From Bolinopsis microptera (taxonomy: Eukaryota; Ctenophora; Tentaculata; Lobata; Bolinopsidae), in the NCBI RefSeq assembly GCF_026151205.1, contig NC_087074.1, forward strand, positions 11,763,182-11,823,181: 60,000 nt of DNA, given 5' to 3'. This document shows, in pieces, positions 1 through 60,000 of the stretch. Position 1 is the stretch's first letter; each line of letters opens with the position of its first letter. The translations under genes and the position numbers were made by a program. The notes beneath the pieces are model-generated. The model was not told where the DNA came from and did no database searches. It saw only the letters and a list, made by a program, of their open reading frames with translations.

Positions 1-712
1 ATCTTTATTTTTGAAGGATTCGGTTCAGTTCAGCGACTGGGAACGTTTGGAGAAGGACAAGTTATGAGATCGTGAATATTGAATGAACGATTAGTCTTAG
101 GAATAAATGTTTAACAATTATGTAATAGAACCCTATGAAAGAGTAACATATTTTTGAGAAATGTGCACAAGTAAAGCAGGGAGGAAAACTTCATTTTCCA
201 ATTTCAATATTTAATTTTGATTAAATCTTAACTTATTTTATCAGATTAATTATTAAAGAAACGTAATAAAACCTTAAAAATATGATAAAACTGTTTCTTG
301 ACCAGTCTCCACCAACTACAAAACCTGGAACCTATTCAACATACTATACACAACAGTTATATTGAATTTATAAATTTGTTTCATTCAAAAACAGTTTCTT
401 ATGCCTTGTACTGACCAGCTTCCACATTGTATATTGCAACATTAGAAAGATGAAAGCTACACTTGAGCTGAACGTGAATGTTGAGGAAGATTAAAGTACA
501 ACTAATTAGTTACACATTGCGGGCCTGAGGCACGCTTTCAGTAACTTTTTACATCAAGGTGCAAGCTACGTGAAAAGCTCCAGAAAAGAATCAATTTATA
601 GATTACTAAATTTAGCCCGCTATATCTCATTTCTTGTCAGATTTTTCTAACATCAAGAATGATCAGTTCTCTAGAAAGATAATTTATTTGCGCTTGAAAA
701 ATAAAAATGTAC
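1..712. other. SNX13 intron; no exon recognised
   Basis: AT-rich sequence downstream of SNX13 exon 16. I looked for the remaining Nexin_C exons on the minus strand and saw none, so they should lie left of the window. No repeat or RNA gene is visible. Confidence 0.5.
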
Positions 713-3700
713 CTGTTTTTCATATCGAACACCTCATCCGTGAGCAAGATCAGAACTTTTAAGGGAATATTCTCTTCGTCATCTAGTGAACTATTTGCCT
801 GAAGATTTAGGTTTCAAATAACAGCTCTGAGCTCTGCTGAAAGTGAAGTCACGGATATATTTTGGTCCTTTATTCAGTAATATTTCAAATAATGCCCACC
901 ATTTATACGATATAAGGAATTTTAAGCGATAAATTTGCTATTACTGCGCTTTTTGATCTTGCAACTACAGGGTTTCGTCAGGATAAGGCATTTTTTCTGG
1001 GAATAGTGATTTAGAAAGTTGATTCAAAGAAGGCATTAACTAAAGTAATATGCCAAACTATATTAGATTAGAACAAACTTAAATCGGATTTACATCGAAC
1101 TGTAAGCTCTCATCAAGATCCTCTGTTGGTTCAGGTGTAATGTCTGAAGCGTTGCTACTTCCCGAGCTGATGAACTCCATTACTTGCTCTAATACTTCTG
1201 GACTTTGGAGCGTTGCGTCGTCAAATAAACCTGACAAGTAATTTTACAATATTAACATGGTAATATAATTAACAACTGGTAATTTCATTTCTTTTCTTTA
1301 GCAGATCAAGATTATTTCAGTACAAATCAGAGTGGGATGATGAATTATGATTTACAAATATATTTAAAGTCTTACCTTTAAGGTATCCGTTAAGTGCGTC
1401 CTTTCTATTAGAGATATAATCCTTATCAAGTCCACTGAAGATGGAAGATTTAGGAAGATTAATGGAAGGTAATTGGTCTGATATCCGTGTCTGAAACTTC
1501 TTTATTTCCTCAAATGTTTTAGGAACTATCCACTGTTTCTCCTCGCCGTGATCCCCACGGTACTTAAGCACTACTCCGTACAATGCGTCTTGCTGCGGAG
1601 ATCATATGGTTATGTGTCGTCACGTGGTTATGTGTCGTCACGTGGTTATGTGTCGTCACGTGGTTATGTGTCGTCACGTGGTTATGTGTCGTCACGTGGT
1701 TATGTGTCGTCACGTGTTTTGAACTTTTGAAGATTCGTAGCTGATAGCATGACGGTAACCGCGGGGGGGGGGGGGGGGGGGTGTTTTAACCGTGGCATTT
1801 ACTTTAACCCCAACGAGAATAAAATGCATAACTAGTCGAACTGTCCGAAATTATATGCATTAATGATTAAGCAGTGCAATGTTTTACTCACGTTTCTAGC
1901 GCAGTGTATGTAATTGTAAAGTAAATTTCCCCCACTGTCGCGCGCACGTTTTTTCTATAATCATTAGTTCAAAAACGTCGAAATATTCGGTCTGCACAGA
2001 TACACGAAGTCCAGTATCTCTTTGAGTTTGAGCGTGAAGAACGTCCAGGGCTTTTCATGATAAGCAGAGGTGCAACCAAGATGATTTCATACGAGAAAGG
2101 CTCATTTTCCATTTCATTGAAACAAAAATAGACTTGATTTATTGAAACAAATCAAAATAATAAATATAATTTTACTCCATAGATAAAGAAATAAACATCA
2201 AAACGAATTTAGAATAAAATTGTCTATTTTTTACAATAACACTAACAGATTACAGTGACTGTAAAAATTAGTATCTGCTGTAAGAATTAGTATCTGCTTT
2301 TAGGAAGAACTACAGTTCCTTGAATGTAAAGTGTCCTCAAGATAGCGATGTTTTTGTTGCAAATATCCTTTGCGAAGGGTTATATATTCTCCAAGGTAAC
2401 TTTCTCTAACTGTAATATAGAGTGTTGTAGCTGGGGCAGGTCTACTTTAGCTGCCTCTGCAATGCAGCGCTTCCTGGTAAACTGTGCCCTGGACAGGCTG
2501 ATCTGCTCTAGAGCTGATGTACGTGTTATCCCCGAGGAGACACGTTTAACAATACTGTCATACTCCGCGATATTTCCGTGCAGAGAGAATATTCTCATCG
2601 CTCTACGAACAGGTGGGCGAGTAGCAGGAGGTTAGCTGAGTAGGACTGGGGAGGGTTTAGAATGGGAGGTTCCGTTCTGGGGAGTATAACCACAGGAGTA
2701 GGAGGCAGGAGCAGTCAGTACAGGGAACTTTGATGGTACCGCGGGAGGAGATAGAGGCACAGGAACCAAAGCAGGGACCACAGGACCATCAGAGTGGTTG
2801 AGATCTGTTGTAGCTGGTAGACGGTGAATGACTGGAAGAAGAGGAGGATGCAACACACGCCACAGCAGAAGGCCGGTTAGAACTAATTGTTGAAGGAACA
2901 GAAGCAATCAGCAGACTAGAGGATTGGATGGACTGGGTCTCACAGCAGGAGTACAGTGGGTCGAACAAGGGTTCAAAACAATGATGATCTGGTGATCGTC
3001 AGGCTCGTCACTGAAACCACTCCGAACTGAGCTGTCCGGATACAATCACTGCACGTTAAGGATGGAAGGTCAGGAATGTAAGAGGTCCTGGAGCAGGTAG
3101 TGGAGACGTGACCAGCTGTCCCGCAGTGATCGTATTTAGGGGGAACTGTGTCAAGTTGTGTTCCCTGCATGATAGTTGTAGAGTGGAGAGATGAAAGAAC
3201 TGGGAGACAAGGTCAACAGGAAATCGCGGCACGTGCGGAATCGCGATTTTTCCCATTTTCCGCGACAAATTTGTTACGTAAGTAAGATTTGGAACAATGA
3301 GAAAATTGATCAATTGTTAAGACAGTTAATCTATATTATAACTTTATAACATACTTTTGCGAACACAATATGGACTAAAACTCATGAGGGTAAAGGAAAT
3401 ATTTCTACGAACATGATGAACATGATAGTGAAAAACTTATACAAAGGATGCCACAATGCTGGCAACATGCTGCAACCTCTAAGTAGTTAGTAGCCACCTC
3501 TAAGTCGTACACACAAACCAACTAGAGAACTAGCAAGTCATTACCCTACAAACCAGTCTACCCCTAATTCATAATTCTATTCGTGCAAATACATTATCTT
3601 TTGATGCGATTTTCGAGATTTTCACCACGATTTCACCTTGTCGCGGCGCCGCGATTTTTGGCCTAAATAATCGCGATTTACTTTTGTCCTTGCTGGGAGA

Positions 3701-4680
3701 GGGGAAATTACAGGGCAATTAATGATCAGCCGTGCGTAGACCGTACATCAAGCAACCATTAAGTGCACACTGCACTGCACGCTAACCCTTCATTCAATGT
3801 GTGTTGGCCAGTCAACAGTGTGCAAAGTGCAAACCGTGCATGGAGCATGCGTCAACTGTATGTCGAGTGATCCGATCGTTCATCAAGAGTGCATGGACTG
3901 TTCGTTGGCAGATTAGCATGTTGCCATGATACGCTTATGACATAACCCCATTTAAGGTACATATAAATGCTGATTATGCGAACTTTATCCATTTCCTGCT
4001 AGTTTTTAAACAGCTTTCGACATTTAAAACGACATTTACGTCACCTCTCCCCCATACTCATATCACCATGCTACAGCGCTCTCTTAATATAAACTAATAT
4101 GCTATACATTTCTATATTTAAGACTTTATTGTCATAATTGTAAGTACAATTAACATTCCAGAGCGCTGTTCAGTGTTCAAGTGTTATTTAATTGGTAGAA
4201 TAACAATGACGCCTCATGGAAACTTACAAACACCTTTGTAGTGCTAACAATTATCCAACAACTGACTCAACAACTTAATAACCGTTGTAACGTAGTTTAA
4301 TTGACTGTTTGTTTCCTTCCGTTTGTAAAAATATTGTAAAATTTAGGGAGCAGAATAATATGCTCAGTGGTATGATGATGGAATTTTGCTCTCAGCATTC
4401 AGCATTCTTCCCATAAAAATATTACTCGGTAACAATATGTTATTATCCTCTTAATTATCCCATTAATTATCCCATTAATTACTCTATTAATTATTTAATT
4501 ATCCTATCAATTACCCCATTAATTACCCTATTAATTACCTTGTCTTTGCCCACCATTGAGACGTGTGGAATGTCTGCACTGAATCTGCCGTTAGGTGAGA
4601 TAGCCACGGGTTTAAAGGCTGATGAACTACACGGCTCTTCTGGAGACATTTCGTCTAGTTGGTCCTGAGGAGGGGTTTTG
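713..4680 (-). CDS. SNX13: SNX13 exons 13-16 (linker, PX domain, start of Nexin_C)
   Basis: Exon 13 (4680-4539) is a Ser/Pro/Glu-rich linker, TPPQDQLDEMSPEEPCSSS. Exons 14 and 15 are the PX domain: ALYGVVLKYRG, KQWIVPKTFEEIKKFQTRIS, LPKSSIFSGLDKDYISNRKD, ALNGYLKG, then PEVLEQVMEFISSG. The classical basic phosphoinositide-binding RRYS motif is replaced by KTFEE, so lipid binding may be weak (inference). Exon 16 begins Nexin_C with ENIPLKVLILLTDEVFDMKN. Exon 15 can also be read through to a TAA ten bases past its end, but the GTAAAT donor and the matching phase-0 exon 16 favour splicing. No further Nexin_C exon is visible in bases 1-712. Confidence 0.88.
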
Positions 4681-7600
4681 CTGTTTTGTTCAATTTTTAT
4701 GTGTGAGATCAATATTTTAAAACTTTGAAATATTCACAGAGTCTTTGATGTGTATTGTAAATATTTTCATGCCTTGTATTGGGTTTTCCTCAAGGTTGCT
4801 TTCTTTAAGCCGGATTAGGAATTATCATAATTACTTTTGGTCTAGTTCCGATTCAGATGCAGGTGCTAAGATCATATCAGTACCGCGCACTGATAACGTG
4901 CACTGATAACGCGCACTGATAACGCGCACTGATAACGCGCACTGATAACGCGCACTGCTTTATGTAATTTTAATATTATGTGTTAAAACTACGGTTAAAG
5001 TTATACACATTGGTCAATTGTCACCTCATCAAAGTTTGGGCTTGACACATTTCATTCGTATCAGTACACCAGAATCAATACGTTATGTAAGGTTGTCATT
5101 TATATCGTCACCTCCTATTTGGCTGCTTACTAAGTTACTAGCGGAACTCGTCCTTGTTTTGAATACTAATGAGATAATGTTGTGTCGTGTGTTTTCAGCT
5201 TTATATCACGTCACACGTGTTCCCAACCTTAAGTCGCGTGTTTGCTTGTTCAAGCTGACGACTGTTACAAAACGTAATTAGACGAATTGGAAGGCGTCAG
5301 CTGTCGAATCTAACATAATAAAATAGAATTCAACCTATTATATTATTACGTTTTTAACCATCATGTCTTTGTTATGCCTAACATAATGTTATCATCATTC
5401 TTTGCATAATAGTATCATAATAATATAATAATGCTGCCTGTCTCATGTCATTAGTGTTCCTAGCGTATAATAATTCTCGGTCACTGCTTTTTTTTTATCA
5501 AGACACTTATTTTACTTCGGAGTATTTCAACAGCCACATTGTTACACATGTGCAACCAGCCAATTACAGGAAGCCGAAGGATTTGTTTTTAGCCAGTGAC
5601 GGTTAAGGTAGTGTGTACCGTACTTTCTTCGCCCGAGACTTTGCTGCAATGTGCAGCTCCTCATTTAACCCTCACACCCGATTTCTCGAGTATTCGGCTG
5701 AGTAGACCGGGGGCTGCGTAGACCACTCAGGATCCTTAGCTGAACGTCAACGACGCTCACCCCACGACCAGGCAGACAGTGGGATTTGAACCCGCAACTT
5801 CACGATTGCAAAGCTGGCGTTCTAACCAACTGCGCTACCTGGCCGTTCTTATCTACTAGAACTTAATTTGAATTCTTTAATTTCTTTTTGAACAAAAGCT
5901 TTTCTTTTACTGCTAAGGTTATATACTTTTACTGTAATATAAGGTTTACTTTCTATGAATTTAAGCATAATATTATAATGAGTCATGACGGTGCATTATT
6001 CACATTATTCTAAAGAGAATTCTGACCGTATCGCAGCCCTGACCATGTCGATGCAGTGCTTATCTAGACTTGGCTTATCTCCAAATATTCAAAATCTCAA
6101 AGTTCACAGTTAGAAGGGACTATGTTTAGTGAGTCTAACACCTCAAATAGTCTAGTTATAATACTAGAGATTAGCTGCTTAGAACTTCCGTGCGTGTCGA
6201 ACTATGGTACGTATACCTGCTCAGACATGGCCACCTTAAATCTTTATTCATGTTTATTGTTTATTGTTTAAGGGGATCAAAGAAACGCCATCCTGGCGAG
6301 GTGAGGGTCCTATATTATAAACCCCTCCGGGATAGAATAAGATTATGATAATCCCGGCTCCCGCTAAATAGATTCTGATAATCCCGCCTCCCGCTGTTAG
6401 TTTTTTCCCGCTGAATAAATAACCCCGGCACAACTTCTATAATCCCGCCCCGCTAATTTGGCTCAACAAGATTTGTTTTGTTTTGATATTCCATGAGAAT
6501 TTCAACTGCGCACTGTCACGTGTTTTGATGACGTGTATCACGTGACTAACTACTACGACGCGCATTGGTAAAAAATGTCACGTGACCTATGGCTTAACGT
6601 AAGAACTATAAATACACTTGATCTACGTATCGGTCTAATTGCAGGCGCTGGCAAAACTCCAGCACACTGCTTACATTACTTAAACTCTTACATTAATAGG
6701 ACTTACCTGAGGACCCCAGGCTATTATGTTCATTAACATAATATATAGATTTGGCGGAATGACAGGCTGAGCGCGGCCCAGTAATAATAGGACCAGTTCC
6801 AGAACTTGTCTCGACGGTTACATTTGATTTTGTCCGGTTAATTTTGTCGTGTTTGATATAACTATAAGCCATGTATTATAGTCGTCTACTTTGATGAACT
6901 TCATGACACGATATCATTATTAGCTCCACCTTTTATCGCTTGCCAGGCTTAACTCGACGCCCCTTTAAGTCGATATTCATATTCATTCAACGTACTTCTG
7001 ACTGAGGAATAATGTTTAGATATAACGCCAATTTCAAATGTCATAGTACCTTAGTTGTATTTATTTCAATTTGGTAGTCCCCAATTCCATTTCATATTTT
7101 CCATACTGATCTCATATGGCTAGAATTAAGAGTAAAATGTCAAATTTGTTGGTCCTAGCACTAACCCGGAGGGGTTTATAACACATAACACCGGCACGCT
7201 TAAGTTATATTAAAATAACCCCTCGTGCTAAAGCACGTCGGGGTTATTTTCATAATAATCCCTCGTGCTTCGCACTCGAAATTATTATAAATTTTTCCCG
7301 CGCGTCGCGGGAAAAATTGAAATATAATCCCTGCGCATGCCGGGGTTATGTGTGTTATATGACTATCCGTCAGAGCGCTCCACACGGCTCTCCCCTAAGC
7401 TCTTGCTAAATACTAGCCGTTTAAGCTGAATCTATATTGAACGACAATAGTAATGTCTAGTGTATTATCTCACGGAGCTGCCCCGAGCAGGCAAGATAAG
7501 GAGGTAACTGTCGTTAATGGGGGCTCAGTGGGGTATGCAAGTTAACACATGTTACAAGTTCAGGTAGCACGTGGTGTTACCAAGGTGACACGTGGTTACC

Positions 7601-10600
7601 AAGGGGATAGTCACGTGGGGGCTAAGGAACTCTATTACTTGGTTGATGTGGACCGTTTACAATGCTATTACGAGGTATCTGTAACTGTAACTTGTAAGAT
7701 AGAAGCTGTGACAAAGGATAAACGCCAAGCTTATATTGTTGTTGTTTTATATAACGTATTGTTTTAAACTTGGCACCTTGTAGTTCTTATCTTTGAGAAC
7801 GTGTTATTTATTTCATAACTAGCGTTGAGCATTTTTGTGAAGGTCATTGCAGAGAACTTCAAACCGCATTTGATTTCCCATTTTGTTGTCAGTTTGCATT
7901 TATTATTGAACTTACTACACTCGTTGTATTATGAAGAAAACACTATAAACAGCAATAAATATCACATTGTATCGTACGGTATTACCAAATGCAAATTCCC
8001 TGGATCCAAATTGTTCACCGTACATTGGTTGTTTCCGTTTCACGACAGATCCGTTAAGGCTTACCCAATCCGTTTTATTGTGTTTGATCCGTTTCACTAT
8101 AATAAACAAGATATATTTCACCGTACCTGATTTAAGTCGAGTTCAGTAAGGCACCGGTAGTACAGCATGCTCTTTCTAAAAGTGTTGTAGTACTTCTTAT
8201 CCTTGTTCAGTATGTTGTATATTCCCTCTTGTACCTGCAAATATTAACATTTATTGATTATGTTGAATTAAATATTTCTTTGTAGATAGCTGAAGTTCAC
8301 GTACCAAAGAAGGAACGTTAGACCGATGTTTAACAAACAGTTGTTCATTTTAATTTGGTGGCTGATAGCAGGTGAGCAATATTTTATATCAAACTCGTTT
8401 ATCAAACTCTTTGCTTGAACAAATTGTGATTTATAAAACATATAAAACACCACTACGAATATTTATCATGAGCTTAGTTTGAATCTGTTCTGAATCTCAG
8501 GGATATCGACTGAAATAGTGACAATATCAGATTGTAAACTTGGAGAAGAGTTGAACCCTACAGCTACAGCATGTAGTAAGATAATAGATTACTATTTGTT
8601 ACCCCAAATTCCAGGAAATAACATAGCTTTTCAAAATTCACATATTAGATATTTATCACCGAAACAGGAGGTATTTATTTATCTGTAGCACAATCAGTTC
8701 CTTAAATAGCCAGGGGGAAAGCGCACGTCTCATCTTGTCGAAACGTCTGTAACACCACAGTAACACCACAGTAATACTACTGTAACACCACTGTAACACC
8801 TCTGTAACACCACTGTAACACCACAGTAATACCACAGTAACACCACAGTAACACCACTGTACCACCACTGTACCACCACTGTACCACCACAGTAACACCA
8901 CAGTAACACCACAGTAACACCACAGTAACACCACTGTACCACCACTGTACCACCACTGTAACACCACTGTAACACCACTGTACCACCACTGTAACACCAC
9001 TGTAACACCACTGTAACACCACTGTAACACCACTGTAACACCACTGTACCACCACTGTACCACCACTGTACCACCACAGTAACACCACAGTAACACCACA
9101 GTAACACCACAGTAACACCACTGTACCACCACTGTAACACCACTGTAACACCTCTGTAACACCACTGTAACACCACTGTAACACCACTGTAACACCACTG
9201 TACCACCACTGTAACACCACAGTAACACCACTGTAACACCACAGTAACACCACAGTAACACCACAGTAACACCACTGTACCACCACTGTAACACCACTGT
9301 AACACCTCTGTAACACCACTGTAACACCACTGTAACACGTAATAACTAATAACTAACGCGAGATTCCCCCAGCGATGTGCAGACCAGGGCACTACAGAAA
9401 CAGTACAATGTCAGAGTGCGCTAAATGTGCTGTGAACAGTATTGCACCCTACAGAGAAAGTATATTGTACGAGAACTGTCCGAAGTGTTCAGATGGGGCT
9501 GTAGCCGATGAACCGAGGTGGCAGTGTAGTAAGTAATCATTACTTTTATTTTGGAGGGTAGCTTCAGGTTTGAATCAGTGGGAGAGAGATTTAATGATAA
9601 CGTGCTACACTGTGTTTAGAAACTGAGTTCATTTTTATTTACATTTAAAGGATTTTATGTGCTGAGCTGAGACCGGTTGTATTAGCTCTCAACAAATATC
9701 TACTTCAGTTGAGTGTAGGATTGGGACGTACAGGAGCTCTGACCTGACTGTCTGTACGGGCTGTCCTCTCAATACGTACGCTAGTAGCACAGGGAGTTCG
9801 GAATGTGCGGAATGTGGGGCCGGAACAGCGGCTAACTCTCTGAGAACCGGATGTGGTGAGTAACTTATATCTATGATATAATTCTGTTTCTGTTCCATTA
9901 GGTGTGTTACATTTTAGATTTATTTGATTCAGGCGCGCGTTTACGTTTAAGAAATAAGGCTGACCATAAGTTGTTGATTCTTTAATCTTTTATGTTGTTT
10001 ATCATCAAATAACATGATATTTTACATTAATCAGAGAAATTTTTTTAGTAATTATTTAGTATAATAAATACCAATAATTATAACTAAATTATCAAATTTA
10101 CATAATCAAAATTTATGGAAGTAGGAACTTCCATGTTAATATAAAAACCGCGTTAAGAATAACTTTCCGCTTAGAATACAACCTATGACAATCGTCCATT
10201 TGCGAGATTATAAAGTGTCTCCTTTATTTCAAAGGTTATTTTAAATCAATTATTCCGAAACTTTCATTACTGAAATGAGAAATCTTCTCCTTTAAAGTCT
10301 TCTCAGAAATCACCGAAATCTCCAAAATCGCCGAAGTCGTCTCCGCCGAAGTCGTCTCCGCCGAAGTCGTCTCCACCAAAACCATCGTCCCCGCCGAAAC
10401 CACCATCATCTCCTCCAAAACCACCATCATCTCCTCCAAAACCACCATCATCTCCTCCAAAACCACCATCATCTCCTCCAAAACCACCATCATCTCCTCC
10501 AAAACCACCATCATCTCCTCCAAAACCACCATCATCTCCTCCAAAACCACCATCATCTTCCTCTGGGAAGAGATCAGCTGGAGCTTCACGGACTTCCCCA

Positions 10601-13600
10601 AATCCAGGCGTCTCCTCACATTTAGACGCTTCTATACAGCACAACCTAGGACAGACGCTCTGCATCCAAATACCACCAGCAGTTTCCAAAGAGCATTCTG
10701 AAGGAGAAGCACCCATGGTGGCACAGAACCAGTCGTCAGGAGGCAGGTTAGCGCAGTAGTCACCTCCACACTTCGGTAAGTCTTCACAGAACAGGATCTC
10801 CGCTAGACCTGCCGTGATAACTCCGTCTTCAGGAGCGTCCATCCCTACAAATGAGATGGCCAGCTCACCGTACTTAGATAAGTCAACGTCATTGCTGAAA
10901 CACCACGGAGCAGGAGCCACGCCCTCAGGATTTCTGCAGTAATTATGATTCAGATTTGAACCATGAGCCATGGCAGCTTTACCATATTCAACTAAATCTT
11001 CATTGACGTAACCGAACAGCCCCTTGGCCACCACTGCCTGCCAGTTGAGGCACTTCAAAGCAGGATAGCTCACAGTTTCATCTTTCGGGCCGTTGTAGTT
11101 CTTTCCATTGCCACTCCAATCACCACCATCTATCTGCACACATGCCTGCAAGATCCTACTGTCAGGACCGTAAAGATCCTGTACAACACAGTGGTTCTCA
11201 GCCCCAACTAGACGGTACCCAGAGTTGCACTCTACCTCCAAAACTTCCCTATTTTGCAGCATGCCTCTGTTCAGAACCCTACCATTTTCTATAATTGGAA
11301 GGTGACACGTTCCAGTTGGAGGGTCTCCGACTCCCGCAAGGACGTTAACATTGTGCTCCAAAGTTCCACAGTCACTGGGGTGGAACTGGCAGGTGTGGGG
11401 ACACAATGCCATCACTGCACTAATCCCACACAACTTCAAATAGCTGGAACAGTCTCCCTTCGTGAAGCTCTCGTTGTCTTTACAAGAATCACGTGCACAT
11501 ACCAAGCAGGTTCCAGCACAGATTTTCTTTATTTTTTCATTCTTGCAGTTTTCCCACTTCTTACCCTGTTCGGCACATGTCAACTCAAATCCTGGTGTGT
11601 CAAGACATTCTGGACGTCCAGTAAAGTCCCAAACTTTATTTTTGTTGGCTGGAGCCGATGTTTTTGGGTCATATCCCTCAACAAGTGGACCTTCGTTAGA
11701 GACACATTCTTGGTCCGCTTTTGTGCACGTGTAGGTACTTTTACACCATTTTGGTGAGTGAACTGGACACTTTGTAACCGGATCATAGCCTGCTTTGTCA
11801 TCAACCAAGGTGACCTCAGCAGCCTTTAGGTTGTTCTCAATACCACAAATATTACCACCTCGAGGGATGAGGAAATGACCTCTTCTCATCCAAGTGTCAC
11901 CCCTGCTGTCCCGAACTATGTAATACTCTGTCCCTGACTCGTCTTTATGTGTACCAACTATCAGGACGTTGATGTGTGTGAAAATTGTAGATTTACCGTT
12001 GATCACGTGACCATTCTCACCAGTCAACCAGGAGGAGTATCCATCAATGAGGCCGTCTTGGTCGTTGTCAAAGTACTTGGCAGTGTACGCATCCCAATCT
12101 TCAACCAGCTTGCTCTTTCTTTGTAGGTACGAGCATTTCATTTCGTCCGTGCTCATCTTTGCAAAGACAAAACCTGATTTCTCCAGCCATTCATCCACTT
12201 CTTCAGGCAGCATCCTTGACTGTTCTCCTACATGGATGGGATTCAGCTGGACTTGCAAGCCGTTAGGAGCTTGAGCCGCCCTACAAATAGAGGATTCAGC
12301 AAGGGCACCACCTTGAAAGGGCAGGTACAAATCATCTGGAGCCAACCTCTGCTGAACATTGACCCATTTCACCAGATGATCAATCTGAACATCAGAACAT
12401 CCACTGTAGAAACAGTCGATTATCTCCTGCTCTGATAACTTAGTCGGGGTCTTCCCTGTTAATTTCTGGTACCCGATCTCCAGAGCTCCTGTCAAAGCAA
12501 AGGCAGCAGTGTTTTCACAGAGGCCTCCAGTGAAGGGGTGTCGCCTGGAATGAGGGGGGATACCGGGTAGGTCGTATTGTAGACTAGATGATTTCCTCTG
12601 GTGGAGCGTATCAATCGCATTGGCAGCAGCAAGAGCTGCAATTAGGACGACGGCAGCTAACATGGTTGCATTAAGAATGTGTCTGATAAAAAAAGAAAAA
12701 AAGGCTGCTTTACTTCTTAAAATTTAAAATATGTAAAATTGTCGACAGTTTGGACCATTCATTTATTCTGGCGAATCAAATCACACCATAGGGAAGCCCA
12801 TCATCGACACAAACAAACATTTTTGCATCAAATTGCATCATGCGTTGTGGCAGATCATTGGCAAATTATCAAGATTAAAAACAACAAAACCGTTCTTGTC
12901 CCCCCCTGTCGAGCTTCCGAACCTTTCAAAACTAAACTTAGAAAAGCTATTATTTTCCTACCAATGAATCTATTATCGGCTATGAAATGAAACTGTGATC
13001 TCTAATTAATCAATCAATGAATTTCGAATATCTGTCAACTCCAAAACATTTAAGCCGCTATTTAAAATTAGGCGATATATAAAGTCTTTTCTTTAGTCAG
13101 AAAAAGTACATCAAATTCTGTAAATTCTCGGCTGACGTGGATCCATCATTATCTTCAAAGACTCGAGATTTGAGGATTGACAATATATTTCCTAGCTTAG
13201 TTAATTGTGACACGTCATGCATTTCGACGAAATAATTAGCATGCTTATGGAAGTTGCTAACATGTAGTACCCCAGTCGACAACTCCTGAACATTGGTGGG
13301 GTTTAAAAGGCGAATGTACGAACCAACTTATCTAAATTATTGTATTTGCATTATAAAGCTAATTAATCACAACTATAATCAATAACTATCTTACTTTTAT
13401 TTAGTTTTGTTAATAAAATTGTTCCAGACAAGTGTCCAGTGGGAGAGTACAGGAGTTCAGATATGGACACGTGTTCAAAGTGTGCTACAGAGGGAACTGA
13501 ACCGAATGTAGAACAGAGTACTTGTGGTATGTTATATAGGTACACTGTTATTATTCGTAAAATGCTGTTATATATACTCCTTTTTAACAACGTTAAACAC

Positions 13601-16600
13601 TTGAACAGTCACCCTCACTTCTTTATGCTCGACCTATTCTGATTTTATACATTTTTAAATCGGCTTAAACATGATAGCAATGCTAATTAATATTCCCCCT
13701 ATAACAGTTGATATTCCGACTTGTGGACCCGTGAACATCCCCAACTCTATAGTGAGCAGTGACAGTGAGGAGCAGCTACGTGGAACTGTTGTGCACGTGA
13801 CATGTATCGATGGTTTTCACCACGTGGGCACAGAGAGTATCACGTGTCAGGGATCACGTGACTGGTCACATGATAGTATTGTTGATACAGCGCGAACATG
13901 TCAGAGATTAGGTGAGATTAAATGAAGAGTTAACCAACTTGGTAGGCCACGTTTTGAGGTGATTAAGTTACAATGTTTTGAAATGCTAGGGCCTTTCAAA
14001 ACCTTGTAACCGGTCAATAAAACCTCAAAACAAACACATGCTTATATAATATATAACCACAAAACTAACCAACTCTCAAGAAAACAAACATTTCTAACCT
14101 CGTCGAACAAGAAAGGAGTGATTGGAAGGGAGGTTATGGCAGTTTCTAGTCTAGCTACCACTCTACTGTCGATGTCGTTGATCCTGTTAGGTGCATCCTC
14201 TGAGAGTCCTTCAAGGTAGATCCTCTTCGCTTCCTGATGGGAAACACAGGTTTGTTACTTATTCAACTAGGGGAGAGGGGGTGGGGGCAACCTATTCAAC
14301 TTATTTTTCCCAATCCAAATTTATGGATAACTGGTTAAATTAGGACAACTTTTCTTAAGAAGACATTAAGAAGTCCCCTCTGAGGATGTAAATACAATTC
14401 GGTTACAGCTAGAGAACACAATGCGTCCAGTAAATTCCAATTTCATGGGCCAATTAGGACACATTTTGCCTTTTTTTGTACAAAATTGACTTTTTAAAAT
14501 AAAAGTTGTCTCATTGTTTCTAACAAATAGATAAACATTCTGCTTGTACTGGATGGAGAGAAAAATTTTTAAAACTGTCTAAAAAAGCCAAAAATCAACA
14601 AAAAGCAGCCAGAAACTAGTCAGAGAAGCCCAAATCGAAAATAGCACTGTCCAGTGCGTGTCCGAGCAGAAATGTGTCATTTTAAGGGGGCATACACCAA
14701 AACAGTGGTTTGTGCCGTCCAGACCAAATGACCTCATAGGCAGTTTAGTGACCTTCTAGCGCACCGTTTCCACACCAAAAAAGATTATTTTGAGAATACC
14801 CATTTTTGTAATCGAGCAAAGCCAAAAAATCACATTTTCTCCCATAACTTCAAAGGGAAGCATTTTAGGGCGTTTTGTTGTTCATAACTCATATATAAAT
14901 GTGCTAGTTGCGGTTATTTTGCACCCTTCAAAAAGTCACTAGCACATTCCTATCAAAATTTTAGAAAAATCAGTAAATATTAAAAACGAAAAATGTGCCT
15001 AAATTTGTTGTTTGGCTTTGAGGTCCAATAGATCTGAAGCTGAATGAGTAAAAACATTTTTGAGGGCATCAAAAACTGCGCCAGAATTCAGAGAACAATT
15101 TGATGTCAAGCATCAAATCAATCCGATCTTCCCTGACTGTCTTTTTGTTAAAATAAGCCTGAAAAGGACAATTTTAGCTTTTTGACTTTAAAAATTCATA
15201 ACACACCAGCCTTTTTAGATACGATATCAAGATTTTACACACACCTTGAAATAGATGTGAATAAACGGCGAGCAAAATTTCAACCCGATACCGCAAGAAA
15301 TTATTTACTTATAGCGTCTCAACCACAAAATAATTTTTTCCGAAAATTGCACTCTCAACCAGGAAATGCTCGATTACAAAAATGGGTATTCTCAAAATAA
15401 TTTTTTTGGTGTGGAAACGGTGCGCTAGAAGGTCACTGAACTGCCTATGAGGTCATTTGGTCTGGACAGATTTGGTGTATGCCCCCTTAATGTCGATCTT
15501 CATGCAGATTGAACTTTGTTGTTGCTTTTTACTGTGTATTTGATCGACTCAAATTATGATCATGTCGAGATGATAGGTTTTGAGACCAACTCACACATTA
15601 GACCCCAAAATGTCATGTAGAAGCTTTTGAAGAAGATTGAGATTTGATTTCCAGTTTCAAACCAGTGTAATTTCTTTACGACTAGGTACAACCTTGTCCA
15701 CGCTCCAGTCTTCAGCAATAACTACAGAAATGTTCCTGATCAGATCAAAGCAGACATTTAACGGCAGGAGTTCTAGCGGTACTCGGTCAAGGGTCACCAA
15801 TCTAGCAAAGAAGGGTTGCAATCAGAATCTTGGCTAAAGATCTGGTGAAATAGTGTCCGGATTTTGCTTGTCATCTAGGTTGCGAGGTTGAATGACCTCC
15901 AACTCCAACTGACCGATGCTGTTGCCAGAAGTTTCTTGGGGATCGGAAGATGCCCGGAAAATGAACTCTTTCACGTGCTTCACTCTCATTGGTACAAGAT
16001 GGAGCACGGATCTCTTCAGCAGATCTGTGTGTAGTATAGGGTTCATCAGAGCATTTAGTGGCACTACAGTCATAGTAATAATGTTAATTGTCCCAGGAGG
16101 AAGGGTATGTTCCATTAAACTAGCGATCATCGCTACGTGAACAGGTAGCCAGCAAGCAAGTTGTAGTCCAATTAGGATGGAAACTTTGAAGGAGAGGAAG
16201 AATTTTTGGTCAGCATCCCGATTATTCTCGTTACCAGGATTCTGGTTATTTCCAGAATTTACCGCAGCCCTGGACTTGAAGAATTCTTCAATTATGAAAC
16301 GATAACTAATTACTGTCAGAAGTAAATAAATTGAGTTTTCCAACACATAGATTATCTTGTATGTAAGCAATGATTCCTCAGTGGAGAATAAGTCAGGAAA
16401 GCACATGGAGGATGCTCCATAGAGGCCGACTGAAGTAATCTTGTCAGGGGAGAACAAATCGCCTTTCCAGGTCATGTTCCTCAGCACTTTGAACAGATCA
16501 GTAGTTGTGTTCTGCAGAGTGGTGTTGAGATCCAACCTTTTGTAAAGGCTGACCAGCAGCGCTAAATCTGCCTTTCTTCCCCTTCTGATAAGAGGGTTAC

Positions 16601-19600
16601 TTTTGAAGAAATGCTCATGGACAAAAGCATCTGCCAAGGGAAAATGGCTGAAAGTAGCAATCAGAGGCAAAACAGCCATTGTTACATTAAACATATTCAT
16701 GGTGATGTACAGCCCTGAGAAAAGTTTGAAATTTATTTCTTGACCTCCAATTCCCCTAATGCAGATTGTGTAGCCACGATATAAACTGGTTGCCACAACA
16801 ACTTGTAGCGCTCCATGTGTGGAGGCAAACGCTATAGCACCTGTAACCTTGCAAAGTACTGACGACCTCCAGGACACATCATGCAAGCAGTATTCCCCCT
16901 CAAACTCCCAGTGCTTCCAACAGACTATCCCCAAGTATACTGCTAGCATCACATCGTACAATGCCAAGGTGACACAGTGTACAATATCTATCTTAAGAGA
17001 TGAGCTGCTTCCTTTCTTGTATCTCTTGAGGTGATAAACAAGAGCATATGCATTTAGACACAGTATTCCCAGAGTCTCTATCATCATGAAGATTATCATG
17101 GTCTTGCTGGCTACCAGGCTAGTTTGAGAGGAGAAGTAGGAGGACATGGTACAGTTATCACACTCATCACTGGAATCAGAACAATCCGGGATAGAGTCAC
17201 AGGTTAGCTCCTCCGGGACAGGAAGCTGGTTTGATTTGCAGTAAAATGTACCAGGACAGTGCTGTTCATCAATACCATTTTTACAGTTTTTTATCCTGTC
17301 ACAGAACACAAACGTCGCTTTAGAAGTGGAGGATTGCTTTCTGTCGTAAGTCACTTCAATCGACGAATTCTCCGAGCAGCTGTAAGTCGAGTCACTTTCT
17401 GGCTCAAACATAATTCTTTTGCAATGGAAGCCCAGAGTCGTGTTTTGTTCGCAATCTGCCAATTCAGCTTGCTTTCTAATATCCAAAGTCTGCTCTTTTG
17501 ATGGAAAGTTTGTGACGACTACATCCAGTATTCCAGTCAACTTTGACAGTTCGTTTGACTTGGCAGTTTCTTTAGCTAACGTTCTTGAACAATTTGGCAT
17601 AATGAAGCAAAGTTTTGATGCATCAATTGTCTCCTTGTTAAAATGAATAATCCTCCGACAATGTTGGTAATCATGACATGTACACTCATCACTGTAATCA
17701 AGACAATCAAACTTACTGTCACACAACTGGCTGATTGCTATACAGCCGTTACCATCAGCACACTTGAACGTGTCCTCTCCGCACCCACACTCGTCTGTCA
17801 GACAGCTAGAGAACCCATCACACTCCCAGCTAGTCGGTATGGCACAGCCTCTATCGCCAATATTACCTTCAATGCACATATAGTAACCTGCCATGTTACG
17901 ATCAGGCTTAATCCAAAGATTTGGTTCTCTGATGGCACGGGAGAAAGCCCATTGTGCCAGCCCGGTGCACGTCAGCTCTTCATACACTTTAGATAACAAA
18001 TAGTCGTTCAAAAAAGAGTAGGGTCGTCCATCTTGTCTGTTCAACAGACTTGTTAAGGTTGTAAAGTTCACCATATGGCCATCAGAGCACCAGAACCAAC
18101 AAGCTATCCATAATGATGTAGTTAAGATCAGTGAAACGGAGTGACTATAGCTAGGCTTGGAAAGCATTGTTATTTTCTAGGCTCAGCAGTCCTGATTCCC
18201 TAGGTTAGCAAACAGTTGCAGTTTATGGAGCGGGAAAAATAAACATCATACAATTTATGCTCTTTTATATGCATAAACCCTGTATCATGTTAGGGTGTTG
18301 AATCGTGACAACGTGCTCAGAAAACCATTAAAAAATGGTATGCCTCAGTAGCCTCAGAGACTCTAAAACAATTGTTTTATTTTGGAGGATACGTACGAGT
18401 CGTATACCTCTGCAATTAAAAAACATTGATAGAGAAAAATATCAGACAATATCGTTCAAAATATATACTCATTTTATATTTAAATATGGAGTTACAATAC
18501 TATTTTTTGGGACAACCGTAAAAATCGTGACTGCATGTCCAGAAAACGATTATAAATGCTTTAGAAGTTCAGAGGCTCCAAACTGAATTGTCCCCTTTTC
18601 ATAGATGCAAGCCGTCAAGCTCGTTCGATTTGCGTACGAAAAATTAGGTCATACAGCATCTCCGACAATTTTAAGAATGCAGATAGGAACCAAATTCCGA
18701 ATTTAGATTTTCTTTCATAATTGAGAAAAACTTCGGAAAAAATATTGAATATTCAAATGAAGTGGCAACTTTGGACGAAATTTCACTTTAAGAATTGGTA
18801 ACATTTCGTTTAACATTTTTTATTCTCAGTTTATCCACATTACATATTTTACATTTTGGTAATATTTTATGACTTCCACCCTATTTTATTTTAAGTTTCA
18901 AGTGAAACTGGTGCCTGATACAGTGATACTGTTAATTATTATTACCATGGCACATATTTCCTTTCCATACACCTTAAAACAGTTACTCATCATGTCGTTA
19001 TCAATTTCAGTGCCTGTTAAAATAAGGAGTGAGACTAAGCAACTAACCTTTCTGAACATGTTCTCCTCCGCGTCACTGATAATCCTTCCATCAGCAGCCG
19101 CCATGTCTACTCTGCTCTTCAGCTCATCTCTAAATGATAACGATAAAGTGATCAATGGACAGCTTAGAAGTTAACTATTATATATAAGATATAATCGGGC
19201 GATTGTTTAAGCCTTGATTGTTGTTTAGAAAGAGATATTTATCGACAATTATTAGAGAAAATGGAAATATTTTATCATTAAACAGAGTACACACACTATG
19301 ATTGATTTAGTTCCGATAATTATTTTCTGCAGTCTGATATTTTGTAAGCTTACCTAAAACCATTACAAACCAACGTTATTAGAGCTGTTCAATGCAATGG
19401 TGGTCTGTAGTTTCTTTCACTATCCGTCAAATGATTTAACGTGAAGTAAGGTTCTATAATTAACATAACAAACCTAATTAGCCTGATTAACTATGATGAA
19501 CGAACCTGAAACAGTCGACAGAAAGCCACATGTAGAGGAATTTCTCAGCCTTGATGTGGTTCATAAAGTCAATGAAATACTTGAGAGAAATGCTGTTACC

Positions 19601-22600
19601 CAGGATGAAGTTGAGGGGTATGTTTGGACAGGGTTTGTTGGTGGGGAAGGGTTGGGTTGCGTCGTTATGGGTACTGTGCATTGTGCTGTCTGGGTCAGAT
19701 CCGGGTTCAAACACGTTCTGAAGACATTTATCCAGATTAGATTTATAGGATCCGGAAGGAGAGATCGCATAAGATTTGAATAGAACATCTTTTGTAAGTT
19801 CTCGAAACATAATATTTTGCAATTAGTCTTTAGTCGAGATTGCAATTTAAATCAGATCAATCACGTCTGTCGGAATCTTACCGGTTAACATCAGAACACC
19901 ACCAATATCACAAAATAAAAATATGCATTACAATCTAAGTGAGCTGCAGTCTTACCTGATATCTGATGCTGACTTGACGAAGAGTATACATCAAGCTGTC
20001 CAGCTGTTGTCTCCAGTTTGTTATATTCCCACCGTCCATCGCTCGTAGCCGTGAAATGTCCTAAAAGCAAGGCTTACAAAACTGAGGTTAGGAAAAACAT
20101 CATAGCAAGGAAGTTGTGACAAGTTATTGATGCTTCTATCTAGTTTTAGTGTCTCCTAATTGTCTCCTAATTGTCTCCTAATTGCCTCCTAATTGTCTCC
20201 TAATTGTCTCCTAATCAAATATCTGAGAGGAATGAAGATTACCTTTTGTAACCTGTCCTCCAAATGGTCCAGTTCAGTAGGACTAGTGCAGCAGTGTATT
20301 GCACCCAGGAAGGACTCCGATGTTAAGCAGTCGTCTTTTAGCCACGCCATGAAACACTGGTTCACATAGTCTGGCTCTACGATTGACTGGAAAAGTGTAC
20401 TGTTATGAAAACAATCAAAAGTCACAACGAGAGGTTTAAATGTGAGCCAATTAATGTGAATTAAATTCTACGTGACTGAAAATAAAACTTACATCCATGG
20501 TCCTGACAACCTCCCTAACGAATTCCTTAAGTATGCACCTCCTTCTTTTTACATGAAGTTTGCATCACTTATCAATGAGTCCTTTGAAAAACAAGAGCAC
20601 GTTCAATCGTTCACTGAGGGATATCTTACCCCCCTACAGAAGCCTGGAAAACCAAAAGGACCAGTTAAGAGTCTGCGTCCCTTATGCCTTCTCAATGGAA
20701 CTAGGAAAATCCTTTCCATGATAACACTCCAGCGTATTCAACAACAGATAGCAGACTACACTGGGCCATGGCAGAATGCCTATAAATCAGGACACAGCTG
20801 CTCTAATATTGTCTGGACACAAAGGGTTCTTATTTCTGTTGTCAAGGAGAAACATTGGGAGTTTAGTAAAATGGGGATAGACATGTCATCAGCCTTCGAC
20901 ACAATACATCGGTCAACTATCCTCAGGCTACTCGAAGATGCAGGATGCTCAGAAGATGACATAAGACTAGTTAGATATCTACTCGCTAACACCAAGCTCA
21001 GAATTAAGATCAAAAAGACGACATCGGGAGAGTTCGAAGTCACAATAGGAGCCTTTCAAGGTGACTGTTTGTCTGGCTCGCTGTTTACCATGTACCTAGC
21101 TGGAGCACTCTACCACCTTAGAGTTGTTGTTATACATCTACGCCCAAATCCCCCCATATCTGAAAGCTCCCTTCCTTTAGAATGGGAATATGCTGATGAT
21201 GTGGACTTTGCTGATGAAGATGAGGATTCGTTACACCAGCTCCTTCCAATTTGCAAGGAAATTCTCTCAGAATGGAATTTGTTTGTAAATGAATCTAAAA
21301 CCGAGTTTGTAAAGTGTTATCTGGCTGGAAGTAGTGAGAAGGACGAAAAAGGAGAACCTCTAAGAAATAGAGAACCTTGGAGGAAGTGTGTGTCCCTAGG
21401 CTCTAAGCTATGTAGTAAAGAAGACATACAGCATCGTATAATCCTTGGAAATGTTGCATTCGAAAAATACAAGAAAGTTTGGATGCAAGGATCTAAGATT
21501 AATCTGAAGACCAAGATTAAGATATACGAAGCATACGTTACATCTGTTATGCTCTATAACTGCAATAGCTGGGCTACCCCTCAGAACCTATTTGACAAAC
21601 TTGATGCATGTCATAGAAGACACCTGCGTCAAATATTGAAGATGACTTATCCCATTATTATCAGTAATAAAGCACTATATGAACGCTGTGGTGTAACACC
21701 GTTGTCAGAGCGAGTGACATATGCTCGCTGGAAAATGCTGGGACATGTCCTTCGCAGTGACTGCTCATCACCAGCTCAGAGAGCTCTTCAATTTGCTGTT
21801 AATGCGTTATTTACCATGAAAGGACGTGTTGGTCGACACCAAAGTAATCTTTTAAAGTTTATTATAAATGATTTGAATAAAAGAAACCTACCATTACGTG
21901 ATATTAATGATCTTTATGATCTTAGGGCTACTGCCTCTAACAGAGTTTTGTGGAGAAAATTATTTACCTCATAATTAACCTCTTTTTTTTCAGAGAACTG
22001 TTATGTTTTTTTGGGCACTTATCAGTCTCTTAAGATGTTTCTTTACTATTTCGAGATTGTTTTAAAAGTTAGATAATAAATAATAATATAATACATCCAT
22101 GGTGGGTATGAAGCAGCAGGTAGTAACTAGCTCTCTGATCAGGACTCTCATAGGATAACACTGGAAACTCTGCTTGGGTAGTAATAGGTACAGGAGAATA
22201 TCCACTAAATTCCTGGGAAGAAATAAGTTTGATAACAACTTCAAGATGCTGATATAAGAATTTACAATATTATATGAATATAATATTCCATTCAAAATTA
22301 GAAAAACAAAAGAGAGTGATTTGATCAACTTCAAATTTTAAAATTAACCTGACGTAGACCTCCTCAGCCTCTTTGTCAGTACAAATAACACCAAACTGAC
22401 TCTCCAATTCAAAGAAAACTCTTATCTCGTCCTGTGCTGAGTAATTAGTAAACACTCGTAACCGCTCTTGTGTCTTTTTGAATATCCTGAGGTGCAACGA
22501 TGATTTAGATAGATTGTATATTCATGTCAATTGGAAAAACGTGGGTCATTGTTCTAAATCTATGCTGAACAGTTTATGTGAACTTTGAACTAACCGCAAA

Positions 22601-25600
22601 TGTGATGTCATATCAGTGAGAAAGGGTCCGGTGGAGAGGGCAATGAAGTCAACATCTCTGAGCTTTGCAGAGAGGTTAACCACAACTGACTGTATAGTTT
22701 TACGAACTTCAAACTTAAACTCTTCATCCTGGAGAATGAAAAATTATTCAAATTCAAGTTAGGAATGCAAGTTTGCAAGCATCAAAATTTTGCACATTTT
22801 GAATAAGTGCACTCTATATTTAAGATAATTAGAAAAGCTTATCGTCTAAACTTTAACTTAGATATAAGGCTATGCTACACTTAAATGCTTGAAAAGTTTA
22901 AATCCCAATTATTCCACGTAAATTAGATAGCTGTACCTTGCTGATACCTTTATACCATTCATCAACAAAATCCCTCATAAACAAATCCAGTACTTCATTG
23001 AAGGGTTCATCTATTATGGTAGCACCTAAAATAAAGAAATTCTCTGAATTTGTGCTTCAATAGAACATGATTAGAAAAATTATAAATCCCAATGAAGATT
23101 ATTATAAAATTCCCGCACGAACAGAAATAACAAAAGCAAACACCACAAAAAGGATTGAAGCCAACAGTAGAAATATGTTTAATAGCTCATCACTCGAAAA
23201 ACTTTGTTATCAGTCACACATTGAGTTTACCTGATAGGCGCTTATCCAACTTCCATGTTAATCTGAGTTTTACTAGCTTTTCCAAAACAGCTGACAGACC
23301 ATTTGAGGGAGGTTTCAATAAGAGAGCCTGTAATGTTTGGGGAACAACTCAGTCAACAGAGTATTAAACTAACTAGTTTTAAACTAATTACAACACTACA
23401 AATCTATTACATTTATTGAGGACCCCCAGTGGGAACTAATGCCTCGGTAAATGTAACGACCATTACAGGTTGTATGTCAATGTAAATGGTTGTTGCATGA
23501 TAAAGTTATCTTAAAGACATCCTAAGGACTATCAGACATCGATTTTTAAAGCAGTTTACTCCCATCTATCACCTAAAGATTATCAGACATCACTTATCCT
23601 TATCCTCCGGAGTGCTACAAAGGTACTGTAATCATTAACTAAATTTCGAACAGTAGCATCTTTTTGTGATAAACTATGTCTAGAATACCAGAACTTGGCT
23701 CAAGAGATTACAATCTGAGATATCGAGGGAATGCTGTTAAATTCCCCAGTAATGGCTCTCGTCCTACTGATAAATGTTCAAATTGTTTAACTCTATTAAG
23801 AGAGAATGATCGTCTTCGTCGGCAAATTTCTATTCTCTATAAACAATTATCAGAAAGTGACAGTGCACTCAAAGTTCCCCTCAGCGATAGTTCACTTGTC
23901 ACTGTGTTGCCCCAGGTACCTGATCACTGTGAACATTCTATCAAAGTTCCCCTCAGTAATAGCTCATCCTCGCATCTTGTTTCTGAGTTAACCCAAGAGC
24001 TATCCAAATTAGCAGAAGACAGTGAACATTCAGCAGAAATTATCAATTCGGAAAATCCCAGACACTCTGTAAATGGTGTCAATGGTGTGACCAACTCTAT
24101 CATTCCATACCAAGATTTGAGTCGAGGAGTTTTTCAGTTTGTTGACACTGCCAAGTTAGATATAGAAACCCACTATACTCATGAGTTTGAGAATAGGACA
24201 GTTGCATATTATGGGGACTTTCCCTACGCTTACAATGGAGGCTTTCATAACACAAGGCCAGTAGCAGACAATCCCTACCTTAAGTCTATTTTAGAACGCT
24301 TACGCTCACAGTTCCCAAAGTTGAAATTCAATAGTGCTATGATTACCAAGTATAGAAATGGTCAGCAAGGAATTCCCTTTCACTCGGATGACGAGAGGTC
24401 AATTTCACCAGGCTCCATGATCTCCACCATCTCTTTAGGGGCTACTAGAGTCCTAAGCTTCAGATCCAAACTTAGAGCTCATATTGCTGACCTTACCCTC
24501 TCCCATGGTGACATAATGAATATGACCAGACAATCCCAGACCAGCTTTGAACACAGCCTCATCCAGGACAAGTCTGAAACCATGAGAATAAGCATTACCC
24601 TGCGCCAAATTGATGGCAGCGCAACCTTATCTACTCTGTCTGATGTTTCCAGTCAAGTTAAGAACACTGAACCCTCGGCCCCTAAGACTAGATCAATAGA
24701 ACATTCTGGTAAATCTTTGTGTGTCTACATTAGCTCTAGTATGTTCTCCAAATTAGAGGGAGAAAAGCTATCGTCCAAACAACATGAGGCACATGTATTC
24801 AGCTACCCTGGTGCCACAGCCAATGCAATCAATGAACGGTTTCAATCAGATGTAAGAAAAGACACTCTTAATACCAATAATGTGAAAAGCATTGTACTTA
24901 TGTGTGGTACAAATGACGTGGACTCTATCCTGAACAGCCCTCGCAACATGAGGACTAAACTTCTGTGCCCTGATAGTTTTTCTGGTGATGCTAGAGCTCT
25001 TGACTTTACAAACAATTGTATTGAAAAACTTGTACTTTTCCTTCACAAGTGGGCACCTGGAGCTGATATTAAAATTGTTAACTTATTACCTCGGGAGAGT
25101 TTCTCCAGAAACAAGGTTATAACAGATATCAATGGATGTATATCAAATCTGCAAAGAAAATACACCTATGTAAAACTGCTCTCAACCGAGACAAATCGTT
25201 TCTTGTTTAGTGATAAGAAAGGCTTCAGAAAATCGTCATTTTTTAGTAGTTATGGAGAGGATAATGTCCATCTCAATGATTATGGCATATTTAAATTAGC
25301 AAGGCACTTGAAGTATCATGCACACCATTAGAATACTGCTGAATACTGACATAACACTCCTACCATCAGTTTTATTTTTACAGTACGACATCCAGACAAA
25401 TACAACCTGCTTTTATTCTGTTTTTTAGTTTAAACACAACTTTACAACTTTTATTCATTCCATTGTGAATTAATAAGATTCACAAGATGACAAATTTTAA
25501 TAATGCAGCTGATAGGTTTCACAACCTCTGCATTGGTCATTGTAACATTCAAGGAGGGCTTCTTAATTTAGCTAAAAGTAATGAACTTTCCCAACTTATT

Positions 25601-28600
25601 AGAGATCATAAATTAGACATACTTTCCCTAAATGAGATGAATCTTAATGATACTATTGACACAGACACCATAAATATTCCTTCCTCCTTCAACCTTATGC
25701 GATGCGACAGGCCAAACAGTTCTAGGGGTGGTTGTGGCTTAATGATAAACAAAAAACTAGCTTACACAGAATTAGTTATGGATAGTAAGCTTGATAACAT
25801 TGAAGCATTATGGGTGAAGCTTAAGAATAGCAAGATCAATGTTTGCTGCTTCTATCGCTCTGGAAATTATTGCAGTGTTGATAACTTTATTGAATACATT
25901 CATTTTTGCATGAAAAAATTGAATGGGAAAAAAGGTTATCTGGATTGGGGATATAAACATTGACCAGAATAATATCTCATCCACCCAGTACAAAAATTAG
26001 ATATGACCTTGAGATGTTACAATCTAGTTCAAACCATTCAAGGGATAACTAGAGTTGCTAAACGTGGAGACAATTTTACCCAGACTACTATTGATGTAAT
26101 ATTCACTAACTGTTATGCAGATTTTGTTCAATCTTCTGTTCTTGATGAACGTATTGGGGATCATCAAGCTATTATGTGTGAGATAGATTGTAAAGTACCT
26201 ATAGCTCCTAAATTGAAAAGGTTGAAATTAGAAATCATTGTAAACGTCATGTTAAACAATTCTTAGACTATCTAGATACCTGTTCTGATTACAGTCCACT
26301 ATTCGAAAGTACAGATGTTGAAGCTATCACTGCTGGCCTTTGTCATCATATTGAACAGGCATATGCAACCTTCTTCCCTTGCAAGACCATAGAAAGGCAT
26401 GAAAAGTTCATACATAAACCTTCTACTGGACTTTTAAATGCCATTAATCATACACATTTTCTTCTAAAGAAATTCCGTAAAAAGAAGGATAAGAGAGACA
26501 ATGGAAATTGCAATAAATGTGGTACATGTAGCAAATGTATAAAGTGTAATGAGGCCTGGGATTGCTACAAGATTCAGAGAAATATGAGAAATAAATTAGC
26601 TAAAACCTGCAAAAAGGCTAATGTAATCGATGATCTACAAGTTAAAAGTGCCAAGAATGATCTTAAAGGGATATGGAAAACTATCAAACTGGCATCAAAT
26701 ATGACCCCTGGTACAACTAATTGTCAAACTATCAATGAGAATGATCCTGAGCTATTTAACTTTCATTTTGCAAATGTTGGATCAAGATTACAAAATCAGG
26801 CCCCTAATATTGAAAGAGTTAGTTTTACTGATTTTTTACCTCCTAGAACTTCTAACATCTCATTTGATAAATTCCAAGAAATAAATGAAACTGATATCCT
26901 AATGTATGTCGAAACGCTCAAGAATGACAAGGCCTCATATGACGATGTGCCTCTATTTTTACTTAAGCAAGCTGTACCACACATAGTTGAACCACTGACC
27001 CATATTGTCAATTTGAGCCTTAATACAAGTGTTGTACCAACCCTTTGTAAAAAAGCTAGAGTAACTCCCATCCATAAGGCAGGAATGAAAGATGATCCTA
27101 ATAATTACAGGCCAATATCCATCCTTCCACTTATAGGAAAACTTATAGAATACTTTGTCGGCAAGCAACTCACTGATTACATGGAAGAGAACAAATTTTT
27201 CATCCGGCATCAATATGGCTTTCGGAAAATCACTCCACAACTTATTTGATGTACGATCTGATGGACGAAATATATATGAGTAAATCTAAGTCTTATAAAC
27301 CAGGAATCATCTTTCTTGATCTTAAGAAGGCCTTTGACACAGTGAATCATGAAATATTGCTTCAAAAATTGGCATATTATGGAATTGGTGGCATTGCTTT
27401 AACCTGGTTTAAGAACTTCTTATCTTGTAGATATCAATGCACAAGGATCAATGGCAATCTAAGCTCATTTTTAGAAGTTCTGAGTGGTGTACCACAAGGA
27501 AGCATCATTGGGCCTATATTATTTAGTATCTTCATAAATGACATCATTTATGCCTGTAACCTATCTAAGCCCTTTCTATTTGCAGATGATGGTGCACTAT
27601 TCTTTGATCAAACCTGCAGAAGCACATTTATAAACATGAAAATAGAACTTATGACAATCTTTAAATGGCTCAGTGTTAATAAATTATCACTCAATGAAAA
27701 GACGACTGAATTCCTATTGTTTGATTCTGTTGATCAACATGATGAATTAACCATTGAATGTAATGAGGTAACTTTCACAATCAAGGAGTGCAAAGAGACA
27801 AAATATCTTGGCCTCATTCTAGATAGTAAATTAAACTTCAAAAGCCATGTAGATTATATTATTAGGAAGGTCATGAAGAGAATTGGTGCCATGTATAGAA
27901 GCAAAGCACTGCTACCCATAAATATAGGAAAATGTTTGCCAATGCACTCATGTTGCCACAATTCGATTATTTGGACACGATCTATTGTAGAGCTGGCAAG
28001 ACAAAACTTGCTGAACTTGACACTCTGTACAAAAGGTAGCCAAAATAGCTCTCAACGTTCCACAAACAGAGAGCAGCCTTAATGTTTATAGAGACATGAA
28101 ATGGTTACCACTCCATCTTAGACGACAACTCCATCTGTCAAATTATATGTTTAGAATCATCCATGACAATTGTCCTACAAACTTTATGAACAAATTTAGT
28201 ACATATCAGGAGGTAGTAGGAGCGGCGAAAGCTGCAACCTATATGTTAATAGATCAACATCACATAAAAAACTTTCAATACTTGGGGGCAAAATGTTGGA
28301 ATAATGTTCCAACAGATCTACGAAATCTGCCCGATGTTAAAAGCTTAAGTGATTCGTATAAGAAACAGCTACTCTCATCTATAACAACAGACCCTAATTA
28401 CACCGTCGACAATTCATATGACAAATTTTACACTGCAATCATAGTCGACGATAACTAAGTATCTTCTAATTCTTTTAAATCTGAGGCATATATAATTTAT
28501 GTCGAAAGGATATTCCCTTTTTGACCACCTTACCATTCTGATTGATTTTGCACATGACTGACATGTTTTAACTGGAGAAGGGATTCGCACAGTGGTAGTT

Positions 28601-29641
28601 TTATAAACCACTTTTAATTTATTGACCTATTATACCTAGTGGTAGTTTTATAGACCACATTTAATTATTAACTTATCATACTTAGTATTTATTTTTGGTG
28701 ACTGTATCACCCAGTTTTAACATTTGATAATTGTACAGTTTATTGACGACACATTGACTGAATGTTATTTTATATTCTAATTTATATTCTAGATATTTTA
28801 TTTATTTTACAACAGACGACAACTTCCTGTTTTTTCTTCTATATTAGTTACTCATATCTCTTGTACAGACTGTTTTACAAGGACATTGACAGATGATACT
28901 CACATTAGGCATTCATTATTGCATCTAAATTATTTCACTTGCATTAGGTTTAAAAATTTATTCTCTGGTTAACAGATTTCAAATGTTCAATCAATTTGTA
29001 GTATGACAGTAAGGTATATAAGAAGTTATTTAATTTTGCTTGGGCTATTATATTGACTATTGAGGTTTAATGATGATATGGAATTTGAATTCTATATAAA
29101 TTTACACTATGTGGTTGGGGCATTTTGCATAGTAAATATGGTTACTACTCCTATATATCATATTATTTGATTGGTATTCGATTTCTGATTATTTCTTAGG
29201 AATATGATTATTATATCTCAATTTGGCTTTAGGTAGGGTGCCCCGCTAAAAGAACTGGATTCTTCCAGGAAGCCATCCCGTGCACAGACCTTGGTCTACA
29301 TATATATTAAATTATTAACCATTCATTCTGTATGTGCACGAAAATTTATTTCAATCAATTCATCATTATAATCAACAAACAAGATATTCTGTCGATTTAG
29401 ATTAATTTGGCAATCAGATTTACCAGGCCATGATACTTACACAATTATCAAAAAATAATATCAAAAATGGATGTATAATAACCTTATATCTGTAGAGAAT
29501 CTTTCTTTTGACCTCGGCACCAAAGAACCAGCTGACAGCAAAGAGTCCAGCAAAAAAGGTGATGAAGAGGGATACAAGGTTGCAAAGATAGAAGAGGCCA
29601 TATTTATTTATCACGAGAAATGATACTACATAAGACCACAT
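713..29641 (-). CDS. SNX13: Sorting nexin 13 homologue (RGS-PX family), 16 exons in window, 3' end outside
   Basis: Exons (minus strand, high to low): 29641-29483, 23327-23231, 23025-22937, 22728-22595, 22486-22349, 22212-22095, 20386-20243, 20060-19956, 19717-19506, 19129-19048, 14233-14099, 13285-13110, 4680-4539, 1592-1376, 1230-1094, 798-713. I chose boundaries by GT/AG sites; every junction keeps the frame (for example GCG|G, TCAG|AC, AT|C). They give about 720 residues in the order TM segment, PXA, RGS, PX, start of Nexin_C, which is the order of the SNX13/14/25 family. Wording is closest to SNX13: KRLSGATIIDEP, RDFVDEWY, EPDYVNQ, SLKYFIDFM and ENIPLKVLILLTDEVFDMK. Family knowledge: SNX13 is an ER/lipid-droplet contact and endosomal protein with a G-alpha RGS module. 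The Nexin_C remainder is missing because the window ends. Exon 1 follows a good acceptor (TTTTCAG), so a further upstream exon is possible. Confidence 0.9.
1609..1716. repeat. 18-bp minisatellite, 6 perfect units with CACGTG
   Basis: Six exact copies of an 18-bp unit (GTTATGTGTCGTCACGTG) run from 1609 to 1716. Each unit contains the palindromic E-box CACGTG overlapping a CGTCA half site. It lies just upstream (minus strand) of the acceptor of SNX13 exon 14. The short plus-strand ORF across it is an artefact of the period. Confidence 0.95.
1763..1781. repeat. G homopolymer (19 G)
   Basis: An uninterrupted run of 19 G in an intron. The 1782-2340 stretch after it is AT-rich and holds no recognised feature. 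Confidence 0.9.
2380..3313 (-). pseudogene. Possible gag/ORF1-like retroelement relic
   Basis: Three minus-strand open stretches (3313-2973, 2907-2632, 2598-2380) in different frames look like parts of one decayed reading frame. The first contains a knuckle-like YDHCGTAGHVSTTC in which the first Cys is replaced by Tyr. The second is Pro-rich, and the third is an amphipathic helical stretch (SLSRAQFTRKRC). This pattern is seen in ORF1/gag proteins of retroelements, but the match is weak. No reverse transcriptase is next to it. It lies in an SNX13 intron. Confidence 0.3.
3320..4440. other. Intronic sequence, nothing recognised
   Basis: About 1.1 kb between the relic and the repeat near SNX13 exon 13. 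I see no gene, RNA or clear repeat. A locally GC-rich patch (CGCGGCGCCGCG at about 3643) is a short palindrome. Confidence 0.4.
4446..4538. repeat. Imperfect 12-bp repeat (ATTAATTATCCC)
   Basis: About seven degenerate units of ATTAATTATCCC / ATTAATTACCCT directly abut the donor of SNX13 exon 13 (GT at 4538-4537 on the minus strand). Confidence 0.8.
4883..4957. repeat. 13-bp tandem repeat (CGCGCACTGATAA)
   Basis: About six near-perfect 13-bp units; one has CGTGCACTGATAA. Intronic. The following 600 bp (4958-5590) hold no recognised gene; the short plus-strand ORF at 5018-5281 has no recognisable domain. Confidence 0.9.
5590..5844 (-). mobile_element. tRNA-derived SINE
   Basis: Read on the minus strand from 5844, the sequence has a tRNA-like head. 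It carries an A box (TAGCGCAGTTGG) in a D-arm-like segment and a B box (GGTTCAAATCC) in a T-arm. The acceptor arms GGCCAGG and CCTGG also pair partly. The anticodon arm does not fold, so this is a SINE head, not a tRNA gene. About 180 bp of unrelated body follows. The 3' end is uncertain. Confidence 0.7.
6315..7181. mobile_element. Foldback/MITE-like element with 17-bp terminal inverted repeats
   Basis: TTATAAACCCCTCCGGG at 6315-6331 is repeated as an exact reverse complement at 7165-7181. Inside the left part are repeats of TAATCCCG(C/G)CTCCCGCT (6340-6400). The interior encodes no transposase, so if it is mobile it is non-autonomous. A target-site duplication is not clear. Three CACGTG sites lie at 6518-6590. 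Confidence 0.55.
7200..7350. repeat. Cluster of hairpins next to the foldback element
   Basis: Successive inverted repeats: AATAACCCC...GTGCT/AGCAC...GGGGTTATT (about 7214-7250), AATAAT...ATTATT (7251-7290), and TTTTTCCCGCG/CGCGGGAAAAA (about 7292-7317). A further CCGGGGTTAT follows at about 7339. They look like a truncated or rearranged relative of the neighbouring foldback element. Confidence 0.6.
8326..13911 (+). CDS. Secreted or membrane protein with ephrin-receptor-like cysteine repeats and a Sushi domain (6 exons, incomplete)
   Basis: Exons: 8326-8371, 8501-8575, 9373-9528, 9709-9855, 13428-13526, 13708-13911. All five junctions are phase 1, the signature of exon-shuffled extracellular modules. 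Exon 1 is a signal peptide (MFNKQLFILIWWLIA). Exons 2-5 each carry a cysteine-rich repeat of the ephrin-receptor-like/GCC2_GCC3 type, with the recurring motif C.xGxYRSSDxxxC.xC (for example CRIGTYRSSDLTVCTGC and CPVGEYRSSDMDTCSKC). Exon 6 is a Sushi/CCP domain (CGPVNIPNS, VHVTCIDGFHHVG, ITCQGSRDW). Reading on without splicing meets a TGA at 13925; the GTGAGA donor suggests more exons downstream that I could not find. Extracellular adhesion or matrix roles are plausible but not shown. It is nested in and interleaved with SNX13 on the opposite strand. Confidence 0.8.
8745..9338. repeat. 11-bp minisatellite, about 54 units
   Basis: Nearly perfect tandem 11-mers of CACCACTGTAA with three recurring variants (CTG/CAG, GTAA/GTAC, CCACT/CCTCT). 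They end 34 bp before the acceptor of exon 3 of the Sushi gene. Because 11 is not a multiple of 3 and the unit has no stop on the minus strand, all three minus frames are open for 180-220 codons and encode an 11-residue repeat. These are not genes. Confidence 0.95.
10223..10228 (-). terminator. Polyadenylation signal AATAAA of the pseudoprotease gene
   Basis: TTTATT on the plus strand reads AATAAA on the minus strand, about 75 bp after the stop codon of the 786-residue ORF. Confidence 0.5.
10303..12663 (-). CDS. Secreted modular protein: inactive papain-like domain, ShKT, Sushi, Kringle, Gly/Asp-rich tail (786 aa, single exon)
   Basis: Residues 1-16 are a signal peptide (MLAAVVLIAALAAANA). 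Residues 45-290 form a C1A papain fold: LSEQEIIDC, VLIVG, EYYIVRDSRGDTW and NICGIEN are recognisable. The active site is lost. The CGSCWAF site reads CENTAAF (Cys to Thr), the His of HAVLIVG reads INVLIVG, and the Asn of KNSWG reads RDSRG. No I29 propeptide is present. Then come ShKT-like modules (about 353-432), Sushi (453-508), Kringle (508-632, with NYCRNPEG and PWCF), another ShKT-like module (632-682), and a tail of GGFGGDD repeats (704-786). The acceptor TTTTTTTATCAG just before the ATG suggests a 5' UTR intron. An AATAAA lies about 75 bp past the stop. It sits inside intron 4 of the Sushi gene and intron 12 of SNX13. A substrate-binding or structural role is an inference. Confidence 0.85.
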   Translation of the reverse strand: MLAAVVLIAALAAANAIDTLHQRKSSSLQYDLPGIPPHSRRHPFTGGLCENTAAFALTGALEIGYQKLTGKTPTKLSEQEIIDCFYSGCSDVQIDHLVKWVNVQQRLAPDDLYLPFQGGALAESSICRAAQAPNGLQVQLNPIHVGEQSRMLPEEVDEWLEKSGFVFAKMSTDEMKCSYLQRKSKLVEDWDAYTAKYFDNDQDGLIDGYSSWLTGENGHVINGKSTIFTHINVLIVGTHKDESGTEYYIVRDSRGDTWMRRGHFLIPRGGNICGIENNLKAAEVTLVDDKAGYDPVTKCPVHSPKWCKSTYTCTKADQECVSNEGPLVEGYDPKTSAPANKNKVWDFTGRPECLDTPGFELTCAEQGKKWENCKNEKIKKICAGTCLVCARDSCKDNESFTKGDCSSYLKLCGISAVMALCPHTCQFHPSDCGTLEHNVNVLAGVGDPPTGTCHLPIIENGRVLNRGMLQNREVLEVECNSGYRLVGAENHCVVQDLYGPDSRILQACVQIDGGDWSGNGKNYNGPKDETVSYPALKCLNWQAVVAKGLFGYVNEDLVEYGKAAMAHGSNLNHNYCRNPEGVAPAPWCFSNDVDLSKYGELAISFVGMDAPEDGVITAGLAEILFCEDLPKCGGDYCANLPPDDWFCATMGASPSECSLETAGGIWMQSVCPRLCCIEASKCEETPGFGEVREAPADLFPEEDDGGFGGDDGGFGGDDGGFGGDDGGFGGDDGGFGGDDGGFGGDDGGFGGDDGGFGGDDGFGGDDFGGDDFGGDDFGDFGDFGDF
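10390..10560 (-). repeat. Coding 21-bp minisatellite (GGFGGDD tail)
   Basis: About eight 21-bp units inside the C-terminal coding region are almost identical at the base level, not only in protein. This indicates recent slippage or homogenisation. They give an acidic, glycine-rich tail. A second frame across the units is also open (MMVVLEE repeats) but is a shadow. Confidence 0.9.
12664..13100. other. Intergenic/intronic, nothing recognised
   Basis: Upstream of the pseudoprotease start and its probable UTR acceptor. The 83-codon plus-strand ORF at 12739-12990 has no recognisable domain. A promoter for the nested gene could lie here, but I see no motif. Confidence 0.4.
13110..20060 (-). CDS. 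SNX13: SNX13 exons 8-12 (linker helix and RGS domain)
   Basis: Exon 8 (20060-19956) is a helical linker, ITNWRQQLDSLMYTLRQV. Exon 9 opens the RGS domain with NSISLKYFIDFMNH and FLYMWLSVDCFR. Exon 10 gives DELKSRVDMAAADGRIISD. Exon 11 gives EAKRIYLEGLSED and ARLETAITSLPITPFLFDE. Exon 12 (13285-13110) is the least certain. It fits in phase on both sides, and its ILSILKSRVFEDNDGS resembles the SNX13 segment after the RGS core, but identity is low. The intron between exons 10 and 11 contains a whole GPCR gene and a TTAA-type MITE. Exon 9 has a long low-complexity start, so its acceptor (CTTCAG|AAC) is chosen by phase. Confidence 0.75.
14686..15486. mobile_element. TTAA-flanked MITE with about 120-130-bp terminal inverted repeats
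   Basis: The ends GGGGGCATACACCAAA... (14686 on) and ...TTTGGTGTATGCCCCC (to 15486) are inverted copies. Matching continues inward for about 120 bp, through GACCAAATGACCTCATAGGCAGTT and AGAATACCCATTTTTGTAATCGAGCA. The left arm has an extra dozen bases. Both ends are flanked by TTAA (14682-14685, 15487-15490), the target site used by piggyBac-type transposases. There is no transposase ORF, so it is non-autonomous. It lies in the SNX13 intron between the RGS exons. Confidence 0.85.
15834..18167 (-). CDS. LDLa-repeat class A GPCR (777 aa, single exon)
   Basis: The N-terminal hydrophobic segment (about 11-27) is probably a signal peptide. The ectodomain (to about 350) has LDL-receptor class A repeats, including CISQLCDSKFDCLDYSDEC-like (about 128-162) and a clear one at 305-336 (CDSIPDCSDSSDEC), plus degenerate Cys-rich repeats. 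Seven hydrophobic segments follow: TM1 about 356-378, TM2 394-416, TM3 439-461, TM4 484-506, TM5 604-625, TM6 659-683, TM7 692-715. The TM3 end reads SLYRGYT instead of (D/E)RY. TM7 has NPILHT in place of NPxxY. Extracellular loop 2 is long (about 90 residues). LDLa plus rhodopsin-type 7TM is the arrangement of relaxin-receptor (RXFP)/GRL101-like receptors, but no leucine-rich repeats are seen. It is nested in an SNX13 intron on the same strand, and its ligand is unknown. Confidence 0.85.
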   Translation of the reverse strand: MLSKPSYSHSVSLILTTSLWIACWFWCSDGHMVNFTTLTSLLNRQDGRPYSFLNDYLLSKVYEELTCTGLAQWAFSRAIREPNLWIKPDRNMAGYYMCIEGNIGDRGCAIPTSWECDGFSSCLTDECGCGEDTFKCADGNGCIAISQLCDSKFDCLDYSDECTCHDYQHCRRIIHFNKETIDASKLCFIMPNCSRTLAKETAKSNELSKLTGILDVVVTNFPSKEQTLDIRKQAELADCEQNTTLGFHCKRIMFEPESDSTYSCSENSSIEVTYDRKQSSTSKATFVFCDRIKNCKNGIDEQHCPGTFYCKSNQLPVPEELTCDSIPDCSDSSDECDNCTMSSYFSSQTSLVASKTMIIFMMIETLGILCLNAYALVYHLKRYKKGSSSSLKIDIVHCVTLALYDVMLAVYLGIVCWKHWEFEGEYCLHDVSWRSSVLCKVTGAIAFASTHGALQVVVATSLYRGYTICIRGIGGQEINFKLFSGLYITMNMFNVTMAVLPLIATFSHFPLADAFVHEHFFKSNPLIRRGRKADLALLVSLYKRLDLNTTLQNTTTDLFKVLRNMTWKGDLFSPDKITSVGLYGASSMCFPDLFSTEESLLTYKIIYVLENSIYLLLTVISYRFIIEEFFKSRAAVNSGNNQNPGNENNRDADQKFFLSFKVSILIGLQLACWLPVHVAMIASLMEHTLPPGTINIITMTVVPLNALMNPILHTDLLKRSVLHLVPMRVKHVKEFIFRASSDPQETSGNSIGQLELEVIQPRNLDDKQNPDTISPDL
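18180..19040. other. SNX13 intron upstream of the GPCR, nothing recognised
   Basis: AT-rich. Presumably includes the 5' region of the GPCR gene. A short plus-strand ORF at 18335-18586 shows no domain. Confidence 0.4.
20149..20215. repeat. 11-bp tandem repeat (TGTCTCCTAAT), 6 units
   Basis: Six near-perfect units in the intron just after SNX13 exon 7. Confidence 0.9.
20243..23327 (-). CDS. SNX13: SNX13 exons 2-7 (PXA domain)
   Basis: Six exons give a continuous PXA (PX-associated) domain: LDKRLSGATIIDEPFNEVL at the exon 2/3 junction, RDFVDEWYKGISK, VRKTIQSVVVNLSAKLRDVD, LTDMTSHLRIFKKTQERLR across exons 4/5, FFELESQFGVICTDKE, NLVDILLYLLLPK, LIRELVTTCC and VEPDYVNQCFMAWLKDD. Each matches the corresponding block of animal SNX13. 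Introns inside the domain are short (94-366 bp). The exception is the roughly 1.7-kb intron between exons 6 and 7, which holds the RTE-like reverse transcriptase insertion on the opposite strand. Confidence 0.9.
20472..21974 (+). mobile_element. RTE-like non-LTR retrotransposon, 5'-truncated, with an open 500-codon RT ORF
   Basis: Reverse transcriptase blocks appear in order: GPDNLPNEFLKYAP, PLQKPGKPKG, RPLCLLNGTRKI, catalytic GIDMSSAFDTIHR, AFQGDCLSGSLFT and EYADDVDFADE. The C-terminal part (YEAYVTSVMLYNCNSW, LDACHRRHLRQIL, KMLGHVLRSDC) is typical of RTE-group elements. No endonuclease domain is present, so the copy starts inside ORF2. The reading frame has no stop, so the insertion is fairly recent. 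A T-rich stretch and an LTR-less 3' tail follow. It is antisense to SNX13, in the intron between exons 6 and 7. Confidence 0.85.
23400..23675 (+). other. Probable 5' untranslated region of the AlkB-carrying retrotransposon
   Basis: Sequence between SNX13 exon 2 and the ORF1 start. It contains two copies of TATCAGACATC (about 23531 and 23580). The element's true 5' end cannot be fixed from one copy. Confidence 0.35.
23676..25331 (+). CDS. Retrotransposon ORF1: AlkB-type 2OG-Fe(II) dioxygenase fused to an SGNH-hydrolase-like domain (551 aa)
   Basis: Residues 31-60 hold CSNC and a coiled-coil-like heptad stretch (LRENDRLRRQISILYKQL), suitable for oligomerising. Residues 145-312 are an AlkB/ALKBH2-3-like dioxygenase: YYGDFPYAYNG, then FHSDDE with iron ligands H236 and D238, ISLGATRVLSFRSK, LSHGDIMNM, FEHSL with H293, and MRISITLR with the 2-oxoglutarate-binding arginines R304 and R310. 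All key residues are present. Residues 348-548 resemble an SGNH hydrolase: block I reads ISSSMF instead of GDS, block III is GTND (411-414), and block V is DNVHLNDYG (D529/H532). SGNH/esterase domains in LINE ORF1 are known from CR1-type elements; the AlkB part is not something I know from this setting. AlkB enzymes repair N-methylated RNA or DNA, so a role in protecting element RNA is an inference. Confidence 0.85.
   Translation: MSRIPELGSRDYNLRYRGNAVKFPSNGSRPTDKCSNCLTLLRENDRLRRQISILYKQLSESDSALKVPLSDSSLVTVLPQVPDHCEHSIKVPLSNSSSSHLVSELTQELSKLAEDSEHSAEIINSENPRHSVNGVNGVTNSIIPYQDLSRGVFQFVDTAKLDIETHYTHEFENRTVAYYGDFPYAYNGGFHNTRPVADNPYLKSILERLRSQFPKLKFNSAMITKYRNGQQGIPFHSDDERSISPGSMISTISLGATRVLSFRSKLRAHIADLTLSHGDIMNMTRQSQTSFEHSLIQDKSETMRISITLRQIDGSATLSTLSDVSSQVKNTEPSAPKTRSIEHSGKSLCVYISSSMFSKLEGEKLSSKQHEAHVFSYPGATANAINERFQSDVRKDTLNTNNVKSIVLMCGTNDVDSILNSPRNMRTKLLCPDSFSGDARALDFTNNCIEKLVLFLHKWAPGADIKIVNLLPRESFSRNKVITDINGCISNLQRKYTYVKLLSTETNRFLFSDKKGFRKSSFFSSYGEDNVHLNDYGIFKLARHLKYHAHH
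25487..28458 (+). pseudogene. Retrotransposon ORF2 (endonuclease + reverse transcriptase), frameshifted
   Basis: Open pieces: 25487-25963 (endonuclease: NLCIGHCNIQGG, ILSLNEMNLN), 26003-26266 (endonuclease end: GDHQAIMCEID), 26268-27249 (linker with a CxxC-rich patch and RT start NNYRPISILPLIGKLIEYF), 27246-28082 (RT core with FADD), and 28096-28458 (C-terminus). The breaks fall at about 25930 (an A6 run), 26225-26270, 27240 and 27950-28090. Each is a change of frame without loss of the flanking motifs, so the copy decayed by small indels. It cannot make a full ORF2 protein. Confidence 0.85.
28460..29480. other. AT-rich tail and intron sequence
   Basis: Includes a duplicated phrase (GTGGTAGTTTTATA.ACCAC at 28592 and 28640) that probably belongs to the retrotransposon 3' UTR. 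No gene seen. Confidence 0.4.
29483..29641 (-). CDS. SNX13: SNX13 exon 1 (N-terminal membrane segments)
   Basis: Encodes 53 residues starting MWSYVVSF. Two hydrophobic stretches (about residues 3-11 and 16-40, the second ending AVSWFF) are followed by a basic turn (KRK). SNX13-like proteins carry such an N-terminal membrane anchor before the PXA domain. The donor is AAG|GTTATT and the phase is 0. The next exon lies 6 kb away because the AlkB-carrying retrotransposon sits in this intron. The ATG is preceded by TTTTCAGTTT, so this may be a second exon with a non-coding first exon upstream. Confidence 0.7.
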
Positions 29642-29931
29642 AAACTGAAAATAATGTATAATTACATTGCTGCAACACTAGTTAAAAAATATATTATGTA
29701 CTGCATCTCAATCCCATGGTTATGGTCGGAGGTTAAAACGGAATAAAATGATGATAAATTGTTCATAGAAATGATAGGCCTCACAGGAAATGGACAAAAT
29801 AACAATAATTAGCATATTCCTTAGATTCTATTATAGTATAAGCTGATAAAACTGATTCGAAAATTAGATTAAGCTAACAAATATAATCCATAACTATTAA
29901 CTATCATTATAAAAGTTATTTGACATTTACT

Positions 29932-30615
29932 TCATGATATATTCAAACATTTATTCAAATAATCCACTATTCTAGCAGCATCAGACCACTTCACAACAGA
30001 ACACTTCACTTTAACTTTATCCAATTTTTTAGACAAACTATACCCTTCTCTGGGGCAAGCTATATCTTTCTCCCTGAGATTGATAACTGGACATAAATCG
30101 TTTGATCCATCTCCCACATAAATTATAGCAGAAATGTCATCAGTTGCTGAGTTAGAAACTATTTCTGATTTGCACATATTGATTGGGCATCTTGTGCAAT
30201 TTTCATTGGTTGTGTATCTTTTTAAAAGAAGAAGGTTGGAATTCCATTCAGCTGGATTTGTGTGCACTTCATCTACAATGTCCTTTATCTCAAAATGAGA
30301 AAGTAGAACATCTATAAACCAGGAGTTACTATCTGATGCTATGACAACCTTGATCTTGTCTTTGCTGTCTCTGATGGTCTGAAATAAGATTCTCATCCCC
30401 TTTGTCAATGCAAGCTCTTTTAAAACTGATATCATGTCAGCTGGTGTGACACCTTGTTTTTCACACTGAACAAATATTTGTCTCATATGCTCAGTCCAAC
30501 CAGTGGAACTTTCATACTTTATGCTGTCTTTTTTGTCTCCGAGTACATCCAATATCTTAACATCCGTATTACCATCCACAACAGTATGATCAAAATCAAA
30601 AACTATCAAAATCAT
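29932..30615 (-). CDS. PHOSPHO2: PHOSPHO2-like HAD phosphatase (227 aa, single exon)
   Basis: A complete small HAD-superfamily phosphatase. Motif I is FDFDHT with D7 the nucleophile and D9 the acid/base. Motif II is IASDSNS (S95). K149 lies in the Cys-rich CTRCPINMCKS stretch peculiar to the PHOSPHO family, and motif III is VGDGSNDLCP with D169/D173. The end VKWSDAARIVDYL also matches the family, whose members are about 240 residues. PHOSPHO2 acts on pyridoxal 5'-phosphate and PHOSPHO1 on phosphocholine/phosphoethanolamine; the wording here is nearer PHOSPHO2, but substrate is not decided. Cytosolic, no signal peptide. It lies 290 bp upstream of SNX13 exon 1 on the same strand. TTTTACCTCAG about 35 bp before the ATG may be a UTR acceptor. 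Confidence 0.9.
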   Translation of the reverse strand: MILIVFDFDHTVVDGNTDVKILDVLGDKKDSIKYESSTGWTEHMRQIFVQCEKQGVTPADMISVLKELALTKGMRILFQTIRDSKDKIKVVIASDSNSWFIDVLLSHFEIKDIVDEVHTNPAEWNSNLLLLKRYTTNENCTRCPINMCKSEIVSNSATDDISAIIYVGDGSNDLCPVINLREKDIACPREGYSLSKKLDKVKVKCSVVKWSDAARIVDYLNKCLNIS

Positions 30616-30889
30616 TTTGCCATTTAATCTAAATCTGGATAGTTAGGCTGAGGTAAAATACTAGAAAAGAGATTCAATTAGAAAAGGGTTTCCTTTCAAG
30701 GCTACATTATTTAAGTTGGTTAGTAGTTACTAGGCACTCAACATACTTTTAAAACACCATGCACTTAATGTACTTTTAATGCAAAATTGCAGACTTTTCG
30801 TTGCCTCAATTATAGTGTATTTCATAATTCTATAAATAGCAACATTTATTTCCAAAAGTGGCTGGCAGTGTAATACAACACAGCGCCGG

Positions 30890-31990
30890 TGTGCCACGTG
30901 ACGTGTACAGTAAAACAAAAATTTTAGTAAAACAAAATTTTATTTACCACAAAACAATCAATACATATTTAATATTATCATACATTTACAAATAAATCTA
31001 AATTTAAATTCAGCTATATACACAATACACAGCCCGCCGCGCAGACAGCCACACATTGCTGAGAGATTCTCAGGTGCAGATGTAAGCGCCGCGCGAGCGA
31101 GGTTTGTTATCTTACAATTACATGTCACGATATATTATTAATTATCAGAGAATTTTAGAAGCAAAATAATAATTGCATATTGGGAAAATTTCGGTCGTTA
31201 ATGCAGTACAGGGCGTGGACACTGCAATGCTAATAACGGAAAATTTTGAGGCACGAGTTTCATTCAGCTACCCAATTTATATGTGACATGTACTTGTATT
31301 AAATTCAGATAAATGTTAGTAACAATCGACGTCAACATTGTGCAACTGTAAACTGCAAAATGTTAACGTCGATTATCACTAAATCAGATCTCGCAAGTTA
31401 CTAATTCTTTGCACTATATATGTTACGTCACTATACTATAGCATATGTCATTCATATTGTACGTTATATAAGATAAAAATAAACATTTTATAATTGTTTC
31501 AATGTTCAACACTGCTAAAAAACAAATACCTACTTGCCCATCGATTAAGCAGTCGCCAAAACAAGGCTCAAAGTTAATTTACCTTCACACCTCGTTTTGG
31601 AGACTGAAGGATGTCAATAAATAAATAATGGATAACATTAATACTGAATATGATGGATAATCAGTAATATCAATAAAATCCACAATCACTAATCATGTTT
31701 TCGATGGGCAAGCACTCGCAACTGGATGCTGAAACAAACGGCGCAAGTCTTGCACCGTTCATGCAGCATACGTCGCGAGATATCATGAGCTCCGCTAACT
31801 CTGCGATTCTAACGGATGAATTAGGCTACCCCGACAGAAACACAGGTAACAGGGGGTTGTGGAAGGACACGAACACTGTTCGTTAACTCGTACCCCGGGT
31901 ACCCCCTATATAGATAGAGAGAGCCCACCACCAGTCATATCGAAAGCAGCTTTTAATTCTGCATTATAAATATCGCTTCGTCATAATAAA
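30890..31990 (+). repeat. LTR-like dispersed repeat, copy A
   Basis: Shares many blocks in order and orientation with 55390-56430: TTTATTT.CCACA.AA.AATC.ATACATATT; CCCATCGA..AAGCAGTCGCC.AAACAA; TCGATGGGC.AGCA.TCGCAACTG; and GG.TTGTGGAAGGACACG. Its right end has a TATA-like CCCTATATAG, then a CACCAGTC segment and AATAAATAATA. That is the layout of an LTR promoter and poly(A) region. No internal retroelement genes are attached, so it would be a solo LTR; the class is inferred. Confidence 0.55.
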
Positions 31991-32256
31991 TAATATACAT
32001 TACCACTACAGTGTAACTAAAACAGAACTGAGTTAGGTATAGCTTATAACGAAACTGTGTGAATGTTCTGTAAGGTTCTCAGGCGCGTGCAAACATTTAT
32101 TTAAAGAGGATGAATTTTCTAGGCGTCCCAAACAGCAGAAAAGCTGTTCCATGGAAACCTGCGCAATATAGAACTATGTAAATCTGTTCAACCATTTAAG
32201 GAGGGTGATAATGATGGCAGCTCGTTATTGAAATATTTGCAAAACAAGATTTAGCT

Positions 32257-32547
32257 CAGTGGCGTAACGAAAGGCCCTGCTGACCCCGCTGTGCAGGGGG
32301 GCGCCGTCATAGGGGGGCGCCAAATCGTCGTTTGAATGTGGGACAATTTCGAAAACTTAACTAAAGTACTAGCAAAACTGCACGTTTTGCTCTAGATACA
32401 CACTTTTTTAGAGATTTTTACCGGCGTATTCTTTAAAATCACCTAATTTGTTCAATTTTAGGGAGGGGCACCAAAAGGGGAGGGGGGCGCCAACAGGGGG
32501 GCGCTTTTTTCGGCAGGGGGGCGCCAACAGGCAACGTTACGCCACTG
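32257..32547. mobile_element. hAT-type MITE with 8-bp target-site duplication
   Basis: The ends CAGTGGCGTAACG (32257 on) and CGTTACGCCACTG (to 32547) are inverted repeats of the hAT type. Flanks are ATTTAGCT (32249-32256) and ATTTAGCC (32548-32555), an 8-bp duplication with one mismatch. The interior repeats GGGGGGCGCC several times and encodes nothing. Confidence 0.88.
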
Positions 32548-32619
32548 ATTTAGCCTATTTACCTTCTTCAGATCTCTTTTAAATAATAGTACTAGTAGTA
32601 CTGTTATTACTTTATATAT

Positions 32620-34080
32620 ATACTAGTGTAACCCGTGCTTACGGCTGGGACTTCACTATCACAGTTGAAATGCAAAAGTATAATAAACCTGCCTATTATT
32701 GTCGAAAACACGCATTTTCATAGTTAAAACTGTGCGAAAGTATGAACTTGCTCAGTCCATACTTTAATTCTGAGTGCCCCTCACGTATCTATACTAATGG
32801 TAATACTTGAAAGGCAATCTTGAGGTCAACTGCCAAATTACCTAATTATATAGCAAATGTTGAGGGGAGAGAGAGCGAAAGTGGGGGGAAATGTGAAACA
32901 CTTTGGTATTACATTTGTGGAACAAATCTATCAATTAATCCAGTTAACACGCACCGGCCGATTTAAATATTTTTTGGAAATTTCATTTTTATTATTTTGA
33001 ATATTATTTTGATACGCTGATGAGTTTCATACTAAGATTTTTTGTAGTCATCATCCATTTTTCAAGTCCTTTGTTATGGAAAACCTGCTAACCATTTTTG
33101 GATAGTTTGCTTGTTAGTTAAAGGTTTACAACCTATACCAGGACGCGCGCCGAGTTGGACTCGTCAACTTCACATAGGATGATGATTAATCACTCTACAC
33201 TCGACTGTCACGTGACTTTTTCAACCCGTTCTCTAGCTGCTAGCTGGTCCTGTACAACTATTCGAAACCTTGACCATTGTTAATGATCTGGCCCGGCGCG
33301 CGCTACTTCGTAGCACTTGCCATCGAGAAGAAAGCGCGCACGCTACTTCGAAGAAATTTAGACGAGTAACATCCGTCAATTCGAAACCCTAATCCTCTAA
33401 TCTGATCCCGACCGTAACCCTAACCCAATCCTCAGCAAAAGCATATGCTGTATGCTGAAACTTTGTAGCGCGATGCGTTACTGTGCCGCGCCGCGCACTC
33501 AATGAGGCTTCTTACAGCGAGATGCGCTACGGTGCCGCGCCGAGCTGCCATGAATTTACATCGTCAATTAAGCTGAAACCCTAACCCTAACGAGAAATTA
33601 GACTAACTTCATTATACGGTCATATCACGTGATCGAGACAATTTTTCGCCAATATCTCGTCAGGCGAGCATTTTACCCTTATGTCAGGGGGTGATTCGGA
33701 ATCAACGTCCGAAAATACATCGATTGAAGTTGATTACAACTGTTGGGAGTCCTTTTAGAACAATCTCGAAGATCGACTGTAGAATGATTTAGCACGCTCG
33801 CTTCACATAGCCATGTGTATACGCGTACTGCGGCGATCGCGCGCTACTGCAAGCGCGCGAGCGAGAGGGCTCAGGTTAGAGCAACTCGTCGACGGTCCTG
33901 GATATATATAATATATGGAACAAATATTTTACGAGTATCACTAGGCGGTGCACGATAAAAATAAACTTGCTCGGATTTTAAAAATTTTTTTGATTCACGA
34001 TGTCAATCCTTCGCAGCTCGGTGAGGCACAGTGGTGCATCTCGCCGATCTACCGAAGGATTGATGCATAACAACAAGACA
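32620..34080. repeat. GC-rich mosaic inverted-repeat family, copy A
   Basis: Contains blocks also found at 40.6-41.8 kb (inverted) and 49.8-50.5 kb (some direct, some inverted). Examples are GACGCGCGCCGAGTTGGACTCGTC (33142), CGCTACTTCGAAGAAATTTAGACGAGTAACATCCGTCAA (33340) and GATTCACGATGTCAATCCTTCGCAGCTCGG (33992). It includes CCCTAACCC telomere-like runs at 33410 and 33580. No ORF. Confidence 0.7.
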
Positions 34081-34084
34081 CCGC

Positions 34085-35700
34085 TAAAGACGCGCATTTT
34101 CTGAGTGATGTTAACGATAGCTATTAATTCACTGATGTCATTATTATTCAGCGTGACCGGTAATAGTTTAAAAATCAGAAGGAGATAAACACATGTTTAA
34201 AATTACTAAAAAAGGGAGTATCACTTTACAGGATTAATTTTAAATATAGTCATAATAGAAAGAGAGAGGAATTTTGTTCCCTTTGAATCAATCAAAACTA
34301 GATGAATTGTTTGTGAAAATACTTAGATCAAACTATCAATCTACAGGCTATCGTCAAACATGTGCAAGGCGTCATCTTCAGTGACATAATAGATAAGAGT
34401 TTATTAACTATCATGCCAACTTTAGAGACGGTAACCACATAAACTAAAGTTTTCCCAATCAAAATAAAGGGTTTTATACAAATAAAAGGTTTATGCACTA
34501 GACTGCGAGACAATTAACCTTATGCAATGCAGGTTAGTATAACTATATATCGGACTGAGTTGAAATTTCTGATAGCATGATAACCCCAAAATAAATATAT
34601 GCCTGTGTCTGGCAATAGCGTTTCAGATGGCTTCCGAACTTGTGCGGATAAGATAATATAAAAAGATACAAATAAACGTATAATAACAATCTGAAAATTA
34701 ATGTATCAGTACAGATCTTATACTCGAAATCAGGCACTTTCAAAACATTTCTCTTAAATTATCTTTCTTAAACACCGTTCAATTGTAACTTTAAATTAGA
34801 AATATTATGATGATCCGGACGATGATTAAATATTAAATTACAACTGATTATAGTTTATGGATTTCGGCCTGTCGATGCTGGAAGCTGATCAGCTAATCGT
34901 TAATCGTTACCATGTGACAAGAATAGTATGAATGAACCTCCCAATCAGTATCTATGTATCAAAAGAAAATATTGATCTAGATTCTAACTCGTCGGGAGCC
35001 CTTTTGAAACATCTCGAAGTTAGAGTGCAGAGTGCATGATTACTGATTATCAGCACGATTGGGTGAAACAAAGACGAAAACCGTGTGTTGATTAGAATTA
35101 AAAGAGGAAGATATTTAGTGATAATTGTGCACTCTTGCATTTAAGTTTTAATTGTTAGACTTGTTCGATGTAGGGCCTTTAATTTAACCTAATACTAATG
35201 GAGTTACTTAATACTTGGTAAGTCTAGGGAAAACAGGTGCTAGTTGTCGGAAATGAAATGGAGTCTGTTCCTGATCGAAGTTACATGAATGCTGATAGAT
35301 TGATGCAGCTCAGCACTCAGCAGCCACTGTCTTCAAATAGAGTGTTCCAGTTCTGCAATCTGCAGTCTCAAATGTTTTCGCCCAGCTTTTCTTTCATCGT
35401 GGTTATAGAAGACAGACCTGAAGAAATACTAGTATAATGATATATAGGTACATGTCCAGAATGAGTAAAATTGTATTATCGGCAAATTTACTTATGTGAA
35501 AACTCCCAACAGGGTGGCGCTGGCCCAGAAGTACTGCACACAAGCAACCCTTTAATGATCACGCACGTAATTTGTGTGAAAATATGTAACTCATTTAACG
35601 AAGTCAGTGAAAAGAACCTACCTTTATTACCAATGTCGATTTTTTGCTTGTGATGAAGTAGTCCTCGCAAATGTGAGATATGTATGTAGTTTGTTTTTAA
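34085..35700. other. Low-complexity AT-rich region, no gene recognised
   Basis: Several short ORFs (for example 34328-34513 minus, 35237-35437 plus, 35488-35718 minus) show no domain and no splice context I can support. An AATAAA on the minus strand at about 35622 could end the gene fragment upstream of it. Confidence 0.4.
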
Positions 35701-35714
35701 AAGTAGGATTGTAG

Positions 35715-38691
35715 TCATAGTCGATGTATAGCGACGGTAGTTTTACCAGCAGCTCCCTGTACAAATAGAAATGTGGTTTTTATATAATATTACTAGTTAA
35801 ATTAATGAGTACAATGCAGGAATAAAAAAAATGTGTCTTAAATGTTTTATATTAAATGTGTTATAATTATATACCACCTTATATTCGTATAATATGTACT
35901 CACAAACAATGATAGTCCCAACTGTTTTTAATTGCTTATAAATTTAAACCTTCTTATTAAATAATTTAGATGACTGTGTCTGATCTAAAACTGCACGAGA
36001 AATAGAGAAAATTAGGTCTCAGACAGAACTCGACCGGGATATAACCGGCGCAGCCGGAATACCGGCTGGTATTTTGGCGATTTTGTACCAGTACCGGCCG
36101 GATTTTTGGGTTTTAGCCGGGATTTTTCCAAAATAAATTCAGTTTTCCTCAACGTTAATTTGAGTCCAAAATTAACAAATCTGTGAACATTTTCCTAAAA
36201 CATTTTGACGAAGTCATTGAACAATGGAGACTGGAGTCAATCTATATTTAACATAATCATGGGTGTACGAATTATGGACTTCTTTCTGACTTTGACTTAA
36301 TTATTGTGACTAAGTGTCACGGCTCACGGTCTTGTGTTACCGAGGGACAAGTAAAACAGAGTTCTCCGGATAAAGAAAGCATTAAGTAAATGCTATTCAG
36401 TATTCATCCTATTCAATTATTCAGGTAAGGTGATGTAAACTGTAAAGTGATAAGCTCCAACGTCAAACACCATGTTCAATTAAATAAGTTTAAGTAACCA
36501 ATACCAGATCACAGGATTGTTTATAGTTACGGAGACTGTTGGAAACGAAGCAAACCAGGATTCGGACTCCTATCAGAAATAGTCGACCACCGTCCAGCCT
36601 CCCTCAAACTCAAATGCCCTACCTCAGACCACATCCACCTCTTCAGCCAGGAACAGCGCTCCCACTATACCACTACCAGCAGTTCCTACCGCCTCAGAGG
36701 ATACACTGCACGTGCCCGTTATTCCTCATGCCTCGTCTTAAATGTCCAGTCCATGAATCCTAGTGCATCAAGTGCGAGCATATGGGAAGTGCCAAAAATC
36801 TCAGCTCTTATTCAGAGAAATCCAAAAACCACTCGTTACCGTTTATTGCACTTACGGAAACGTGGCTCAAGTCCTACATGTCAGACAAATACAAAATGTG
36901 CATCACCTCTTTCTCCTGCTGAGCAGAACCTCCCCTTAAAAGTAAACAAATCTGCATCGCCTCCCAACGACAATCCAGATATATTAAGCAGCAGAGACAA
37001 TCATTTAAGGAGACTTCGATATCTATCAGGATCATGATTATACTGCCTGAGAACTCAGCACTTCAGGATGAAACATATAATATTTGGTTTTCTCGATTTC
37101 ATTCATATTTAGACAGAAGTCCGTGTAGATAATTGGTTATAGAATAATTGGATATAATTTTATGCGAAGTTGTGTGTCTGCGAAAATATACGTGTGAACT
37201 GGTCATCCTGCAAATGCTGAAAAAGTAGATGTTACCTATCATAAAATAACCGCTCGCACCGTACAGTGTACACGACAGAGTTGTGACTGCGTTTACAAAT
37301 TCTTTATCATATTGATGTGTTGCCATGGCAACCGAAACTCCATCGGAAGATCGGCCTGTAAGGCATAATCATGATAATACACAGTATCAAAACATTGCCA
37401 TTGATATCATAGCAACATTCCAGAGATTAGATTATGTGTGTGTAAGAAAATGTATGTTATAGTATTATACAGTCTGCTAGAACATTCCGTTTACACATGG
37501 TGGCCGATAACAACTTGTTTAATTTATCTCCGAATTACACACAAATTTCTGAAAGTTTCGTAGACTTAAATCAATTACAGAGGGTGTGGCTATTGGCCAG
37601 CCCCTCTATTTTCACTATTATGGTTGAAACTATAAGAATACAAATTATATGTTACAGTGATTTTACAAAAGTCGAAACAGTAAAACACCAATTTGTAGGA
37701 TACTTTAAATCACACCAAAATTGGTCCCAGAATGCAATGAAATCTGATGGCGTCGTTTTCAGTGAAAAAGAGGCCACACCCTCTGTAATTGGATTAAAGT
37801 TTACGAGACCTTTAGAAAATGAGTTATATAACTTGGAACTTAAACTAAGATAAATTGAGTATTTATACTCAATTTATCTTAGTTGCATGAGTAATATATA
37901 TATACTCTCATTTTTTTAGAGCAAACGTAATTTAAATGGCTAAACACAATTCAATAAAATTTGGCTCGATCCGATTATCCAAACTATCAAATAAATGCGA
38001 AAATGAACCTTCTTTTGAAAACAATGAACACAAATATGTTTCGATTTGACAAATTTCTCGAACCAGTGGTGGTAGTAAGTCATACCAGAACCAATTATTT
38101 CAATTGGGCACTCAGTGACTGAGCTATTAATGCCAACGTTTGCACACTGACTTTTGGCCCACCCTGTATATTTATAATATACGGCTGGAAAAAATGTAAC
38201 TGGATATCTGCCACAATGCTGCTATTATTAAGGTTAAAGTAACATTTAGCACATAAAGAAGGTCTGGTTTGCTAGGTTTTAATTGGTCGTATAATAACAA
38301 ATAAAAATGAGTTAAGACTACAAAAACGGTCGATAGAACCTAATTATAATACCTGTATCGAGAACTCGACTTCAATGCACTGATAGCGTTGGTACTAACA
38401 TTCTATCAAATTATGTCATATCTTGAGACTTGATAGCTGCCTGAAACAGTTTTGAGTCAACATTATCGTGATATTCTAGAAATTGAAACCAATTCTCAAC
38501 TTTAAAAAAGCAGGTTTCAATAAATGCCATAGAATTAAATTCTACCTTTTTAAATTTTAAGAATTTGTTGATTTATTAAAATTCTGTCTCAATTAATATA
38601 TAAGGGTACATGCAATGTATTTCGACACGCACTGTAGACTCACTTATTGGATTCGTGCTAGATGCTGTGTACGTCACCCTCTTAACCACCT
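35715..38691 (-). CDS. Unassigned gene fragment, two phase-matched exons plus a possible last exon
   Basis: An exon at 38691-38644 follows a strong pyrimidine tract (acceptor CGCCATAG) and ends at donor GTGAGT. It reads VVKRVTYTASSTNPI and leaves one base. An exon at 37355-37236 begins after CCTTACAG, completes a Ser codon in phase, reads SDGVSVAMATHQYDKEFVNA, then a hydrophobic stretch ending YGASGYFMIG, and stops at donor GTAACA. A possible terminal exon at about 35756-35715 reaches a stop (AGKTTVAIHRL), with AATAAA about 90 bp on. I do not recognise the family. Alternatively the middle exon starts the protein at its own ATG (37326). Confidence 0.4.
36539..37040 (+). pseudogene. Decayed LINE endonuclease fragment
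   Basis: In one plus-strand frame at about 36806-36900 the sequence reads LPFIALTETWLKSYMSD, the conserved N-terminal block of LINE apurinic endonucleases. Neighbouring frames carry a Pro-rich ORF1-like stretch upstream (36539-36763) with stops and shifts. No RT follows. It lies in an intron of the unassigned minus-strand gene. Confidence 0.65.
37497..37853 (+). CDS. Hypothetical 118-codon ORF
   Basis: Starts MVADNNLFNLSPNYTQIS and ends LENELYNLELKLR. No signal peptide or known domain. Composition is protein-like (no low complexity), but I recognise nothing. Its last codons lie in a perfect 38-bp palindrome. It could be a small gene, an exon, or a piece of a mobile element. Confidence 0.3.
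   Translation: MVADNNLFNLSPNYTQISESFVDLNQLQRVWLLASPSIFTIMVETIRIQIICYSDFTKVETVKHQFVGYFKSHQNWSQNAMKSDGVVFSEKEATPSVIGLKFTRPLENELYNLELKLR
37845..37882. repeat. Perfect 38-bp palindrome (18-bp arms, TT loop)
   Basis: CTAAGATAAATTGAGTAT, then TT, then its exact reverse complement. It spans the stop codon of the 118-codon ORF. Confidence 0.95.
38150..38175. mobile_element. Possible mariner-type terminal repeat
   Basis: ACTTTTGGCCCACCCTGTATA resembles the 3' terminal repeat of Tc1/mariner elements next to a TA site. I did not find the matching left end or a transposase, so this is only a candidate end. Confidence 0.35.
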
Positions 38692-38699
38692 CTATGGCG

Positions 38700-40515
38700 A
38701 AGATGAGGATGGTAAGTGCAAGTACAGTAATGTGAGGAGAGGATGGGTATCATTTAGCACATTTTTGCTGTAGGTGTAAAGTAGCTCTTAGTCAAGGAGT
38801 ATATAATGACGGCACGACAAGGTTCTGCAACAGATCTCTGAACATGTTATCTTGTGAGCGCCGAGTGAACACTTATAAGAACAAGGCCAGCGATGTAAGA
38901 CAGTATCATTGACTTAGTCCATGCTGGGAGGAAAAAAAGCAAGTACAGACGACCGAAAGGAGTCGTGGTTTGGGATCCTGAGTGGGTCTCGATATTGGAT
39001 AGTGCTTTTATATATCGGACCTTATGATGTTCTCAAGGTCACCAAGACGGCACAGTCTTATGGCGGGAGGTAACGGTACCATCTAAAGAGCAGATTGCTG
39101 AATCATACAAGTAAAAACTCTACCGGTACAGCAGTCTTACAGCAGACTGAGATTCAAGCGAAAGAATTGTGCTGTTATAATTATGCGGTTAAAGTTCTAG
39201 CACCGGGAGTAGTTGTTCACGGTTTTGGAGAGAGCTGAGTAGGCTAGTACGGGATAGAAGGGAAGAAGCAGCTCACTGTTCCAGATGGATCTACTTCTTA
39301 TCAAGGAAGAAGGAGTGGTAGGTATAGTAAGGAAGATTGGAGCCTAAGAGTTAACTTAACATCTAGAGGTACCACAAACTTTATCTCGTCGCCAATTGCG
39401 AGCTTTAACGGGTTTCCTCAAGTGACTCGATGGTTTAATTGTGACAAATCATGATACGAACTTTGATGAACCCATAATAGTATAGTGGCAATAATACTAT
39501 GATAGTATTCTCATAAGTTCTACCCTTGCAAACCGAGTACAATGTACATACTAAGTGATATCAAGCTGCAATCTAAAATTTATTAATTGAATCTCAAAAT
39601 AACTTCAAATTTTACCTAATAATTGCGACATCGTTGGAAGTGAGAAATAAAATACATTAAATTTTAATCCAATTCTGCGAGAGAAGATTTGCCCAGACAG
39701 CTGACAAGAATGTATTACCATACTTCCTGTAAATGTGGTAGTTAATAGGTCATATCAAACTTGAAAATTATGTCAAAGTTTTTCTCAGTCTCTGGTGTCA
39801 ATCACCAGTATAAGAGTGCCCAGCCGCACCAAAACAACCTGCGATTTTTACGTGGGAAACATCGTATAATACACATGCTATACACTCTAGTTTTATAGCA
39901 GCTACTGATATCATGCGGCAGTATTAATAAGCATACAAATTCAGCGCAAAAAATTGTAAAGACGACACAAATTCATGCGGGATGTTAATAAATGTGTCCA
40001 TGTTGAACTCAAACTCCGACAGAATAATATTTCAAATCGGATATACTATAATTAATCAAATGGTATCTGCTCATGTTCCGTCTATATAAACTACAAAACT
40101 TAATAAATTAGTGAAGTTCTGAAACAAAGATCACGACTAGGTTTTATCAAAATTGAAAAGAAAACCGATCGAAGTGCACTAGAGATATAGTTTAAGTTTA
40201 AAGGGTCATCATTACTAAAATCTCTTCCTAGCTCCTAGCAATCAAGTTGTTAATCCTAGTTCTACACCTAAACAAGTACAAAATTACAGCCTTACATTTT
40301 GAAATTTTTCGATATCCAGCTCAACATAAGACTTCGATACCAATAATGCATAATGGGTACATACCGATGATCGGTGTTCGTAAATATTTGATTATTTATA
40401 GTATTGAAGTTTAAAATCTTCCTAATTATGTAAGAATAACAAAAGGAATCACGTACTAGTGTGCTGTTACGAAAAACAACTATTTAATAAAAATAAATTA
40501 ACAGTATTCGAGTAC
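38700..40515. other. No gene recognised
   Basis: About 1.8 kb of non-repetitive AT-rich sequence without a supported ORF or clear repeat. Confidence 0.4.
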
Positions 40516-40599
40516 AAAATTAAAAATACAAACTCCAACATAATCGACAGACAAACTCAATAAATGAAGATTTCGTCGTGAAACGAGCTATATATACAG

Positions 40600-41770
40600 C
40601 TATAACGTAGCGCTCGACTCCAGTCTGAACCAAAATTAAGTCGCGTTCGTAGGAAATTGACCACCAGCTGCTGGTGGTTCGAATGTTGGTTTGCACACTA
40701 CTGTGGTTGCGAGAAGCATTATTTGATGCGCGCGCGACCCAGTAGTGCATCGCGCTACAAAAAATTTTGTACCATTGTTTTCTAGAGACTGTGAGAATTT
40801 TCACAATACCAAATTTTTCATACCTTTTTGAAAATATCAGTGAGTTTCGCCTAGGTGCCATATTTGATGGTGCGCGGCTTTTGGAGCAAAATAAGCTGTA
40901 AAACATAAAATTCTTGACGGATGTTACTCGTCTAAATTTCTTCGAAGTAGCGCGCGCCGCTTTCTTCTTGAAATGTTGGCCCGATGGCAAGAGCTACGAA
41001 GTAGCGCGCGCCGGGCCAGATCATTAACACTGGTCAATAAAAGTCGCGTAATTTGACCAAATTCGTTGATTTTTGTCGTATTATTCGGATATATCTTCGG
41101 TTCCTGAACATGAATCATGCTGAAAATTTGTCAGAACCTTTCAATCATACTTAACTACCGAACCTAATTTAGTTGGAAGAGATTGGCCTTGATTATAAGA
41201 GGTCTAAAAAATGAAAATGACGAAATAGGTATAAATTCGTTGATAACTCAAATTCTGACCATCGAAATTGCTCAAACTAATTTAGGTTCAGTAGAACATA
41301 AGTGTTAACGTACGCTGATCAAATTTCAACAAAATTGTTATATGGGAAGTATTATAACTTTTTGATTGTTTCCGAAATAATGTGCTGGCCGAAATACGAG
41401 CTAAAAAACCATTCAATGGTCAGCGCGCGCGTCTTACGGTCGATGGCGCACGGCCTAGTATCACCCGTTTACTTAACGGGTGATACTCGTAAAATATCTG
41501 TTCCATATACGACGAGTCCAACTCGGCGCGCGTCCTGGTAGGTTGTAAACCGGTTTCACTAATTCACTCGCCATGGATTATAGGAAACGCGCGCTATTTT
41601 GTTTTCGCATTGGATATAAAGATTACCAATGATATTGCAGTGTTTAAGTCACGTGCGCGTGATATAGCGCGCTGGCGTGTGATTGAGATCAGATACAAAC
41701 TTTTGTTCCTTCCTCTTTTTCACTGCCTTCTGATAAACCTATCGATCGCCTGCAGTTTGTTGAATATCTC
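40600..41770. repeat. GC-rich mosaic inverted-repeat family, copy B
   Basis: Carries the reverse complement of copy A blocks: TTGACGGATGTTACTCGTCTAAATTTCTTCGAAGTAGCG (40915) and GACGAGTCCAACTCGGCGCGCGTCC (41513). It includes a perfect hairpin AGTATCACCCGTT/AACGGGTGATACT (about 41457-41487) that copy A lacks. The 156-codon minus ORF (40520-40990) is read through repeat sequence and shows no domain. Confidence 0.7.
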
Positions 41771-42489
41771 TGTCATCTGTCATTTGCCTTAAAGTGATAC
41801 CCTTATCGTAAGCTTTTTTTAGGGTTTCAATGTCATGACAGCTACATGCATCCAAGAAAAATGTATGATTTTAGTACTTTTCTATGTGGCACTGTTTATT
41901 GTTTCGTATTTTGCATTGTCGACCAGGACGAAAACCAATGTAACACCGAGTTGTAAACCTGACTAGAAAACATAATTAAAGAAAGTACCGCAACCTCGCA
42001 CGTTAATGTTTAATTTTGAACCTTAAAACTATTGAAAAGTTTAGAATCATTGCAGCCATTTCTACTGTCATTATGCGACCAACTCTTTAGTCCCACTAGT
42101 CGACTAGTATTATTCAATTTTAATAGTGTGGTGTGCCCTAATTCATGAGGAAGTAGCCAGCTGATATTATGAAGTCGTGTTACTGTTATACTTGAGTGTA
42201 CCATTAAAGCATGAGTTAAATATTTTGTGAACATACAGTAGCCCTTAAGGCTTAACTTGTATTGATAGGTTGTATAATTGATCTGTTCAGTCGTTTATTC
42301 TTAGTCACTCATTCTCAGTGTGTCGTGTTTACAAACAAAATCTTGATTGAGTATGTATTTGGGAGTTCGTTGTCCGTCTGTTCAGTTTTGGATATGAATC
42401 TGTAGTCTTGTTTCAGACTGGTGAGGATGTTAAACATTTTGTGACTTTATCCACCTCTTCCACTCGATCGGAGTTAAAAGATGTAGGAC

Positions 42490-42651
42490 CTCCTTCCCTC
42501 CCTCCCTCCCTCCCTCCCTCCCTCCCTCCCTCCCTCCCTCCCTCCCTCCCTCCCTCCCTCCCTCCCTCCCTCCCTCCCTCCCTCCCTCCCTCCCTCCCTC
42601 CCTCCCTCCCTCCCTCCCTCCCTCCCTCCTTCCCTCCTTCCCTCCATCCCT
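42490..42651. repeat. (CCCT)n microsatellite
   Basis: About 40 tandem CCCT units with a few CCTT variants at the right end. Pro/Ser and Gly/Arg/Glu ORFs across it are artefacts. Confidence 0.97.
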
Positions 42652-42659
42652 CTGGTTCC

Positions 42660-43400
42660 ATGATCGGGACGCAACCTTACTTTAATGGTATTTGGAGATA
42701 TATCTCTAGGATAATCTTGGTTTAAGCTTTTTGATGTGTAATACATAGATTCGGGTGTAGGAACCAATGCTCCTATTTGTTCTTTTAGAGCTCCACATTT
42801 GGAAATTATGAATTTGAGTGTACTCAGTGTTATAGTTGTTTGGCGTCAGCTAGACTGGCATAAGTGGTCCGCACCCAACTAACAGCCAGCCATCTGATTG
42901 GGCAGCGTGACTGCTATTCGATAGCTTATTGGCCAGATTGCGTGTCACGTGGTACCCTACAGAACAGACGTGTGTTCAAGTTAATTTGCAGTAGAAATTC
43001 AACTGGGATGTTTGGTTTATTCTTCTTTGTTACTCCCTGTTGGCATTCTTGATCAGCGCTAATCTCGAGGGTACCAATTACCACCATTATATATTACTGC
43101 TTTCCACTATTTGGCTTTGATTCAGAATGACATCAAGACCTAAAAACCTTAGGTTCTTAACTCGACTCAGAATTGTTGATTTTCTGGTCAATTTCCTGGC
43201 TTTTCAACTGGTTGCTGGGGTAATTTCATTGGATCCTCCTGTCCGGGACTCCGGACAGTAATAATGGCAGGTTTGTTACTATGTATTACTGATATAAGAG
43301 TCAATTTTGTTTTGAGCCTATACCGTGTTCTTAATTACATCTGCTATCGTGATACCCAGTGTTATAATAGGTAGTATATAAGCTTACTGATTGTTCTACT
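42660..43400. other. No gene recognised
   Basis: Unique-looking sequence. The phrase ACAGTAATAATGGCAGGTTTGTTAC at about 43255 recurs with changes at about 43705 (CTGTAATAATGTCATGTTGCAGGTTTGTTAC), suggesting a local duplication. Confidence 0.4.
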
Positions 43401-43401
43401 A

Positions 43402-43508
43402 TAGTAACTAGTAACTAGTAACTAGTAACTAGTAACTAGTAACTAGTAACTAGTAACTAGTAACTAATAACTAATAACTAGTAACAGTAGTAACTAATAA
43501 CTAGTAAC
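43402..43508. repeat. (TAGTAAC)n 7-bp repeat
   Basis: About 14 units with TAATAAC variants near the right end. Confidence 0.92.
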
Positions 43509-43603
43509 CAATGACTTTTTAGTTTAATTGGAATCAGTTACTGGTTAATTTTTCTACGAATCTATTCTTGGACTAAAGTTAAACTATTAATAAAGTGATT
43601 CAG

Positions 43604-43710
43604 CGGCACATGAAGAAGGTTCGAGAAGAGCGTACTAAGAAGTTCCTGGAACGTTGCCAGAAGTCCCCCCATGGTACTGAGTTTTCCCACCCGGAGGCTT
43701 CCCTGTAATA
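43604..43710 (+). other. Candidate terminal exon
   Basis: After GTGATTCAG a frame reads RHMKKVREERTKKFLERC, then QKSPHGTEFSHPEASL, and meets a double stop. A GTAATA donor also exists just before the stop. The basic/acidic helix looks protein-like, but no family is recognised and no partner exon is certain. Confidence 0.25.
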
Positions 43711-43797
43711 ATGTCATGTTGCAGGTTTGTTACAATCGATCGTAACTTATATAATAATATTCTATTAACTTATGTTAAACTTAATATCATAACTTAA

Positions 43798-46700
43798 GGG
43801 AGGGGGGGGGGGGGGGGGGGGGTCCAACTACATTTTTGTACATGGCCACCAGATTTTTTCCAAATGTACATGTACAAAATGTACAAAATATGTTTTTTCC
43901 TGTTTGGAAATTCCCTGGATAGATTTACTTGCTGTGGCTAATTTACAATGACAGGTACATCACATGGGAATGTATTTGATTACTTTAACACCTCAAAAAA
44001 ATTGAGAAATTTACAGAATCGATCTCCAAAACCTCTCAGAAGTGATATAATTCAACCAGAACCCCTACTATGCTATATATTGTGATGAGAAAACGAACCA
44101 ATTGGACATTCCAATAGTATGTTTTATGTGTTTTTTCAATGCAGGGGCTAGTATGCTCACTACTAGTGAGAGTTATCATGTACTCCCAGACCCGAGTGCT
44201 TTGGCCCCTTGTGAAATCGATTGTTTCTGCTCATCGATTTTATCCCTGTTACTTGTGATGATGTATTAGTACAACACTAGGTACCGGGTTATATTTTGTG
44301 GTCCGGTCTTTAAACATACCATAATATCACTAGTACACTGCACCTTAAATGTATAGTCAAGTACATTTGTATCGTAACACATGCTTGGCTTGGGGATCAC
44401 GTTTTGTGTTCGTTTTTGTCCGTTCGGTACCCTATATTTTCAAGACGGACTAAAAGTAGAACGGACAAAAAGAGACAAAAAATGTTATGGAAATAACATT
44501 TAGATGCTTCTCCTCCTTCTCCTCCTCCTCTTCCTAAGTCTTCCTCCTCCTTCTCATCAATCCTCCTTCTCCTCCTCCTAAGTCTTCCTCCTCCTGAGTC
44601 CTCCTCCTCCTAAGTTTTCCTCCTCCTTCTCACCAGTCCTCCTTCTCCTCCTCTTGAGTATTCTGAGTCCTCCTGAGTCCTCCTGAGTCCTCCTGAGTCC
44701 TCATCCTCATCCCCAGTCCTCCTTCTCATCCTCCTCCTTCTCCTCTTCCTTTTCCTCCTCATCAGTCCTCCTTCCTCCTCAGTCCTCTTCATAGTCGTCT
44801 TCGGGCAAGTTGATCGTTTAGCTCCGGACAGTCTATGCACGGTCCATGCAACAACAAAAGAACACTCCATGCACGGTCCCTGCACAATGAACACTTGATG
44901 CACACTCCCTGCACGGTCAGTCCCTGCACACTCCCTGCACGGTCTATGCACGGTCCCTGCACAGTAACATATGAATTATGAACACCACTTTTGTAATAAC
45001 AGCTCCTCAACTTCACATCGTCCTCGTTCTCGTCCTAAGTCCTCCTCCTCCCCTCCTCAGTCCTCCTCCTCCTCCTCCTCCTCCTTCTCCTTCTTATCAG
45101 TCCTCCTCCTCAGTCCTCCTCATAGTCGTCCTCCTCCTCGTCCTCGCTCTCGTCCTCCTCCTCAGTCCTCCTCGTCCTTAGTCCTCATCCTTTTATTCCT
45201 CCTCCTCCTCAGTCCTCCTCAGTCCTCCTCAGTCCTTCTCCTCCTCAGTCATCCCCCAGTCTTCCTCCCTCTCCTCAGTCCTCGTTCTCAGTCATCCTCA
45301 TAGTCGTCCTTGTTTTCCTCCTCAGTCGTTCTCGTCCTTAGTCCTACTCCTCCTCCTCCTCCTCCTCCTGAGTCCTCCTCCTCCTCCTTCTCCTCTTCAG
45401 TCCTCCTCCTCATCAGTCCTCCCCCAGCCCTCCTCCTCAGTCCTCCCCAAGTCCTCCTCCTCAGTCTCCTCCCTTCCTCCATCTCCTCCACAGTCTTCCC
45501 CCTCCTCAGTCCTCCTCCTCCTCCTCCTCAGTCATCCTCCTCCTCCTCCTGCACCTCCTCCTCCTCCTCCTCCTCCTTCTCCTCTTCAGTCCTCCTCCTC
45601 ATCAGTCCTCCCCCAGCCCTCATCCTCAGTCCTCCCCAAGTCCTCCTCCTCAGTCCCCTCCCTTCCTCCATCTCCTCCACAGTCTTCCCCCTCCTCAGTC
45701 CTCCTCCTCCTCCTCCTCAGTCATCATCCTCCTCCTCCTGCACCTCCTCCTCCTCCTCCTCCTCAGTCCTCTTCCTCCTCATAGTCATCCTCCTCCTCGT
45801 CCTCGCTCTCGTCCTCCTCCTCAGTCCTCCTTGTCCTCAGTCCTCGTCCTCCTCTTCAGTCCTCCTCCTCATCAGTCCTCCCCCAGTCCTCCTCATCCTC
45901 CTCCTCCCCAGTCCTACTCCTCATCCTCCTCCTCATTCTCCTCTTCTTTCTCTTCCTCACTAGTCCTCAGTCATCCCCCAGTCCTCCTCAGTCTCTTCCC
46001 CCTCCTCCTTCTCCTCAGTCTCTTCCCCCTCCTCCTTCTCCTCCTCAGTCCTCCTCCTCCTCAGTCCTTCCCCAGTCCTCCTCCTCCTCCTCCTTCTCCT
46101 TCTTATCAGTCCTCCTCCTCAGTCCTCCTCATAGTCGTCCTTCTCCTCCTCGCTCTCGTCCTCCTCCTCGCTCTCGTCCTCCTCCTCAGTCCTCAGTCCT
46201 CCTCAGTCCTTCTCCTCCTCAGTCATCCCCCAGTCCTCCTCGTCCTCCTCAGTCCTCGTCCTCAGTCCTCCTCATCAGTCCTCGTCCTTAGTCTTTATCC
46301 TCTTACTCCTCCTCCTACTCCAATCCTCCTCCTCCTCTTCAGTCCTCCTCCTCATCAGTCCTCCCTCAGTCCTCCTCCTCAGTCCTCTTCCTCCTCCTTC
46401 CTCAGTCTTCCTCCTCAGTCCTCCCCCAGTCCTCCTCCTCAGTCTCCTCCCCCTCCTACTCCTCCTCAGTCCTCCTCCTCCTCAATCCTCCTCCTCCTCA
46501 GTCATCCTCCTCCTCAGCCCTCTTCAGTCCTTCTCCTCCACATCATTCCTCCCCCTCCTCAGTCCTCCCCCTCAGTCCTCTTCATAATCGTCGTCCTCGT
46601 CTTCCTCCTCAGTCCTTAGTCATCCTCCTCAGTCCTCCTCGTCCTTAGTCATCCTCGTCCTCAGTCTTCCTCCTTCTCCTCCTCCTCCTGAGTCCTCCAC

Positions 46701-48191
46701 CTTCTCCTCCTCCTGAGTCCTCCTCCTCCTCCTTCTCCTCAATCTTCCTCCGCCTAGCCTCCTCCTCCTCCTGAGTCCTCCTCCTCGTCCTTTTTTCCTC
46801 ATCATCAGTCCTCCTCCTCCTTCTCATTAGTTTACACAATTTATTGTTACTAAAATGTTTTTGAAAGCATTTGATTCTGTAACATGTTGACATGTTACTG
46901 TTACTGACGCAAAATGTGCTCAAGAATTTTTGTGTTTAACAGAATTTGACTCTCCAGTACTATGGAAAAGTTGTTACACGTTTTTTAATAAATAAAGTGA
47001 TTTTCATCCCTTTTAATGTTATTAAAAATTGTGTAGACTATTCTTTGTATCTAACTGAGGATTGAAAGTTTGAGGACCATGGTCATTAACCGTGCTACCC
47101 ATTTCTGCAGATAGCCTGTTACAAACTGTGGAGACAATTTAAATCAAAAGTTACTAAAGTGTTCGCTATTTTTTACAATTGTAATTTTACCAACTGCAAC
47201 CGTACCTCTTTCAATTGTGGAAAAAGGGTGTGATTTCGGAAAATGCCCCACTCGTGAAAAAGTGTACCCGAGTCAATTGTGTTATTTAGGGTCATATTAG
47301 GCGGATTAGATTGAGAAACTTAGCGCCAGTCCCAAGGTGAGCAGGACTTTTGCCTGGTCCAGGATTAAGTACCTATGTTTACAATCATTGTTGATAAAAT
47401 GATATATTGTATAAAATTGTACCTGTTAACATTCAGATGAACTATTATTTTGTACAGTGCAGTGTTTGACTGAATTTATTGTGTTTTGGTTCACACGCAT
47501 GCCACACACACAAATTTTTCAATCCGTTTCCAGGGATTTCCGATTTTTTGTACATTTATGTACATGGCCATCAGATTTTTGCCAAATGTACATGTACAAC
47601 AAGAATTGCGCCCGTTGTTTCGTTTTGGCGGACGCTAGATTTCCATTTCACATTTACTATAAATTTAAGTATAAGCTCCAATCAGCTCACTTCAATTTTC
47701 ATGATAATAATATTGATAAATTATGCATCAAATACGGGAAACACTTGAAATTCAGTTCAATTGCCGGAGAACTTAACTTGTATCTGTAAATCAAGAAATT
47801 ATCAGCAAAGGTAAACTATACTCGTGTACACATCAATACACTACGCGTGCCATGTACAAATTGGGCGTATTACCTAATAGTAATATTATACATTATATAC
47901 ATGCATCATATACATTATAACACAGTCGCGCCGCGCATTCATAGATCACAGGCTATTTATACATCACATCTCCGCAACCAATCCTCGATCGCGCGCGCCC
48001 AACTTTTTCGTTGCATGGTAACGAACGGAAGGAAGGACACACGACATATATATTTAAACCCACCTATCTCGTTCTCCAAAATCCACGTTTTTCTGCAAAA
48101 ACCTCCATTCGTAACCTTTCACTATTGCCTTTTTTCAAAAGGGTGAAAAGGAAAAAATGTACAAAAATGTAGTTGGACCCCCCCCCCCCAC
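43798..48191. mobile_element. 4.4-kb TTAA-flanked element with G-tract terminal inverted repeats
   Basis: The left end GGGA(G)21 TCCAACTACATTTTTGTACAT and the right end, read inverted, GTG(G)11 TCCAACTACATTTTTGTACAT match. Both are flanked by TTAA (43794-43797, 48192-48195). The subterminal phrase TGTACATGGCCA.CAGATTTTT.CCAAATGTACATGTACAA occurs near the left end and again at about 47558. Inside lies a 2.3-kb polypyrimidine array. I find no transposase. TTAA sites suggest piggyBac-type mobilisation (inference). Confidence 0.65.
44506..46832. repeat. 2.3-kb polypyrimidine tract built on TCCTCCTC(AG)
   Basis: The plus strand is almost wholly C/T, interrupted mainly by regularly spaced CAGTCC. 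A higher-order duplication of about 170 bp (about 45398-45560 and 45590-45745) is nearly identical. The long Ser/Pro/Leu-rich plus-strand and Arg/Glu-rich minus-strand ORFs are artefacts. At 44820-44970 it is broken by a CCCTGCACGGTC-type tandem repeat. Confidence 0.95.
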
Positions 48192-48199
48192 TTAAAAAA

Positions 48200-49800
48200 A
48201 TTATTGTTCCGGACGGTAGTGATATTGCGGGGTGTAACAAGTTTACAGTTATAACCTCACTTTATTAATAATTGTTTGGTGTAATAATTGTTTTGTTAAA
48301 CTGATGATTGTTTGTGTATTTCTCAAACTAACATATTGGTCAGGCATGTACGGAGACCTCCCTGCTAGCTCCAGCTCCTAAAAGGACCTAATCCTTCTGA
48401 TAGAGAAACTGATAGAACTCCTCAGTCCTCAAGTCTTCCACTGGTAAAGTGTAAAGACTGCAGTTTGTACGAGCTGGAGCTCTTGTTTCACCCCAGGGTG
48501 GAAAGGTGGTACGCTAGTCCAGACCATGGAACATCAACGTCCTGCTGTTATTCAGAGCACTGATGTGGCTGGATGGAAACCAACCTCTAAAATTAGACTT
48601 GTTCTTCCCGGTACGTGGTGTTTTATTTGTGGGAAGAGTGCCGTTAATAAAAATGAATCTTCTTTTCCTGTAGCTTATATATCCTAATATTGAACCCGTC
48701 TCTGATCCTGATCTAATACTGCAGTCATTATAGTGAGTAAGATAGAAGTAGTTAATAAACCTCTCCAAAAACGGTCGACAGGTCGTGGCTAAGTAATGAA
48801 CGAACGAGAGCTCATTTTTGTCACGTGACAGCACTACTATAAAATATCCCTTATTATACATTCCCTACTCTGTGATCACCCTCCCCCCTCAGATATTCTA
48901 GAAGAGGAAGGAGAGAAGGAGGAACCACACAAAGGAATGTAGAACGTGTCAGGAGGAGACCTCATCACCCAAATGTACACCGCCTCCGGGCAACTACTGG
49001 ACCTCACCTACCGGGCTGGCCGGCTCTATCATACCTCACCTACCGGGCTAATACACGGGTCTTCATAGTGATATGACAGTGATTTCGAATAAACTGATAT
49101 TTACTGACATTTTTGGTCAGGTTCATGGTTAGGACATTGGACAGTTGTTATTTTTTACTTAGTTTGGTAATTTTATAATATTCTTGATGTCAACTGTTTT
49201 ATATCGTAAATATTCTGTTATTCTAACAGCACCGTCATATAAGTGTTTTAATCCTTCGAACATATGTAGCTGATAAAATAACATGCTGTAAAATTATTGA
49301 AATGTGATGTGCTCTGGTATCCGTATATAATATATCGACTATATATGGTAGAATCTAGATAGATAAGAATCTGGTAGAATGTAGAATGTGGATCTATTTA
49401 ACAGTTGGAGCTGAGGCACGTTTAAGAGTCAAATCGATTTCAATTTCAATTGCCCTTTCAGAAATCTCACCGTTGATAAACAGAGCTACAAATCTAAACA
49501 ATTGTGAGATTTATCCTTGGCCGTGTAACAACTTGAAATAATGGTATCTGTTCGCGATGCAAAACTGAAAACAATTCGATATTGTTTTATTATACTGCTT
49601 ATATTTTACCCTTGACCAACAAGATCTATAAAACCTTAAATGAATTAAAACTTGCAGGAATAATTTTATTGCGTATTATTGATAATTCGTGAATTTATGC
49701 AACCTACAGTACCTAAAATTCAATTAGCTAATTACCGGCCATGCGTTGCATAAACCCTATTATGGCCCATTCGGCCATTTCGGTCACAAATCGGAGCTTA
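48200..49800. other. Possible exon-like stretches, otherwise nothing recognised
   Basis: At 48380-48540 a plus frame reads CKDCSLYELELLFHPRVERW. At about 48895-49010 another reads KECRTCQEETSSPKCTPPPG. CxxC patches hint at a zinc-binding protein, but frames and splice sites do not join convincingly and no family is recognised. A short repeat CTCACCTACCGGGCT occurs twice at about 49005 and 49035. Confidence 0.25.
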
Positions 49801-50510
49801 AATTGAGTTTATTGCACGCGCGGTGGCGACAAATTGTGTGAAAACAACTGTGCTGTCACAAATAATGCGCGTTATAGAGGTGACCAATGAAATCACGGCA
49901 TTAAAACCACGTGATAGCGCGCTGGCGAGTGAATTAGTAAAATCCGTTGTAAACCTACAACCGTTAACAAATAATACATTACATAATTTGTATTTTTATT
50001 GATGATGCCAACCCATAATCCTTTCCAGCTCGTATTAATAGTTCATCTAACCAAAAGCTTCAATTCATCGCAGCTCAGCTCGGCGCGGCACAGTACTAGT
50101 AGCGCATTTTGCCGATTCAGTAGATTCGGTAGATCTGCGAGATGCACCACTGTGCCTCACCGAGCTGCGAAGGATTGACATCGTGAATCAACGATCTAGC
50201 CGATTTTAGATTTAGCATTTCGTTGCGAGAAGCGGCCTCATTCAGTGCGCGGCGCGGCACGGTAACGCATCGCGCTTTCACATAGCTATGTGTATACGTG
50301 TACTGCGCGCGGACCCGCTTGTTTCACAAATAGAATATATACTCCTGTGGGCTGTGCCGCCTTCGGTGGTCGCGCGCTACTGCAAGCGAAAGGGCTCTGG
50401 TTAGAGCAACATCGCGCTACAATTTATTTATTAGTTAGGAATCAGGGTTAGGCCTAGGGTTGGGGTTAGGGTTGCAGGTTTAAGGGTTAGGGTTATGGTT
50501 AGGAAATCAA
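49800..50510. repeat. GC-rich mosaic repeat family, copy C, with telomere-like TTAGGG stretch
   Basis: GATGCACCACTGTGCCTCACCGAGCTGCGAAGGATTGACATCGTGAATCA (about 50139) is an inverted copy of 33992-34060, while CACATAGCTATGTGTATACGTGTACTGCG (50280) and CGCGCTACTGCAAGCG (50372) are direct copies of 33810-33860. At 50437-50502 the sequence is a degenerate run of GGGTTAGGGTT. Confidence 0.7.
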
Positions 50511-50969
50511 AATAACGGCCGTTATTTGAAGTGAAATAGATCAACATGGGGTTGCTACATTATTACATACATATATAATCAATAATGCAAATGAATAATC
50601 ATAATTCATATAACTTTTGAATACTATAAAAACAATTAGTTTTAATCACTGTTTTACAGTTAAATAGTACAAAACAAGTTTTTAAAACGATTGAATTTTT
50701 TAGGTGTGCAGTGCACTATGAAAATCTATGGAAAAATCGAGCGCTATTATGAATTTTTAACAGAACCTTTTTATAATCTATTCTTATTAAATACGGTTTT
50801 TGAACAGTTTCTATGTTGTGTATGACGTTCTTTTTTTCTTTAAGTGGCTCTTTAATTGCTCTGCACTATGTTTAGCGATGTTCAACGTAGTTTAGTACGG
50901 GTATCAAATCTACACTGAACTAGATAGTCATGATTACTGCAAACCATTTGCCTCGTCCGTCTGTAGGAA

Positions 50970-52117
50970 TTGCATGATAATGGTCATGATGAAGCTCCTG
51001 ATATTCTCTCCAAAGTTGAGCATCTGATGAGGGCAATCAACTCTGCCCTTCTGGAATCATTTCGTGAGGAAATGCATAGCATTATTGTCGACAAGCTTGC
51101 TCTATGTGCTCCAGCCTCTGAACATTCGCTGGAAGAGCGAGTTTCTAATGTTAACAAAGAAAACTTGCAATCCCGGTCTCCAAGTGCACTGTCCTCTTAC
51201 AGCAATTTTGCTGAAGCTCTTGTAGGTGGTGCTAGTTCTCCTCAGCCAAGTAAAGTGTCCGCTAACTTAAATCAAATTAGCAAGGAAAGTAAAGAGATAT
51301 TTGTGCTAGATAGTCCCTCTCCTTCTGCTGATATTTCATCTGCTCCAGATGTTCTATCTGAGTTGCTCTATGACACACGATTGATTGCTATGAAAACTAG
51401 CCTACTAGATTCACATAAGAAGATAACGCTAGTTTTTCCATCTTCATCTGATAGGCTGAAGGCTAAAAGTCTTATTGAAAACTCTGATGTCATTAAATTA
51501 CTTGGTTTTCACATCACTCTCTCACAGAAAGCTCTCCCTAAGGTCACTGTGTCTAATATTCCCAGTCAGATATTCGAAACCATTGATCGCTCTGGTTTGC
51601 CCGCTGAAGATTTCCGGTTACAGACCAAAAAAGCTCTTCTAGATATTATTCCCTTGAAAAATCCTGGACTAAACACTTGCTAGATAATGAGCATTTCTTT
51701 GAAATTGTGTACATAAATGTTGGACTAAGGTACACTACTGCTGGGATCAAGGTCTCTCCTCAGATTAGGAACCTATTGACAGGAGACGGCAAAATCTTCA
51801 TTCTGAATAGTGCTTGTCCTGTAAAGGATAGATTCATCATCAAGCAGTGCTATAATTGTCAGAAGCTCCACCATATTTCCCAAAATTGTCCTGAGAAAGA
51901 AACTCTGGTTTGTATGTATTGCAGCGGTAGGCATAGAACATCAGACTGTCATTACAAGGAAGACCCTAGCAGACATAGATGTCGCAATTGCAGTCTGTCA
52001 AAAGATCCAAGAATCTCATCTCACTGTAACACTCACCATTCCAGCTCAGAGCAGTGCCCCATCATGCAACAGGCATTGAATCGGTATAAACAAAACATCC
52101 TTACTTCAAAAAACTAG
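50970..52117 (+). pseudogene. LINE ORF1 with zinc knuckles, one frameshift
   Basis: Two overlapping open pieces (50970-51683 and 51677-52117) belong to one ORF1 broken by a single-base shift at about 51670. The second piece has CCHC-type knuckles: CYNCQKLHHISQNC, CMYCSGRHRTSDC and a third Cys/His cluster (CRNCSLSK...HCNTHH). Such knuckles bind RNA in Jockey/CR1-group ORF1 proteins. It precedes the EN/RT ORF by 29 bp. Confidence 0.8.
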
Positions 52118-52146
52118 CTACAAACTCTAAGTCAGAATGTCAGAGT

Positions 52147-55002
52147 ATGAACTTTGCCCTGTTCAATTGCAGATCCATCTGCAATAAAACTGCTGGAGTC
52201 ATGCAATTGCTTGAAGACTTTGATACTGATATTTGCTGTGCTACAGAAACTTGGCTGAGAAAAGATGACAATGCTAAGTTTTCTGAGATGAAAGAACTTG
52301 GATATTCCATTCATAGCCAGCCAAGAGCTGGGCGGGGAGGAGGTGTTGCTGTTCTATATAAGAAACGATTCAAAACGTTTGAGTCTTGTGAATGTACCTT
52401 CAAATCATCTTCTGGAGATATACTACGAATTGTTTCAATTTACCGTTCTGGCACCTCCACATCTCAGAGTGCTAACATCCCCCAATTTCTAACTGACTTT
52501 GAGCAACTCTTGGTTGATTTAGTAGACAAACCTGGAAAGCCCTTGATCATGGGTGATTTTAATATCCACACTGAAGACGAAAATGATTCAGTTGCACAAA
52601 GGTTTAATTCACTACTTAAGTCTTGTGGGTGGGTGCAACAAATTTCAGCTGCAACACACAGAGATGGGGGCATATTAGATCTTGTAATTACCAGGGATGG
52701 TTCTTATACTCACGATTGCATTGAAGTTCTAGATCCTGTCATTACTGATTCTGGTACATCGTCTGACCACTACTTTGTTGCTTTCAATTGCAATGTATCT
52801 CCAGCACCCATAGGCACTCTAGAACCAATTATTTACAGAAACATTGCTTGCATAGACCTAGATGCTTTTGTTGAGGACATTCTTAAGTCAAAACTATGTG
52901 ACACTGATTGCTTCAATGACCTCGATAGTGCAGTTGATATCTATGAGTCTGAGTTGAGCAGTATTTTGGACAAGCATGCTAAAGAAAAAACTTTCATCCC
53001 AAGAAAAGATCATAACGCTGAATGGTGGTCTACACACTGTCAACAAGCAAAAGCAATGAGAAGAAAGATTGAGAGACTGTATCAAAAGAATCATGATTGC
53101 CCAGATTATAAACGACTGTACAGGAAAGCATCAGAGAGAGCATCCTCAGTCATTGTATCCACAAGAGATCACTTCTACAAAACAAGGTTACAAGATAGTG
53201 CAGGTGATGCTAAAAAGACTTATTCCATCGTTAATAAGTTGCTCAATAAAGAAAAAGTTAGTACTACTACACCTTCTTGCTCTTCAAATCTTGAGAGTGC
53301 TAACAACTTTGCACAGTTCTTTAAATCAAAGGTCGACAACATATACAACAACATTTATTTAGAACAACAATCCCAAGATTCTCCTAACTCAGATGAATTT
53401 GTTCCTCTTTCTAATAGCCCAAAGATAGTACAATTCCGTCATGTGTCTGATGAAGAACTAGTAAGCATCATAAAGAATATGTCTAACAAATTCTGTGATC
53501 TTGACCCCATACCTACAAAGATTCTCATCAAGTGTCTCCCAGAACTCCTTCCTCTGATCTCATTTATAGTCAATGAATCATTAGTTAAAGGTGAGTTTCC
53601 TATAAAACTTAAGGAGGCTCTCATTCGTCCAAGTTTGAAGAAACGTGGCCTTGACGGTGAATCTCTATCTAACTATAGGCCTATTAGCAATCCCTCATTC
53701 TTGTCAAAAATCATTGAGAAGTGTGTATCTATACAGCTCACCAGTTATCTTGAGGATAACAACTTGCTTTCTAAAGTTCAGTCCGGCTATAGGAAGTTTC
53801 ATAGCTGTGAAACTGCAACAACCAGAATCCATAACGACATCTTGATAACTATTGACAAGAAAACTAAAGTTGTTCTTTTACTTCTAGATTTGAGTGCTGC
53901 CTTTGATACTGTCAATCACCCAAGATTAATCAAGAAGCTAAGATCTGCTTATGGCATTACAGGCATTGCTCTTACATGGATCAGGTCCTACTTGGCTAAC
54001 CGTTCATTTTGTGTCAAAGTCAAGGATTCGTCTTCCTCAGCAACTGTTCTTGAGATAGGTGTGCCACAAGGTTCAATCCTTGGCCCCCTGCTATTCATAT
54101 TGTACACCAAAGATCTTGAGAACATTGCAAGTATGCATGGGTGCTGTATTCATTTGTATGCTGATGACACCCAGCTGTATTTCACTCTTGATTCTGATGA
54201 CCCATCACAGCTAGAGCACAATATGGAACACTGTATGTCTGATATCAAGAAATGGATGACAAACAATTTCCTTCGACTGAATTCTTCTAAGACTGAAGTC
54301 ATCGTTATATCCTCTAAATTTGACTCAACAAATATTCCAGCCTCTCTACAGATTGTTAAGGATCAAGAGCCACATTTTGTTAGTGGAACTGTGAAGAGTC
54401 TTGGGCTGTATTTGGACAGTTATCTTTCAATGAGTGATCAGATTACGTCAGTGGTTCAAGCATGTAATATTCAGATCAGAAATTTGTGGTTTATTGCATC
54501 AAAACTGTCTAAGATTCAGCTTGTTCATGCTCTAGTACTCTCTAGAATTGATTATTGCAATAGCGTATATTTTGGACTGAGCTCTTATGATTTAAGTCGT
54601 TTACAGAAGGTGCAAAATTCTGCTGTAAGATTTATTTTCGGGAGAGGAAGAAAGGCACACACTATTCCACTTCTTAAGAAAGTTCATTTTCTACCAGTTA
54701 GATTTAGAATAGATTTTAAGATTGCCCTACTTGCCTACAAGTGTTTAAATAATATAGCTCCTCTTTACTTAAAAGAGTTGATATCTCCTAGGCAGCAAAG
54801 TTTAAAAAATGTACGTCTTGATAATGATTATTTTTACCTTAGTTTTCCGCCCTCTCCTAACTATGTAAACACAGAGAAAGCTTTTAGTCACTGTGCAGTT
54901 AAAGTATTTAATTCCTTGCCATACGACATAAGATCAGCTGAGTCAGTTACATCTTTCAAGACCAAACTTAAAACATACTTCTTTTCTCTAGCATTTGATT
55001 GA
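52147..55002 (+). CDS. LINE ORF2: endonuclease and reverse transcriptase (951 aa)
   Basis: Intact. The N-terminal exonuclease-endonuclease-phosphatase domain (residues 1-225) has FNCRSICNK, ATETWL, RGGGVAVLY, MGDFNIHTED and SSDHYFV. RT (about 480-730) has NYRPISNPSFLSKIIEK, catalytic LDLSAAFDTVNHP (about 575-590), GVPQGSILGPLLF (about 637) and YADDTQLYF (about 670). The C-terminal region ends AESVTSFKTKLKTYFFSLAF, a form shared by CR1/L2/Jockey-group elements. It nicks target DNA and copies its RNA at the nick. No stop or shift, so the enzyme could be functional. Confidence 0.93.
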   Translation: MNFALFNCRSICNKTAGVMQLLEDFDTDICCATETWLRKDDNAKFSEMKELGYSIHSQPRAGRGGGVAVLYKKRFKTFESCECTFKSSSGDILRIVSIYRSGTSTSQSANIPQFLTDFEQLLVDLVDKPGKPLIMGDFNIHTEDENDSVAQRFNSLLKSCGWVQQISAATHRDGGILDLVITRDGSYTHDCIEVLDPVITDSGTSSDHYFVAFNCNVSPAPIGTLEPIIYRNIACIDLDAFVEDILKSKLCDTDCFNDLDSAVDIYESELSSILDKHAKEKTFIPRKDHNAEWWSTHCQQAKAMRRKIERLYQKNHDCPDYKRLYRKASERASSVIVSTRDHFYKTRLQDSAGDAKKTYSIVNKLLNKEKVSTTTPSCSSNLESANNFAQFFKSKVDNIYNNIYLEQQSQDSPNSDEFVPLSNSPKIVQFRHVSDEELVSIIKNMSNKFCDLDPIPTKILIKCLPELLPLISFIVNESLVKGEFPIKLKEALIRPSLKKRGLDGESLSNYRPISNPSFLSKIIEKCVSIQLTSYLEDNNLLSKVQSGYRKFHSCETATTRIHNDILITIDKKTKVVLLLLDLSAAFDTVNHPRLIKKLRSAYGITGIALTWIRSYLANRSFCVKVKDSSSSATVLEIGVPQGSILGPLLFILYTKDLENIASMHGCCIHLYADDTQLYFTLDSDDPSQLEHNMEHCMSDIKKWMTNNFLRLNSSKTEVIVISSKFDSTNIPASLQIVKDQEPHFVSGTVKSLGLYLDSYLSMSDQITSVVQACNIQIRNLWFIASKLSKIQLVHALVLSRIDYCNSVYFGLSSYDLSRLQKVQNSAVRFIFGRGRKAHTIPLLKKVHFLPVRFRIDFKIALLAYKCLNNIAPLYLKELISPRQQSLKNVRLDNDYFYLSFPPSPNYVNTEKAFSHCAVKVFNSLPYDIRSAESVTSFKTKLKTYFFSLAFD

Positions 55003-55389
55003 TTTTGCATTTACATAGGTAAAATGAACTTGTCATGTCTAATTTTCAATTAAGCTAAGCTCAGTTAATGTAAGAGCCGCTTTAGAAAGCACTGGAGTTT
55101 ATCTCCAGGATTAAATTATATCGAGTTATATGATTTAGCTATAAGGCGGTTTATAAATGTTGTATTTATTATTATTATTATATGATACGTACAATCTCAT
55201 GTTCAGCCCGAATTCCAATTTTTTTATAGCAGCTTCTTTAAGTAGTTGTACATTATCGGCTCTAATTTGGATTGCCCTTGTTTAATCAATTTCCATACAC
55301 TGTTCATAATTAGGGCCACTCTTAATTCTGCTGCTCACAATTTTTGCCGTTTAATGTGTAAAAGGTTAAGTTGACATGGTACTCAGGTC

Positions 55390-56430
55390 TTTAATACAAG
55401 TAAAATATTACAATTTTTAAGTAAAATACAATTTTTATTTTCCACAGAAGAATCGATACATATTGAATTATAAATATCCGATAATTCTATTAATAATCAT
55501 TAAAAGTTGCTTTGTCATTTGTAAAATCAAAAACGAAAAGCCGTACTGTCACCAAGATTTAAATCAGATCGAACGAGAAACCAGACCGAACCAGCCCGAT
55601 CCAGGAATAAGATCGAACGCGCGGCTTTCAATGTATTTGTATATGTATCTCACGCCAGCGTTCGAGCCAATTCCTAGATCGAACCGGCCCGATCCAACCC
55701 CCGCCCGACCCGACCTACATGACATCTTGGTGACAGGTACGCTGAACGCGCGCGGCATTTTTTCTGCTGCTGCCTAGCTTGTAGCCGCTAACATCGAAGC
55801 CGCCGCGCGCGCCTAGTGCTGGGGTGCATTCTCATTGACAATTAATCTTGGTCAAAGATATTTATATACAATTCCTAAATTAAATCAATAATCATGTTAA
55901 TATGAGTATTCAACACTACTCGACAACAAATATTTGCCGGCCCATCGACGATTCAGTCGCCGAAACAAAAGTCAAATTTTTGCTTTTTCGTTTCGGGAAC
56001 TGTTTGAACTCAGTACTATATCCGACTAATCATACTTTGTAATGGTTAAAAAACAAAGTAAAAAGATTTTCCTCGATGGGCCAGCATTCGCAACTGCAAA
56101 ACGTTTTGAGTACGACAAACGATGACACCACCACCAGCCCTTAATCCCCTTAATTGATAAGTCCATGGGTGACGGGATAAAGTTAAAGTAAGATGTATAA
56201 TTTCATATTGCCTATCACCTATCACCTAAGTTACTTTGCATATACTGCTTCTAGTTACACGATAGCGATCTCAGTTCCCAATAACGTGTGACCCAACAGA
56301 AGGGATTGTGGAAGGACACGTACATTTTTCATTAACACGTGCCCTGATTACCTCCTCCGTTGAGCTACTATACGGGGAACGTTGATCGCCAGTCTGTAGT
56401 CAGATCGTTAATAAATTTTACTTTTTACTT
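55390..56430 (+). repeat. LTR-like dispersed repeat, copy B
   Basis: Second copy of the repeat at 31 kb in the same orientation, with TTTTTATTTTCCACAGAAGAATCGATACATATT at the left, CCCATCGACGATTCAGTCGCC and TCGATGGGCCAGCATTCGCAACTG in the middle, and GGATTGTGGAAGGACACG near the right. Between 55590 and 55740 it has repeated GATCGAAC..GCCCGATCCA phrases that open two spurious ORFs. Confidence 0.55.
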
Positions 56431-57290
56431 TAAAATTGGTTGCCGGGTGATGGTGTCAGTGAGAGACGTTAAGTTAAGTGAACATTGGTACGAAAATATA
56501 ATAATATAGCAGTTTATCTCAAAGTTAAAATCACTATTTGTTAAAGCATACATACATATCAGACGACTCGAAATTGTTGAAACATAGCGAAATTTAAAAC
56601 TGTGGAGCAACCTTTTTTTGAAAGTTTACATTTTCTTCTCATACCTTGGGTTTAAAGTTAAACTATGTATGTGAAATTATTTATTAGTTGCATTGTTGTA
56701 ATGTTTCTGGGGCAAAATTTGTAGGGTTCCCGTTTATTGCAACAAGAAAAAGGCTCAATTAAATTCATGATTTGTATTGTGTACTTGAAATCAAGGTTTC
56801 CATAGTTAGAAGTTGTCTACTATGAATCTGTTATCTCATTAAGTGCACAAAGAACACAGACACTAGGGGATGTTTTCTTCCTGGATGTGGGCAGATAACG
56901 ACCCAATCTAAGTGGAGCCCTCACTCAGCACCTTACAGGACATTTTGTCTTGACTGGTATGATTTCATACGCTAGTGGTACCGAGTGAGGGCTCCCCCTT
57001 TGAGAAAAAAAGCAAAGTACTGATCTTCTCTAGGATTAATGCTACCATACATCTAGTATATTCCTTGCAGGAGAGGCCTGGTTATGGTTGTTGTGGGATT
57101 TTACTAGAACATGCTTGAGATGGGGCAACCTCAATCACATCTTTCAACCTGCTCTTTTTTATTGCAGATTCCTTAAGTAGAAGTTGCTAATATTATTGTT
57201 TTTGAAAATATAAAACCATAATAGACTAACGTTTTCAGACCATTGCATGGCAGTTTCAAATATAGTTGCCTGTTAATCATGTTAATGATA
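56431..57290. other. HERC2 upstream region with a short foldback
   Basis: Inverted repeat GGAGCCCTCACTC.G..CC / GG...GAGTGAGGGCTCC at about 56914-56995 with a roughly 45-bp loop. The rest holds nothing recognised. The HERC2 promoter should lie here, but no motif is clear. Confidence 0.5.
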
Positions 57291-57295
57291 AAGCA

Positions 57296-59144
57296 ATGAA
57301 GTCTCAAATATATTGCCTGAAATCAAAACCTCAATTTGATGCAAAATGGCTACCAATCGACTACAAGGTAAGCTCTGCTTTTCTGTTTTACATATTATAT
57401 CTATGATTCTATCTAATGCACTTGATATAATATAGGTGTAGCTTTTGTCTCAGGAACTGTTTAGTGATAAGTATATTCAAATCAGCTGTTTTGAAAAAGT
57501 AAGATATTTCTGGTTAATTCGACTATTAGTACTGTAAACTACGTTCCAGTAAGTTAGGGTCTAATCTTACTGGCTAATATTCGTTGTTTGATTAACCTGT
57601 ATTTAGAATATTCAAAAGCCTTCCAAATCAATTTTATTATATTAAGTGAAAATCATTTTCAGTTGTTTGCAAATCCTGGTGGCTGGACCCACCTATGGGA
57701 AAAGTTACTTATCGACAATGAAATTGAGGAATCATTGTCATGCCGACCAGAAAAGCATATCCCTTCATCAGTTTTATTAGACTGGTGGACGTGGCAACGG
57801 CAGCCATCACTTGAGAGTTGTAAACAAGTATTAGAGGTAGGAATCACTTTAAAATAACCTTTTTTAAAGATATTAGTTCAAACTTGATACTATGTATTTC
57901 TTCTGATTGTAGAAGCAGTGATAATTATTGCCAACTAAAGTTTGTAAATTTAAGTTACATTTTGTTATTTTGTTCCAGGCTTTGTCAGCAGAGCAACGTA
58001 TCATATCACTACATGCGGCACACTGCACCATATCTTCAATGAGAATGCAGAAGAGATTGATAATAGCAGAGAGAATCTTCGAGGCCCTCTCCCGCTGCAA
58101 TATGGAAGGATCAAGAACAAGGAAGAAAACCATCTGTAACTCAAAGAGTGAGAGTGAAGTTGCAGAGATCAGTCATGCTGTCAACCCAGTGGATAACTTT
58201 GCTAAGCTTGGTGCCAGGGCTGGACTCTCATTTGCCTTTGCATTTCTGAAGAAAACTTGGAGATGTGGTATGTACCTTAATTAATCTATGGTGATTTATT
58301 ATTTTAAGTACAGGTTGTCCAGAGGTAGTTACATGTCGTGATTTTTTATTCTGTCATACAGTCTACAGGAATTATCCATACTTTGCTGCAATTATCCCGT
58401 TGAATTGCAGTCTCCGACTAAGAGTCGCTTATAGAGCTTATTCTGTGCCACCCTGTGTTATGTCAATATCTGGTATTGTTATCAGTCATCAGATATTCAG
58501 TATCATAACTAATGAGCATACATAATCACTCTGGCAAATATCTTATTAGACTCATTTTGAACCCACTTAAGGCGCTACTAAGTGATAATTAGTTGCACAG
58601 AGGTCTGAAAATTACACTCATTAGTACTAATTAGCTGGTATTAATTAGCGAGTACTAATTAGCTGTGTAACTGAGACATAAGATTTACAGGTTATTGGTT
58701 AGTACTTGCTCACTCTGCACGCATATAATATAAACGTTGATATAAAATATAAATTTTGTCAGTTCGATCTTGACAGTGGTAGTCTGCAAACCCTAAAAGC
58801 TATGTCTACTTCTATTAGTTAACTTCTTAGCTACTTCTATTAGTTAACTGCATTTCTGTTAGTACAATGGAAAACCTTTGCATATTATAGAGCACCTGTT
58901 AACACATTTTGTTGGCAATCTTTTAAGCTTTTAAATTTAAAATAATCTGAGTGTTATAATTTACAATTACAGTTCATTGTATTACAGTTCTTTACACTAC
59001 AACTCACTCAGGCGACGATACAGAGTTGTGTACTGATGTGCTACAAGACACCCTGTTCGCTCTGCAGTCTCTCCCTCCAGCCTTACTGTTCGATAACCAC
59101 AAGAAGAGCTCTGTATGGGGAGACATCGTCAACAAAACCACAAA
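57296..59144 (+). CDS. HERC2: HERC2 homologue, first four exons (N-terminus)
   Basis: Exons 57296-57367, 57663-57836, 57979-58267 and 59012-59144 join in phases 0, 0 and 1 and end in phase 2. They encode the extreme N-terminus of the giant E3 ligase HERC2: FDAKWLPIDYK, WTHLWEKLL, LDWWTWQRQPS, ISSMRMQKRLIIAERIFEAL, FAKLGARAGLSFAFAFLKK, TELCTDVLQDTL, then SLPPALLFDN and SSVWGDIVN. These match animal HERC2 block by block. The RCC1 repeats, Cyt-b5, ZZ and HECT domains must lie beyond base 60000. Known role: nuclear/centrosomal HECT ubiquitin ligase in DNA damage response. The ATG gives 24 codons in exon 1 before the first conserved intron. Confidence 0.9.
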
Positions 59145-59790
59145 GTAATGATTATAATTGCTAGAGAAATTGTAGGGTGCAGCTTAAGGGGGCCGGGAGT
59201 TTTATGTTCACAGAATGTTCCTTGATTCGGGCATTTTGACTCAATCCACAATTACCACATTTTTACCGCATTGATTCCCCGCAAATAAGTCAATATCTGA
59301 ATTTAGTGGAAGGTTCTAGTTTGAACCGGTATATTCAAAAAAATAAAGGAAAACAACTATCTCTTTTAATAAGATTATTCATTTATTCATAAATTAAATA
59401 CGTAATTGTAAATTTTCAAAAATGTATTCTGATCAACAACAAAAAATGTTCACAATTATGTGAAACGCACAATAGAAATCAAATACTTTTTTATTAAAAC
59501 ATTTCAAAATGTTTACCAAGTATCTTAGACTGCATTAATACTATTATTTAAACTATAACAAGGTTGTGAATAAAGGATATGCAGCTGTGACAGTCGTTAA
59601 AGAATTTATTCAATGATATCTCGTTACCAATTATGTAATTGTCTAACTTTAAACTAGGTGTTTTTAGATCGAGCTTAAAACATTCACCAGTATTTTCTAT
59701 ACACATTATACAATACTACTGCAAGTAAAATTTGCATACAATTATACATATTTATACAGTATATAGTATGTAATATCATTTTGAGTGCTG
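59145..59790. other. HERC2 intron 4 start, nothing recognised
   Basis: AT-rich sequence with no exon seen. The next HERC2 exon is not found in the window. Confidence 0.4.
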
Positions 59791-59792
59791 TC

Positions 59793-60000
59793 TTTATTCT
59801 TGACTTCATTCATTATAACCTCTTTGTCTGACTTTCGTGATGTTAAGTTTACTCTTCTAGAGACTTCTCTTCCTTCTCCCCTAGCTATGTTTCCGTCTCA
59901 ATGATCCCATCTCCAGCAGACTCTGCTTGATAGGATTTAACCATTCTTTTACCTCTTCTATCTCTTCTTGAGGGCTGTGATACTCTCCCTGCTCTCACGT
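59793..60000 (-). CDS. Possible last exon of a minus-strand gene
   Basis: A minus-strand frame entering from the window edge reads EEIEEVKEWLNPIKQSLLEM, then GSLRRKHS, and stops at 59881. An AATAAA follows at 59798-59793. The acidic/amphipathic sequence looks coding but no family is recognised and the acceptor is not certain. It would be nested in or convergent with HERC2. Confidence 0.3.

Follow-up and report, generated by a model that had tools for sequence, protein, structure and literature searches.

A LINE of the ctenophore Bolinopsis microptera with an AlkB domain and an SGNH-hydrolase-like domain in its predicted first protein

Introduction

In esterase-type LINEs (type IV ORF1), such as ZfL2-1, CR1 and RTEX, the first protein has a coiled coil or helix at its N-terminus and an SGNH domain at its C-terminus; the ORF2 behind it encodes an APE endonuclease and a reverse transcriptase (RT). 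According to the excerpted text of PMC3905857, the ZfL2-1 esterase hydrolyses pNP-acetate and binds phospholipids, and a transposon-specific histidine is reported for LINE esterases (H191 in ZfL2-1). For the Jockey superfamily, Table 1 of a survey of 448 elements gives RRM, CCHC, PHD, Tnp22, coiled-coil, zinc finger/leucine zipper and esterase domains, and AlkB is absent from that table (PMC4120745). GDSL ORFs are described in rotifer retroelements, with no mention of AlkB in the excerpt (PMC5408684).

The Alphaflexiviridae, Betaflexiviridae and Closteroviridae are positive-strand RNA viruses that replicate without reverse transcription. Like the element described here, they are RNA-based selfish replicators with an AlkB of their own, and viral AlkBs have been proposed to repair RNA (excerpt of PMC9289625). 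The same excerpt describes Phalaenopsis Ty3/gypsy elements with an ALKBH5-like ORF, whose product binds RNA and demethylates it in vitro. These are also retrotransposons that carry an AlkB. However, they are of the LTR type, come from a plant genus, and encode an m6A-eraser-like AlkB in a separate ORF, whereas the present element is a LINE from an animal, with an ALKBH2/3-like AlkB fused to an SGNH-like domain in ORF1.

In open-licence full text, a scope that excludes Repbase, most subscription journals and preprints, we found no LINE with AlkB and no paper bringing AlkB, SGNH and a retrotransposon together. This agrees with the original prediction, which knew of no described LINE with both domains. 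The AlkB in the excerpted parts of PMC8857917, PMC9921365 and PMC11294593 is host ALKBH2. As far as these searches show, esterases in CR1/L2/RTEX LINEs and AlkB in orchid Ty3/gypsy elements were known before, and AlkB in a LINE would be new.

Results

Structure of the element

The window is the whole stretch of B. microptera DNA that was analysed (60,000 nucleotides). The element and its parts are as follows.

23375..29358, + strand: whole LINE copy, family A, about 6 kb (limits from alignment with other copies)
23375..23675, + strand: 5' UTR, with two alternative 5' starts among copies (read by eye)
23676..25331, + strand: ORF1, 551 aa, ATG start, intact (near-identical full-length copies in the assembly)
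23775..23855, + strand: N-terminal CxxC (C34, C37) and predicted coiled-coil-like helix, residues 34-60 (alignment, low-confidence model)
24096..24611, + strand: AlkB domain, residues 141-312 (Pfam, solved relatives, alignment)
24714..25328, + strand: SGNH-hydrolase-like domain, residues 347-551 (weak Pfam match, alignments, weak fold list)
25487..28459, + strand: ORF2 (endonuclease and RT), broken in the window copy (pieces in three frames)
25586..25626, + strand: breakpoint of identity between families A and B (40-base bins)
28460..29358, + strand: 3' UTR, with a 47-bp tandem repeat at 28591-28686

Judged by its domains and its copies, the element is a recently active APE-type LINE whose ORF1 fuses a CxxC/helix part, an AlkB domain and an SGNH-like domain. 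In the copy alignment, similarity begins near 23362-23378 and stops near 29358. The 3' end carries no poly(A) and reads ...tttatttcaatcaa. None of 2000 shuffles of the bases of ORF1 reached an open run of its length. C34 and C37 are invariant in all seven aligned ORF1s, and a low-confidence structure model places an N-terminal helix at residues 33-59. No RRM was matched by Pfam in the window ORF1, as in esterase-type LINEs. The window ORF2 is frameshifted and split over three frames, a point absent from the original prediction. Its pieces match Exo_endo_phos (1.8e-6, frame 25487-25963) and RVT_1 (2.7e-4 in frame 26584-27249 and 7.8e-24 in frame 27246-28082) in Pfam. In the search for a target-site duplication, no exact word of at least 9 bases was common to the flanks searched; the sole shared word of that length lies inside the element on both sides.

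The window holds other features. A second LINE at 50970-55002 (+) has a 237-aa ORF without an AlkB match, followed by a 951-aa endonuclease-RT ORF2. Another retroelement, at 20472-21974 (+), is a 500-aa RT frame with an RVT_1 and a weak DUF6451 match. An 11-bp tandem array of 53.8 copies at 8747-9338 and a long TCC-rich array at 45040-46825 are each crossed by long repetitive ORFs. At 10303-12663 (-), a 786-aa single-frame protein ends in a run of GFGGDDG-type repeats.

The AlkB domain

The window ORF1 matches 2OG-FeII_Oxy_2 (PF13532) at residues 184-310 with an E-value of 2.1e-18, above the Pfam cut-off. The domain has the signature of AlkB dioxygenases, HxD...H for iron and Rx5R for 2-oxoglutarate. 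An AlkB domain with every catalytic residue in place had been predicted, and the profile search and the residues, each at its predicted position, confirm it. The iron ligands H236, D238 and H293 and the 2-oxoglutarate arginines R304 and R310 are invariant in the seven aligned ORF1s (window, L002, L032, L036, L037, L038 and L047), down to 31% identity. One of them, L038, lacks 17 AlkB residues.

ALKBH2, ALKBH3 and E. coli AlkB repair m1A and m3C, modifications that block reverse transcriptases. ALKBH2 is a dsDNA repair enzyme, and ALKBH3 prefers single strands. Cellular ALKBH2 and ALKBH3 are host repair genes and are not known to be fused to SGNH; they are the closest solved sequences to the ORF1 domain and likewise have the full Fe/2OG site. 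For the window ORF1, ALKBH2 ranked best (1.5e-13), followed by ALKBH3 (2.3e-11); ALKBH3 came first for the divergent L047. The solved relatives listed for the window, ORF1-alignment and L047 queries were ALKBH2, ALKBH3 and E. coli AlkB, with no ALKBH5 or FTO chain among them. We infer that the ORF1 AlkB is an ALKBH2/3-like demethylase, as a predicted function; sequence alone cannot separate an RNA from a DNA substrate, nor m1A/m3C from m6A. The host may have other AlkB-type genes, with candidates at C5:18690430, C2:9636400 and C5:22266892, and the top three PF13532 matches in the genome may be such genes.

The SGNH-hydrolase-like domain

All four SGNH blocks are present in the window copy (S355, G379, N413, D529 and H532). 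G379, N413, D529 and H532 are invariant in 7/7 ORF1s, and the nucleophile serine is found in six; L037 has a 3-residue deletion in the nucleophile region. The Pfam match to Lipase_GDSL_2 at residues 370-537 (1.2e-3) is below the cut-off. Matches in family B are weaker (0.016 and 0.0099) and also below it, and that of L047 is stronger (2.1e-5), yet still below it. Thus, of the SGNH-like domain that had been predicted, the catalytic blocks are in place, and the profile match falls short of the cut-off.

A sequence search with the domain alone against solved structures gave no match up to E 10, and the ORF1 alignment as query reached 2hsj at 0.022. The single-sequence structure models are poor (pLDDT 36 and 48, the latter for the SGNH domain). 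The Foldseek list for the SGNH model consists mostly of PAF-AH and acetyl esterases, with an APOBEC chain on top and no hit at E<=0.001.

Compared with ZfL2-1, CR1 and RTEX, the element has an AlkB domain ahead of the SGNH domain, and its nucleophile motif is SSS, not GDS. The transposon-specific histidine lies four residues before the oxyanion asparagine (H191 and N195 of ZfL2-1); at this position the window copy has M409 and L047 has leucine. The original hint of a CR1-type esterase ORF1 therefore holds for the esterase-type layout and fails for this histidine. Since the histidine is absent, shared descent with the ZfL2-1 esterase does not follow, and that enzyme serves as a model for the SGNH part by analogy.

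Families A and B in the assembly

A search of the assembly (264.65 Mb, 232 contigs) with ORF1 gave 82 matches. Family A, which includes the window copy, has 23 full-length ORF1 copies that are 95-100% identical, 22 of them without internal stops. Family B has 16 copies, 63-66% identical to the window over nearly the whole length and all without stops. The remaining 43 matches are fragments or more decayed; some are 50% and 41-42% identical, with many stops.

In the family B copy L032, ORF2 is intact (991 aa) and matches RVT_1 (1.8e-35) and Exo_endo_phos (2.1e-7), with no RNase H match in Pfam. With this ORF2 as query, at least 46 places matched at 98-100% identity, 43 of these 46 without stops; the count is a lower bound because only the best 46 of 6527 candidates were scored. 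The 3' end without poly(A) and the lack of an RNase H match are the only features that fit the CR1/L2/Jockey group, with which the element is thus consistent.

As expected of an APE-type LINE, an ORF2 with endonuclease and RT lies directly 3' of ORF1. An ORF2 match from the 46 scored lies downstream of 19 of the 30 ORF1 matches labelled A (23 full-length, six truncated and one 84% copy) and of 10 of the 16 labelled B. Of the 19 paired A copies, 17 have a spacing of 158 nt and the other two have 159 and 241 nt; each of the 10 paired B copies has 138 nt. Unpaired ORF1s include the window copy, truncated copies and copies whose ORF2 lies outside the 46. The original assignment of the frame to ORF1 of a LINE is thus upheld by the endonuclease-RT ORF2 directly downstream in many copies.

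The other LINE of the window (ORF2 at 52147-55002) served as a control. It has 51 genome matches, 20 of them full length at 98-100% identity. None of these 20 has, within 5 kb upstream on the same strand, any of 123 listed AlkB matches (the best 150 listed, after removal of the 26 family A matches and of a weak match that contains stops; none is of family B).

Selection on ORF1

Between the window copy and L032, the AlkB domain has a dN of 0.108 and a dS of 1.10 (Nei-Gojobori), giving a dN/dS of about 0.10. For the SGNH domain pN is 0.196 and pS 0.765, which is saturated, and for the N-terminal part pN is 0.436. AlkB is the slowest-changing part of ORF1 between A and B; between the window and L047, SGNH is slightly slower than AlkB (pN 0.447 vs 0.478). 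As judged from these rates, purifying selection acts between families A and B. Within families, dN/dS is higher and less telling, and rests on few changes: it is 0.36 overall and 0.16 in AlkB between the window and L002 of family A, and 0.51 overall and 0.53 in AlkB between L032 and L038 of family B.

Exchange of ORF1 above a constant ORF2

Families A and B share about 70% nucleotide identity in ORF1 and about 98% in ORF2 and the 3' UTR, with a single breakpoint. Per 100 bases, identity between the window and L032 is 0.41-0.84 through ORF1 and 0.93-1.00 from 25600 to 29300. When six A and four B copies are compared, identity between the two groups climbs at about 25586-25626, from 0.84-0.89 to at least 0.95, and identity within each group is 0.97-1.00 on both sides; beyond 26124 the B copy L036 departs and depresses the values. 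Because the two families differ in ORF1 and agree in ORF2 and the 3' UTR, with one breakpoint, ORF1 appears to move as a cassette. The alignments establish that recombination joins different ORF1s to one ORF2. The simplest reading is recombination, for example by template switching in reverse transcription, through which one 3' half acquires varied 5' halves. That LINE ORF1s evolve reticulately was already known (excerpt of PMC4120745).

Two 5'-end sequences are mixed among 25 A copies (L001-L025): by eye, 11 copies have the first and 9 the second, one has a variant of the first, and four show neither in this position. Over the approximately 300 bases upstream of ORF1, these ends alternate between near-identical copies, as if swapped.

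Further AlkB-SGNH families

PF13532 matches at least 151 places in the genome (the best 150 of 587 candidates in one search), for the most part in open frames several hundred aa long. These fall into recurring length classes, named here by their approximate ORF length in aa (593, 611, 630 and 646). A second RT clade, 44-47% identical to the window RT, has 42 matches listed. For 24 of these, one of the 123 AlkB matches lies upstream within 9 kb, and in 18 of the 24 it lies within 2.4 kb at a class-typical distance (7 of the 646 class and 11 of the 611 class). L047, of the 611 class, shares 31% identity with the window ORF1 and repeats its domain order, with a CxxC and a coiled-coil-like stretch (by eye), an AlkB match at 9e-21 and the Lipase_GDSL_2 match. 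Its SGNH part as query found at least 160 matches (150 candidates scored). We took 53 of these, none of family A or B, from the top of the list, and for 26 of them an AlkB match from the 123 lies 154-286 nt upstream; most of the 27 misses belong to the 630 class, whose AlkB is not among the 123.

With the L047 AlkB as query, 30 matches of the 630 class were listed, at 55% identity. An SGNH match lies just downstream of AlkB in 29 of the 30, at exactly 145 nt in 28. Two of four RT matches at 44% identity lie 1315 nt beyond SGNH matches of this class. In the 593 class (L049), the 441 bases from the AlkB end read into HDS and GIND motifs, SGNH-like by eye, with no Pfam match. This stretch, AlkB end included, matched 106 places, in several further length classes.

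On these predicted domains, five ORF1 families (A, B, 611, 646 and 630) combine AlkB and SGNH and have copies followed by an RT. The 593 class is probably an AlkB-SGNH fusion as well, going by its motifs, and further length classes beyond these six are indicated. No relatives were found by tblastn in viral and prokaryote collections.

AlkB matches also occur in very long frames. One (L048, C10:16876200-16877150) lies in an open frame of 3388 aa; the 951 bases at and after its AlkB end encode tandem peptide repeats and have no Pfam match. Five more such frames, of 2225-3366 aa, are among the matches listed.

Discussion

We propose that this is a recently active LINE whose fusion ORF1 protein would repair its own RNA template or cDNA, and we put the probability of this reading at about 50%. 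The N-terminal CxxC and coiled-coil-like helix would mediate self-association, and the protein would accompany the element RNA. The AlkB domain would oxidatively strip methyl groups that block the RT, such as those of m1A and m3C. Its substrate would be the RNA template or the first cDNA strand, and its action would allow full-length copying of the element. The SGNH part may act on membranes or lipids or help to localise the RNP, roles that have been suggested for the ZfL2-1 esterase. Template or cDNA repair is our first choice because m1A and m3C stop RTs and are removed by ALKBH2/3-type enzymes. The AlkB match and residues, the m1A/m3C repairers among the solved relatives listed, the open copies, the near-constant spacing, the AlkB dN/dS of about 0.10 and the precedents of the orchid and viral AlkBs support the proposal. 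The ambiguity of the substrate from sequence alone, the candidate AlkB-type genes of the host, the less telling dN/dS within families, the deletions in L038 and L037, the SGNH match below the cut-off, the SSS motif and the poor models count against it.

The main rival to template or cDNA repair is an action of the AlkB domain on RNA marks set by the host. In that case the domain would strip m6A or m1A with which the host marks or sequesters the element RNA, or alter host defence transcripts. For the orchid Ty3/gypsy AlkB, which demethylates m6A in vitro, such a role has been proposed (excerpt of PMC9289625). Exchange of the ORF1 cassette between elements is also what an arms race might favour. 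However, no m6A eraser stands among the solved relatives listed, which are ALKBH2/3 and AlkB, and we consider action on host marks unlikely.

We think it quite unlikely that AlkB instead has a DNA role like that of ALKBH2, repairing cDNA or target DNA at the integration site. ALKBH2 is indeed the top solved relative of the window copy, but ALKBH3 takes that place in the divergent family of L047, and ORF1 proteins are mainly known as RNP proteins. More doubtful still is the idea that neither fold is catalytic and both persist as scaffolds that bind nucleic acid and lipid. The atypical SGNH nucleophile motif would suit it, and SGNH proteins that have lost hydrolysis exist (excerpt of PMC3905857), but a mere scaffold would need none of the five AlkB catalytic residues, which seven ORF1s have kept. 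A chance juxtaposition, or a host gene that merely happens to lie next to a piece of a LINE, as the broken ORF2 of the window copy by itself might suggest, is rejected as extremely improbable, because many dispersed copies keep ORF1 before the same ORF2 in the same order and at near-constant spacing, as the original prediction of a non-accidental fusion demanded, and the 20 control copies lack a listed AlkB match within 5 kb upstream.

Beyond repair of its own template or cDNA by this one element, we tentatively suggest, at somewhat less than even odds, that in this genome a large and varied assemblage of LINEs has AlkB-SGNH as its standard first protein. This protein would be selected for its catalysis and passed between elements as a 5' cassette, and the elements would depend on their own demethylase against host modification or template damage.

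As far as the literature searches show, this element would be the first known case of a nucleic-acid demethylase in a LINE. It would add a further kind of RNA-based parasite with AlkB to the plant RNA viruses and the orchid Ty3/gypsy elements, and another such parasite suggests that selfish replicators really are hindered by methylation or alkylation of their template RNA. The swap of ORF1 above a constant ORF2 gives a detailed view of LINE ORF1 shuffling. Because the families are recent, multi-copy and have open frames, the proposal is directly testable. With well over a hundred related copies, the design seems to be a successful one.
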